The notes under the pieces are model-generated. The model was not told the DNA's origin and did not search any database. It was given only the letters and a program-made list of their open reading frames with translations. The position numbers and the translations under genes were made by a program. This document shows, one piece after another, positions 1 through 64,000 of a stretch of 64,000 nucleotides of DNA (its first letter is position 1; each line of letters opens with the position of its first letter). The DNA is taken from positions 279,577,242-279,641,241 of the forward strand of contig OY294067.1 in NCBI GenBank assembly GCA_958510875.1, given 5' to 3'. The DNA comes from Endomychus coccineus (taxonomy: Eukaryota > Arthropoda > Insecta > Coleoptera > Endomychidae).

Positions 1-1083
1 GGAGCTAAAGGAGCTCGCAGCTTGAAGGAAAATATTTCATTTTATCGTCAGAAAATGTGTAATATTAAAATCAATTCGAGTGTTTCAGCGCTTTTTTTAA
101 AGTTACCTGTTAAAAAGATATTAATTTTATTCCACGCATTTGCCAAACTCGGTATGTACGAATTGTCTTTTCATTATGGAATATATTGAAATGTTCTAGA
201 GTAGATACAGGGCAGAATATGTTCTGTTCATCTTATACGATGTAGTATATCGATTACCGCGAAGAAATCATCTCAAATATTCCGAAGGTCTAATGTTATG
301 TTAGCCGAAAGGGAAATGCTAGTCACCAAACTTTTTGCTAATGACAGTTGCAGGTAAAGTTCTTTTCACGAAAAATGGTTGGACTTAATGACTGCAGTAA
401 ACTACCGACCATAAATACCCTTGATTATACTGATATTAGTTGAGAGGGCCGGACTGAATAATTGTAAATAGGCATGAAGGCACCGCAGATAACGAGTTTG
501 ATTACTTGTTTATTTGTTTTAGTTAGAATTCTTTTCAAATTACATGCAATAAATACATAATCATCTAATATGTCGGCCATTTTTGACCCTCTGTTTATTT
601 GCTTGTTTATTGCTAAGATGATTAATAAAATATGAATAAGTCGGTGAATAATAGGATCGATTGAGTCAAATTTATACAAATTTAGTTAATTGAATTCTTT
701 CATATTTTTCATATGTGCTTATTTATATTTAAAATTGTGTATATGTAGAAAGCAGATACAAATTAGCAATATTGGTACAGCATATACCTTTCCTATCATG
801 GTCATTAATTTTAAACACATCTGTTCAACATTGTATAGGTACGTTGGCGTAAAGGGATTTTGGTCTCAGACTACTCTCTTCGCCGAGATATGATGTCTTC
901 AACTATAGAAAAATTAGTGTGTAGTGTATTATTTCTCGAATGTATGCTTTTATGAGGGTCATAACCCATGGTATGACCAGAATTCAGTATTTCGAGAAGC
1001 TACAACAGGGTTAATCATTAAACGTTAACGTATTAAAACGCAGTTATATCTCTTTCAAAAAGATTGATCAATTCCGCAATTTT
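1..1083. other. AT-rich stretch, no recognisable feature
   Basis: Both strands hold only short chance ORFs (under 85 codons) with no recognisable motif, and I saw no inverted or tandem repeat of note. Probably non-coding or decayed repeat sequence. Confidence 0.5.
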
Positions 1084-1208
1084 TCCATAACTACACTCCT
1101 TATAAAAATGATCAAAATTCGATAATTCCAGAAATCCAAAATAATCGCTGGATGTCATTCTATGATAACTATGAACACGGCTGCTATCAATTTTAGGGCG
1201 CATTGGAT
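1084..1208. repeat. Short dispersed repeat, copy 1 of a local direct pair
   Basis: This ~120-bp segment recurs in the same orientation at 1534-1653. Shared landmarks are the block reading ctccttataaaaatgatc, the block ctggatgtcattctatgata, and the closing ttttagggcgcattggat. The copies differ by several substitutions and small gaps, so the duplication is not recent. No coding content is apparent. Confidence 0.6.
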
Positions 1209-1533
1209 AATTAATAATGGCTGGCTCAGAAGGTTCGGCCACCAAAACGTCACCCCGCTCTAAAGGCCCATTCTCCCTTTAACCACCTGCCTGAGTAAGG
1301 AAAATCCTCCGCATGGTCTCCCCGCTCCAACATCCCCTCTGATTCACACAACTTCCTCTCAATGCAAAAAAACTATGTATCCCGCTCCCTTCCAACATAA
1401 TCCTAGGAGGGTAATTGTGGAAGCTCAAAAATAATACTAGCCTGAATAAACATTAATATCATGGTAATTCGACATAACTTGGTAATTATAACTGCAACAC
1501 CAAAGACAACAAAGATATACAATGCCATTGTAG

Positions 1534-1653
1534 TTCCATACCTACTCCTTATAAAAATGATCAACGGTAATTCCAGAAATTCGAAAAAACCGCTGGATGT
1601 CATTCTATGATAACTTACAACACAACTGGTATCAATTTTAGGGCGCATTGGAT
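1534..1653. repeat. Short dispersed repeat, copy 2 of a local direct pair
   Basis: Second, diverged copy of the 1084-1208 segment, same orientation, about 450 bp away. It could be a tandem duplication remnant or two members of a dispersed family; the ~330 bp between the copies show no recognisable content. Confidence 0.6.
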
Positions 1654-1669
1654 TCTATCCAGAAGAAAT

Positions 1670-2040
1670 TCATCTGATTGATGATGTCCCACTTACGAAT
1701 TCATGGACCTCTCTAGAACATTGTAGAAATGTGGGCCATCTCTCCCTTTTCTATAGATTATTTCCATTGTCGATGTTCATCAGAAATCTTGTCTGTTATT
1801 CCACCGTGACAGATTCCACATAGGCAGACTACACCAGCCCAAGCTAGTCACCCATACATTGTCAACCTCGAGACCTGCCGAACTTTTTCCTACCCAGACT
1901 TCATTTTTCTATTGAACGGCGAAGTTGTGGAATCCTTTGCCGAGTGAGGCCTTTCCTCATGCCTATAATCTCCAAACCATCAAGAAAAATTGGAATGCTT
2001 ATCTCCTTTCTCCACATTCCACCGCTGGTTCATACGATGT
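1670..2040 (+). pseudogene. Non-LTR retrotransposon RT C-terminal remnant
   Basis: Translating the plus strand across shifted frames gives landmarks typical of the C-terminal end of insect jockey/CR1/R1-type ORF2 proteins: a LEH-R-NVG-LSLFYR block, a central region containing SHPYIVN, an F-x-N-G-E-V-V-E-S-F-A-E block standing where these proteins usually have WN-LP, and a closing NHQEKLE in place of the usual N-Q-F-K motif. Stops and frame changes interrupt it, so it is a dead fragment. The RT catalytic region is absent. The exact clade cannot be told from this tail. Confidence 0.55.
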
Positions 2041-2064
2041 TCTTCGAACTTATAAATATTCCTC

Positions 2065-2560
2065 TCATGTGGTATAGAAAAAAAATATGTTTTTATATCT
2101 TGCTTTACAAAACCAATTGTACACAACTTTGTCGATTGCCAATCCTTCGGTTTTGGTCAAGTTTCTTTTTTCTTTTAAATTACCTTCTTCGAATTGATGT
2201 TCATTGGTTAAGATGTCTTTAACTTGTGTCTTTCCAACATAAAATTTTTCATCCATTTTTCTTCCACTTATTCTGAACTTTTCACTTTCAACAACATAAT
2301 AAGTTTTGTCTTTTAGAGCTGCCTTTTTATTGTAATAATCTGTTGTGTCCGGTAATGGGAGGTGTAATTGAAGTATTTTTCAAAGAAATATCGGCTTTGG
2401 TGACCGTGGCCGCTATGTGGGGGTTCCGCTATTAGGAGGGTTATTATAATGGGTATACTAAAATAACTGGAATTAGAAATTCGAAACTGACCGTTTTTAG
2501 AGGTGACCGCTTTTAAGAGGTGGCCGAAAATAGAAGTTCAATTTTTATCCTTCCGACTTT
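2065..2560 (-). pseudogene. Tigger/pogo-like transposase N-terminal remnant with TIR region
   Basis: A 63-codon minus-strand frame (2065-2256) reads like the N-terminal CENP-B-type helix-turn-helix of pogo/Tigger transposases: VGKTQVKDIL, then KTEGLAIDKVVYNWFCKARYKNI-type residues, where the family has GKTQ-DI and a W-FC-AR-K-I motif. Upstream (2340-2560) the minus strand carries tandem GC-rich words such as cctcctaatagcgg, tagcggccac and agcggtcacctc, which resemble Tigger terminal regions. The DDE catalytic domain is missing. Probably a 3'-truncated Tigger insertion; the family name rests on motif resemblance only. Confidence 0.55.
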
Positions 2561-3599
2561 GAATACTTATTCATTTGGGAAAGACCTTGAAATTTTTTAA
2601 GTTGGGTGACTTAGCCTACAGGATAAATCTGTATTATGATAAATTACATATCAAGTACGAAATTCCTATTTAAGAAAAGAAATACAAACGGCATTCTTTC
2701 TCAGAATAATTGCAAGTTGTAACCACATTAAGTTTTCGAATTAACTGAATTCAATTCTAATGCAAAGCCAATGAAATAAGAAGAAATGCTGCAGATTGTT
2801 CTATTCAAACCTTCTTATTGTCATTAGTGAAATTCTTGGTTCGAGTATTACATTTGGAGAAGTTCGCTATGTCTATGTCTGTTTGAACTAAACAAAGAAA
2901 ACAAACAATCTGGCTGAATTTGTAGTACCGTTCTGTTTTCATTGTTGCCAGCACAAAACGCTCCAAACTATTCAGACATAGAGAATTTACCGTCTTTCAA
3001 TAATTTTCCTATTCCCCAGTAATAAAATTTTAGCTAGTGAATTCAATAAAGCGCTACGAGTTATTGCATTCATAACAGTTTAAACTGCAGTTTGGAAATT
3101 ACATTATTGGATTACTTTCGAATATAAAGAAGTTATATCTGCTACATTTCTTTTATTTCTTTGTCGCATAATGGTTGGCGCCAGTTGGTGATTACGCTTA
3201 CCTTAGAATTAAATGTTCTCAATTATCTTCAGAAATTGCATAAGCTTTAAATCGTAGATCAGTTTTATTTCTCAACGAGTGAACTTAGGAAAAGGATATT
3301 ATATATATATATATATATGAGTGGACTTTATTTACTAAACCTAATTAAGTAGCCTATTTGAATGGTTGATAATCTTACATATTTCAATTCATTCTAATAT
3401 TGCCAGAATTTGTTCATTTTCGTTTTCCGTTACAGTAAATGTAAGAAGCCCACATGCATGCTAACGCCGCATGGTCTTAATGAGAACTGAAATGATGCTT
3501 GCGGAAAGATGCAATCACATGGATCATTGCTAGGTTAAACAAGTCTCAAAGAACGATATAAACCAATCAGACAATTAACTTGACAAATTAGATATGGAT
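2561..3599. other. AT-rich stretch with a short (TA)n tract
   Basis: No gene is visible. The only structure is an AT dinucleotide run of about 22 bp near 3297-3318. Confidence 0.5.
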
Positions 3600-4062
3600 T
3601 AAAGACAAGAGAAAAAATATAAGCATTCTAATTTAGATCCGATTTTTTAATGGAATTTTTTGAGTGTCGTGCTGATTTACGCTTATGTTTTCGATGTTCT
3701 ATGTTAAATTAGAAGTAATGCCCAAGAAATAATCATTTGAAAATTCCGGAAGAATCAAAGAAAATCACAAGAAAAAACACGGTAATTTCGATGTCCTGGA
3801 ATTTGTGTTTAGCGACCCAAAAACCCCATTTGGAGGCTTAATTTTCATTTTTTGATAAATTAAAAATTATCTTAAAAATATGGTTGAAAATAGGGTTAAT
3901 TTAGCATATAGGGGTAAATTGGGGGAGATTGCAGACTCGCTCAGTAGTCACAAACGACCTTCATGGTCCATAGAACATGATGCAAAAAGAATGTTTCAGA
4001 TTCGACCTTCTGCAATGAAGTTAGTTAGTCGGCCTATTTCCCCACTTTACAGACTGGACTAA
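3600..4062 (+). repeat. Dispersed repeat, copy 1 (inverted relative to 9.9-10.8 kb)
   Basis: This segment matches the reverse complement of part of 9901-10800. Shared landmarks in order: a block with gaaaattccgga, a block with agcgacccaaaaa, taaaattatcttaaaaa, atagggttaatttagc and catgatgcaaaaagaat. A 60-codon ORF (3880-4062) lies in it, but the frame is not kept in the other copy, so I do not call a gene. Nature of the family unknown. Confidence 0.55.
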
Positions 4063-4689
4063 TAGGAGAGTCTTGTCAGTTAAAGCGAACCAGACGCATG
4101 ATACACTCACACTTCGATTTCGGCAATTACTCGCAATAGAAACACGATTATACATGGATTTGAAAAAATTTTTAAATCTGTTCCCTGAATAATGAATTAA
4201 ACTAGGCGTAACTCGGCCGACTCGGTCTACTAACAGTTACGGCATGCCACGCATCTCAGTTTTGACAGTGTTTTTTCCTAATTTTCAATGGCACATCGAA
4301 GCCAAATGACTTAATTTTCAATTGATACAGTTTTTGGCACATCTACAGTGTAGTCCCTTTCGAACGATTCCTCAACCACCACCCTTCCCTCTATACTTTT
4401 CTCTATCGAATCTTTAGGATAAGTAATGACAGGCGTGCTATAAATAGAAAGGCCATTCATCGCCATCTTTGTCGAATCTCGCACGCAGTTATCAAATCAA
4501 TATACATAGCTGATTTAAAATGAATCTGTAAAAGAAATAAAGGCAACAGTGGATATTTTATGTTTTCAATATGCAAAAGTAGGTATAATAACTTTGCTGT
4601 ATTAAACATATGCCCAAATGCAACATCAATTATTCTAAATACGATCATTAAGTATGTCGAAATAATAAGAGTAAAGTTTTGACGATAGG
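4063..4689. other. No recognisable feature
   Basis: About 630 bp with only short chance ORFs and no recognisable protein or repeat. Confidence 0.45.
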
Positions 4690-5180
4690 CGGCTACAATC
4701 AATTTCAAGATGAGAGTCATGAATCATGATGCGGTAAGAGAAAAAATCTAGACCTGCCTGCAATAAGAGTTAAATACTGGATTGTGCGTCTCACAGGTGA
4801 AGCCTGTGAATCCGTATATTGAAGAAATAGTGGTTGAAACGTTACTATTAAAACATTAATATGTAATATAGTTATCTAAATTCCAAACATAAGTAGCAAG
4901 GATACTATCAATAATTTATAGCTACTAAATTCGTAAATTACTGGAATAAAAAAATGTAAAATGTATAAAATCTAAAATCTAAAATGTAAAACCTAAATTC
5001 TAAATTGTAAAATGTAAAATGTAAAAAAATGTAAAATGTAAAATGTAAAATGTGAAATCTGAAATCTACAATTCGAAACCTAAATGAATGCTACATTGTT
5101 GTATTTCGATAGAAGAAATTTTTATTGGATAATGGTCAAATACGTTATTATCATAATCTTTTCGATACGTAATAGTTTGT
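4690..5180. repeat. Dispersed repeat with internal TAAAATG-type heptamer array, copy 1
   Basis: The segment shares its left flank (agagtcatgaatcatgatg, then gacctgcctgcaataagag) and right flank (tgaatgctacattgtt, then a block around cgatagaa) with 6075-6690 in the same orientation. Between them lies a short degenerate array of the 7-mer taaaatg at about 4955-5055. Array length differs greatly between copies, as expected for replication slippage inside an otherwise shared element. Confidence 0.7.
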
Positions 5181-6074
5181 TCAGAGTACCTACTTTGAAA
5201 TCACACCAAGTTTGGAACAAGCCAAAAACGTCACAAAATGGGAAACAGTTACAATACATATATAATGCAAAAATTGAAACAAATCACATGAGCCTTCTCA
5301 ACGGTAATGGGTTCAAGGTGAACGTAGACCTGGAATAACCATAACATTAAAAAAAAAAAAGAAAAAACAACAGGAGCCGAAATTAGGTAAAGAAAAATCA
5401 CGAACCAGAAATATTTCAAAAGCACATGATCTTAATAAAGTTCTCAAAATCTTCAAAAATATCAATCATTTTCATGCATAAAGGTATGTATTCAACGATA
5501 ATTGGTTTATTATAATCTTAGTACTGAAAGTATAAAGATTTATTTGAAGAAGAAACCCAAAATAAGGCATTCATCAATTGGGAATTATTACCTCAAATGC
5601 AAATTAACGGTCTGGATAGAGTAGAAGTTTGCTATTTTTTTATTGAAATGGAAATCAAAGATATACATCACATATAAGTACGTTTTGATAGCCGCATATA
5701 GTTTTTTGGTATCCATTATTGCAAGTGATAAATCTGGAACTTTCATCTTTGGCATAATATCGTATGTGGCAATTTGATTAAAAGCCTGATATATTTCATA
5801 GTTTATTCATCGTTTCATTTTTACTACCGGCCATAATGGAATCGCGTTCCGAGTCTACTCCGGTTTCATGTATTTATTTTATGACAGTTTTATTCAATAT
5901 TTCGGATAAGTACAAACAAAATAAAATCAAAGTTCATAACTTATCAATTATGGAATATATTCAGAAAACATTTCGTATTTCATGATGGGATATCAAGGAA
6001 ACATAATTTGCCATAAAGTTATTAAATATCATATAAAGATTATATCGTGTGCATAATTTTGCTCCTACGTTTCT
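5181..6074. other. No recognisable feature
   Basis: An AT-rich interval between two copies of the heptamer-bearing repeat. Contains a poly-A run near 5349 but no recognisable protein or structured repeat. Confidence 0.45.
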
Positions 6075-6690
6075 ACGGTGACAGTCAATTTAGAGATAAG
6101 AGTCATGAATCATGATGCGGCAAAATAAAAATTTAGACCTGCCTGCAATAAGAGTTAAATACTTCTTACTTGCTTTGTGCGCCTCACAGGTGATGCCTAT
6201 GAATTCGTATATTGACATGAATATGTAATGTAGTTATCTAAATTCCAAACTTGAGTAGCAAGGATACTAATTTATAGCTACTAAACTAGTAGATTACTGG
6301 AATAAAAAAAATGTAAAATCTAAAATGTAAAATGTAAAATGTAAAATGTAAAATGTGTAATGTGTAATGTAAAATGTAAAATGTAAACTGTAAAATGCAA
6401 AATGTAGAATGTAAAATGTGAAATGTAAAATGTAAAATGTAAAATGTAAAATGTAAAATGTAGAATGTAAAATGTAAAATGTAAAATGTAAAATGTAAAA
6501 TGTAAAATGTAAAATGTAAACTGTAAATTGTAAAATGTAAAATGTAAAATGTAAAATGTAAAATGTAAAATATAAAATCTAAAATTCGAAATATAAATGA
6601 ATGCTACATTGTTATATTTCGATAGAAACATTTTTTATTGGATATTGGCCAAAGTACGTTACTAATTTTTTCTATACGTAATAGCTTGTT
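6075..6690. repeat. Dispersed repeat with long TAAAATG heptamer array, copy 2
   Basis: Second copy of the 4690-5180 repeat. The internal array (about 6310-6590) holds roughly 40 units of taaaatg with point variants (taaactg, tagaatg, tgtgtaa). The minus strand is open through it (6320-6631) because a 7-bp unit reads as a 7-residue YILHFTF cycle. That is a repeat artefact, not a gene. A mariner remnant starts immediately to the right. Confidence 0.8.
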
Positions 6691-7131
6691 ATGGTCATGG
6701 CGACAGTATTTTTGGGATGCACACAGTATGGTCCATATGGATTACCTTGAAAAAGGCAAAACGATCACCGGCGTATATTATGCAGAGCTGTAGGATCGAA
6801 TCGACGCCGATTTAAAGCGAAAGCGGCCGCATTTGGCAAAGAAAAATGTGCTCTTCCAACAGGACAACGCACCGGCACACAGGTCCACAGTCGCAATGGC
6901 AAAATTGCATGAATTGTGCTACGATCTGGTTCGTCATTCACTATATTCTCTAGATTTGCCTCCCTGCGAAATGCCTCGGTAGAAAGTGATTTGCCCCCAA
7001 CGATGAGGTCATCACTGAAACAAACGCCTATTTTGAAGGATTGCCGGAACCTTATTATTTGGAAAGGATCGAAAAATTTGGAAAACGTTGGATAAAATGT
7101 ATGGGGTTACAAGGAGATTATGTTGAGAAAT
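6691..7131 (+). pseudogene. mariner transposase pseudogene
   Basis: The plus strand encodes recognisable mariner pieces: a V-M-A-T-V-F-W-D-A-type start of the catalytic core (frameshifted in a T run near 6708), DYLEKGKTITGVYY followed by an in-frame TAG, then LFQQDNAPAHRS with the second catalytic D, then the LxLPPC region that stands for the family's SPDLAPCD. A deletion removes the stretch after it, and the C-terminus ends ...GLQGDYVEK-stop as in mariner proteins. The N-terminal helix-turn-helix region and first catalytic D are not found. Ancient, inactive. Confidence 0.85.
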
Positions 7132-8640
7132 AAAATAAGTTTTGACCTAATAAATCATTCCTTGTTTCATTTTTCAGGGACCGATATAAATATAAAATCA
7201 TGAGATTTCAATTCTCTATTTTGTCGAAAGTAGTTGCATGAAGATACAATTCTAAGATTTAAGATTTCACAATATGTTCAATTTATATTTTATCAATTTT
7301 TGTTATTTTACAGATTTAATTTTATCCGCAGTTATTGCTCTCAATATAAAGCAGTTGCACGAGAAATTTCATTTTAAGGCTTAACATAGTAGAGTTAGTA
7401 AAATTGGTAGTGAAATTCTTAATTATCCTCTGTCAAATAATCTGTCTTTATTCATAATTTAAACAATTCGATCTATGTCTCTTAATATAATTACACGGAA
7501 TTCTGGTCCATTAGGCAAACAAACTTCACACTAGTTAACTTATTGTCCAGCAATATCTATTATGGATGAATCACTCAGCAAAGGGTGTTACAGTATAATT
7601 TTCACAATATTAACTTTGATTCGAAGGAGAATAATGAACATATTTTCCTCCGCCTTTACGTGTTACTTTTCGGCAAATCGTCTCTTTTCAGTTTATCGAG
7701 GTAATTTATTCTCAGTTCACCAACCTTGTCCATTGGGGCCTCTTAAAAACCGCCAGGAATGAGAGAAAACGAGAACAAATGGTTGCGTGCGCATTCGTTC
7801 GTATTTAATGTCGCTGATGTCATTGCGGCTCATTCAAACGATCCTCCCAAGCTCCAAATACCACGTAACTCCCAACTTGTTTGATGTATCGCAATATTTT
7901 TCACATTAAACTCGAACGACCTCAGTATATCTCATCTCAGATTAGCTTTTATTTCCCTGCCACCGACCAACGGCAGAGTTGTCTGTAAATATTATTAATT
8001 TAGGCAATGTATCTCAATCAGAAATGTTATAAATCGTAATGAAAATAAATTCCTCCAACGCCGCTGAACATCAGAGGCTGTATCACGGAGTTAGAAACAC
8101 GACATAATACCACGAAGAATTATAGGAGGTCGGAGATAAAGAGTTCAGTGGGAAATCCGCACTAATCCTGGACATTTCTTAGGACTTCTGAAAAGTAGAA
8201 AGATAAAACTCGAGACTTTTCTTTTCAGGGAATTCGCTATATGTGACCGACCTACGTCCGACTCCGAGATTAAAGGCTGAAAAAATCAATACCTAAGTGA
8301 TTTATAGACTTTCTCTGTTTTAGGAAATATTTTCAAAGAATACTTGATAAATTGATGGCAATATTCGTGGAAACATTACGCGTTCGATCCGATAATAAAA
8401 CATGTTGTCATAAAGTTTAAATGCACTTGAGTGGAAAAACCTGTATCACATTTATTATAATAATAGAACTGGTAATAAAATATAGAAATATATTGGTCAC
8501 ACTTGATGTGTATTATAATGATCTTTCAAAACGGAATGTTAGCAGGAATTGGTATAACGAGAATAGTTCGTTCCATTTCATTAAGTTTACATACACATAC
8601 GAGAGCAAGGTGAAAGTCCTTCAAAAATGAAAGAAGAAAT
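7132..8640. other. No recognisable feature
   Basis: About 1.5 kb of mixed-composition sequence with chance ORFs under 70 codons. I saw no protein motif, structured RNA or obvious repeat. Confidence 0.4.
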
Positions 8641-8815
8641 GATTTATTTGTAATTTCTCCACGTAATCTCCTTGTAGCCCGATACACTTCGTCCAACGTT
8701 TTTCTGATTTTTCGATCCCTACCAAATAATACGATTTCGGGAATCCTTCAAAATAGGCGTTTGTTTCAGTGATGACCTCATCGTTCGAGCCAAATTTCTT
8801 TCCGCCGAGCGCTTT
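8641..8815 (-). pseudogene. mariner transposase C-terminal fragment
   Basis: On the minus strand the sequence reads GGKKFGSNDEVITETNAYF, then a FEG-P-SYYL-GIEK block and a W-KCIGLQGDYVEK end, the usual mariner transposase C-terminus. It is the same subfamily as the remnant at 6691-7131 (both share TETNAYFEG and GLQGDYVEK) but lies on the opposite strand. It keeps the piece around GGKKF that the first copy has lost. Only ~58 codons remain. Confidence 0.8.
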
Positions 8816-9900
8816 TAAAGCTGTATTTAGTCGTTTTTAGAGCAAAAAAAAGATCCTCGGAGATCCTAGGGGTCTCATTATCAAGGTTAGGTTCTTGAGG
8901 GAATATAAACAAAATTGGTTAAAACAGCATAACATCAAATTTGAACAAGTGTGTAACATCATTCTTTGGGTGCTATTTATATAATACCTGCAGTTTTCTG
9001 GAAATAAACCACTGAATATGTATGTAATCAATGTAGTCTAGGTGTGGGGAATTTCAAAGAAGAGATGAAAAATCTATTAATCACCGCTTAAGTATGTCGA
9101 AGGAAGTCTTAAGCACTCACACGTCAGTTATGACATAACTGTGTTCGTCAATTTGAAGAGTGATATCGAGGTGGTATGAACAAGAAATCAAGTTTGACTT
9201 TGACCGATTTTAAGTATAAAACAGAATTCTAAAACACATATGTTTTCGATTCAAGTAAACTTTCAATGACATGGAGTATAATTTGACGTCTTAACACGTT
9301 TTTAGCTATCTGCGTGCAACTAGTGAATATATCACAGTTATACATTTAAACCGCAGAAGTGTCCGACAGCGAAAAATTGGGCCAACAAAAGGAGTAAACA
9401 ATTGTAGTAGATAATTCATTCGTATATATTATAATAACACATTATAGTGATTTGATAAATCTAGTCAATGTGTTAATATTTAAATTCATTATTATTAATT
9501 TATTATTCGTTATCTAGCCCCCGGCTGCCATAGTGATCATCGTAACAGGTACAAAGAATGTTAAAATTAATAACACATTACGTTTCTTATAACAGGATGC
9601 AGCTGCTATGGGAAATTCCCCGACAACTTGCTGTATAAATTTATGTTAAATTGATGCATGTGATTGTACAACATTGATAATATAAGTATCGATGTATTTT
9701 GGAATTATTATCATATTAAAACGCTCAATTTTCAATGTTAGGGTACTTATAATTAATTGATATTATATTATGTGGGATGTGGTAACATACTGTATTGCAA
9801 CAAAAGGTTGCCCACTGTTAAGTAACATAATATCCTGAATGATGAATCAATCACTTTATATACAATCAATTGAGTTTGTAAAGTAAGAATGAAGTTTAGT
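8816..9900. other. No recognisable feature
   Basis: AT-rich, with only short chance ORFs. Confidence 0.4.
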
Positions 9901-10800
9901 CTATACGTTTCTTTGCATATACTCACGTACGTCACGCTTTGCCTGAGAAGTTACAACTATTAATAGTCCAGTCAATAAGCTGAGGAATTTGGCCGACTTT
10001 CTGAAAAAAAAGCAGGGCGTCGTATAGGAAAAATTCTTTTTGCATGATGTTCTGTGAACGATTTGAATCATTCGTAAGGGTTGAGCTAAGTGAACAGGAC
10101 CTCCCATTCACCCCTAAACGCTAAATTAACCCTATTTCCACCCCCTTTTTTAAGATAATTTTGAATGTATCAAAAAATGGGTTTTTTGGGTCGCTGAACA
10201 CGAATCCGAGGTCATTTTCCCGGAAAACTAATTCAATGGGCTGAAAATCAGGGAAATTTCGTAATTTTCATACAAAATTGCTCATTTTTCACGCGACTAA
10301 TGTTTTATACATAGAAGATGTTGGCAGTTGTGTATTTCGATCCAAAGTAGACCAAAACTAGGAAAATTTCTGGAAAACAGTGGAAAATCTGAAAAGAAAA
10401 TCCTTCCACGTCGTTGAAATTATCATGTGATAAGTCGCTATAGGGATTTTTGTTGTCGCTGATTACGAATTTGATAATTAAAAAATTGAAAAACATTATT
10501 TTCCGGATAACGAATACTTTTTTTTTATGAATTCCCATTTGTTTAATGTAATTTTTGGAGCGTTGTGTTGATTATCATTTGTATTTTCAATGTGCACGTT
10601 AAATTACAAAAATTAAAAGTATTGTAAAAAAACAATTGTTTGAAAATTCCGGAAAAATGAAAGAAAAATACTCTTAACGACATTGAAATTATCCTGTGAT
10701 AAGTACTACAGGAGTTTCTCCTTGTAATTTTCTTCGATTTTTCCGGAATTTTTGAACAACTGTTTTTTTACATTACTTTTAATTTTTGTAATTTAGCATG
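9901..10800 (-). repeat. Dispersed repeat, copy 2, with internal inverted repeat
   Basis: Contains the reverse complement of the 3600-4062 repeat (landmarks around 10100-10240). Its right part folds on itself: ~73 bp at 10600-10672 (beginning near aaattacaaaaattaaaagt) is repeated inverted at 10718-10796 with a few mismatches, leaving a ~45-bp spacer. Such an arm-spacer-arm structure fits a MITE or foldback remnant, but no target duplication was found. Confidence 0.6.
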
Positions 10801-10980
10801 CAGCAAATAGGGATGAACAATGGTTACCAAAAATTGATAAATATGTTCATTTCTAACCAAAAACGGAAAATGGAACGCAATCAAGTAACCAGATTAGAGT
10901 CATGCCATAACTATCAAATAATTTGATAAAATTCAAAAATAATTAATTAATTCGATAATTTATTTTCTACATTTGCAATA

Positions 10981-11350
10981 CCACCAGTTTATAGATGTAA
11001 GAACAAACTAAAAAACCGTTTAGACAACACTTTTGATAAAGTTCCCGACTTCGACAAATCCGGGATTTACAAAATTGATTGTGAGTCGTGTTCAAAATGC
11101 TATGTGGGTCAAACTAGGAGAAACACTTCAACAAGGTATGAATAACATTCTGCCCATATAAAGAAAAATAATGGTGAAAAATCAACGTTAGCAGAACATA
11201 TTTTAAATACAGGTCACACCATTTCTCAAGAAAGTTCATCAGTTTTAAAACACAGTATGGATGGAGATGGAAATGTATGAACGAAAAAGCAATTTATTAA
11301 ATTCCGACTTAAACCTTTGTTTGCATCAAGAACCCCAAATAGTATTTAAA
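10981..11350 (+). pseudogene. Penelope-like element GIY-YIG endonuclease fragment
   Basis: The plus strand reads KSGIYKIDCESC, then KCYVGQTRRNTSTRYE, a stop codon, H-SAHIKK, LAEHILNTGH and further residues. GIYKI...CYVGQT.R is the GIY-YIG nuclease signature in the form found at the C-terminus of Penelope-like retroelements (C-x2-C between the two halves, then an (E)H-x-x-HI region). The E/H block is broken by a stop (TGA/TAA-type break at RYE*), so it is inactive. A hammerhead-like motif follows 30 bp downstream on the same strand, the expected place in this class. Confidence 0.8.
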
Positions 11351-11376
11351 CAGGTATATTTTGTTTTCTAATTAAT

Positions 11377-11421
11377 TTTACTCTGATGAAGGCTACTTGG
11401 TAGCTGAAAGGACCTTAGTAC
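11377..11421 (+). ncRNA. Hammerhead-ribozyme-like motif (Penelope-associated)
   Basis: Core CTGATGA at 11383-11389 and GAA at 11406-11408 are separated by a GGCTAC/GTAGCT-type hairpin (stem II with one bulge). Stem III is AGG (11409-11411), a one-base loop and CCT (11413-11415), followed by the cleavage-site base T11416. Stem I pairs TACT (11379-11382) with AGTA (11417-11420). The short stem III matches minimal hammerheads reported from Penelope-like elements. Fold inferred by eye; activity unknown. Confidence 0.6.
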
Positions 11422-11979
11422 ATTAATAATATGTTAAATAGTTTATTTCGTACTTATTAACTGTTAAAGGTTTGAACATCTGCAATAATTATTAATTTAT
11501 ATTTAAATAGTTGTTTCGGACGACAGTAAACGGTCGATATGTATGTGATTGGTCGATTTGAATTGTGGGCATCTGCATAATTCAAAATTGTTCATCTTTT
11601 TATCGGAATGTACAATAATCCATTTTTCGTAAATGCACTATTATGAACTAATTGATAATGTGAAATCTCAACTGATTGTTAATTACTGAATTTAATTTTC
11701 AATATTATTCTGATTCTGACTTTGTTTAAACTATGAATTCAAATTTAGTTAACTGTTCCATTTAATGAATTAATTTGTAATAACGTTATTCTAGGAATTA
11801 GCTCACATTCAACTATTTCAATTAATTATACAATATCCCAGTATTTATCCCTCAAATTGAACTGTCATGTTTGTGATTGTAACTGAACATAGAAATGTAA
11901 CTATTCAACTGGCAACATTGGACCACATCGAGTGTTGTAAATTATTATTGTAGCTGTCACAGAAGCTAGCTTTTAGTTT
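11422..11979. other. No recognisable feature
   Basis: AT-rich interval between the Penelope-like fragment and the MITE. Confidence 0.4.
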
Positions 11980-11987
11980 GGCAGAGC

Positions 11988-12573
11988 CACGGTCGTACAT
12001 ACAGGTCTGGGAACTCTATGTTTGACATGAGTCTCTTACATGTCGCCAAACTCGTAGTCCCTGGCTCAGCCACCAGCTAGCGCTTGGATCGAAGTATGGC
12101 AACAATCACATTATTAAGTAAAATAATTTTTCTCGTAACGCAATATTTACTATTCTGATTTGAGAGAGGAATAGAACTGTTACTCTTGTCAAAATGTATT
12201 ACTCACCTTAAAAATAACGTCATAAAAGACCTCATTGAAACGATTTCTACCCGGAATCGCAAGCATCCACTTTTTTGCATTTCCGCATCTTTCGGCACTT
12301 TAAAAACAGAAGTTTCTTGCTTTACACTTCTGTACCCCGTTTTGCATTTCGGCACAATGCACGGTTTCGTAATTTTTTTCTAAAAACGCCGGTATTCCTT
12401 TTGTTTACAAGTCAACAATGACAGTTGCCAGAGAACACGGTCGTATATGTGCCAGAGATCATTCCTCGACTCATGCGCCACCCTTTTGGTACTACGCGAC
12501 AGTTGACGTTTAGCGGACTCACTTCTCACATAGGAAACAGCCTCGAGTTCCCAGACCTGTATATACGACCGTG
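11988..12573. mobile_element. 586-bp non-autonomous DNA transposon (MITE), 8-bp TSD
   Basis: Terminal inverted repeats of ~29 bp start CACGGTCGTA at both ends with one mismatch (C/T at base 11). They are flanked by exact 8-bp direct repeats ggcagagc at 11980-11987 and 12574-12581. No transposase is encoded; short ORFs inside are chance. The 8-bp duplication points to the hAT, P or Merlin type of transposase; the terminal bases do not decide among them. Confidence 0.85.
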
Positions 12574-12581
12574 GGCAGAGC

Positions 12582-13036
12582 CTTTGAATGCGTTTTTGTT
12601 CGGGCTTCGATAAGCGATGAAAGTTGTGATACTAACGAAACGGTGAGAATGATTTCATCATTTTTTATGCAGGAGCTTATATTTTGGAACGCCACGTTGG
12701 TATCATGCTTGGTATCCTGCTTGGTACCCAAGCTACGGTAATTGAACTGTGTACTGTGAATCTTTGCTTCTGTGGTCCAGTCAATAGTTCAAAAATCAAC
12801 GATTTTTGTAAATCATATGTGTTTTTTGTTGAGAGTCGTAACAATATTTTTGGCTAAATCTTGTGCTCTGTATCCAGGATTTCGTCAAGGGGGTTTTACC
12901 TATTATTAATGAAAATGGGTATCTTGTCGTGCTTATATAACCGCCACTCCTTGTCTTAAATTCCGGACTACGGTTAACGAGGTACGCGTGTTGCCTTTTC
13001 TACTTTCCGGCGTGTATTGGGGTCGGTGGTGGTTGA
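12582..13036. other. No recognisable feature
   Basis: About 450 bp, no gene or structured repeat recognised apart from a small tandem word (ttggtatc/cttggtacc) near 12698-12730. Confidence 0.4.
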
Positions 13037-13742
<706 letters not shown>

Positions 13743-13783
13743 TAATTCATAATTCAGAAAATTTAATTCTATATCTCTTAAGT

Positions 13784-13815
<32 letters not shown>

Positions 13816-14026
13816 CCAGCAATCAAATGATCGAAATGACCTCCTCTGTCAGCTGACCTACCCCAACCGATCATAAAGACCGTTAGGCACATTTTTGAAT
13901 GCCTCCCCGCTAATCGCACCTAAAGTATTTTCAATATTTATACTCAGGAAACGGCAGATTATTGACCCTAGACTTCTGAAATTTGTTCTTATAAATTTCA
14001 ATAAATCAATCAATATTAAACAAGCC

Positions 14027-14470
14027 TGAGGTTTCTTTGCCTAATTGACCAAAATTTCGAGTATGTACATTAAGAGATATAGAATGAAATTACACCAATT
14101 TGGTCCCGTCAGAATTGTCTTCTATTGAAATATATAAGAATCGGGATGCTACCATTGAATGAGTACTGTCAGAGTAATAGCCAACTATCGTAAAACTCAT
14201 ACCTACACTCCTCAATTTAAAACGATTGAACTTTAGATGAATGTGCGTGAATATACTTGTTCTATGGCGGGGCATCGAATCGAATTTTGTTCATCAATGA
14301 TCTACTATCCTTTCAGAGGTTTATATTTACAAAAATATAAGAATCTGACGGGACCAAAGTGGTGCAATTGGTTAACACGCTGGTCTAAACATCCAGGAAT
14401 GTTGCTTTGAATTCCACCTATGGTTCAATGTTTTACGTTTATTCATCTTGAGTTGTTGTTAAATTATCTA
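14027..14470 (+). repeat. Diverged inverted copy of the tRNA-bearing repeat
   Basis: In the opposite orientation to 13148-13742, this copy keeps the same order of blocks: a stretch resembling tattgaaatatataagaa, then gatgaatgtgcgtgaata, then tgatctactatcctttcag, then the tRNA-like region and caatgttttacgtttattcat. Its flank at 14027-14085 resembles the 122-bp direct repeat. Divergence is substantial, so it is an older family member. Confidence 0.75.
14351..14426 (+). pseudogene. Decayed tRNA-like sequence in the inverted repeat copy
   Basis: Aligned with the tRNA-like core at 13292-13366: the 5' end ggacc, the D arm (gtgcaattggttaacac) and the 3' end tggttc are kept. The T loop has lost the TTCGAAT consensus (it reads CTTTGAATT) and the anticodon stem has a mismatch. 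A dead tRNA-like segment. Confidence 0.65.
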
Positions 14471-15575
14471 AGTTATCTTCATATGAATTCCATTTAGTAC
14501 AAAATCAACATTGGTCTTTACAAACAGCAAACTTCAATACGTTAGATTGAAGAACTCATTATGAAAGCTTCAACTTGTTTATAAAATATATCGAGAAATT
14601 CTGGATGCTACGTGGGAAGATTATGAGCATATAACGCTGTTACGAATTTTCTCAATAAAGCAGTTACGTAGGTAGCTATTTGTCTAAAAATTATAATAAA
14701 GATTTAATCTGAAAAGTCAATAATTCACAAAAACATGAGCAAATTCCGCTTTTATACCAAGCTGTATGGCTGGAAACCGTATTCGATAAAAAATCGTAAT
14801 TAATCCTCGCATTCAGGATTTAATTGCCGGCAAACAAATATTGTTCCGTAGATTTTCAAATTAATGGTTTGCTACGTAATTCATAACTGTTGTGTACATA
14901 GTAAGCAGATATCAGAAAGCAGACTTAGCAGACCATGTATAATAACCCGGAATGGAAACAAAAGATTCTACAGGAAGTTTCGTATACTTGCATACCCCAG
15001 CTTCAATTAAAATATTCATAGTCTTGAATTAATGCCTAAAACTTACCTTTTCTTCCAAGGTTTAGCTATAATTACCTGTGTAGGGTAACATTGTTTGTTT
15101 GTTTACAGTCGAGTCGAGTGTCTAGTGTTTTGCTGACATGATTTATTATATCATGAGCACAAGACGTCGGAAACTGAACTAGCAAAACTGTACGTCATGA
15201 TTCGTGATAATTCCAAATAGCACTATTTCCAGGAAAGCGATTTTCTTTTCACACCGAAAATCGCTGTAACTGTGTTGATATTGTAATGAGGATACATTTG
15301 TTTTTACAAGTATCATATTGCCGTACTTTCGGAGATCAGTTGGTCGATGAAAAGATTAAAAATAAATGTTGAATAGAATTAGCAATTATGTGATGAAAAT
15401 CTTAAATAAAATAACTATCAAAAGTTCGATTTTTACTACTTTAATAAATAAATATGAGGCGCCATTTGTGTCATAATTATTACTTATTTATATTCTAAAC
15501 ATCTTAGAATATGTATTAAATTTCACAATATATATTGAATAACTTTCTGAATATATTGATCAAGTTTTATATATA
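14471..15575. other. No recognisable feature
   Basis: About 1.1 kb, AT-rich, chance ORFs only. Confidence 0.4.
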
Positions 15576-15577
15576 TA

Positions 15578-17750
15578 CAGGATGTTCCATCTCACACGAG
15601 CCACCCCGTATATTTCTTATCCCATAGTGAGTGGAAAAATCTCCCGAAAAACGTCGAATGATTTTGTTTGGGGGACATCTTTTGACGTATATTTGAGGCT
15701 TGAACGAGCAACCCCCTAATAAGGGGCGCTTCAACCCCTCTAAATTGAATAGGGGAGAGGGGTTGAGTGATACGTCATTTGAAAGGTCTTGGAACCCTCT
15801 TTACAACGGTGTATGAAAAACGTAAATTTGATGAACCGTTTTCGCCAAAAATCAATGTTGTTGCTCGAATGCGCCACCTTGAATATTTTGGTTATTTGTA
15901 CAATGTACAAGCTCATTTTCATTAAGCCTTTTTTACAAACTTGAAAAATCTTCAAAAAATCACATTCGTAAAAAAATTGAATTGTGTTGTCATGCTTACA
16001 ATGAAAAAATTAAATCAAGCTTGTTTGAATCAAATGTTCAAATTGTCCTCCATTGACTTCCATACAATAATACAATCTTGACTGAAAACCGTCTCTAACA
16101 TGGTTCAGCATAATTGGAGTTATTTGACGACACTCATTTACAATTCGTTGGCGTAGTTCGTCCAAATTTTCAGGCTGAGTCACAAAAATTTTGGACTTAA
16201 GATGTCCCCACAAGAAGAAGTCCAGAGGGTTCAGGTCAGGAGATCGGGCAGGCCACTCCATAGGACCTCTTCTTCCAATACAACGACCGGGGTATTGCAA
16301 ATTGAGGTATTGGCGAACTGGTGCGGCGTAGTGAGGAGGAGCTCTGTCTTGTTGGAAATGCAATTGTTGTTCAAGTAGTAGAGGATCGTTTTCTAATTGT
16401 TCAGTTATTAACGGATCAATCGCATTATCCAACATTTCAAGATAAATTTCGCCATTTAAATTACCAGGAATAAACAGAGGTCCAATTAGGGGGTCTCCCA
16501 AAATTCCTACCAAAACGTTTAGCTTTTCCCGATGTTGAGTGTGAGCTTCTCGAAATACATGAGGATTTGTAGCGCTCCAAATTCTACAGTTATGCCGGTT
16601 AACCTCTCCATTAAGTAAAAAAGTGCATTCGTCAGAAAAGCAAACGTTGTACAAGAAATTTGGGTTGTTGTTGTTACGCTCGACCATAATTTCGCAAAAC
16701 TCTTGCCTTCGATCCCAATCATCATCATTTAATTCCTGAATTAATTTAATTTTGTACGGATCGAACTTGTGCTTATGTAAAATTCTGAAAACGTTATATT
16801 GGCTAATACCGGAAGCTGCAGAAAGTTGTCGTACAGATTGCGTGTTTGGCATGAGTTGGACATGTCCCAATACCGCCACAGCTGCTCCTTCATCATTAAC
16901 AATTCCAATGGGTGCCCTTTTTTATCCATTACTGAACTCGTCTCCACAAATTTTGAAATCAATTCCATTACGTACTTATGGCGAACGCTACGTTCAGGAT
17001 GATTTTCGTTAAATATCCTTGCAGCCGCTCGGGCATAATTTTGATTTTGGTAATAAAGGCTAACCAGCTCAACACGTTCTTGCAATGTGTACACCATATT
17101 TTTTGAAATTTTAAACAAATCAGCAAAGTAGTAACTCAACAGATTGATTAAAATCATGAAATGATCGAAGAAACGTTAAAACCAGATAAACACCTTCTAA
17201 GAACAAAAAATGAAGGCAACATAAGGAAATGTTTTGCTGTCTTTTTATTTATTAGTTTGAGAGAATGTATTATTGTATGGAAGTCAATGGAGGACAATTT
17301 GAACATTTGATTTAAACACGCTTAATTTAATTTTTTTCATTGTAAGCATGACAACACAATTCAATTTTTTTACGAATGTGATTTTTCGAAGATTGTTTAA
17401 GTTTGTAAAAAAGGCTTAATAAAAATGAGCTTGTACATTGTACAAATAACCAAAATATTCAAGGTGCAACAAAATTATTTTTTGGCGAAAACGGTTCATC
17501 AAATTTACGTTTTTCATACACCGTTGTAAAGAGGCTTCCAAGACCTTCTAAATGACGTATCACTCAATCCCTCTCCCTTTCAATTTTGAGGGGTTGAAAC
17601 GCCCCCTATTAGGAGGTTGCTCGTTCAAGCCTCAAATATACGTCAAAAGATGTCCCCAAACAAAATCATTCGACGTGTTTCGGGAGATTTTTCCACTCAC
17701 TATGGGATAAGAAATATACGGGGTGGCTCGTTTGAGATGGAACACCCTAC
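15578..17750 (-). mobile_element. Tc1/mariner-type transposon with ~490-bp inverted repeats
   Basis: The ends form long inverted repeats: 15578-16074 against 17266-17750, starting CAGGATGTTCCATC on the left and (inverted) TAGGGTGTTCCATC on the right, within TA-rich flanks. The left end follows a TA dinucleotide, as expected for this superfamily; the right flank is altered (TG). The two arms differ at scattered positions and by small gaps, so the insertion is not new. One transposase gene lies between them, and its last ~21 codons lie inside the left arm. Confidence 0.9.
16010..17097 (-). pseudogene. Tc1/mariner-superfamily transposase, one frameshift
   Basis: DDE/D transposase that would cut and reinsert the 2.2-kb element. 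The ATG at 17097 opens an N-terminal helix-turn-helix (VYTLQERVELV...YYQNQNYARAAARIF). The frame changes once at an A6G3 run (16915-16923), where one extra base is present. Downstream the frame continues with a second HTH (SVRQLSAASGISQYNVFRIL), then the catalytic blocks: FSDECTF, FQQDRAPPHY and WPARSPDLNPLDFFLWG. By my count 36 residues separate the second and third D. Apart from that single indel (mutation or assembly error) the protein looks complete, ~360 residues. Its C-terminal codons are duplicated, inverted, in the right TIR. Confidence 0.9.
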
Positions 17751-18439
17751 ATATATCGATTGTAGAATGTACATATATAGAAGTTGTGAGAAATATTTAT
17801 AAAACTTTAGCTTCGTATATTCGCCACTGGAGGCGCTCAGGCAATAGATTAATTTGAGGAATTATCAATCAGGTCCGGCAACACCGAAGATTTATCATGT
17901 ATACAAAAGTTCTAACGACCGGGGCACTGAAAAGTCAAATAATTCCAACTTATTCTGTTCTGTTGAATAGAAACCTACCGGTAAGCAAGTATATGTATAC
18001 TAAAATATTTTCGATTCGTTATTTCTACTTTGTATCCAGTCACATATCATGCGACAAACAATTTTGGATGATTTGGCAAAAAGATTTCGTAGCTCAAAAG
18101 TGCAGAAAGATGTTTTGAATGATTGTATTTTTTGTTCTATTATTCTAACCTATTTCTACTCATTTTGAAAAGTATAAATAACCTTCGATTGTGTAAACGG
18201 ATAATATTTATAGACACATCAACATATGTAATATCTACATATTGAAATGAATTCGAACGTTCAGAAAAAATGTTTTAATGTATTTCTGTTTTACTAAACT
18301 CGGTTTCGGTAAGTTTAATCTGGTTGATTGATCAATCAATTTATTAATTATAATACGTATATACAAATAAATAACTACATTTTACAAAAAGTACATATTT
18401 TGAATTTTATGATAATGGAAAATAGACATTCTTTCAAAG
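17751..18439. other. No recognisable feature
   Basis: AT-rich interval with chance ORFs only. Confidence 0.4.
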
Positions 18440-19130
18440 ACAGAACCTTCTGTGAAATTTACTAATCTTACGGCTCAAAACTCCACTGGGCAATGTTGTC
18501 AATACACTGCTCAAAATTACTTTTGTGTCTGGACCTCCATTCCTTATCTCTGCTGACAAATTCGTTGCTTTCCTCATCATGTTGTAGTTTGATACTTCAA
18601 AACTTCATCTAAAACAGAGTTAGTTCCTATTCGCTCTTCATACATTACTATCAAGTGCACATGCTTACACAATGCATTCTTTACTGAAAATTTAGGGCAC
18701 TAACACACTGGTAGAGATTGATACAAAATTTGCATACTCTGCAGTATAGAGTATAGTTTCCTACATTATTTTTCACATACTTTAAATCTATAGTATATGT
18801 TGTGTTAAGGTCTTTTAATGACTACTTTAAATTGTCCATATACTTGAGGATGATTTTTTACCTCCACATTGTTATTAAACACTTGTCTTCATGTGAGCTT
18901 TTGATATAATTTGGTTCTTATAGCTGTTCACACTTGGCCATTCAATATCCATAATCCTCTTCCATATTTTAATGTCTACCAGGTCGTCAATTGTGTCCTA
19001 GTAGTCAGCTTCACATTTCTCTTCAGTTGCCTAGTCCTCAGTAGGTTGTTTAATATCATGTTTGTGTTGATTTAACAATGTAATAGTGGGGCCCATGTTT
19101 CAGTACTTCCTTCATCCTGAAAATAATACC
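18440..19130 (-). pseudogene. Possible SWIM-type zinc finger remnant (transposase-like)
   Basis: The minus strand around 18570-18700 reads CPKFSVKNALCKHVH, then LIVMYEER and a tail NSVLDEVLKYQTTT. The C...CKHVH spacing resembles the SWIM zinc finger (C-x-C-xn-C-x-H) found in MULE-type transposases and some host proteins. Upstream translation (to ~19130) shows scattered plausible stretches such as DTIDDLVDIKIW but many frame breaks. I cannot name a family with confidence; a decayed DNA-transposon gene is the simplest reading. Confidence 0.3.
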
Positions 19131-19960
19131 TAGAACAAAAACAATGTATTTTAGATCAACAAGAATATTTTCATACTCATTATTGATACCTAGTTAAATA
19201 GTTGACAACATTTGTTTCACTTACTTCTTGTAATTATTGAAAAATTACATGAAGCTTGTCATTGGTTTCATTGATTATTATACTGGATACATCAGCTATA
19301 CCTCCGGCTAGTCATCGAGATCCAATTCTGTTTTATTGATAAAGGCCTACCAGTCTTTCATATTTTTTGTTTTGTTTTCACTTTCTACCAAAATTCTCTG
19401 CTTCAACTGTGTATTACAACTTGCTGTTATTGTAATTGATATTTGATACATTAGAGTACATTGACATTTCATAACCAATTTATTCACGTCAAAATAACAA
19501 TTCATAATGTATTATCCATAACAATACGCTTCTACGTAATATGATGTTGATTTTATCAATTTTCCTGAATAATTGTATGAATTATGCTAAAGTCACGATG
19601 ATGTAACGAACTGTCATCTGAAAGATAATTTGATAATAATCATATTCATTCATTTGATCTGGCCCAGATTAGCTATTTTCATACAATGATCGCAGTCATA
19701 TTCATTCATATCTAAGGAATGAATAAACAGATGAGCTCAAAAAAATCCCAAACTACCAAATGGTAGTACCAATGGTCTGTCATATACAGTCTAAACTGTG
19801 TAATGATCCATCGATTTATGGGAAAAGTCGGTCGGGCTATACATAGATTTTCGTTTCCTTTCCTCATAATTCAGCTTCGTCGTTCATATATTCGTTATGA
19901 ACCTAAATTCTGATATAACTAAACTTAGGATTGGAGAAACTGTAATCCTATCCATGTAGG
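19131..19960. other. No recognisable feature
   Basis: AT-rich, no recognisable gene or repeat. Confidence 0.4.
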
Positions 19961-20660
19961 AGCCGTCAGGCATGACAATGGGGCTTAGCTTGGCTAGAAC
20001 CTGGGCGTCCCAGCCTCGCATTTAATGAATTGGCCCAAGTCGAGCCTTGGTGGAATGTTTCCGCCCAAACCCCAGGCAAACTTTACAAATTGAGCCTCGA
20101 CTCTTAAATCTCTAACCAAGCCTCAGCCAGACCTTATACTAGTTTTGGATCCACTGCTTCTACTCAAGCCTCAGCCAGTTTTCATACAACGACTTTCGGC
20201 TTTCCTGTTTCTAACTAAGCCTCAGCCAGGTTTCGTGAACTAAATGTATGCTCTCAAACGTCTAACCAAGACTTAGCCAGATTTCAGACACCCAGTCACG
20301 GCTCTGCATTTGCTAGTCAAGCCTCAGCCAGGTTTTATACACCAAATATCGGCTCTCAAGCGTTTAACCAAGATTCAGCCAGATTTTAAACACCCAGTTT
20401 CGATTCTTCTGTTTCTCACTAAGCCTCAATCAAGCTTCACTTTACACCTACAGGACATTCATACACGTGAATTTCCTACTGGTTCAAAAGTGATGTAGGT
20501 GTTGTTCTAATTTGACTAATTTCGCAAAATGAATATGTTATGTATCACATCCTTATGCTAGAAGCCGCCAACCAGGATTGACTATGGGGACAAGCTTGGC
20601 TAGAACTTGGGAGTGCTAGCCTTGCGTTACATGCATTCGCCCAAGTCTGGGCCAAGATCT
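19961..20660. repeat. 51-bp minisatellite with flanking duplicated segment
   Basis: The word cctcagccag and its variants recur at about 20121, 20169, 20220, 20271, 20322, 20373 and 20424, a 48- then 51-bp period over ~7 diverged units (20100-20450). A ~90-bp segment around 19961-20050 (words cttggctagaac, tgggcgt, cgcccaagtc) reappears at about 20570-20660. The 51-bp period keeps reading frame (17 residues), but stops break it, so a coding role is unlikely. Confidence 0.75.
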
Positions 20661-21560
20661 AAATATCAGTCTAAGCTGAGCCTTTTTGATCGTTTTTTTC
20701 CGATTTTTACAAAATTGGGCCAAGATTGCTGCCTGTGTCATGGAGCCCTCGCGGCATGTTATCATTCCTAGGTTCAATCAGACTCGGACCAATTTTGGGC
20801 TACAAACCTCCGCCAGAGTTGCATAGCATTGGCAGAGTTCTTATTCAAGGATTGGCCCAAAGAGTGATGCCCAACGTCGTAACAAATCTCATTTTCAGTA
20901 TTGTTACGATATTGTATTGCCAAATTGAACCACGCCTAGCCTGATGATAGCAACCCAAGTGACATATAGCAATCGCCCAACCTTGGCCTCCAAGCTTGTG
21001 CCAGAGTTATGAAGCACCGGCCCGGACCTTAGCCAACATCGAGCCTGTTGTTTGTTCCTACTTGGGTACCTAAATGTATGTCGTCTGCTGTGTAACCTTG
21101 GAAACTGGTACCCTCAGCAATAAATTACTTTGAAGAGGAACTTGAAAATGAAAGGCTATAACTGCTTTCAGAGAGCTTTACAACTGAGTGTATCAACAGT
21201 CAATAAAATCTCAGGTTAACGAAGCAAATGTGAAGCATTTGCAAGTCCAAGAAAACAACAAAAGCTAAAGTGATTGTAAATATAGACGTCTTCGGATCAA
21301 CAGTACAATAATAGTGGCATTAGAAAACCTACTTATACAGATGTAACAACACCGGCAGACTCAACACACCCATTTACACATAAAATATCTATGATACTTG
21401 GAGCGTTTTCCATAGCATTAGAAAAATCAGCACTTTTGACCGAGTTAGACACAATAAGAAACATTGTGATACACAACGGCTATTCTGTACCGTTAATGAA
21501 TAATTAAATCATGAGAAAATCTTCAAAATTAACTATTAATCAAACTCATCCCAACGTGCA
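20661..21560. other. No recognisable gene
   Basis: Locally GC-richer (20700-21060) and containing further degenerate copies of words such as ttggcccaa and gccagagtt, perhaps related to the adjacent minisatellite. No protein recognised. Confidence 0.4.
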
Positions 21561-21639
21561 ACAAAAAACCTGAGAAAAAATTTGTTACCTTTGCGTACTT
21601 TTGGCCAATATCTGATGAAAGATACAAAAATTAAATGTA

Positions 21640-22060
21640 ACTTTCAAACCAAGCCAAAAATTTTCAAGCATATTTTTCAATACAAAAACGGAATCTAATA
21701 AATTTCGGAATTCAGGAGCCTATAAGTTAACTTGTGAGGAATGTAATGCCCTATACATTGGTCAAACCGGTAGATCATTTGAAGTTAGATAAAAGGAACA
21801 TTTTAAGTCATTTAAATCAAATAAAAGTAATTCAGATTTTTCAAACCACCTCAAGGAAACCCAACACCGTTTTCCTCCACTATAAAACCTACATATTTTA
21901 AATAGAATTACGAAGCGTAGCCAACTTAATCTATCAGAATCTATAGAAATTTTCAAACTCAATAATCCTTCGAATAATCTACTTAACGAGCAACTTCACG
22001 TAATACAATCCTTAGAATGTAACTACCGACAGTTTAATCCCTCACCGATTACTATCTCAA
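21640..22060 (+). pseudogene. Penelope-like element GIY-YIG endonuclease fragment
   Basis: The plus strand reads SGAYKLTCEECNALYIGQTG, then RSFEVR, a stop, KEHFKSF and SNHLKETQH. This is the GIY-YIG nuclease signature with the C-x2-C insert seen in Penelope-like retroelements. In-frame stops (after EVR and after PPL) show it is dead. No hammerhead-like core was found just downstream, unlike at 11.4 kb. Confidence 0.8.
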
Positions 22061-23361
22061 CAAAATTAACCTTAGTAGCTATGTGTAACATTAATTATTT
22101 GAATCGATTCACTTTATTGTGAATTTCGTATAAATACCATGATGTTTCAGTGTTTTCTCATTGTATGTTTTGATAATGAACTGTAAAATTCGAAATTACA
22201 TTCACCGTTGTTATAAATAAAGTGATATTTAACAAAGTAAAATTTGTTCTTTTCATCTTTAGAATAATAGTGGTTTGACCTAAATATTAAATTCCTTCTG
22301 AAATAATTCTTTCTTGGGCAAAATTAAATTTAAGTCTTTGTGGAAATGTGTTTGTGGGGTTGAGATGAATGTTATAGTTACATTTTGATAAAGTGAATAA
22401 TTTTGTATAATTGGTTAATGTGAAATAGTTAAAAGAACATTATATTGTACGAAGCTGTGAAGTGATATTTATAATTTTGATGTGAATGTGCAATAAGCTG
22501 GAAAGGGAGTATAGGAATGATAACATGCGAATTCATTCGAATTTTTTTAAAAGTTCAGGCTATTCTTATCCAAACACATTGAAAACCTGGGAAACCTTAC
22601 AACACTGTATCATATGCTACTATGACGACGTCATTTCTTTCTTATCGTAAACAAGCTTAAGTATTCTCAATTCCCCTCTAAATAATTCATTATGAGACGT
22701 TTGAGTGATGATTGAATCTTTTGCTCTGACGGATACGAAGATGAAACATAATAAGGCATAACCATGAATGCAAGAAATGTGTTTCATTACGTATTAAAGT
22801 AGTACAGATATCAAACATACTTGTGTTTCGCTCGACTCCGCTTCGTGCTCAACCAAGTCATTTTATACATTAGAGCGTTTACGTTGAAGCCTTCATGTTT
22901 GCATATGTAGAGATTGCGGTAATTAGATTTGGAAATTATACACCTATTTTCATAACAAAACATTATAACGAGACAGATGTGGCGTAAATGATTACGGTTT
23001 ACGTATCAAAATGTATTAATTAGAAATAATTAACGAAATTGTTAATCAAGCAGCTCATTTCGTGTTGTTTATTGATGGAAATGAGACCTATTATATGATA
23101 TTATTTCGATGTGTGGAAAGCTTTTCAGAGCTTATCGAAGTATCGATAACATTAGTTTCATGGTACTCTGACGAATTGCGCACTTTCTACCTCCTAATCT
23201 TTTTAACACGAACTACGCACTCTACAGAACAAATTCAAAGTACAAAAATTGCGAAGTTGGTGATTCTTGAAATTATAGGATATAAAATAGAAAAATAAGA
23301 ATGAGAGAAGTAAAATAGAAAAGGTTTGTTGATATTCATACAAATACAAGATACTTATTAT
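22061..23361. other. No recognisable feature
   Basis: About 1.3 kb without recognisable coding or repeat content; a 78-codon plus-strand ORF at 23062-23298 has no familiar motif. Confidence 0.4.
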
Positions 23362-23398
23362 TAAGGTAAGATAAGATAAGATAAGTTAAGATAAGATT
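23362..23398. repeat. (GATAA)n simple repeat, probable tail of a non-LTR element
   Basis: About seven GATAA-type units (gataagataagataagtt...). With the gypsy insertion removed, they continue directly from the end of the minus-strand non-LTR element at 29446-29587, reading (TTATC)n on that strand. So they probably are its 3' simple-sequence tail. Confidence 0.7.
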
Positions 23399-23707
23399 TA
23401 TAATAATAATAGATCGGTGTACTTGGTCTAAGGCATTTATTTAGATGTTCTTAGTATCATCGTTCCAATTCAACTACTCTTTACATATATTCATACATTT
23501 ACCTAATGTTCGATCGGTGCAGCGTCAGCTGGTCAATGTCCGTTGACCATCAGGTCGACGATCGATGCATATGCTTAGTCAATGATAGTTGCTTAATTGT
23601 AACCTTTTTTTAGTTCATATAGTTCATAGGACCTGTTGGCACAACAAGTGTCTAAATACCATCTATGACTTAAATAAGAGTTCCTAACTAATAACAGCCT
23701 CATTACA
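23399..23707 (-). repeat. 3' LTR of the gypsy element
   Basis: 309 bp; on the element strand it begins TGTAATGAGG and ends in a TATTATTATTATA run. It differs from the 5' LTR by two substitutions (near 23410, and in the T7 run near 23608 where the other copy has TTTATTT). It contains AATAAA-type sequence near its end on the minus strand. A polypurine-like stretch (cggaggtg on the minus strand) adjoins it at 23708-23716. Confidence 0.95.
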
Positions 23708-23771
23708 CCTCCGGGGTGCAAGGAAAAAAAAAATATTTTTTTTTTGTACTTCTAAAACTATGGTTAATTGC

Positions 23772-26700
23772 TTAATTGCTATCACTTCCACTGGTTTTTG
23801 TCAGATATTTCTTCACTCTGTTTTTATGCACTATTAATTCTTTATTTTTATTTCTTATAACTAAATTTGGAGATTCATCTCTTAGCACTTGATAAGGTCC
23901 TTTAAATATCTCGTCCATTTTATTGGTGCTTTCATTTTTAACTAAAACTAACTCTCCTATTTTAAAACTTACATTTCTATTACAATTTTGTTTCGATTGA
24001 TCAAACAAGTTTTTCCTTTTCAATTTTGATTTCAGCAGATTTTGTTCCGCTTCAGCGCTAGCTTGTTGCAACCTAAATTTGAGTTCTTTAGGATAATCAT
24101 CGAATGAATACAATGGATCAATTTTTCCCAAATTTGAAGGTAGTGATGCTACTCTACCAAATACTAACTCAAAGGGGGTGTATTTTGTTTCCGTATGCAC
24201 TCTTGTGTTATAGCTAAAACACCAGAAAGGTACCCAATTACTCCATGCTTCTGTATATTTTGCAGTTTGCATTCTAAGAAAAGCTCCCAGATTCTTGTGT
24301 GAATTTTCTATGGCTCCTAATGTTTCATGGTGGTAAGCAGTTGAATGTAATTGCTTGATGCCAAGAATTTTACACGATTCCGTGAAAACTGCTGATATGA
24401 ATTCTTTACCTTGGTCGTGCAGGACCGTATTGGGAATTCCATATCGCAAGATGAAGTTATTGACCAGCGCTCTGGCTACGGTTTCGGCCTCTTTATTCTC
24501 CAGCGAGTAGGCTTCAACGTATTTTGACAGATTGCATTGTATTGTTAAGATGTATTTCTTATTTTCAATATCAGCTGATATCGGACCCATTAAATCTAAA
24601 CTAATTTTTTCAAATGCTACTGATGCTGTTGTTGTTATGGAAAGGGGTTGAATATTCGGTACAGAATTTTTATAGCGTTGACATTCGTCACATTCACTGA
24701 CAAACTTTTTTACATCTTTATAAAGACCTTTCCAAAAATAATGTTGCTTGATTGTATTATACATTCTAGATATTCCCGAATGACCGCCTGTTGCCAAAAT
24801 GTGGTAATCATTTAATAATAATTTTTGTAATTCAGGATTGTATATTGTTCTTCTGCCTCGTAGTATTGTAATATTGATATCGCCTAATATATCGGAATGT
24901 TTCTTTATTTCCCTTGCAAGGTTTATAATATTTTCTTCATTTTTTATGAGAACTAATTCATTTATTTTTTCTTTTGTGCACAATTTTCGGAGGGCCTTTA
25001 ACGATGACCGAAGCTCACACGCTAAAGATGCATCACTCCATCTCATAAATATTTTTTCTACACTAGTGTTTATCAAGATATTCCTCTCTAACATTTTCAT
25101 TCCTTCTTTATTTTTAAATTCTTCAAATAACTTATTGTTAACAATTTTTAATTCTGTGGCGTTCTTTGGTTTTTTAAGTAATTCAACAATTCCTGGATGG
25201 CCAATCCTATCCTTATTGCTTACTATTTTTGATTTTGATTTTTCTTTTTCCTGATCTAATTGTTTTCTACGGGCTCTTGTTATTACATTTAATACAGCGG
25301 TTGTATGATTTTGTGCTTTTTTGAGTTCATCAGATGTAATTGTAATTCTTGACAAAGCATCAGCGGTTACATTTGTTTTCCCTTTAATATATTCTATCTT
25401 AAAATCATATTCTTCTAATATCAATCTAAATTTTGTTAATCGGCTAGATGGATCAGTCATGTTAAACAAAGATACTAAGGGACGATGATCTGTTTGAATT
25501 ATAAATTTCTTTCCATACAAATAAGGTCGAAAATGTTTTACTGCCCAAACTATACCCAATAATTCTTTTTCTATTGTACAATACCGTGATTCAGCTGGAT
25601 TTAATGCTCGACTTGCATACGCTACCGGTTTATCGTTTTTATTAAAAAGGGCCGCCCCTAAAGCTGTATCCGACGCGTCAGTTTTCAAAATGAAAGTGTT
25701 TGATTCTGATAAATCTGGATAATCTAAAACTGGGGGGTTAATTAATTTTTGCTTCAATGTCTCAAATGCTTTTTGACATTCTTCTGTCCAGACGAAAGGC
25801 GTGTTCTTTCTTGATAATCTATTTAACGGATTTGTGATTTGAGCAAAATTTTGAATAAATGATCTATAATAATTCGCAAAAGCTACAAATCGTTTGGTCG
25901 AGTTTGCATCAGATGGAACAGGGTATTGTTTAATTGTTTTGACTTTTTCTGGGTCAGGAGAAATACCTCCCGCTGAAATTAAATGACCTAGATATAGAAT
26001 TTCTTTTTTCAAAAATTCACATTTTCTTGGGTTTAGTTTGAGATTCACTTTTCTTAGTCTTGATATTACTTTTATCAAATTTATGTTATGTTTTTCAAGA
26101 CAATTTCCAAAAACTATTAAATCGTCTAAATAAATAAAACAACTTTCATAATTGAGACCAGACATTGCAATTGTCATGGCTCTCGAAAAAACACTCGGGG
26201 CTATTTTGATTCCCATTGGCAACCTTGTCATTTGATATTGCCCTTTATTAGTTGTAAATGCTGTATATTGACGACTATTTTTTTCTAATTCGATTTGATA
26301 ATAACCTTGAGAAAGATCTAAATGCGAGAAATACATCGCTCCCGATAAGGAATCTAATATTTCGTTGATATTTGGAAGTGGAAATTTATCATCCTTAATC
26401 TTTTTATTTAGTAATCTAAAATCAATTACCACACGCCATAGCTTTTCTTCGTTTCCATTAGCTTTTTTCGGTACTATTAATAAAGGTGCTGACCAAGCTG
26501 ACCTTGTAGGTTCAATTATTCCATCGTCTAGCATCTTATTTATTTCTTTATCTATTTGTGATTCTTGAGCATATGGTAATCTATAGGGTTTACAATAAGT
26601 GGGTGTCACTTTATCTTCAAGTTGTAATTTATGTTTATAAATGTTTGTCGTAGTTAAAGGATCATTCTCTAACTGAAAGACATCAGCATATTTTGCACAA

Positions 26701-27548
26701 ATTCGTTGAATAGCATATTTTTCTTCCTTTTTCAAATGAGATAAATCAACTTCACTCAATATGTTGTCTATTCGTTCTACTGTTTTGATATCATTTTTTG
26801 AAAACGAAATGATTCCGTAATTTTCAGCATCTAATAATTTCGGGACATAGTTTTTTATTTCTATGTCTTTATCAGTTGTATTCAAAAATTGAATGGGGAT
26901 TTCTCCGTCACTAGATCTGCGCGCGATTGATCCGGCTACGAATATTCCTTCTCCAATTTCTTCATTACAAACTATTGAACTATTGACCTTGTTTGTTTTG
27001 AATTGTTTTATAATTTCGGAACGTGCTGGAATTATAATTGAATTTTTATGCTTTGAATGCATTTGCAAATTTATTTTATAATTGTTTTGATTTAAACTGT
27101 ACAATGATAATTTAGAACTTTCATAATTTATTGATGCTTTATAATGTTGAAAGAAATCTGATCCTAAAATTCCATCAATGTTTTTATCAAATGATTTCAT
27201 TATTATGAACTTTTGGTTTATTGAACCTTGATTTGAGTGTAACGTGATAAATGCTGATCCCTCAGATTCGACAATTCCTGAAATACCTGAGATTTTAATT
27301 TTGTCATTATTATTAATATTTTGTAAGCCTTCAACTAAACTTTCCTTAAAAAATATACTAATGGATGCTCCTGTATCAACTAATAGGTCAACATCTGTAT
27401 TGCCGTACCTTAACCTAACAAAATTTAGGCCATTAACACTTAAAATAATTTCCCTAATTTCGTTGGTCACGAAAAAATTCGTCACCGTTTTCCGCGTATT
27501 GTTGTTCACCCGCAACATACACTCTTCGGCTTCCGTTTCCCGTTCCAC
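23772..27548 (-). CDS. pol: Pol polyprotein (PR-RT-RNaseH-IN) of the gypsy element
   Basis: Replication enzymes, ~1,258 residues, uninterrupted. In order: aspartic protease (LLVDTGAS, ~55-62), reverse transcriptase (LPMGIKIAPSVF and YLDDLIVFG, ~470), RNase H (TDASDTALGAALF, ~620), an HHCC zinc finger (H...H...CDECQ, ~918-950), integrase core (LDLMGP D, LHDQGKEF D, GAIENSHKNL E, ~983-1080) and a GPY module (IFKGPYQVL, ~1218). The listed first codon is GTG. The frame is open to 27593 with no ATG, overlapping gag by 140 nt, so expression needs a frameshift; pol is +1 relative to gag. Confidence 0.95.
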   Translation of the reverse strand: MERETEAEECMLRVNNNTRKTVTNFFVTNEIREIILSVNGLNFVRLRYGNTDVDLLVDTGASISIFFKESLVEGLQNINNNDKIKISGISGIVESEGSAFITLHSNQGSINQKFIIMKSFDKNIDGILGSDFFQHYKASINYESSKLSLYSLNQNNYKINLQMHSKHKNSIIIPARSEIIKQFKTNKVNSSIVCNEEIGEGIFVAGSIARRSSDGEIPIQFLNTTDKDIEIKNYVPKLLDAENYGIISFSKNDIKTVERIDNILSEVDLSHLKKEEKYAIQRICAKYADVFQLENDPLTTTNIYKHKLQLEDKVTPTYCKPYRLPYAQESQIDKEINKMLDDGIIEPTRSAWSAPLLIVPKKANGNEEKLWRVVIDFRLLNKKIKDDKFPLPNINEILDSLSGAMYFSHLDLSQGYYQIELEKNSRQYTAFTTNKGQYQMTRLPMGIKIAPSVFSRAMTIAMSGLNYESCFIYLDDLIVFGNCLEKHNINLIKVISRLRKVNLKLNPRKCEFLKKEILYLGHLISAGGISPDPEKVKTIKQYPVPSDANSTKRFVAFANYYRSFIQNFAQITNPLNRLSRKNTPFVWTEECQKAFETLKQKLINPPVLDYPDLSESNTFILKTDASDTALGAALFNKNDKPVAYASRALNPAESRYCTIEKELLGIVWAVKHFRPYLYGKKFIIQTDHRPLVSLFNMTDPSSRLTKFRLILEEYDFKIEYIKGKTNVTADALSRITITSDELKKAQNHTTAVLNVITRARRKQLDQEKEKSKSKIVSNKDRIGHPGIVELLKKPKNATELKIVNNKLFEEFKNKEGMKMLERNILINTSVEKIFMRWSDASLACELRSSLKALRKLCTKEKINELVLIKNEENIINLAREIKKHSDILGDINITILRGRRTIYNPELQKLLLNDYHILATGGHSGISRMYNTIKQHYFWKGLYKDVKKFVSECDECQRYKNSVPNIQPLSITTTASVAFEKISLDLMGPISADIENKKYILTIQCNLSKYVEAYSLENKEAETVARALVNNFILRYGIPNTVLHDQGKEFISAVFTESCKILGIKQLHSTAYHHETLGAIENSHKNLGAFLRMQTAKYTEAWSNWVPFWCFSYNTRVHTETKYTPFELVFGRVASLPSNLGKIDPLYSFDDYPKELKFRLQQASAEAEQNLLKSKLKRKNLFDQSKQNCNRNVSFKIGELVLVKNESTNKMDEIFKGPYQVLRDESPNLVIRNKNKELIVHKNRVKKYLTKTSGSDSN

Positions 27549-28680
27549 GACTGAGTCTGTTTCCCCTGTTATTATTTTGATAAGTATTGTTAGTTATGAA
27601 ATTTCTATTTCTATTAAAATTTGTTTGAGGTTTTCCCCTATGTATGTTATTTTGGTGACCCCTATTTGAATTAAATCTACCTCTAGAATTATTATTGAAA
27701 TATCTACTCTTAACATTACTTTGCGCTCTGTCAGCATACATGACTACATGATTCGATCTCTGATTAGACAGAATCAGGGCGTTTTCTTCATTAGCCGAAC
27801 TAATCGCATCCGTTATCGTTTGTAAATTCTTGCTTTTCATGGTCACCCTCAACTCTGGGTCACGAATTCCGTTTGCAAAAACATTTATTGCTGTCTTTTC
27901 GTTTGCTTCCATGAATATTTCCAATTTGGCTGCGTCACCTTCTGCTTGGGCAATTGTTAACTCAGACATTAATGTACAAATTTTTTCGCCAAAGTCGTTC
28001 AAAGAGAGATTGCCTTGCTTCATCGCGAAAAGTTTTGTAGAGATAACATTCGCACTTTGTTTTGTTGAAAATTTACTTTCCAAATCACTGATCAGTTCTG
28101 CCAATGTGTTATAATTTCTTTTCATTCGGGCGCTGTCCCTGGTTGACAAACAACTGTTCAAAACATAATTAACTATATGTCTCTTACCGGCTTGGTTAAG
28201 ACTGGGCTCGTATACATTTATACCCCTAATTAAACTTTTAACTGATTCCTGATTCGTGGTTTTTGGAAGCACAGTAGCTGCTATTTTGAAGTCAAAATCT
28301 GCCATATTATCTAATTTTTGTGATTTATCTATGCTTTCGATACTATTACTTGTTTGATCGCTCTTTACATAAGATATTCCGATAGTTTCTTTCCTAATTC
28401 TTAATATTCCTTTACACTCACTTATTATTGAATTTATATCATGAAATATATTGATTATCAACCTTTCTGTGTCTTTTTTGATACCATGAACTATTACATC
28501 TTTTTCATATTGAGTGTACAACTCGTTACATTTATTTTCAATTGAATTAACATCTATAAACTTACGTTCTACTACTCCAATGTCATTCCTTTTCTCTTGA
28601 TTGTCTTTTAGTAGGTTTGTTTTTATGTTTTTGATTTTTATGCACGCGACACTTAACTCATCACTCAACTTTTTGAACAT
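27454..28680 (-). CDS. gag: Gag polyprotein of the gypsy element
   Basis: Structural protein forming the particle that packages element RNA. The first ATG is at 28680 (the frame is open one GTG codon further); about 408 residues. The centre (residues ~150-300, with IRGINVYEPSL...HIVNYVL, LESKFSTKQSANVI and ELRVTMKSKN) is like the Gag of insect errantivirus-type gypsy elements. The C-terminal ~80 residues are rich in R, G and N (RGRFNSNRGHQNN..., NRNRNF), suiting RNA binding. There is no CCHC zinc knuckle, as in several insect gypsy lineages. The 3' end overlaps pol, which is read in the +1 frame. Confidence 0.9.
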   Translation of the reverse strand: MFKKLSDELSVACIKIKNIKTNLLKDNQEKRNDIGVVERKFIDVNSIENKCNELYTQYEKDVIVHGIKKDTERLIINIFHDINSIISECKGILRIRKETIGISYVKSDQTSNSIESIDKSQKLDNMADFDFKIAATVLPKTTNQESVKSLIRGINVYEPSLNQAGKRHIVNYVLNSCLSTRDSARMKRNYNTLAELISDLESKFSTKQSANVISTKLFAMKQGNLSLNDFGEKICTLMSELTIAQAEGDAAKLEIFMEANEKTAINVFANGIRDPELRVTMKSKNLQTITDAISSANEENALILSNQRSNHVVMYADRAQSNVKSRYFNNNSRGRFNSNRGHQNNIHRGKPQTNFNRNRNFITNNTYQNNNRGNRLSRGTGNGSRRVYVAGEQQYAENGDEFFRDQRN

Positions 28681-28683
28681 CAC

Positions 28684-28840
28684 TTAAATCACTGCATTGT
28701 TTTGGTGGTTGTTGAACGCTGCTGTGGCTGACGAGGTGGATCCGTCGCTGATGGGTTTAGGTAATGTCGTCATCTCGTTATTTCATTTTTGATCCAGTAA
28801 TGATCTCGACTTCCGCAACTCCTGCATCTCGATTTCTCGA
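28684..28840 (-). other. Leader between small ORF and gag
   Basis: Untranslated part of the gypsy leader, probably with packaging signals. Nothing specific is recognised. Confidence 0.4.
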
Positions 28841-29038
28841 TTAACCGATGCACGCCACTTGTTGCCATTTGTTATAGATGTATAACACGATTACCAACAA
28901 AATTATAGCCAAAATTGACACCGTCATCCATTCGTTTCTTGAAAATGAAGATGTGTTTTCCTGATTGGCGTTGTTTGATCCAGTTCCTGCTACAAGAATC
29001 TCGATGTTCTCTCGATTATTATACCTCGAACCGCACAT
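28841..29038 (-). CDS. Small leader ORF with one transmembrane segment (gypsy element)
   Basis: A 65-codon ORF with an ATG at 29038, lying between the 5' LTR and gag. The N-terminal ~37 residues are polar (N, S, E rich); then comes a ~20-residue hydrophobic span, WMTVSILAIILLVIVLYIY, followed by a short NKWQQVACIG tail. This predicts a small single-pass membrane protein, N-terminus outside or lumenal by the tail's charge only weakly. Standard Ty3/gypsy elements do not have such a product. The frame is open for 14 more codons upstream, to 29080, without an ATG. It might be chance, a translation-control uORF, or an accessory protein. Confidence 0.5.
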   Translation of the reverse strand: MCGSRYNNRENIEILVAGTGSNNANQENTSSFSRNEWMTVSILAIILLVIVLYIYNKWQQVACIG

Positions 29039-29117
29039 TATGATTCCAATTTTGGAGTTTCCGATTTTTGACAATTTCACTATTTTCCGTTCGCAGTTGG
29101 CATTTTTAAAAGTGCCT

Positions 29118-29132
29118 CTGGCAGGATCGCCA
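29118..29132 (-). promoter_or_regulatory. Primer-binding site, tRNA-Arg type
   Basis: The plus strand here reads ctggcaggatcgcca, identical to the last bases of an insect tRNA-Arg (as I recall the tRNA-Arg-ACG 3' end) plus the added CCA. It begins directly at the LTR boundary, as expected for minus-strand priming. Confidence 0.75.
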
Positions 29133-29441
29133 TATAATAATAAAAGATCGGTGTACTTGGTCTAAGGCATTTATTTAGATGTTCTTAGTATCATCGTTCC
29201 AATTCAACTACTCTTTACATATATTCATACATTTACCTAATGTTCGATCGGTGCAGCGTCAGCTGGTCAATGTCCGTTGACCATCAGGTCGACGATCGAT
29301 GCATATGCTTAGTCAATGATAGTTGCTTAATTGTAACCTTTATTTAGTTCATATAGTTCATAGGACCTGTTGGCACAACAAGTGTCTAAATACCATCTAT
29401 GACTTAAATAAGAGTTCCTAACTAATAACAGCCTCATTACA
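29133..29441 (-). repeat. 5' LTR of the gypsy element
   Basis: 309 bp, about 99% identical to the 3' LTR. On the minus strand it would carry the promoter; TATTTAAG lies ~30 bp into it. It is followed by the primer-binding site at 29118-29132. Confidence 0.95.
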
Positions 29442-29445
29442 GATT

Positions 29446-29587
29446 TATTAACCACTAGCTGACCCGGCGAACTCTGTTCCGCCTTAGAGGCAATAAATAT
29501 ACAAAATTTGTGATTTTATTAAGTTAAAGAACTATTATAAGGGGCCAGAGCAATAATTCTGATCATTTTTTTCTGAACTATAAGCAA
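29446..29587 (-). pseudogene. 3' part of a non-LTR element (left of the hAT insertion)
   Basis: The minus strand continues the RT-type protein broken off at 32225, reading LLIVQKKMIRII as the usual LQ-KA-R-I motif, then decays. It ends in a UTR with the word agttcgccgggtcagctagt and joins, beyond the gypsy insertion, to the (TTATC)n tail at 23362-23398. So one non-LTR copy has been split by both a hAT and a gypsy element. Confidence 0.7.
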
Positions 29588-32224
29588 CAGTGGCGGCTCC
29601 TCGAAGGAGGCTAAGGAGGCTCAGCCTCCTCACCCATTTATCTTAATGATCATTCTTCATTTTATTTCCTGTTTCTCTGATAATTCTTTAAATTTTACAA
29701 TTAATTCCCCGTCCTCAGTAGTTATTTTCAATCCGGCAACAGTGGTCAGAGGCTAGATTCTCTATATATCTCAAATGCTGAGCATGTGTTGTTCAACACA
29801 GTTGCCGTTTTTCCGACCAGTCAATCGCCAAATAGCGTGAAACGGCGAAAACGGCAACAGGGGAGGGAGGCTAGCTTTTCGTACTCATTCGTCGGTCGAA
29901 TGAAATACGATTACTTGCGCTCCCGCCTCCCGCTGCTAGAAGAATGCGGTTAGTTGTTGTTTTTATTCCACGAGGCGTAGTAAGGTTAAGTAGTTAATTT
30001 TTAAGTTATAATTTATCTAATCGGAATCGGTGAACGTTAAAATTATGAGTGACTTAGATGCAGAGTTCTTAGAAAATCCATTTAGTGGATTAACATATGA
30101 TAGAAAAGTGTTCTTCAAAAACAAACGGCCTTTACCGGATTTGAAAGGATTAGTGATGGCAGGGAAGTATCAAAATCGATCGTTTAATACTGATAATTAT
30201 AAAAAATATGTATGGTTAACGGGATCTGATGTACACAATAAATTATATTGCTGGTATTGCTTGTTATTCACATCAGATACAACTTCATGTTGGGGGCACT
30301 TGGGTTATAATGATTTGAAAAATTTAGCTCGTGGCCTAGAAAGACATGAAAAATCGCAGGAACATATTACATCGTGTATTAAGTTTAAATTAACCGGTAA
30401 ACAGAATATTGTTAATGCGATTGATTCTACACGAACACGCGAAATCGAAAATCATAATAATACAGTTAAAGAAAACCGGGAAGTTTTAAAAAAAATCATT
30501 GATGTCTTATTGTATTTATCATTTCAAGATTTGGCTTTTAGAGGGCATGATGAAACTGAAAATTCAGTTAATAAAGGTAATTTTAGGGAATTGTTAGATT
30601 TGTTTTGTAAATACGACAGTAAGCTTCGCGATTTTATGACTAACGCGTCAGTATTTGCAGGCATTTGTTTTGTTTTATGCGGGTATAATGGTTGAGTGAC
30701 ACCACGCGAAATAAGGTTAGATTAGAATTCGTCTGTTCGGTAAATTATTAATTGTAAAAATGGATAACTAGTGGAAAGATTTTTAGGGTTCTACGATGTT
30801 AGTTCGGGAAGAACAGCGGTCAATTTATTCAATTTTTCAATGGAAACATTTCAACGATTCGACTTTGCGAATAAATCAGACTTACGACGGCATCTGTAAT
30901 GGCGGGACATTTAAACGGTCTTCAAACAAACGTAAGTTTTAAATAACATAGTAGGAAACAGAATTCCCTGTAATGCTCGAACTCGATGGAATTTTACATC
31001 ACATGCAATGTTTAGTTTACCATCCATAAAAATAAAGACAAATTAATTGAAATATTTGATTTTATATTAAACAGTGATGACTTTTCAACAGATCAGGTTT
31101 CATTGAATGCTGCTGTTTGTTTAAAATCTTATTTAGAAAATGAAGAATTTTTGTTATTTCTTGATACTTTTAAATTAATATTTGAAAAAACTGATCTTAT
31201 TTTTCGAATTTTACATCATAAATTCACTAATATAATTCATTCAAGAGATCGTTTAACACATCTCATTGATAAAATTCAAGTTTCCGTTATACAGAATTTC
31301 ATTTTAATATTTTATTTGGAAATTATTCAACTGATGAGGCTTCTCCCGTGAAAAGGAGGAAAACATATAATTTGGTAGACAAGAAACTACATTATAAACA
31401 ACTTTTTTATGAAATTTTAGATACTATTAAAGGTCAAATATTGAGATTCGATTTTCCGATTTACATGAATTGAAGTTTTTCGATTTGACGAATAGAAGAT
31501 TTTTCGAATCTTTTTCAAAAGAGTTTCTCAATACACTTTCAGATAACTTAGTTCTAAAATATAATTGTTTTGATAAAATTGCTGCATAATGAATTATGCG
31601 TTGTATACTGGGATAAAGATATTTTAGGCCAGTACGACAGTCACGACGATATGATAAAATATGTGATAGATAATGATTTGCAACAAGTCTTACCTCAGTT
31701 TTATAAACTACTTTGTTTGACAGTCACCACCATTCCTGTCACGTCGGCATCGGTGGAGAGATCATTTTCTACTCTCAAACGAATTAAAACATACATGCGA
31801 AATACAATGGGCCAAAATCGTTTATACAATGTTAGTTTAATATCTATTGAAAAAGATTTAGTAAAACACTTAAAACATAATGATACATTTTATGGTAATA
31901 TTATTGATCATTTTTCGTAAATTAAAGACCGTAGAATTTCGTTAATATATAGAAAAGTTGATAAAATTAATAACAAAAAACAAAATATGAAAAATTCCAA
32001 AAAAAAAAGAAAAAGAATTAAAAATCCAAAAAAAAATAAAAAACAAAAAACGAACGAAAAAAAAATTTGTGGGCAAGAGAAACTCTATACCTCCACGTTG
32101 GTTCTTGCTGGGTAACAATCAATTTTGTCACTGAAGGTTAAATTAATTGGCTGAATAGAGTATATTTTTACAAAAACGTTTTATGTCCAGCCTCCTCTCT
32201 CAAGAAGTTCACGAGCCGCCACTG
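29588..32224 (+). mobile_element. hAT DNA transposon, 8-bp TSD, decayed
   Basis: A 2,637-bp element. The ends share an inverted CAGTGGCGGCTC, followed by partly matching cctcc-rich stretches. Exact 8-bp direct repeats ataagcaa flank it (29580-29587 and 32225-32232). It lies inside a minus-strand non-LTR element. The transposase gene is broken in several places. An A-rich tract fills ~31970-32075. Confidence 0.95.
30045..31920 (+). pseudogene. hAT transposase, TTF-type zinc finger (ZMYM1-like), broken
   Basis: The first intact piece (ATG 30045 to a stop at 30695) has the TTF-type zinc finger of this hAT group: KYVWLTGSDVHNKLYCWYC-LLF with a later H-x4-H (ERHEKSQEH), then DLAFRGHDE, as in DUF4371-containing transposases. 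The middle (30696-31100) is frame-broken but shows RTYDG, standing for the conserved QTYDGA. A piece at 31103-31351 continues. The last piece (31570-31920) holds the hAT C-terminal dimerisation block, TSASVERSFSTLKRIKTYMR. Not functional. Confidence 0.9.
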
Positions 32225-32626
32225 ATAAGCAAGTCGCTGACTCTAGGATCGCTACCCCAGCATAGTATACCATAGAGTAATTTGCTCTGAATAAATCCGT
32301 GGTAAAAATTAAGGACAACTTCTATACTAACTGAACACATTAAATGTCTGAGAACAAAACATAGAGATGACATTTTTTTTGTTAAGTAATGTAGGTGAGT
32401 TTGCCATGAGCAATTAGAATCAAGATAGAGCCCCAAAAATTTTACTTGCTCACACTGTTCTATAGATTTGCCATTGAACCTTACTAAATGAGATATATTA
32501 TTAGGATGACCTTTTGTAGTAAATAGTACTAGATTTGTTTTCTCGACATTAAAAGACAGATAGTTACGGCTGCACCAGTGATGCATACTGTCAGCCGAAC
32601 TTTGCGTTAAGGATGTGACATCATCT
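32225..32626 (-). pseudogene. Non-LTR retrotransposon RT fragment (right of the hAT insertion)
   Basis: The minus strand starts just after an RT catalytic DDVTSL, then reads a thumb/connection region: MHHWCSRNYLSFNVEKTNLV, QVKFLGLYLDSNCSWQTH, LLYGILCWGSDPRVSDLL. These are the standard blocks of jockey-like ORF2 proteins. It breaks at the hAT target site and resumes at 29587. 5' truncated at ~32626 next to the catalytic aspartates. Confidence 0.85.
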
Positions 32627-32968
32627 TATTAATAATATACCCCAAACATTTCATATATTGTAACCTGCCTATCTGCGGATACTGGTTTATTTTTTGTATC
32701 AAAAATTCATGGAGACGTCTTGTGCCTGTACAAGCTTCCTTCATACTTTGTAAATGTATATGTTTCAGTTTAAATTTCATTTAAATAATTTAAAATTATA
32801 AAAACTCCCATTAAATTTTGCCTAGAAGAATTCGCAGCAATTTGTTGTGCTATCCATACCTAAAACGTATTTTCAACATTATAATGTCGCATGTAGGAAT
32901 TTGCAAGGGTTTCAAAATTAATTAAATTAGTATTGATTTGACATAATAATTGAACGTCTGTTCTATAA
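32627..32968. other. No recognisable feature
   Basis: About 340 bp of AT-rich sequence. Confidence 0.4.
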
Positions 32969-33230
32969 TTACAGACTTAGAGTCACGTTTATTGTCATCA
33001 TCTCCAGGATAGATCTTTTATAACAATTGGTTTCTTTAGATAAAATATTAACATTTTTGTAATCGAATTGGTGGTTATAATCAAAGCAGTATTTAGCAAA
33101 GGCGGTGGAATTTTCTAAGTTTCTGTTTCTTGTTCTATACTTATGACCATACATTCTTTTTTGTAAATATTTGCTTAGAGATTTCTGTATAAGTTCCATC
33201 GCAATCTAAACAATTCAATTTATATACTTA
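32969..33230 (-). pseudogene. Penelope-like GIY-YIG C-terminal fragment
   Basis: The minus strand reads YGHKYRTRNRNLENSTAFAKY, CFDYNHQFDYKNVNI, YKRSILEMM. A closely related plus-strand copy lies at 33480-33720 (TALAKHC, DYNHQFDYKNVNILTKETN, YKRSILEMIHI). This ending (S-T-A-L-A-x-H...H-x-F-D-Y, then a K-R-x-x-x-E-M-x-x-I helix) is typical of Penelope-like C-terminal GIY-YIG regions. Probably the end of the same minus-strand Penelope copy whose RT lies at 34143-35021. Confidence 0.7.
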
Positions 33231-33338
33231 TGGATTTGTTTATCTTTATTAAAGGTTTTAGATTTGAAAAATATTTACCATCGTATATATAAAAATTCTC
33301 GGGAAATAGGTCACATTAACACTTTGTTTTAAATTTTC

Positions 33339-33380
33339 GTCTTTACGTACGTTTCGGTCTCACGACCATCATCAGAAGAC
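33339..33380 (-). ncRNA. Hammerhead-ribozyme-like motif, left inverted arm
   Basis: On the minus strand: stem I GTCTT (33380-33376) pairs perfectly with AAGAC (33343-33339). The core is CTGATGA (33375-33369). Stem II GGTC/GACC carries a GTGA loop, with one unpaired T before it. GAA is followed by a short stem III, ACG/CGT with a TA loop, and cleavage-site base A. All invariant core bases are present. Confidence 0.6.
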
Positions 33381-34048
33381 TTATTATGTCAAAAAGGGTT
33401 CATTAAAACTAATTATAGCACAAGCGTCCATATCGCACAAATTCCAATCAAAAAAGCTCACGTCGTCGAAACGAACAGAACCAACGAATAGAAAATTCCA
33501 CCGCCCTTGCTAAGCACTGCTTTGATTATAACCATCAATTTGATTACAAAAATGTTAATATTTTAACTAAGGAAACCAATTATTATAAGAGATCTATCCT
33601 GGAGATGATTCACATAAAACGTGACTCCAAATCTGTAAATCATAGGAATGATATTCAGGGATTAAGTCAGATTTATACTAATTTAATCAATTAAAACTCT
33701 TGCAAATTTATTTTAGGAAGAGTGCTTAAAAGTAATATTCCATACAGGTCTGAAAACTTTTTCAAGTACCTCATAAATCTTATATCTGGTTCGAAAGTTG
33801 ATACTCAACGAATAACTTCGATCGTCAGTTGCTATGAGACTATACCAACATGCGCTTGTATATTATAAGAATATTACTGAATAGTGGATTCTTGTTACAA
33901 AAAATTTTTATACTTTAATATTGACGATACAATTTCGATTATTCGTGGTTCTGTTCGTTTTGACGACGTGGGCTTTTTTGATTGAAATTTGTGCGATATA
34001 GACGCTTGTGCTATAATTAGTTTTAATAAACCCTTTTTGACATAATAA

Positions 34049-34090
34049 GTCTTCCGATGATGGTCGTGAGACCGAAACGTACGTAAAGAC
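34049..34090 (+). ncRNA. Hammerhead-like motif, right inverted arm, core substitution
   Basis: Inverted partner of the motif at 33339-33380, with the same three stems. The core reads CCGATGA instead of CTGATGA (34054-34060). That position is invariant in active hammerheads, so this copy is probably inactive. Confidence 0.55.
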
Positions 34091-34142
34091 GAAAATTTAA
34101 AACAAAGTGTTAATGTGACCTATTTCCCGAGAATTTTTATAT

Positions 34143-35030
34143 TTAATTCATACTGGGTCAAGAATCTTTATTATTATTTTTACCATCATAGTTAGTACAT
34201 TTATATCCAACTTTTTTAAGCATTTCTCTGAGGTTTGCGCAATGTATGGTAATGTTATAAAGTTATCTCTATTACCGTTAATATTATTTATATATGCCGT
34301 ACCATTATATATTTTGATTTTTCTTTCTTTAATGATGGGGTTGAAAAATGTTTACTTGGTATCACGAACAATTTCCAAATTTCTGGAACGGTTCTCTTGT
34401 TGATATCGTTCTTTAGTAAACCACGATGTTTCCTATTTTTCCAAGTGAATCGTGCCTAATGTTGATATATAGGAAATTTATATTTTTGTTCACTTCCATT
34501 TCACAGATGAATTGAAGTTTACAGTGGAAATTGTTAAATTTATTAATTACGTACTGAATTTTATCGTTGGAAACATACATTAGGCAATCATATATTCACC
34601 GTTTGAAGAATGCGGGTTGAAAATCTAATGAATTTATTTACAGATTCCTCTAGGCATTCCATAACTAGGTCAGCAATAGTACCTGAAATAAGAGTTTCCA
34701 TTGTTGTGCCGAATATTTGTAAAAATATTGCTCACCGCACAGAAAAGAAGTACATTGTGAACTAAACTTCACAGCATTTATAAATAGAGATTGATCTGAA
34801 TGTGTGATTTTTAATCTCAAACGTTTTTTGATGCTACTCTATGCCAAAACGACTGGTATATTGGTAAATAAAGAAACAACATCCAAGGAAATTAATTGAT
34901 GATCTATGATGATCTATTAAAATGCCATGAGTCCTTCATTTAAAACTCATTTTTTCTATTAAATTGTTGATAAATTGTAAGTAGGCTCCAATATTACTCA
35001 CAATGGGTCTCAGAGGTATATCACTTTTAT
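34143..35030 (-). pseudogene. Penelope-like reverse transcriptase, 3' half
   Basis: The minus strand shows RT motifs of Penelope-like elements in order: SDIPLRPIVSNIGAYLQ (fingers), LDVVSLFTNIPV (catalytic motif A region), GTTMETLISGTIADLVMEC (motif B region), then a KNINFLYINI stretch. Stops and frame changes break it. Its 5' half lies 18 kb away at 53110-53430, because the foldback element is inserted within the codon region HKSDIP. RT for target-primed copying; inactive here. Confidence 0.85.
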
Positions 35031-35385
35031 ATTTGTGTGAAGTTATCCACGCTTCTCCAGCCACACTTTTGCCGACTCGGCTACTAGTCTCTATTGAAAC
35101 ATTGTACGTGCAGTCCAACCACCGCGCTACATACCTCTCACTCATCTCGCTCACTACGTTCATATTTAGATGGCATACATATACGTACGTCCGATACTCA
35201 TTTTATACCAATTGTAATAATATCTACTCGTTTATTTAGTTATGTCTCCTTTCTAATCGAACATATAATGATATTATTGGAATATAATGCATTGCCTATT
35301 GTCGTACTGTGTTGTTCGTTTGAAATTTGAAACATATACAGGATAATTCAACGTATAGGTTCAAAAGAGTACAAAATTTCCTAAC
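35031..35385 (+). repeat. Unique outer end of the left arm
   Basis: About 350 bp, inverted at 52760-53109 with a few mismatches. It contains ttgaacctatacgttgaatt-type sequence (complement) just before the tandem array. Short ORFs here have no known motif. It likely includes transposase binding sites, by analogy with Mutator-like ends. Confidence 0.85.
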
Positions 35386-38300
35386 AGAAATTTCATACAC
35401 TTAACTATTTAAGTGAAGTATGGATGGTTCGTCACTGCCAGGCAATCAATTCTCCTACACCAATGACTTCCCTATGGAAAGGTACATTAGCCCACAAACT
35501 ATAATGAGCAAAAATTACAGTGGGAAAAAGTTGCAGCGATACAAACAAAAAATGTCATAATAGAAATTTCATACATTCAACTATTCGAACGGAGTGTGGA
35601 CGGTATGCTACGGCCAGGCAATCAACCTCTCTCACACCAATGTCTTCCCCATGTAAGAGTGCATTAGCTGACAAATTCTTATGAGCCAGAATTATGGTGG
35701 AAAAAAGTTGCAGCGATACAAACAAAAAATTTTATAATAGAAATTTCATACATTCAACTTTTAAAGGGAGTGTGGACAGTATGCTACGGCCAGGCAATCA
35801 ACCTCTCTCACACCAATGTCTTTCCCATGTAAGAGTGCATTAGCTGACGTATTCTTATGAGCAAGAATTATAGTGGGAAAAAGTTGCAGCGATACAAACA
35901 AAAAATGTCATAATAGAAATTTCATACATTCAACTATTCAAACGGAGTGTGGACGGTATGCTACGGCCAGGCAATCAACCTCTCTCACACCAATGTCTTC
36001 CCCATGTAAGAGTGCATTAGCTGACAAATTCTAATGAGCAAGAATTATGGTGGGAAAAAGTTGCAGCGATACAAAAAAAAATTTCGTAACAGAAATTTCA
36101 TACATTCAACTATTAAATGGAGTGTGGACGGTATGCTACGGCCAGGCAATCAACCTCTCTCACACCAATGTCTTCCCCATGTAAGAGTGCATCAGCTGAC
36201 AAATTCTAATGAGCAAGAATTATAGTGGGAAAAAGTTGCAGCGATACAAAAAAAAATTTCGTAAAAGAAATTTGATACATTCAACTATTCAAATGGAGTG
36301 TGGATGGTATGCTACGGCCAGGCAATCAATCTCTCTCACACCAACTTCTTCCCGATATAAAGTTGCATTAGCTGACAAATTCTCATGAGCAAGAATTATA
36401 GTGGAAAAAAGTTGCAGCGATACAAACAAAAAATGTCATAATAGAAATTTCATACATTCAACTATTCAGATGTAGTGTGGATGATTCGCTACGGCCAGGC
36501 AATCGACTTTTCCTCACCAATGTTCTCCTTATGAAAAGGTGCATCAGCCGAAAACTTCTAATGAGCAAGAATTATAGTGGGAAAAAGTTGCAGCGATACA
36601 AACAAAAAATGTCATAATAGAAATTTCATACATTCAACTATTCGAACGGAGTGTGGACGGTATGCTACGGCCAGGCAATCAACCTCTCTCACACCAACTT
36701 CTTCCCCATATAAAGTTGCATTAGCTGACAAATTCTTATGAGCAAGAATTATAGTGGAAAAAAGTTGCAGCGATACAAACAAAAAATGTCATAATAGAAA
36801 TTTCATACATTCAACTATTCAGCTGGAGTGTGGATGATTCGCTACAGCCAGGCAATCGACTTTTCCTACACCAATGTCTTCCTTATGAAATGGTGCATCA
36901 GCCGAAAACTTCTAATGAGCAAGAATTATAGTGGGAAAAAGTTGCAGCGATACAAACAAAAAATGTCATAATAGAAATTTCATACATTCAACTATTCAGC
37001 TGGAGTGTGGATGATTCGCTACAGCCAGGCAATCGACTTTTCCTACACCAATGTCTTCCTTATGGAATGGTGCATCAGCCGAAAACTAATGAGCAAGAAT
37101 TATAGTGGGAAAAAGTTGCAGCGATACAAACAAAAAATTTCATAACAGAAATTTCATACATTCAACTATTAAATGGAGTGTGGACGGTATGCTACGGCCA
37201 GGCAATCAACCCATCTCACACCAAAGTCTTCCCCACGTGAGAGTGCATTAGCTGACAAATTCTCATGAGCAAGAATTATGGTGGAAAAAAGTTGCAGCGA
37301 TACAAACAAAAAATTTCATAACAGAAATTTCATACATTCAACTATTAAATGGAGTGTGGACGGTATGCTACGGCCAGGCAATCAACCTCTCTCACACCAA
37401 TGTCTTCCCCACGTAAGAGTGCATTAGCGGACAAATTCTTATGAGCAAGAATTATAGTGGAAAAAGTTGCAGCGATACAAACAAAAAATTTCATAACAGA
37501 AATTTCATACATTCAACTATTAAATGGAGTGTGGACGGTATGCTACGGCCAGGCAATCAACCCCTCTCACACCAATGTCTTCCCCACGTAAGGGTGCATT
37601 AGCTGACAAATTCTCATGAGCAAGAATTATGGTGGAAAAAAGTTGCAGCGATACAAACAAAAAATTTCATAACAGAAATTTCATACATTCAACTATTAAA
37701 TGGAGTGTGGACGGTATGCTACGGCCAGGCAATCAACCTCTCTCACACCAATGTCTTCCCCACGTAAGAGTGCATTAGCGGACAAATTCTTATGAGCAAG
37801 AATTATAGTGGAAAAAGTTGCAGCGATACAAACAAAAAATTTCATAACAGAAATTTCATACATTCAACTATTAAATGGAGTGTGGACGGTATGCTACGGC
37901 CAGGCAATCAACCTCTCTCACACCAATGTCTTCCCCACGTAAGAGTGCATTAGCGGACAAATTCTTATGAGCAAGAATTATAGTGGAAAAAGTTGCAGCG
38001 ATACAAACAAAAAATTTCATAACAGAAATTTCATACATTCAACTATTAAATGGAGTGTGGACGGTATGCTACGGCCAGGCAATCAACCCCTCTCACACCA
38101 ATGTCTTCCCCACGTAAGGGTGCATTAGCTGACAAATTCTCATGAGCAAGAATTATGGTGGAAAAAAGTTGCAGCGATACAAACAAAAAATTTCATAATA
38201 GAAATTTCATACATTCAACTATTAAATGGAGTGTGGACGGTATGCTACGGCCAGGCAATCAACCTCTCTCACACCAATGTCTTCCCCATGTAAGAGTGCA

Positions 38301-41300
38301 TTAGCTGACAAATTCTTATGAGCAAGAATTATGGTGGAAAAAAGTTGCAGCGACACAAACGAAAAATTTCATAATCGAAATTTCATACATTCAACTATTA
38401 AATGAAGTGTGGACGGTATGCTACGGCCAGGCAATCAACCCCTCTTACATCAATGTCTTCCCCACGTAAGAGTGCATTAGCTGACAAATTCTTATGAGCA
38501 AGAATTATAGTGGGAAAAAGTTGCAGCGATAGAAACAAAAAATTTCATAACAGAAATTTCATACATTCAACTATTAAATGGAGTGTGGACGGTATGCTAC
38601 GGCCAGGCAATCAACCCCTCTTACACCAATGTCTTCCCCACGTAAGAGTGCATTAGCTGACGAATTCTTATGAGCAAGAATTATAGTGGGAAAAAGTTGC
38701 AGCGATACAAACAAAACATTTCATAACAGAAATTTCATACATTCAGCTATTAAATGGAGTGTGGACGGTATGCTACGGCCAGGCAATCAACCCCTCTCAC
38801 ACCAATGTCTTCCCCACGTAAGAGTGCATTAGCTGACAAATTCTCATGAGCAAGAATTATAGTGGGAAAAAGTTGCAGCGATACAAACAAAAAATGTCAT
38901 AATAGAAATTTCATACATTCAACTATTCGAACGGAGTGTGAACGGTATGCTACGGCCAGGCAATCAACCTCTCTCACACCAATCTCTTCCCCATATAAAG
39001 TTGCATTAGCTGACAAATTCTTATGAGCAAGAATTATGGTGGAAAAAAGTTGCAGCGATACAAAAAAAAATTTCATAACAGAAATTTCATACATTCAACT
39101 ATTCAAATGGAGTGTGGACGGTATGCTACGGCGAGGGAATCAATCTCTCTCACACCAACTTCTTCCCCATATAAAGTTGCATTAGCTGACAAATTCTCAT
39201 GAGCAAGAATTATAGTGGAAAAAAGTTGCAGCGATACAAACAAAAAAATGTCATATTAGAAATTTCATACATTCAACTATTCAGATGGAGTGTGGATGAT
39301 TCGCTACGGCCAGGCAATCGACTTTTCCTACACCAATGTCTTCCTTATGAAAAGGTGCATTAGCCGAAAACTTCTAATAAGCAAGAATTATAGTGGGAAA
39401 AAGTTGCAGCGATACAAACAAAAAATGTCATAATAGAAATTTCATACATTCAACTATTCGAACGGAGTGTGGACGGTATGCTACGGCCAGGCAAACAACC
39501 TCTCTCACACCAGTGTCTTCCCCATGTAAGAGAGCATTAGCTGACAAATTCTTATGAGCAAGAATTATGGTGGAAAAAAGTTGCAGCGATACAAACAAAA
39601 AATTTTTTAATAGAAATTTCATACATTCAACTATTAAATGGAGTGTGGACGGTATGCTACGGCTAGGCAATCAACCCCTCTCACACCAATGTCTTCCCCA
39701 TGTAAGAGTGCATTAGCTGACAAATTCTAATGAGCAAGAATTATAGTGGGAAAAAGTTGCAGCGATACAAACAAAAAATTTCATAACAGAAATTTCATAC
39801 ATTCAACTATTCGAACGAAGTGAGGACGGTATGCTACGGCCAGGCAATCAACCTCTCTCACACCAATGTCTTCCCCATGTAAGAGTGCATTAGCTGACAA
39901 ATTCTTATGAGCAAGAATTATAGTGGGAAAAAGTTGCAGCGATACAAACAAAAAATTTCATAACAGAAATTTCATACATTCAACTATTAAATGGAGTGTG
40001 GACGGTATGCTACGGCCAGGCAATCAACCCCTCTCACACCAATGTCTTCCCCACGTAAGAGTGCATCAGCTGACAAATTCTTATGAGCAAGAATTATAGT
40101 GGGAAAAAGTTGCAGCGATACAAACAAAAAATTTCATAACAGAAATTTCATACATTCACCTATTAAATGGTGTGTGGACGGTATGCTACGGCCAGGCAAT
40201 CAACCCTTCTCACACCAATGTCTTCCCCACGTAAGAGTGCATTAGCTGACAAATTCTAATGAGCAAGAATTATAGGGGGAAAAAGTTGCAGCGATACAAA
40301 AAAAAATTTCGTAACAGAAATTTCATACATTCAACTATTCAAATGGAGTGTGGACGGTATGCTACGGCCAGGCAATCAATCTCTCTCACACCAATGTCTT
40401 TCCCATGTAAGAGTGCATTAGCTGACAAATTCTAATGAGCAAGAATTATAGTGAGAAAAAGTTGCAGCGATACAAAAAAAAATTTCGTAACAGAAATTTC
40501 ATACATTCAACTATTCAAATGGAGTGTGGACGGTATGCTACGGCCAGGCAATCAATCTCTCTCACACCAACTTCTTCCCCATATAAAGTTGCATTAGCTG
40601 ACAAATTCTCATGAGCAAGAATTATAGTGTAAAAAAATTGCAAAGATACAAACAAAAAATGTCATAATAGAAATTTCATACATTCAACTATTCAGATGTA
40701 GTGTGGATGATTCGCTACGGCCAGGCAATCGACTTTTCCTACACCAATGTCTTCCTTATGAAAAGGTGCATCTGCCGAAAACTTCTAATGAGCAAGAATT
40801 ATAGTGGGAAAAAGTTGCAGCGATACAAACAAAAAATGTCATAATAGAAATTTCATACATTCAACTATTCGAACGGAGTGTGGACGGTATGCTACGGCCA
40901 GGCAATCAACCTCTCTCACACCAATGTCTTCCCCATGTAAGAGAGCATTAGCTGACAAATTCTTATGAGCAAGAATTATGTTGGAAAAAAGTTGCAGTGA
41001 AACAAACAAAAAATTTCATAATAGAAATTTCATACATTCAACTATTAAATGGAGTGTGGACGGTATGCTACGGCCAGGCAATCAACCTCTCTCACCCCAA
41101 TGTCTCCCCCATGTAAGAGTGCATTAGCTGACAAATTCTAATGAGCAAGAATTATAGTGGGAAAAAGTTGCAGCGATACAAACAAAAAATTTCATAACAG
41201 AAATTTCATACTTTCAACTATTCGAACGGAGTGAGGACGGTATGCTACGGCCAGGCAATCAACCTCTCTCACACCAATGTCTTCCCCATGTAAGAGTGCA

Positions 41301-41548
41301 TCAGCTGACAAATTCTTATGAGCAAGAATTATGGTGGAAAAAAGTTGCAGCGATACAAACAAAAAATTTCATAATAGAAATTTCATACATTCAACTATTA
41401 GATGGAGTGTGGACGATATGCTACGGCCAGGCAATCAACCCCTCTCACACCAATGTCTTCCCCACGTAAGAGTGCATTAGCTGACAAATTCTTATGAGCA
41501 AGAATTATAGTGGGAAAAAGTTGCAGCGATACAAACAAAAAATTTCAA
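35386..41548 (+). repeat. Left tandem array, ~35 units of ~176 bp
   Basis: Unit starts measured at the word atgagcaag (36034, 36209, 36385, 36561, 36738) give a 175-177 bp period. Each unit contains, in order, aatttcatacattcaacta, tgctacggccaggcaatc, a ctctcacaccaatgtcttc block, gtgcattagctgacaaatt, and atgagcaagaattat followed by aaaagttgcagcgatac. At least two unit types alternate (tatgctacggcc with ctctcac, versus ttcgctacggcc with ttttccta). Runs such as 37270-38150 show near-identical higher-order blocks, pointing to recent unequal exchange or conversion. Confidence 0.95.
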
Positions 41549-41772
41549 AAAATCTTTCGCAAATGTTGGAAGAAAATATCAATGTTGATTTAAACCTTAA
41601 GTATCAATCGGAAGATAAAAGCAAAAGTCACTTGCTTGAAACTTCCAAGAATATTGATCCCACGCCCAGTTCCGAAGATGTATCTCATACAATTCTTCAC
41701 TTAGCTGATCAAAAATCAAAAATAGATATAACTTTGCCTCTTAATTCCAAGAATGAAACGCCCCAACTATAA
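41494..41772 (+). CDS. N-terminal ORF of the foldback element gene
   Basis: A 92-codon ORF whose ATG and first ~16 codons (MSKNYSGKKLQRYKQK) are the end of the last tandem unit; the rest is unique. The N-terminus is strongly basic and the remainder polar and acidic, like a flexible linker. It ends in a C4 run and overlaps the next frame (41753) by 20 nt. Removing one C (41761-41764) would carry the frame into the transposase ORF, so it is probably the true N-terminus of the long protein, either frameshifted by mutation or assembly error, or a separate small protein. Confidence 0.6.
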   Translation: MSKNYSGKKLQRYKQKISKNLSQMLEENINVDLNLKYQSEDKSKSHLLETSKNIDPTPSSEDVSHTILHLADQKSKIDITLPLNSKNETPQL

Positions 41773-44326
41773 AAGTTGTAAAATCACTGAAGGAATCTTC
41801 TCTCTTTGTAAAGAGGAGCTTGACGCAATTTTTTCCCAAAAAGGACAACTTAAGAGAGGACACTACCCTTACATCCTACGCAAAAAGATTACCGCAATCA
41901 ACAATACTTGTATAATCAATTTTAAGCAAATCCGTTTTTTAAAGCGAGCAGATGCTATAAAACTATATGCATATTGCGCGTTTAACTGTAAGTGTTTTAT
42001 TATTTTATTAAAAAATATCTCTATTGTTAGAAAAAAACTGGCAAATATCAAGCCTTTTGAGCATAGACAAAAATGCATCAAAAATCTTCCTGATTCTATG
42101 GCATTGAGAGGTAATTTAGGTGATGTGAAGTCTGAACATGTTATTCGAAAAATAAGATCAGAAAAATTGTCTCTCTTGGATACACATTCGGATGATTTTA
42201 TAGATATGGTATTGTTACATCGTCGAAATAATCTCGAATATATTCAAAGTGTTGGTGAGCCCTTTTTTGTTCACATTTATAGTACTCAACAGTTAGACAT
42301 CTTGTGCCATGAAAGTACCCATGAATTACCAATTCTTTTCTTAGACGCCACAGGATCCATTATTCGTAAACCTCCTTCTACTAAAAAAAGAGTATACTAT
42401 TATGCTGGCGTTATTAGGTTGGCCCAAAATAATCGTGTATGTCCAATTATGGAAATGATTTCAGCAACTCACGATGGTGGTTCAATTGGCATGTGGTTAG
42501 GTAAATTTAAAATGTATTCCTTACAGCATTTAAAAAAATGGCCAGTATTTTCACGCGTGGTAACTGACTTTAGCTATGCATTCATTAATGCAATATGTAT
42601 GTTTTGGAACAACACAACTCTTATAAATTATCTGAATTCAACTTTTGATGAAATATATAAAGGTAAACATTTTGAAAGATGTGATTTAGTTATTCCACAC
42701 ATATGTTGCTGTCATTTTTTCAAAATAATTGCGGTCGATGTAAATAAGTGTTTTAGCAATGGCACTAATGGAGTTATTAAGGAAATTATGAGTGCTGTGT
42801 TCAATTTTAATGACATACATCTAGTTGAAATGTGGTTCAAACATATTTGTGTACTACTGAATCATCCGAAATATAATTGTTCAGTTCAATCGTCTTTAAA
42901 CCAACTGCTCAGTATTTGTCTGAAAGAAGATGCATTATCTTCATTACAAAACCCCGATTTAATTTTAAACACCGACACCACTTATACTTCAGATGTACAT
43001 TACTCACTGAATAAATCTAGTCCTTTCTATAAACATTTCTTGAATATTTTTAATCAGATGGAGTTTAAGTCCAGTGCAAGTAATTCAAAAATCAATCCCT
43101 ATTTTAGCCCGGATTTTCACAAATTACTCATTGAAAAATATATTCCGCTTTTACCGCTTTGGTCTGGTATTCTGTTGAATAAAGAACGATTGAGTAATGC
43201 TCCTATAGAAAGATGGTTTGGCATCACCAAAAATAGTGTGTTGTGTGGAGAAAAACATCAAAAGTGTAGTCGAGTCATTCGTAAAATAAGATCCCATGTA
43301 GTCAGTATTCATAAAGAAATGTCTTTGAAAATAATGAAAAGTAGGTGTGCTACAAATGCAATGTCGAAAGATTTGTCGAAAAAAGAAGGAATATTGTCTT
43401 CTGAACAATGGAACAAAAAAAAAGAGGCTCCCATTAGTTATTTCAAGAAGAGCAGAATGGAGGGCTTGATGTCTTTGAAAAAACTATTTCAAAATTTAAT
43501 TGAATTAAATTCATCCGATGATGATTTACTGCGATGCATCTACTGTTTTAGAGGTAAACTGGACGTTACTGAAGATTGGGTTCAGTGTGATGAGTGCCGT
43601 GGATGGATACATCAAGTATGCATTTGTGATTTAACAAAAAGTTATACAGACACCTTTATTTGCAAATATTGTGATTTAAATGATTGTTCTGATTTGAAAT
43701 GTCCAAAGCCAACCATTCAGAACCCCAAGTACGAATTAGGCGATTTGTGTCAAAATTACATAAATCAAAACTTTAATTTAAATTCACGTAACTTACAGGT
43801 AATTAACGATGGCACAATTAATCAAAGACAATCCGAAGCATGGTATCAAGTGAGATCCAAAAGACTAACAGCATCACAATTTGGAAATTTGTGTAAATCA
43901 AATTCAGACCTTAGTTTACAAACAAAAGTAAAACGAATGCTCTATAATAAAGACACGTTACATAATATTGAATCTGTCAAGAACGGCATTGAAAATGAAG
44001 AAAAAGCTCTTCAAAAATATATAGAACTTAATCCATCATGCAATGTTCAACGAAGTGGACTGTGGATATATCCTCAATTACAATATTTAGCATGTTCGCC
44101 GGATGGAATGATTGATACAGAAGGACTATTGGAAATAAAATGTCCATACAGTATCCAAGAGCTAGATCCTTTACAAGCCATTCGTGAGGGAAAATTGAAA
44201 TATTTTAAAAGGGATGGATATTTCAAAGCAGCACATCAATACAACTATCAAATTCAAGGACAGTTAGCTATCACTGGTAGAAAATGGTGTGATTTAGTTG
44301 TATATACGAAAAGGGGGATACATTAA
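41753..44326 (+). CDS. MULE-type transposase with PHD finger and YqaJ nuclease domain
   Basis: An 857-codon ORF. After a basic N-terminal region with a C-x4-C-x-C stretch (~75), a MULE-like DDE core follows: PILFLDATGS (D ~198), YYYAGVIRL, the second acid in VVTDFSYAFINAI (~272), then an HICCCHFFK block in the place of the family's C-x-FH. NAPIERWFGITK closes it (~485). A PHD finger spans ~594-641 (C-x2-C, WVQCDECRGWIHQVC, FICKYC). A YqaJ/lambda-exonuclease-type domain starts at ~690 (EAWYQVRSKRLTASQFG, GIENEEKA, SPDG, LEIKCP, QIQGQLAIT), with all its usual acid/K residues. The frame shifts at an A4G5 run (44310-44318) inside YqaJ, so the next ORF belongs to it. Confidence 0.85.
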   Translation: MKRPNYKSCKITEGIFSLCKEELDAIFSQKGQLKRGHYPYILRKKITAINNTCIINFKQIRFLKRADAIKLYAYCAFNCKCFIILLKNISIVRKKLANIKPFEHRQKCIKNLPDSMALRGNLGDVKSEHVIRKIRSEKLSLLDTHSDDFIDMVLLHRRNNLEYIQSVGEPFFVHIYSTQQLDILCHESTHELPILFLDATGSIIRKPPSTKKRVYYYAGVIRLAQNNRVCPIMEMISATHDGGSIGMWLGKFKMYSLQHLKKWPVFSRVVTDFSYAFINAICMFWNNTTLINYLNSTFDEIYKGKHFERCDLVIPHICCCHFFKIIAVDVNKCFSNGTNGVIKEIMSAVFNFNDIHLVEMWFKHICVLLNHPKYNCSVQSSLNQLLSICLKEDALSSLQNPDLILNTDTTYTSDVHYSLNKSSPFYKHFLNIFNQMEFKSSASNSKINPYFSPDFHKLLIEKYIPLLPLWSGILLNKERLSNAPIERWFGITKNSVLCGEKHQKCSRVIRKIRSHVVSIHKEMSLKIMKSRCATNAMSKDLSKKEGILSSEQWNKKKEAPISYFKKSRMEGLMSLKKLFQNLIELNSSDDDLLRCIYCFRGKLDVTEDWVQCDECRGWIHQVCICDLTKSYTDTFICKYCDLNDCSDLKCPKPTIQNPKYELGDLCQNYINQNFNLNSRNLQVINDGTINQRQSEAWYQVRSKRLTASQFGNLCKSNSDLSLQTKVKRMLYNKDTLHNIESVKNGIENEEKALQKYIELNPSCNVQRSGLWIYPQLQYLACSPDGMIDTEGLLEIKCPYSIQELDPLQAIREGKLKYFKRDGYFKAAHQYNYQIQGQLAITGRKWCDLVVYTKRGIH

Positions 44327-45335
44327 AAGGATACTGCCTGATAAAATGCTTTGGGATACTATTATCTTGCCTAAACTTAAAGAAATTTTCCCATTCTATG
44401 TATTGCCTGAGCTAGTTGATCCTAAAGAATCTTGCGGAAGGAGATGGTGGTCGTCAGTAAAAACAAATCAACCAGTTAATGAAAACATAAAGTCGAACAC
44501 TAAGCTCGCTTTTTTAGATAATGGGTTAGTAAATAACATAACCTATTACAAGGAAATACCAAATATAAATTATACGATTGCTATCTATGATTATATTGAA
44601 TGTTATGTTGAAGAATTAAGTTATGAAGATTACAATACATTAAATTCCAGCAATTGGTTAAATAATTTCGTAATAGATCTAATACTATCTTTAATGAACT
44701 TTGATGTCAACAACGAATATCAAATTTTTCCCTGTAATTATTCTACAACTATATTTTCTGGTAACATTAGTCTTATCAGACATGAACAAATTTTGAAAAA
44801 TTTTCTTATATGTCCACTAAATCAATCAAATAATCACTGGTGTATAGCAATTATCAATATAAAAGAAAGAACATTTTGGTATATTAATCCTATGTCAAGC
44901 AGCTCTAATGAGTCTAAAGAATATATGCAAATATTTTTAAGATATTTGCGTTCTTATAATAAATATTACAATATAACCAAAATTAACACAACTGGTTGGT
45001 CTTTGAAAAATGAGTGCCATTTGGAGCAAAAAGACTCATATAACTGTGGGTTATATATAATATATTACTTTCAACAGTTTATAAATAATGCATCACTGGG
45101 AAAATTCCAAAGCATGCTCAAGTTTAGGAAACACTTACAAGATTATTTACTAAAAAAATCGATTAAAATGAATAATAAATGCTTATTTTGTGGAATGGAG
45201 AAAGAGCGATGGGTGTATTTAACTTGTACAACATGCAAACGAATAATACATACTAAGTGCGTTGAAAAAGATTGGGAACAGAACATAGAAGAATACGATA
45301 CTTGCACTTTTTGTCTAAGTAGCCTAACTAAATAA
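44298..45335 (+). CDS. Ulp1/SENP-like cysteine protease with C-terminal zinc finger
   Basis: The open frame has no ATG at its start (TTG); it continues the YqaJ domain of the upstream ORF (KGGYIKRILPDKMLW), so it is the C-terminal part of one polyprotein. Residues ~116-270 are a C48 (Ulp1/SENP) fold: SNWLNNFVIDLIL, NNHWCIAIIN (H180), WYINPM (N197, where most have D), LEQKDSYNCGLYIIYY (Q244, C250). A C4HC3-type finger follows (~295-340: C-x2-C, C-x2-C-x4-H-x2-C, C-x2-C). Such proteases cleave ubiquitin-like conjugates; in a transposon it might process the polyprotein or remove SUMO. Confidence 0.85.
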   Translation: MYIRKGGYIKRILPDKMLWDTIILPKLKEIFPFYVLPELVDPKESCGRRWWSSVKTNQPVNENIKSNTKLAFLDNGLVNNITYYKEIPNINYTIAIYDYIECYVEELSYEDYNTLNSSNWLNNFVIDLILSLMNFDVNNEYQIFPCNYSTTIFSGNISLIRHEQILKNFLICPLNQSNNHWCIAIINIKERTFWYINPMSSSSNESKEYMQIFLRYLRSYNKYYNITKINTTGWSLKNECHLEQKDSYNCGLYIIYYFQQFINNASLGKFQSMLKFRKHLQDYLLKKSIKMNNKCLFCGMEKERWVYLTCTTCKRIIHTKCVEKDWEQNIEEYDTCTFCLSSLTK

Positions 45336-45351
45336 TAGCAACAATATACTA

Positions 45352-46694
45352 TAGTCCAGTGGAGGAAGCCCAAAATCGAGATAACTGAAGAATTTTTTTT
45401 CTCATGGACCGGTTTTGACTTGTGAGAGCGCATTCCATTCGTCTTGACACCTACATCAAAGCTTACCACTTTTGGTCCTCGACACATTGTTTATTTTGTT
45501 AATAAACAATAAATAATGACAAAACATGTTTTAGCGCTATTTTCCTTTGATTTTAACCAGTAAATGTATTTTTTATTTTTATTTCACCAATAAATAGTGT
45601 TCATTCAATGTTTATAAGAATGTGCTAATTGACTATTTGTTAATAAACAATGTCTTACTTTACTAATTAACAAATGAATAAAAATTTTCTAAATATTCGA
45701 TATTAAAGTCATTTTCGGATAATTGGGACCTGCTAAACATGAATTTGATGTCCATTATTCAATAAATTGCTAATATAATTCGTTAATAAACAATTTCTTA
45801 TTTAATCAATGAACGAAAAAATAAAAGTTTTCTAAATGTTCGACATTAGAGTCATATTCATATGCTAAACATGATTTTGATGTCTATTTATAATTAGTTG
45901 CTGATATGCATTGTATGTAGAACTGTTCGAATAATTGTAGAAAAAATAATCTTCAAGAAGGGAATGATGACGAATGTGATGATAATATGATTGAAAATGA
46001 AGATGACACCGGTGCAGATATTTGTACACCAGGTTGTAATAATGATGATAATAATGGAGATGACAATGCTGAAAATTATGATAATTATGATAATATTGAA
46101 TAATGTATATATAATGATTTAAAATTTTGTCTTACTTAAATAAAACTAATCTAAATATAATTTCAAATGTTTTTTTTTATTTATTCCAGATTCGAACCTT
46201 TCCTTGGTATGAAAGAACATTTATTCAGTTCCACATTATCCGAGATAAACTCCTAAGGTCGAATATTAAGGAAATTTTATTTTTTTGTTCATTGGTTAAC
46301 TGAGAAACTGTTCATTAACTAATTGAATGATGGACATCATATTCATATTTAGCAGGTCCAAATTATCCGAAAATGACTCTAATGACGAATATTTGGAAAA
46401 TGTTTATATTGTTTGTTGATTAAATAACTAAGAAGTTATTTATCAATAAACAGTCAATGGAAATATTATTATAAACATTGAATAAGCACGGTTTATCGGT
46501 CAAATAAATGAGAAATACACTTTACCTGATTAAAATCAATGGAAAATAGCGTAGTTAAAAATTTTTTTGCAGATACTTATTGCTTATTAAGGAAATAAAC
46601 AATTTCTCAAAGACCAAAAGTGGTAAGATTTGATCTAGATGTCAAGACGAATCTGATGAGCGCTCACAGATCAAGTCCCCCGTTTACTGGACTA
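45352..46694. mobile_element. Nested 1.34-kb inverted-repeat element
   Basis: It starts TAGTCCAGT and ends ACTGGACTA. Arms of ~400 bp match in inverted order (e.g. taccacttttggtc near 45462 against gaccaaaagtggta near 46610; ggacctgctaaa near 45726 against tttagcaggtcc near 46349). It lies 16 bp after the protease stop. No clear target duplication was seen. The centre holds an acidic mini-ORF and a polyadenylation signal. Confidence 0.75.
45921..46103 (+). CDS. Acidic 60-codon open frame, possible last exon
   Basis: The frame runs from 45921 to a TAA at 46103. The residues are mostly D, E and N with five Cys (NCSNNC..., DDECDD, TPGCNNDDNN). It has no ATG at its start but is preceded by tgtatgtag, a plausible 3' splice acceptor. 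AATAAA follows at 46139-46144. It may be a terminal exon captured by, or native to, the nested inverted-repeat element. Function unknown. Confidence 0.3.
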   Translation, partial: NCSNNCRKNNLQEGNDDECDDNMIENEDDTGADICTPGCNNDDNNGDDNAENYDNYDNIE

Positions 46695-46737
46695 CTCATT
46701 ATAATGTCGTCACTCTTGAGTATTTTTCGGTTTTAGA

Positions 46738-49700
46738 AACTGCCTGGCCGTAGCGTCCTTTGAACAATTGAATGCATTGAATTTTTCTTCTACACTAATT
46801 CGTGCTCATGAGAATTTGTCCACTAATGCACCATTTTCTTGGGGTGACATTCGTGTAGGAGAAGTTGATTGCCTGGCCGTAGCGAACCATCCACACTCCA
46901 TTCGAATAGTTGAATGTATGAAATTTCTGCTATGAAATTTTTTGTTTGTATCGCTGCAACTTTTTTCCACTATAATTCTTGCTCATGAGAATATGTCAGC
47001 TAATGCACTCTTACATGGGGAAGACATTGGTGTGAGAGAGATCGATTGCCTGGCCGTAGCATATCGTCCACACTCCATTTGAATAGTTGAATGTATGAAA
47101 TTTCTGTTACGAAATTTTTTTTTGTATCGCTGCAACTTTTTCCCACTATGATTCTTGCTCATTAGAATTTGTCAGCTAATGCTCTCTTACATGGGGAAGA
47201 CATTGATTTGAGAGAGGTTGATTGCCTGGCCGTAGCATACCGTCCACACTCCGTTCGAATAGTTGAATGTATGAAATTTCTATTATGACATTTTTTGTTT
47301 GTATCGCTGCAACTTTTTCCCACTATAATTCTTGCTCATTAGAAGTTTTCGGCTGATGCACCTTTTCATAAGGAAGACATTGGTGTAGGAAAAGTCGATT
47401 GCCTGGCCGTAGCGAATCATCCACACTCCATCTGAATAGTTGAATGTATGAAATTTCTATTATGACATTTTTTGTTTGTATCGCTGCAACTTTTTTCCAC
47501 TATAATTCTTGCTCATGAGAATTTGTCAGCTAATGCAACTTTATATGGAGAAGAAGTTGGTGTGAGAGAGATTGATTGCCTGGCCGTAGCATACCGTCCA
47601 CACTCCATTTGAATAGTTGAATGTATGAAATTTCTGTTACGAAATTTTTTTTTGTATCGCTGCAACTTTTCCCACTATAATTCTTGCTCATTAGAATTTG
47701 TCAGCTAATGCACTCTTACATGGGGAAGACATTGGTGTGAGAGAGATCGATTGCCTGGCCGTAGCATATCGTCCACACTCCATTTGAATAGTTGAATGTA
47801 TGAAATTTCTGTTACGAAATTTTTTTTTGTATCGCTGCAACTTTTTCCCACTATAATTCTTGCTCATTAGAATTTGTCAGCTAATGCACTCTTACGTGAG
47901 GAAGACATTGGTGTGAGAGGGGTTGATTGCCTGGCCGTAGCATACCGTCCACACTCCATTTAATAGTTGAATGTATGAAATTTCTGTTATGAAATTTTTT
48001 GTTTGTATCGCTGCAACTTTTTCCCACTATAATTCTTGCTCATAAGAATTTGTCAGCTGATGCACTCTTACGTGGGGAAGACATTGGTGTGAGAGAGGTT
48101 GATTGCCTGGCCGTAGCATACCGTCCACACTCCATTTAATAGTTGAATGTATGAAATTTCTGTTATGAAATTTTTTGTTTGTATCGCTGCAACTTTTTCC
48201 CACTATAATCCTTGCTCATAAGAATTTGTCAGCTAATGCACTCTTACATGGAGAGGACATTGGTGTGTGAGAGGTTGATTGCCTGGCCGTAGCATACCGT
48301 CCTCACTCCGTTCGAATAGTTGAATGTATGAAATTTCTATTATGACATTTTTTGTTTGTATCGCTGCAACTTTTTCCCACTATAATTCTTGCTCATTAGA
48401 ATTTGTCAGCTAATGCACTCTTACATGGGGAAGACATTGGTGTGAGAGGGGTTGATTGCCTGGCCGTAGCATACCGTCCACACTCCGTTCGAATAGTTGA
48501 ATGTATGAAATTTCTATTATGACATTTTTTGTTTGTATCGCTGCAACTTTTTCCCACTATAATTCTTGCTCATTAGAATTTGTCAGCTAATGCACTCTTA
48601 CGTGAGGAAGACATTGGTGTGAGAGGGGTTGATTGCCTGGCCGTAGCATACCGTCCACACTCCATTTAATAGTTGAATGTATGAAATTTCTGTTATGAAA
48701 TTTTTTGTTTGTATCGCTGCAACTTTTTCCCACTATAATTCTTGCTCATAAGAATTTGTCAGCTGATGCACTCTTACGTGGAGAAGACATTGGTGTGAGA
48801 GAGGTTGATTGCCTGGCCGTAGCATACCGTCCACACTCCATTTAATAGTTGAATGTATGAAATTTCTGTTATGAAATTTTTTGTTTGTATCGCTGCAACT
48901 TTTTCCCACTATAATCCTTGCTCATTAGAATTTGTCAGCTAATGCACTCTTACATGGAGAGGACATTGGTGTGTGAGAGGTTGATTGCCTGGCCGTAGCA
49001 TACCGTCCACACTCCATTTAATAGTTGATTGTATGAAATTTCTGTTATGAAATTTTTTGTTTGTATCGCTGCAACTTTTTTCCACTATAATCCTTGCTCA
49101 TAAGAATTTGGCAGCTATCACACTCTTACGTGGGGAAGACAATGGTGTGAGAGGGGTTGATTGCCTGGCCGTAGCATACCGTCCACACTCCATTTAATAG
49201 TTGAATGTATGAAATTTCTATTATGAAATTTTTTGTTTGTATCGCTGCAACTTTTTTCCACCATAATTCTTGCTCATAAGGATTTGTCAGCTCATGCACA
49301 CTTACGTGGGGAAGACATTGGTGTGAGAGGGGTTGATTGCCTGGCCGTAGCATACCGTCCACACTCCATTTGATAGTTGAATGTATGAAATTTCTATTAT
49401 GAAATTTTTTGTTTGTATCGCTGCAACTTTTCTCCACCATAATTCTTGCTCATAAGAATTTGTCAGCTAATGCACTCTTACATGGGGAAGACATTGGTGT
49501 GAGAGGGGTTGATTGCCTGGCCGTAGCATACCGTCCTCACTCCGTTCGAATAGTTGAATGTATGAAATTTCTGTTATGAAATTTTCTGTTTGTATCGCTG
49601 CAACTTTTTCCCACTATAATTCTTGCTCATTAGAATTTGTCAGCTAATGCACTCTTACATGGGGAAGACATTGGTGTGAGAGGGGTTGATTGCCTGGCCG

Positions 49701-52700
49701 TAGCATACCGTCCACACTCCGTTCGAATAGTTAAATGTATGAAATTTCTATTATGACATTTGTTGTTTGTATCGCTGCAACTTTTTTCCACTATAATTCT
49801 TGCTCATTAGAAGTTTTCGGCTGATGCACCATTTCATAAGGAAGACATTGGTGTAGGGAGAGTCGATTACGTGGCCGTAGCGAATCATCCACACTCCATC
49901 TGAATAGTTGAATGTATGGAATTTCTATCATGACATTTTTTGTTTGTATCGCTGCAACTTTTTTCCGCTATAATTATTGCTCATAAGAATTTGTCAGCTA
50001 ATGCACTCTTACATGGGGAAGACATTGGTGTGAGAGGGGTTGATTGCCTGGCCGTAGCATACCGTCCTCACTCCGTTCGAATAGTTGAATGTATGAAATT
50101 TCTGTTATGAAATTTTTTGTTTGTATCGCTGCAACTTTTTCCCACTATAATTCTTGCTCATTAGAATTTGTCAGCTAATGCTCTCTTACATGGGGAAGAC
50201 ATTGGTGTGAGAGGGGTTGATTGCCTGGCCGTAGCATACCGTCCTCACTCCGTTCGAATAGTTGAATGTATGAAATTTCTGTTATGAAATTTTTTGTTTG
50301 TATCGCTGCAACTTTTTCCCACTATAATTCTTGCTCATTAGAATTTGTCAGCTAATGCTCTCTTACATGGGGAAGACATTGGTGTGAGAGGGGTTGATTG
50401 CCTGGCCGTAGCATACCGTCCTCACTCCGTTCGAATAGTTGAATGTATGAAATTTCTGTTATGAAATTTTTTGTTTGTATCGCTGCAACTTTTTCCCACT
50501 ATAATTCTTGCTCATTAGAATTTGTCAGCTAATGCACTCTTACATGGGGAAGACATTGTTGTGAGAGGGGTTGATTGCCTGGCCGTAGCATACCGTCCTC
50601 ACTCCGTTCGAATAGTTGAATGTATGAAATTTCTGTTATGAAATTTTTTGTTTGTATCGCTGCAACTTTTTCCCACTATATGTCTTGCTCATTAGAATTT
50701 GTCAGCTAATGCTCTCTTACATGGGGAAGACATTGGTGTGAGAGAGGTTGATTGCCTGGCCGTAGCATACCGTCCACACTCCGTTCGAAAAGTTGAATGT
50801 ATGAAATTTCTATTATGACATTTGTTGTTTGTATCGCTGCAACTTTTTTCCACTATAATTCTTGCTCATAAGAATTTGTCAGCTAATGCTCTCTTACATG
50901 GGGAAGACATTGGTGTGAGAGAGGTTGATTTCCAGGCCGTAGCATACCGTCCACACTCCGTTCGAATAGTTGAATGTATGAAATTTCTATTATGACATTT
51001 GTTGTTTGTATCGCTGCAACTTTTTTCCACTATAATTCTTGCTCATTAGAAGTTTTCGGCTGATGCACCATTTCATAAGGAAGACATTGGTGTAGGGAGA
51101 GTCGATTACGTGGCCGTAGCGAATCATCCACACTCCATCTGAATAGTTGAATGTATGAAATTTCTATTATGACATTTTTTGTTTGTATCGCTGCAACTTT
51201 TTTCCGCTATAATTCTTGCTCATAAGAATTTGTCAGCTAACGCAACTTTATATGGGGAAGAAGTTGATGTGAGAGAGGTTGATTGCCTGGCCGTAGCATA
51301 CCGTCCACACTCCATCTGAATAGTTGAATGTATGAAATTTCTATTATGACATTTTTTGTTTGTATCGCTGCAACTTTTTTCACTATAATTCTTGCTCATA
51401 AGAATTTGTCAGCTAATGCAACTTTACATGGGGAAGGAGTTGATGTGAGAGAGGTTGATTGCCTGGCCGTAGCATACCGTCCACACTCCGTTCGAATAGT
51501 TGAATGTATGAAATTTCTATTATGACATTTTTTGTTTGTATCGCTGCAACTTTTTCCCACTATAATTCTTGCTCATTAGAAGTTTTCGGCTGATGCACCT
51601 TTTCATAAGGAAGACATTGGTGAGGAAAAGTCGATTGCCTGGCCGTAGCGAATCATCCACACTCCATCTGAATAGTTGAATGTATGAAATTTCTATTATG
51701 ACATTTTTTGTTTGTATCGCTGCAACTTTTTTCCACTATAATTCTTGCTCATGAGAATTTGTCAGCTAATGCAACTTTATATCGGGAAGAAGTTGGTGTG
51801 AGAGAGATTGATTGCCTGGTCGTAGCATACCGTCCACACTCCATTTGAATAGTTGAATGTATGAAATTTCTATTATGACATTTTTTGTTTGTATCGCTGC
51901 AACTTTTTTTCACTATAATTCTTGCTCATAAGAATTTGTCAGCTAATGCAACTTTACATGGGGAAGGAGTTGGTGTGAGAGAGGTTGATTGCCTGGCCGT
52001 AGCATACCGTCCACACTCCGTTCGAATAGTTGAATGTATGTAATTTCTATTATGACATTTTTTGTTTGTATCGCTGCAACTTTTTCCCACTATAATTCTT
52101 GCTCATTAGAAGTTTTCGGCTGATGCACCTTTTCATAAGGAAGACATTGGTGAGGAAAAGTCGATTGCCTGGCCGTAGCGAATCATCCACACTCCATCTG
52201 AATAGTTGAATGTATGAAATTTCTATTATGAAATTTTTTGTTTGTATCGCTGCAACTTTTTTCCACCATAATTTTTGCTCATAAGAATTTGTCAGCTAAT
52301 GCACTCTTACGTGGGGAAGACATTGGTGTGAGAAGGGTTGATTGCCTGGCCATAGCATACCGTCCACACACCATTTAATAGGTGAATGTATGAAATTTCT
52401 GTTATGAAATTTTTTGTTTGTATCGCTGCAACTTTTTCTCACTATAATTCTTGCTCATAAGAATTTGTCAGCTGATGCACTCTTACGTGGGGAAGACATT
52501 GGTGTGAGAGGGGTTGATTGCCTGGCCATAGCATACCGTCCACACACCATTTAATAGGTGAATGTATGAAATTTCTGTTATGAAATTTTTTGTTTGTATC
52601 GCTGCAACTTTTTCTCACTCTAATTCTTGCTCATAAGAATTTGTCAGCTGATGCACTCTTACGTGGGGAAGACATTGGTGTGAGAGGGGTTGATTGCCTG

Positions 52701-52760
52701 GCCGTAGCATACCGTCCACACTCCATTTAATAGTTGAATGTATGAAATTTCTGTTATGAA
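46738..52760 (-). repeat. Right tandem array, ~34 units of ~176 bp
   Basis: Inverted counterpart of the left array: the same units on the minus strand (gattgcctggccgtagc, gttgaatgtatgaaatttc, gtatcgctgcaactttt, gctcattagaatttgtcagc). The innermost unit (46738-46900) is the most diverged. Several ~350-bp higher-order blocks are nearly identical (e.g. 50100-50650). Open frames through the units (such as 49126-49440) come from the repeat. Confidence 0.95.
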
Positions 52761-53109
52761 ATTTTGTACTCTTTTGAACCTATACGTTGAATTATCCTGT
52801 ATATGTTTCAAATTTCAAACGAACAACACAGTACGACAATAGGCAATGCATTATATCCCAATAATATCATTATATGTTCGATTAGAAAGGAGAAATAACT
52901 AAATAAACGAGTAGATATTATTACAATTGGTATAAAATGAATATCGGACGTACGTATATGTATGCCATCTAAATATGAACGTATAGTGAGCGAGATGAGT
53001 GAGAGGTATTTAGGGCGGTGGTTGGACTGCACGTACAATGTTTCAATAGAGACTAGTAGCCGAGTCGGCAAAAGTGTGGCTGGAAAAGCGTGGATAACTT
53101 CACACAAAT
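52761..53109 (-). repeat. Unique outer end of the right arm
   Basis: Inverted match of 35031-35385, ending CTTCACACAAAT at the 9-bp target duplication. A few substitutions and small gaps separate the two ends. Confidence 0.85.
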
Positions 53110-53430
53110 CACTTTTATGCAGTTTCAGAAGTCCATAAGATATAAGGTGCTTACTACCAATTAGAGCAAATTAATTTATTCTTCAAGTCAATAGGGATTA
53201 TCATGTTTTTGTACTGTTATTTATTAATTTATTCATATCATTATGTATCGATAATGTAGAGTCAGATTTTAATCTAATAGATATCCTATCTCTATGCATA
53301 ATGACAGTTTTATTACATTTATCCGCGTCCAAAACTAATATTTGAGGGTTAGCATCTAAGAACTCTTTTGTCTTTTTTGTGTGATAGTTAAAACGATTTT
53401 TCGCTATGCTTATTTCTGCTTTCTGTTGTT
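53110..53430 (-). pseudogene. Penelope-like reverse transcriptase, 5' half
   Basis: The minus strand reads FLDANPQILVLDADKCNKTVI, then MHRDRISIRLKSD, with the RT N-terminal pattern of Penelope-like proteins (NPQIL-DADKGNKTVIM). It ends at the 9-bp target duplication with GLLKLHK, which continues as SDIPLRPIVSN in the half at 34143-35030. Stops near 53190-53210 show it was already decayed, or decayed afterwards. Confidence 0.8.
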
Positions 53431-54840
53431 CTTTTTATTTGTCAAGATATTACAAATTTTGCTTTTAATAACATTTTCTTTCCAAATTTTCCGTTCTAAT
53501 TCCGCATTTTAAATTAGTAATTATATTGCCGATATGCAAGCTTTTATTATCAGCTTAATGTATGCTGCACCTTTTCCGGAATTTTTGCAAGGCCTTCATT
53601 TACGAGCACGACTTTTTGCCGTCCAAACTGAGTCTGAGCTTCCCTTTGTGCTCTCTGAAAAAAACTGGCTCCACCCAGATCACAGCTCAAACTGCGCTCA
53701 GGACCCTGTCCACACAGGCTACACTTTACGTGGCTCGCAAATCTTTACGCGGCTTTACACGTTTAATCTGATCATTTGGTTGGCTAGAGCCTGCAGCTAT
53801 CAGATGTAGATTTATCTTTTGTGAGGAACTAATTTCGAGAACGTCTTTTCTACTAGAAAATTATCCACTTTCATTGCTTTGATACAACTTTCTGCATTAA
53901 TATTGAGAGTATGATATAAGAGAACATGCTTAGTGGAAGCATTCATCATTACAATCACGTACCGGTTAGCTTGCCAGTAATATCAATATGAACAGTGTGT
54001 CAGGCTATGCTGGTCTTAGGAATGGGATGATAAATGTTTGCTAAATAAAGATAGAGGTATGAAAGCTGCATCAGATTGAACGAATGTTTCTACTATCTGA
54101 ACTGCCAACGCTTCCACAACGAGTAAATTTAAATTCGCCGGAATCCTTATTTCTCAATGTTCAAGTAATAATAAGTGATGAAGCTCAGCATTTGCAATCT
54201 CACAAGATGAGATTATTCATGATGATGATGATGAATATACATCTGAATCTGATATAACTGAATAGTCTGGTTTAGTTCAATGTGTTGGTTTAATATTAAT
54301 CAGTATTAAGAATGAAGCAAATGAGGCACGTTCACTCCGTTGATAATATATTGTACGAATTCACTCAATAATCTTGTTAGTTCTGGTAGACAAATATCAC
54401 TACAGCCACGAAATTCGCGTTATAAGCAGAGATATTGCGTGATTGTACTTGAGATAAAATCAAGAATACGAACGTCTGCTTGAATTTATCGTATCAATTA
54501 TCTGAACTTCCAACGCCCCTATCTTTGCGTCGTCTGCTAATTACAAGTTTCATATCTTACGATTCTTGGTTCAATAACTTATCAGCAATGAGGACGTTGG
54601 TATTGAATGGCAAAATCTACATTTCTAATTAAACTCGAAGTTCTGCTATTAATGGTTAGAGGTTTGGATATTCAGGAATCGATAATTTCGAGAAACAAAT
54701 ACGATGATATACCGGGTGTCCGGATAAGGGTAAGTAGTGGCTGTATCTCGATAATGGTAAGGTAAATCCTTATAAATAAAGTCGGCAAGAGAAATGGCTG
54801 AAAATTATGTTTAAGTTCCTAATACAACCGCTAGGAGGTG
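53431..54840. other. No recognisable feature
   Basis: About 1.4 kb. A 91-codon plus-strand ORF (53534-53809) and an overlapping one have no recognisable motif. A word close to accgggtgtccggataag (54714-54731) looks like a lone transposon end. Confidence 0.4.
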
Positions 54841-55660
54841 TGATATCCCGAAGAGATTCATCCCAAATTAGATAACTCACAATATTGGTGTTATTATGGA
54901 CAGAAAGCTCACTTTCAATGCAAATTGTGATTATATAGTTAATAAAGCACTTAAGTCATTAGGTTTTATAAAAAGAGTTTCTAGCGATTTTCATAACATT
55001 GTTTCTATAAGATATCTTTACACAGCATTGGTGCGTCCGCACCTTGAGTATCGCTCTTCTATATGGTCTTTTTCTTATAATGTTCATCGCATGAGGATTG
55101 AAAGAGTTTAACACAAGTCCTTAAGATTTGCCGCCTATAAAATGAATATTAGATTTCGTGACTATAATTTCAATTACGACTTGGTTGAATCTATTCTAAA
55201 TATTGAAAAATTAACATTACATAGAAATCACAATGATCTTATATTTTCAAACTCATTAATGGGTTAGTTAACTGTCCTGATTTACTATCACAAATTAATT
55301 TCCCCATTCCCCAAAGAAATACCCGCTCGGCTGAAATTAATATATTTCACATACCATATATGTAGCAGAATAAACTACCTAATGCATTCTCCATTTTGTC
55401 GTATTTTAACTACCGTAGATCATTATTCAAATCTCAATTGTTGGAACATTTCTTTGGTAAAGGCTTTGACTGGCTCAACATAGATAAATTATGTAATTTC
55501 GAATGTATGTATATGTCTGTGTATATTTGCAATGTAAACTCTTTATTTTATATTCTTTTTATTCTTTCTACGATACATTATATTTTACTAGATTTGTTAT
55601 TCTGTAAAAGAGTTCGTCCCGTTAATAAATAAATAAATGAATAAATAAATATTCTATTTT
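54841..55660 (+). pseudogene. Jockey-like non-LTR RT C-terminal fragment with (TAAA)n tail
   Basis: The plus strand reads LGV-type MDRKLTFNANCDYIVNKALK, SLGFIKRVSSDF, LYTALVRPHLEYRSSIWS, then IERV-HKSLRFAAYK and further to PNAFSILSYFNYRRSLFKSQL. This is the thumb and C-terminal region of jockey/CR1-like ORF2. Stops and frameshifts occur after ~72 codons. The 3' end is a simple tail of taaataaataaatgaataa at ~55624-55650. The catalytic part is missing (5' truncation). Confidence 0.8.
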
Positions 55661-57380
55661 CATAATAATGTTTATTGAATATAAACATACAACATGTTTG
55701 TTATTTGTTCTATATAGCATAAGAATTGATGAGTCCACAACGTTCTGACCGTGAGTGTATGACATGAGTGTCAATGCAGGCACGAAGGTCAACCTCAGCC
55801 GAACTATCAGGAGAGGAGCAAGGTTTCTCCCTTGTGAATAGATATTTAAGTACATTAGACGTTAGTAAGAAGAAGTTAATCAAGATGATTAGGTTCGGTA
55901 TGGGCAGCTAGTTCAGTTAGTTCTTAGGTAGTCTGAGTTAATAGTAGAAAGTACCATGTATCTTGAATAGTGCACTTCTGCGGGTAGCTAATCTTGAAAA
56001 ATCTTGGCTTCCGATTGGATTCCGCGTCACAATAGCATGCTTTGATGCCGACGTTTCGCCAACCATTACAGGTGGCATCTTCAAGGCAAAAAATGATGGC
56101 ACATGGTGGAAGTGTATAAAAATGGCATGCTTTTCGAGTAACCGCAACTTGAAAAGGGTCAACGTCGAGTCAAAAAATGAACAATTTGGGGAGGCTGTAT
56201 CTCGAAATCTAGCAGTCAGCGAAAATTCGGTCTGGGGGATTAATTGGTCATTGAACCGTCCTCCAACGATAAACCATAGTGCCATCGGTTTAATGTTTAG
56301 ACCATCAATATCGCTTTGACTCCTAGACTGTAACAAAAGGGAGGGAAGTCACGTCATCAATTGATCACAGCTGTTTTGTTGTTTAATAGTTTATCATATA
56401 CTTTCTTGGTAATTTTTCCAATCCAACATTATTCATCTTACTTGTAACTTTAAACGCATAATAGATAATACACTATATATTGGCGAGTCTTTCGAAAAAT
56501 ACTGGATTAGTAAAGTGTGATTCTTTATTATTAGTTTTTTTTTTGATTCGTTTAGTTAGAGGTCCTCCCTTAACTCAACATACTCGGACAGAGCTCCCAA
56601 CTACTATTGGAAGAATAACAAATGTGACAGTTTTATATAAATAAAGAAAGAGGATGTCTGTATTCAAATGATTTGTCATATTATTTTCTTTTTAGACCAT
56701 AAATGCTCTGTTGGAATAACCGAATGGAATGTATTAAATCTACAGACTATTGGATTTGTTGAATATTCGCAGAACATAAATGTTCGAGGTGAGGTCATAC
56801 ATCTGTCTCTGTCTGCTTTTCGCGCCTCCAGAATTAGCTCCGGAAGTAACAAACCTGGGGAAAATGAAATTAAATAAAACCGGAGCTTTTTGTGAATTTT
56901 GCGCAGAGCAAACTTCATTAAACGATGTTTATCCGGTACAAGATTTTCCATAAAACGTTCAAAAAGGTAAACAAAGGAAGTTAGTTTCGTTATTCTTCAA
57001 CGGGGTGGAGCCATAAATTAGTATGCAACACTCCACCCAGTTTTACTTGATTAATAACGGAACTTTTCAAAATATGAACTTTTGCCCTCTGGCTAAAATA
57101 ATTATCGTTTATTTTTTAGACGAGCGTTTCGTCTGAATTCGTATAAAAGATCCATTAGAATTTCGTTTTAAATCTACGATTGCCTCTTTCAGAGCGATGC
57201 ATGTCTGCAAACAGAATGAATTTGTTGTAGAACTAGTTATCTACGTATGCACTTAGGAGAAGGAAGTTTCTAATAAGATCTCTGTGAATGATTGAAACTT
57301 GTATTAACATTTCAAGGGAGTGATGGATTATTTGTAGTAGGAGCGCTTTCCTGCCCTAGAATTTTTATTAGAACTACTTC
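55661..57380. other. No recognisable gene
   Basis: Overlapping ORFs of 91-132 codons on both strands (55938-56336, 56676-56951) have no familiar motif. A segment at about 56045-56090 resembles a degenerate hammerhead-like core but lacks the invariant bases. Confidence 0.4.
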
Positions 57381-57575
57381 TTTTATGTTCTGTATTATGA
57401 TACCTAGATGCTCATTTGTCCATAGGAATTCACCTAATGAGCAACAAAACTAATACTCTTATTGATTTTAAGTTAAGTTAATATTAATTATACCAAAACA
57501 ATATTGAGCTCAAGTTATCTCAACAAGAGGCAATGAAACGGACGGAGTCCGTGGGTAACAGCTAGTTATTATTAC
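57381..57575 (+). repeat. Possible 3' end of a non-LTR element
   Basis: The end word gtccgtgggtaacagctagt resembles agttcgccgggtcagctagt at the 3' end of the non-LTR copy at 29446-29587, followed by an AT-rich tail. Called only on that resemblance. Confidence 0.35.
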
Positions 57576-57879
57576 TGATATGATAAAATAAAACACTTTT
57601 ACCAGATACACATATTATAGAAACAAATCGTGACTATTGTTTCGACACTAGTATACCTCCGCATTAAAATTTCCTTGTTGCAATATTAACTCCACCTCAT
57701 TATTTAATCTCAATTATACTATTCTAACAATGTATGTCCCCAACCGGAACCCCACTTGTTACCATTGTCTTATATTGTACCATAAATAGCCCAGATTATT
57801 CATAATGTCATACATTAGTAAGTATCTTTTAAACATGTATGAGATAATCACTATATGAGAAATATTAAATATCTGATTG

Positions 57880-58275
57880 ATTTCAGAGGAGGTTGCATTT
57901 CATCTTCACTTCAATTGCTTTTAAATCTCAAATGTCAATCCTCTCTTTTAAAATCGAACGAGGACTCAACGAAAGTGGCAATTTTTTGGAAAATATAGTG
58001 TTGTAGAAAATAGTGCGTGAAAAAGGTAGCTACGCAACTGGACAATTTTTTAAAATATTTCTACCATCAAATACGAGATATCTATTTTAGTTGAACCATA
58101 TTTGCTCAAAATCGCTACAACGGTCAAAGAGTTACGATAAGAAAATCGACTTTCAAATAGAATTTTGAAGTGCTGTACCTCCTTTTGGATGCGTTTTTGA
58201 AAATAATTATGCCTGTCGCCACATTTTTTGTTACACGATGGTTTGACAGATTAAAACTGGGACACCCTGCACATA
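57880..58275. repeat. Possible transposon terminal region
   Basis: The segment ends actgggacaccctgcac, and (inverted) CAGGGTGTCCCAGT is a common start for Tc1/mariner-type and related ends. No matching inverted partner was found in the window. Solo end of a decayed element at best. Confidence 0.35.
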
Positions 58276-59930
58276 TCTCAGCATTCTATTAACTAATAAT
58301 GATAAAACGGTCTAAAGAATTATTTCGTAATGAAACAAATAGGAATTGAATGAGGAGGTTAAGGAATATATCTTTGGAAAATCGAGATTGCTGAAATACG
58401 CTACATATACCGTTTACGTACATTGAAAACACGTTATGGTGGAGGATTTATATTGAGAAATTAAGATTCCAGCGAAAAATTTTATTTATTCAGTGAAACT
58501 AGAGAATAACATATCCAATACAGGAAGAAAAATATCTCTTCCATGAAAGAGTGTTATAAAAAAGTAATGAGGTATATCTTCAATAAGTCCTGAATTAGAT
58601 AAATTCCGAATATTACTCTATTTGTTTAATAGTTTAAATGTTATACCAACAAGTTATATAATAAGGTTGATGCAACATACGAAGTAGACCACATGTGTAA
58701 TAATGCACCGTAAGCAAGGTTAGCTTATTGTTGATACATCATCCATGTCAACATCGATAAGAATGAATATTATGGAATGACGTATCAACATTAATGTATA
58801 AGGATAAGGAAGAAGTGTTTATAGTTTAGAATAGAGTTATCATAGGCAGAATTTTAGAATCATAATTAATGATAGAGATGTTAAAATTTGGCAGTTCTGA
58901 ATTAGTTCTGTTACGAACTGTTGTTACATTTGTAAGTGTTATTCCAATGAACTGATAAACCCTACGATGATATAATTTGCATTTTATCATACCACCATCA
59001 ACCACAACCTCTATAGAACCTGGCACCTGGTAGTAACGGAATATTATATGGCGATTTCTTTGCCATAACACAGTTCATTATAAGTGAAGAATGATGTAGT
59101 ACTTCATTTGTAGGGTAATTTATATACTGATATATCCCCAATTATCAATAGTAATTAATTTACAGATATGAGAAAATTCAAACGATGAACCTCATACATA
59201 ACGGCATATTAAGAAATATCCGATTCAAATTAATAGCCTGGTTCTTGCGATTTGTAAGTGCAACGTTTGTTTGATGTTATTGTTGGCGGGGAAAAAGTGG
59301 TGCAACGATCCTGCGAGGGACCTTCGGGCATGAGCAACTAGCGGTGGCCGCGCCCCGCACACATTTTAAACTAAAAAATACTGAGATTGGAACAGAAATA
59401 TTGGGATAATTTCAAAATCTGGTAATCAATGATTTATTTATGCATTCACAAAAAATTTAATTTTACACTGCGAACCTTAGTCCCAACAAATTTTTGTATA
59501 ATATTATAACGTATATATCTGATTCTATTTTCGGAGTAGACATATACACCAGTATACGTCTCGATCTCAACAAACCACATGTCAATATTCTAAATATGCG
59601 TTTGATATTTTTTTAATTGTACCAAATTGTTGATGTCAATAGACAGTAATTGATAATTCACCTAAAGTCTGATGTCCAGTTGTATAAAAATTTATATGTT
59701 AATCATACTCACTAATGCCCTATGGCTGTGGTAAATCAATATACCTGGCGCATCCACCAAATAACTCGCAATTATAATTTCAGTATCTGCTCATCCAGGA
59801 AGCGGATGAATAATTTGATCCTCATTCGTACAGCTATCGGACGCCCCTAGCGGCCTCTAGAGGCAGCATTAACAGTTGATATACTGTATTCAATGTTCAT
59901 GCTATACGATGATAGGCCCAGCAGGTTAAC
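58276..59930. other. No recognisable gene; one GC-rich patch
   Basis: AT-rich with chance ORFs under 82 codons. A GC-rich patch at 59283-59365 (containing cctgcgagggaccttcgg and gcggtggccgcgccccg) contrasts with its surroundings; I cannot assign it. Confidence 0.4.
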
Positions 59931-59933
59931 ACT

Positions 59934-60168
59934 AAGCGGCAACATTATCGCAGGCTATTTTGTTGACTTGTTATATATTTTTGGGAATACTAGGTTAGTG
60001 GGTTAATTGGAAGTTTGTTTTAGTAATTGATTGATTTTCTTTTCCCTTGTACACATGCTGGAAATTCCAAGCGTCAACGTTATCGCAGAACTTTGTTAAA
60101 TTTTTATATATTTTTGTGAATACTTGGTTAGTAGGTTATTTGAAAGTTTGTTCTTGTAATTGATTGAT
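59934..60168 (+). repeat. Two direct copies of a ~120-bp repeat, the second split by an insertion
   Basis: Copies start near 59934 and 60068 and share atttttgkgaatacttggttagt-like and gtttgttYtwgtaattgattga-like blocks. The second copy is interrupted at attgattgat (60159-60168) and resumes after 61369, with ttcttgttcttatacacatg matching ttcccttgtacacatg in the first. Confidence 0.65.
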
Positions 60169-61359
60169 AGGCAGCGTCGCATGTAGCTTGTCACCCGAAG
60201 TTGCCCTCAGGGAGAAACAGTGTTTCCGCTCTTTTGGTGTCTGGTGGTGGACGGCTAGTTGGTCGAGCTGAATGAGGGTGGGTCTTACGCCCAAGCCTAG
60301 CCAGACGAATTGGCAGCTGTAACCCTCGGAAGATACGCGCTTACCTTGTGCGAGCTTCAGAACACTGCCCTTGCCATCGTGGTTCGCTGGTGCCAGGCCG
60401 AGGAACTCGTGGTGAATCCTGAAAAGACCGAAGTGGTTCTTTTCACGAAGAAATGGAAACTGGGAACCCTACCAGACATTCGTCTGTTAGGAAAGTTTCT
60501 GCACATGAAGTACCTCGGAGTTATCCTCGATGCTAAACTGAGCTGGGAAATGCACCTGGAAACCCGGGTGAAGGAGGCCGTTGCTTTCTTACGAGAATGC
60601 AGGAGAGCCTTCGCAAACACATGGGATCTACGGCCACAGGTTCTGAACTGAATCTACATGACCAATCATGACCTATGCAGCCATCGTGTGGTCAGAGGAC
60701 GGACTGAGAGAACGAGGACTTTGTGTGCTTTACGGACGGGTCTAAGATTGGCTAGTCTAGTGGAGCCGGAGTCTACTCGTGTACATCCAGTATGAACATT
60801 TCAGTTCCATTAGGTGCCCACGCAACCGTTATCCAGGATGAGGTTTTTGCAATACGGACCTGTGCTCTGGAAAACCCGAGATTAAACTACCAAGATAAGC
60901 ATATTTAGATGTGCACTGACAGCCGAATGGCCCTGGGTGCACTTTGCGCCTACACAGTGACTTCTAGGCTTGTCTTGAAGTGCAGGAGAAACTCTGACTG
61001 AATTAGCCAGAAGGAACAAACTGCAGCTAATGTGAGTACCTGTCCACTCTGGAGTGAAGGAATACGAAGTGGCCGATGAACTGGTCAAACGGGGTTTCTT
61101 TTAGTGCCTTTGGCCCCGATTCAACGATCGGAATTTCATCGACCACCGGGCTCCACGCCCTCAAGGAGCTACTGAATAGACAGTAGCCTTCGGTCTGGTG
61201 TGGTGCCCCCGGCATGAGGCAAGCGAAGCTCCACACTAGGGAGTTCTGGCGTAAACTCTAAAACCCCACTCTCTATGATCAGGAGATGCCTAAGACTGCT
61301 GACAGGACTCTTCACAGGACATCATCATGCTCCTGACATGTTCGCACTAGTTTTGATTC
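60169..61359 (+). pseudogene. I/Loa-type non-LTR RT plus RNase H fragment, 10-bp TSD
   Basis: Flanked by attgattgat at 60159-60168 and 61360-61369. The plus strand has RT C-terminal blocks (VRWCQAEELVVNPEKTEVVL, MKYLGVILDAKLSWEMHL) up to a stop at 60651. Then, after frame breaks, it has an RNase H region (VCFTDGSKI, SGAGVYS, CTDSRMALGALCA), an LTGHHHAPD-like end and a stop-rich tail. RT plus RNase H places it with I/Loa-like clades. It is GC-richer than its surroundings. 5' truncated, dead. Confidence 0.8.
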
Positions 61360-61369
61360 ATTGATTGAT

Positions 61370-61837
61370 CTTCTTGTTCTTATACACATGCAGGTAGATT
61401 TTAGTAGCGTCACGTGGCGTTTAGTTTTATTAAAAACAGCTAATAAACTATAACTTAGTTCACACTGTGGATACACCATACTGTAACACTATAAATAAGA
61501 AACAAGGATGATTGTTGATCAACTAGAAATGTTGGATCTATTCCGTTACGCACGAATTACCGGACGAATAATTTAAGCTTATCCGTCCAGTTACCGGACG
61601 AAGAGCTCAACCCTTATAATTTACCTTATTTGTCAAATTTGAATTCAAGGCAACAACATATTGATTTCCAGATAAATTTTGTTTCATCCATTGTTTTTGA
61701 GAATTCTATACTACAATTCTCATTTTGACAATGTGCGAAATTTACTGCAACTACATATTTAATACACTAGTAGAGTTCACAACTGTACACTAAAAAGTAC
61801 CAAATAATCACCCTTTTCCACAAAAAATACTATTAAA
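61370..61837. other. No recognisable feature
   Basis: Short interval between the RT/RNase H fragment and the Penelope-like cluster; it contains the end of the interrupted ~120-bp repeat. Confidence 0.4.
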
Positions 61838-61880
61838 GTACTAAAAACCTTTCAGCTACAAGTAGCCATCATCAGAATAC
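61838..61880 (-). ncRNA. Hammerhead-ribozyme-like motif (Penelope-associated)
   Basis: On the minus strand: stem I GTATT (61880-61876) pairs with AGTAC (61842-61838), one G-U. The core is CTGATGA (61875-61869). Stem II is GGCTAC/GTAGC(T) with a minimal loop, followed by GAA. Stem III is weakened to AGG/TTT with G-U pairs. It is closely related to the motif at 11377-11421. Confidence 0.5.
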
Positions 61881-61979
61881 CCTGTAATAATATCTCTGAA
61901 AGTATGTTTAGTGAATGAGAGTGATTATTTCGTACTCATCATTAGTGTACCACATTAAAGGCACCCGATATTTTAAAAT

Positions 61980-62335
61980 TACCATCTTTAATATATTTAC
62001 CTAAACAATTATTAGTACGGTAAGTACTATTCAATTTTTGTTTCATCAAAAAGGTACAAAGTTCCCTCTAGGTTTACCAATTTTCTACAATGTTAATTTG
62101 ATCTTTGGGAGGGATATCAGAGAAGAGATTAACAATGTCAAAAGAAATTAATTATTCAGGCCAATATATTAGAAATAGTCAATGAGAAATTAATAAAAAT
62201 AGAAAATAGGTTGTTTAAAAACTCAAATGTTGGTAGTTGCAGTACATTTTGCATAGGGGAACCATAATAGGAACTTTGAAACCATAATTGCAGAACATGA
62301 ACAAAGTTTTCGAAATAAAGTCAAAAAGATCATCA
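61980..62335 (-). pseudogene. Penelope-like reverse transcriptase fragment
   Basis: The minus strand reads LISFDIVNLFSDIPPKDQINI, the motif A region of Penelope-like RTs, then FDETKIE-like residues in broken frames. It lies downstream (on this strand) of a GIY-YIG piece, so the order is rearranged or comes from tandem copies. Confidence 0.65.
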
Positions 62336-62667
62336 GAGAAAACTAAATTAGAAATCAAAATGTGCTTGTTTAAATACTATTTGGGTAATAATGCAAACAA
62401 GGGGTTACCCTCAGAGGGAGATAAATGAGAATTCAATAAATTGTTCCATTATACATTATACTGTGTTTTAAAAGTGATAAACTTTCTTGAGAAATGATGT
62501 GAACTGTATTTAAAATATGTTCGCGCAAGCTGATTTTTCACCATTGATCTTATTTATGTGGGCAAAATGTTTTTCCATACCAAGTTAAAATGTTCCCTAT
62601 AGTTTGACCCCCGTAGCATTTTGGACACGATTCACAAGTAGGAAACGTTATCAAAAGTGTGTCCAAA
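62336..62667 (-). pseudogene. Penelope-like GIY-YIG fragment, decayed
   Basis: The minus strand reads CESCPKCYGGQTIGN, then REHILNTVHIISQES, LLKHS, and is clearly related to the copy at 10981-11350. At ~62668 it abuts, head to head, a plus-strand piece (62668-62720) matching the start of that copy (gtttataggtgtaagaacat), so the two halves of one region are inverted. Confidence 0.7.
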
Positions 62668-62720
62668 CTGCAATACAACCCGTTTATAGGTGTAAGAACA
62701 TGCTAAAAAACCTTTTGGGC

Positions 62721-62830
62721 AATAACATTTGATGCCAAAATAAGATCGAAGCTTATCAAATGCCCGAACGGCTTCCGTTCGTCTTGGACTTCCGCCAAAT
62801 TAATTGGTAGAAATTTCATTATGAATAAGA
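62721..62830. other. Short unassigned interval
   Basis: No feature recognised. Confidence 0.3.
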
Positions 62831-63091
62831 ATGAGAATAAGAATTTATTTCTCGAATACATACATGCTGTAATACAGTTCTAATATACTTTTTACAATGG
62901 AATGATTTTCATGTATGCTGAAGCTCATGTGAGCTATTGAGAAGTGTAGTTCATTTTGAGTTGTTTTTACACACATATAATTACACAATAAGTATAGTTA
63001 GTAATAATAAGTTAGTTTTTGGTGAAATAATACTATTGAATGTTAATAATAAAAGAAAGAAAAATGTTGATGGTTATTATAATAAAACGAT
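62831..63091 (-). other. 3' UTR and tail region of the jockey-like element
   Basis: Follows the ORF stop at 63092. On the minus strand it ends in a simple stretch of cttattctcattcttattca type at ~62822-62850, probably the element's 3' tail. Confidence 0.5.
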
Positions 63092-63935
63092 TTATATGTA
63101 GTCATTGAAGAATTCTCTGGTATCGTAATAAATGTGAGTTTGAAAAAATTTTTTTACCTTAATTTTGAAAAAGCTTAGAGACATTATTCCTGTCATTGAG
63201 GACGGAAGGTGATTGAATGTTTTTATTGCCATATATAAGGGACCTTTTCTGTTTACTGTATAATTGAATTGGGGTGGTATATACTTGTTTTTGTTTCGCG
63301 TGTCATAGTTGTGGATATCCGTGAATTGTTCTAGTTCATGTTTTTTTTTGAACGCTAACAAGGAAAGACGATAAAGGTACAAATTTGTAATTGTCATTAC
63401 TTTCAGATTTTCAAAATGACTCCTACAGGATTCGGTTCGTTTTATTCCACAAATAGCTCTGAGAGCTCTTTTTTGTATTATGAATATGCTGTTGATATCT
63501 ACTGAATGTCCCCAAAACTCTATACCATATTGGACTAGACTGTAGAAATAAGCGTAATATACTGTAATTGATGTTTCTTTACCAATGTTTTTTCTTATGG
63601 TAGATATTGCGAATGTAGCACTGCAGAGTTTTTTGTTTAGGTTATGAATATGTTCTTTCCAATCCAATTTTTCGTCTATGTAAGTTCCGAGAAATTTTAC
63701 ATTTTTTGTTCTCTGTATTTCCCCATAAGGTGTTTCGATATTGATTTGGTTTATATCATTATTTGGATGGAATGTTATACTATGTGTTTTTTCTGTATTA
63801 AAACATAACTTATTTGAGGAGAACCAGTGCATTATTTCTGTTAGCTGTTGGGATGACGATACCGACAACTCTTCAATGTTATCGCTTGAGTCTATTACAC
63901 TCGTATCGTCAGCAAATATGCATTTCCAGTTCATA
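63092..63935 (-). CDS. Jockey-like non-LTR reverse transcriptase, C-terminal half
   Basis: Open for ~280 codons to a stop at 63092. It starts right at the catalytic FADDTSV (~residues 13-19), then CFNTEKTHSITF, VKFLGTYIDEKLDWKEHI, YYAYFYSLVQYGIEFWG, IFIIQKRALRAICG, NYDTRNKNKYIPPQF, FNHLPSSMTGIMSL and a FKIKVKKFF end, the full C-terminal order of jockey-like ORF2. No internal stop, so this is a young, 5'-truncated copy. Upstream of the FADD motif the sequence switches to a plus-strand RT fragment, so the first codons (up to 63952) are not part of it. Confidence 0.85.
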
Positions 63936-64000
63936 TCCTGATGATGGCACATTGGCTACTACACCACAAGAAAAAGCCAACCTTTTTGCTGAAATGTTTG
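63936..64000 (+). pseudogene. Start of another non-LTR RT fragment, cut by the window edge
   Basis: The plus strand reads DDGTLATTPQEKANLFAEMF. This resembles the pre-RT region (DG-x-x-x-T-x-x-EKA-x-x-x-x-x-x-F) of jockey/I-like ORF2 proteins. It continues past the window, so its integrity cannot be judged. Confidence 0.55.

Follow-up and report, generated by a model that had tools for sequence, protein, structure and literature searches.

The FB/NOF elements of Drosophila have inverted arms of tandem repeats, shorter than the arms described here, and make 9-bp target duplications. In transposases, a CxxH motif between the second D and the E of the DDE core is a Mutator/IS256 signature. Rehavkus, which is Mutator-related, is described as making 9-bp duplications, as carrying a PHD finger and as having a minisatellite ahead of its 3′ terminal inverted repeat (TIR) (PMC6446971). 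Rehavkus-1_TC of Tribolium castaneum is given as 9.5 kb long, its inverted termini containing a 164-bp repeat, mostly in arrays of 5 and 8 monomers (PMC10218199, citing Repbase 2006). Other foldback systems have been described. In Tetris/DAIBAM of Drosophila virilis, tandem repeats within the TIRs seed satellite DNA; this element is reported with 8–10 bp duplications and with no transposase gene found (PMC4079207). Tm1 of root-knot nematodes (Phantom/Mutator) has composite TIRs of variable length, mostly 9-bp duplications and a Mutator-type transposase of the Phantom type (PMC3169594). Galileo, of the P superfamily, has a P-type transposase and a variable number of tandem repeats in its TIRs, the longest of its TIRs, of about 1.26 kb, being described only in copies lacking a transposase ORF (PMC3573991). 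A survey of 4268 genomes, which took Rehavkus as the outgroup, put arthropod MULEs at 1.4–10.0 kb (PMC13359780).

The window analysed here, a 64,000-bp stretch of the Endomychus coccineus genome, contains an element of 18,079 bp (35031–53109) with inverted ends and tandem-repeat arms. The nine bases CACTTTTAT abut both of its ends as exact copies (35022–35030 and 53110–53118) and have no third occurrence in the window, in which two random 9-mers match exactly with a frequency of 8.5e-5; a chance origin of the pattern was set aside. The outer TIRs of 342 bp, placed by alignment and genome matches, occupy 35031–35372 (+ strand, starting ATTTGTGTGAAG) and 52766–53109 (− strand); they agree at 336 of 342 aligned bases, and there is one 2-base gap. 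Repeat and phase counting gave a left arm of 35 tandem units of 176–177 bp (35373–41547, + strand) and an inverted right arm of 34 such units (46796–52765, − strand), and the two arms align at 92.8% across about 6.3 kb. The termini, the exact 9-bp duplication, the arm length and the unit size of about 176 bp proposed in an earlier, sequence-only reading of this DNA were all reproduced.

Between the arms lies a gene on the + strand. ORF1 (864 codons, 41732–44326), which from its first Met is the 857-residue frame of the sequence-only reading, comprises a partly deleted zinc-binding region, a DDE core, a PHD finger and a YqaJ nuclease. Its catalytic residues are D205 (42344), D279 (42566), C325xxH328 (42704–42715) and E493 (43208). 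The PHD-like finger spans residues 602–647 (43535–43672; PHD_5 E 8.4e-4, PHD E 0.022, short of Pfam's own cut-off), and the YqaJ/lambda-exonuclease-type domain spans residues 704–850 (43841–44281; E 1.7e-17; 3syy E 2.5e-10). ORF2 (345 codons, 44298–45335) continues the gene of ORF1 in another frame and encodes a Ulp1 (C48) protease domain (44628–45158) followed by a C-terminal zinc finger. The Ulp1 domain has H, N, Q and C at the catalytic motifs; Asp is usual in C48 proteases at the position of the N. A nested element of 1339 bp (45354–46692) lies between the gene and the right arm. A single gene product is predicted to join a DDE transposase, a PHD finger, a YqaJ/lambda-type exonuclease, a Ulp1-type protease and a zinc finger.

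Protein searches at E≤0.001, and one at E≤0.01, returned the relatives P0001–P0041. The order DDE, PHD, YqaJ, Ulp1-like region, zinc finger was recovered by alignment in P0001–P0003, and YqaJ was present in seven relatives of 1388–1526 residues (P0001–P0003 and P0020–P0023). Pfam C48 had no match at E≤1 in P0001–P0003; the precomputed domains of P0020–P0022 include it. When 28 members, several of them fragments, were scanned at E≤0.001, 14 matched C48, 11 PHD and seven YqaJ, and UCH and OTU matched one member each. The PHD finger of P0001 passes Pfam's cut-off. Most matches carried no name; the named hosts were Ceutorhynchus assimilis, Psylliodes chrysocephalus, Phaedon cochleariae, Pyrocoelia pectoralis and Holotrichia oblita, all of which we take to be beetles, and the hosts of Rehavkus are arthropods or annelids. 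Farther named matches came from Cyamophila, presumably a psyllid, and from Brachionus and Rotaria, presumably rotifers. Among the distant relatives, P0013 has C48 (two such regions by eye), P0014 has an OTU domain, as does P0015 by its given name, and P0019 and P0040 have ubiquitin hydrolase domains. Ubiquitin/SUMO proteases are repeatedly associated with these transposase relatives. A search of viral contigs gave one match, confined to the YqaJ part.

The core residues show the Mutator/IS256 signature, with CxxH present between the second D and the E. D, D, H and E were invariant among 19 aligned sequences; in the widest alignment, of 37 sequences with fragments and distant members included, the first D was the sole invariant position, the second D and the H stood at 90%, and the E was absent from the positions listed. 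The sequence-only reading had suggested a profile search with the Pfam MULE family (PF10551), and at E≤1 this matched neither the ORFs of the window nor six relatives; nor was MULE among the families matched at E≤0.001 by the 28 members. FLYWCH, the Phantom-type N-terminal finger, had no match at E≤1 in a scan of whole proteins rather than of the domain alone; a CxxxxC region with several predicted strands is present.

The gene of the window copy had been thought nearly complete, a description that does not hold. As compared with P0001, about 190 first residues and about 32 zinc-binding residues ahead of the DDE core are missing, and the frame shifts at two places, near 41.75 and 44.3 kb. A second copy, of 20,205 bp (C3:85994752–86014956), has a core 99.3% identical to that of the window over 4,753 bp, the nested 1339-bp element included. 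Its gene, too, is broken, into open frames of 900 and 643 codons, but it keeps the N-terminal part between array and linker, and for this reason the window copy appears to have arisen by internal deletion. In the window, a 92-codon open frame (41494–41772, + strand) bridges the last unit of the left arm and what remains of the transposase N-terminal linker (LPLNSKNE motif). An ATG is found in each 176-bp unit; its use as the transposase start was rejected because the gene of the C3:86.0-Mb copy has an N-terminal region of its own, and in the window the last left unit therefore seems to have been fused to the linker by internal deletion. Since the 5′ part of the gene is missing and its frame is broken, the window copy would move only with help in trans.

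Other mobile elements were seen elsewhere in the window. At 15571–17756, a transposase remnant lies between inverted arms of about 0.5 kb that are about 89–96% alike, forming a smaller long-TIR element; its ORF at 16010–16921 matches DDE_3 (E 2.2e-4, under Pfam's cut-off) and is mariner/IS630-like. A probable Gypsy-type LTR retrotransposon occupies 23399–29432, with LTR-like direct repeats that agree at 99% across 300 bp, one frame that is pol-like by eye and one with a weak gag match. A fragment at 30021–30695 matches DUF4371 (E 2.4e-8), a domain of hAT-like transposases.

Copies of the element were sought in 906 Mb of genome, and all copy counts are lower bounds. The 342-bp end was found at at least 40 scored places, of 77 candidates; these gave 16 pairs of facing ends and left eight ends single. 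Searching with the terminal 12-mer gave 567 matches, as against 204 for the reversed control, and two extra pairs (C1:51.57 and C1:127.94 Mb) were picked by eye among the first 100 of the 567 matches listed. These paired copies of the 176-bp subfamily span 824 to 29,009 bp. Exact 9-bp duplications flank 14 of the 18 pairs; two match at 8/9 positions (29,009 bp at C2:153311200 and 6,264 bp at C1:118537705) and two have none (22,959 bp at C5:78968733 and 6,608 bp at C3:98607662). Two further 12-mer places (L016 and L017) had no facing pair of ends. Another, L014 (C1:124736151–124738067; 1.9 kb, 1,917 bp; inverted), was dropped as a family copy; it has only the 12-bp end ATTTGTGTGAAG in common, and its flanks are inverted rather than direct, as in another kind of element, so that it apparently belongs to a different family.

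A second subfamily has arms of a different satellite. Its copy at C3:117495265–117517798 (22,534 bp) is flanked at both ends by TCCGCCGTG and has arms of 61.5 and 38.7 copies of a 146-bp unit. The gene is an uninterrupted frame of 1456 codons, with 1448 residues from the first Met, and the protein matches YqaJ (1.2e-12), C48 (1.8e-9) and, below Pfam's cut-off, PHD (0.0018). The first 39 bp of this element align with the end of the window element. The 375-bp end of the subfamily had at least 13 top-score matches, its own place counted, among 41 matches listed (40 of 293 candidates scored). The identity of 13 ends across all 375 bp suggests recent movement. The 41 matches gave 11 pairs, with 19 left without a partner; ten pairs have exact 9-bp duplications, and one, whose left end is altered, has none. 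At least four stop-free frames of 1456 codons were found in the genome, together with frames of 1439 and 1136 codons, at 42% identity to ORF1. The 1456-codon frames appear near-identical, as judged from nearly equal scores and ends and not from alignment. Five copies with uninterrupted frames measure 16.7–22.5 kb. At C5:45259409–45307956, 48,548 bp lie between facing ends of this subfamily, with an exact 9-bp duplication; this stretch may hold nested insertions. In a third subfamily (C3:57.05 Mb), inverted 142-bp arrays, 96.5% alike over 1,215 bp, flank a 1540-codon frame on both sides, and a TIR was not seen there. When the 146-, 176- and 142-bp units were compared, no common match above 17 bp was seen; three unrelated satellite units thus stand beside one kind of gene.

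With both subfamilies pooled and the window included, 24 of 29 pairs have exact 9-bp duplications, two match at 8/9 and three have none, so that the boundaries proposed for the window element are borne out by most of the other genomic copies. P and hAT duplications are usually 8 bp. A P- or hAT-related foldback element, Galileo-like in kind, is therefore very unlikely; the PHD finger and the satellite, too, agree with the description of Rehavkus. The one PDB match at E≤0.001 in Foldseek was the P element. Inverted arrays of such length are notoriously hard to assemble, and palindromic or wrongly joined long reads could have created the arms. But the two arms of the window element differ by about 7%, those of the 146-bp-subfamily copy are unequal in length (61.5 as against 38.7 units), and similar structures with exact duplications stand at many loci, spread over several chromosome-sized contigs; we consider an artefact extremely improbable. 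The ends, the duplications and the DDE/CxxH residues bear out a TIR transposon with foldback arms and its own transposase.

The arms show a mirrored order of units. When left unit i was set against right unit i in the window element, the mean was 0.926, as compared with 0.904 after permutation, and one of 10,000 permutations was as high. The signal is carried by blocks 25–33 and 6–8, and the best right match is the mirror partner for 7 of 34 left units. In the 146-bp subfamily, the arms are 97.5% alike in register from their outer ends over about 6,050 bp, as against 94.4–95.0% in the shifted registers listed. The arms of the window and the C3:86.0-Mb copy, compared in register, are 94.1% alike on the left and 90.7% on the right despite the 99.3% identity of the cores, the right-hand value being on a par with the average of about 90% for any pair of units. 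Lengths differ by whole units among the five 146-bp-subfamily copies. On a unit of 146.15 bp, which the test assumes, the 3′ gene-to-end distances differ by whole units in all 10 comparisons, with deviations of at most 0.06 unit; the comparisons are not independent, because copies recur across them. On the 5′ side, 6 of 10 fall within 0.1 unit, all four exceptions involving the C6 copy. This suggests that units are gained and lost faster than they are substituted and that one arm is copied to the other, by an enzymology that we infer. Elsewhere, at C1:149618171–149619589 (L064–L070), a stretch of about 262 bp that matches the transposase N-terminal linker is repeated in tandem about 5.5 times, the copies being 83% alike, possibly as a new array arising from coding DNA.

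Arrays with a satellite-like unit length could instead be host satellite DNA that received, or invaded, a shorter transposon, and Tribolium TCsat23 is catalogued as a satellite (PMC10218199). A query of two 176-bp units gave 330 matches, of which those listed fell, by eye, at at least 18 sites (27 of 82 candidates scored). Four of the 18 sites are so far not tied to a TIR, which fits a host satellite, but the other fourteen are known pairs bounded by the TIR of the window element. The arrays are also inverted and mirrored, and one kind of gene is accompanied by three unrelated units in three subfamilies. On balance we hold a host origin of the arms to be highly improbable.

The window element is very probably a decayed DNA transposon of the DDE cut-and-paste type, Rehavkus-like and related to Mutator, a placement made by described features and not by sequence comparison. 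Counting against it are the absent MULE match, the P element as sole Foldseek match, the weaker conservation of the core in the 37-sequence alignment, the lack of a C48 match in P0001–P0003 and the three pairs without a duplication. The 9-bp duplication is common to both (exact in the window and in 24 of 29 pairs), as are the PHD finger (P0001 above Pfam's cut-off; 11 of 28 relatives at E≤0.001) and a satellite beside the TIR, which here takes the form of 176- and 146-bp arrays on both sides. In contrast to the 5 and 8 monomers usual in Rehavkus-1_TC, arms here have 34–61 units (two elements counted), and several subfamilies have unrelated units. YqaJ and Ulp1 domains are present here and are not mentioned in what PMC6446971 and PMC10218199 relate of Rehavkus. 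The element differs from Tetris in having its own transposase gene and 9-bp duplications, and the account of Tm1 consulted (PMC3169594) makes no mention of a PHD-YqaJ-Ulp1 fusion.

The sequence-only reading had called the element FB-like, within the Mutator superfamily. Its foldback and 9-bp structure stands, whereas the nearest described kind, by the PHD finger and the minisatellite beside the TIR, is Rehavkus and not FB/NOF. A true FB/NOF relative, of the Drosophila foldback lineage and only larger, would explain the inverted tandem arms and 9-bp duplications found in both. However, the PHD finger and the satellite suit the description of Rehavkus better, and the protein searches at E≤0.001 and E≤0.01 returned no match named NOF or from Drosophila, which is weak evidence because most matches are nameless and the searches need shared 5-residue words. 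We regard such kinship as unlikely. FB/NOF may be taken as a good structural analogy; the resemblance need not mean kinship, since foldback structure has been reported from unrelated lineages (PMC4079207, PMC3169594, PMC3573991). In the open-licence papers searched, no transposon of an insect came up that combines YqaJ with Ulp1 or PHD, and we found no earlier description of arms of tens of units, of so many subfamilies with unrelated satellites or of the YqaJ/Ulp1 fusion. The whole-unit differences in arm length between copies and the mirrored order of units between arms are also new here.

Cut-and-paste movement of this Rehavkus-like element is argued for by the inverted ends, the 9-bp duplications, the dispersed copies, the DDE/CxxH transposase, and relatives with identical ends and uninterrupted genes. 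The transposase would bind the outer 30–40 bp, a stretch similar in two subfamilies with unrelated arms, excise the element and insert it at 9-bp staggered cuts. The tandem arms would need no fixed length, whole units being gained or lost by unequal exchange or single-strand annealing, and the observed mirror register could come from arm-to-arm copying through fold-back pairing or gene conversion. A plausible role of the fused YqaJ exonuclease is resection of the ends or arms while excision and repair proceed; the Ulp1 domain may strip SUMO from chromatin or repair proteins. A bolder proposal, which draws on the three subfamilies with three unrelated satellites and on the possible new array at C1:149.6 Mb, is that the arms are self-built: YqaJ would resect the palindromic ends at excision, and annealing between units together with fold-back copying would generate, lengthen and homogenise the satellite arms. 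We put this forward as doubtful.

These elements touch on two old questions, the origin of new satellite families and how foldback transposons gain and keep long inverted arms. Uninterrupted copies of 16.7–22.5 kb and a 48.5-kb pair of ends compare with the 1.4–10.0 kb surveyed for arthropod MULEs (PMC13359780). Several subfamilies carry unrelated satellites, apparently recent copies have arms that differ in length by whole units, and the transposase comes with an exonuclease and a SUMO-type protease built in, so that the growth of arms is traceable copy by copy and the enzyme is testable. Were the arms indeed self-built, this would be a transposon lineage that enzymatically manufactures new satellite DNA.
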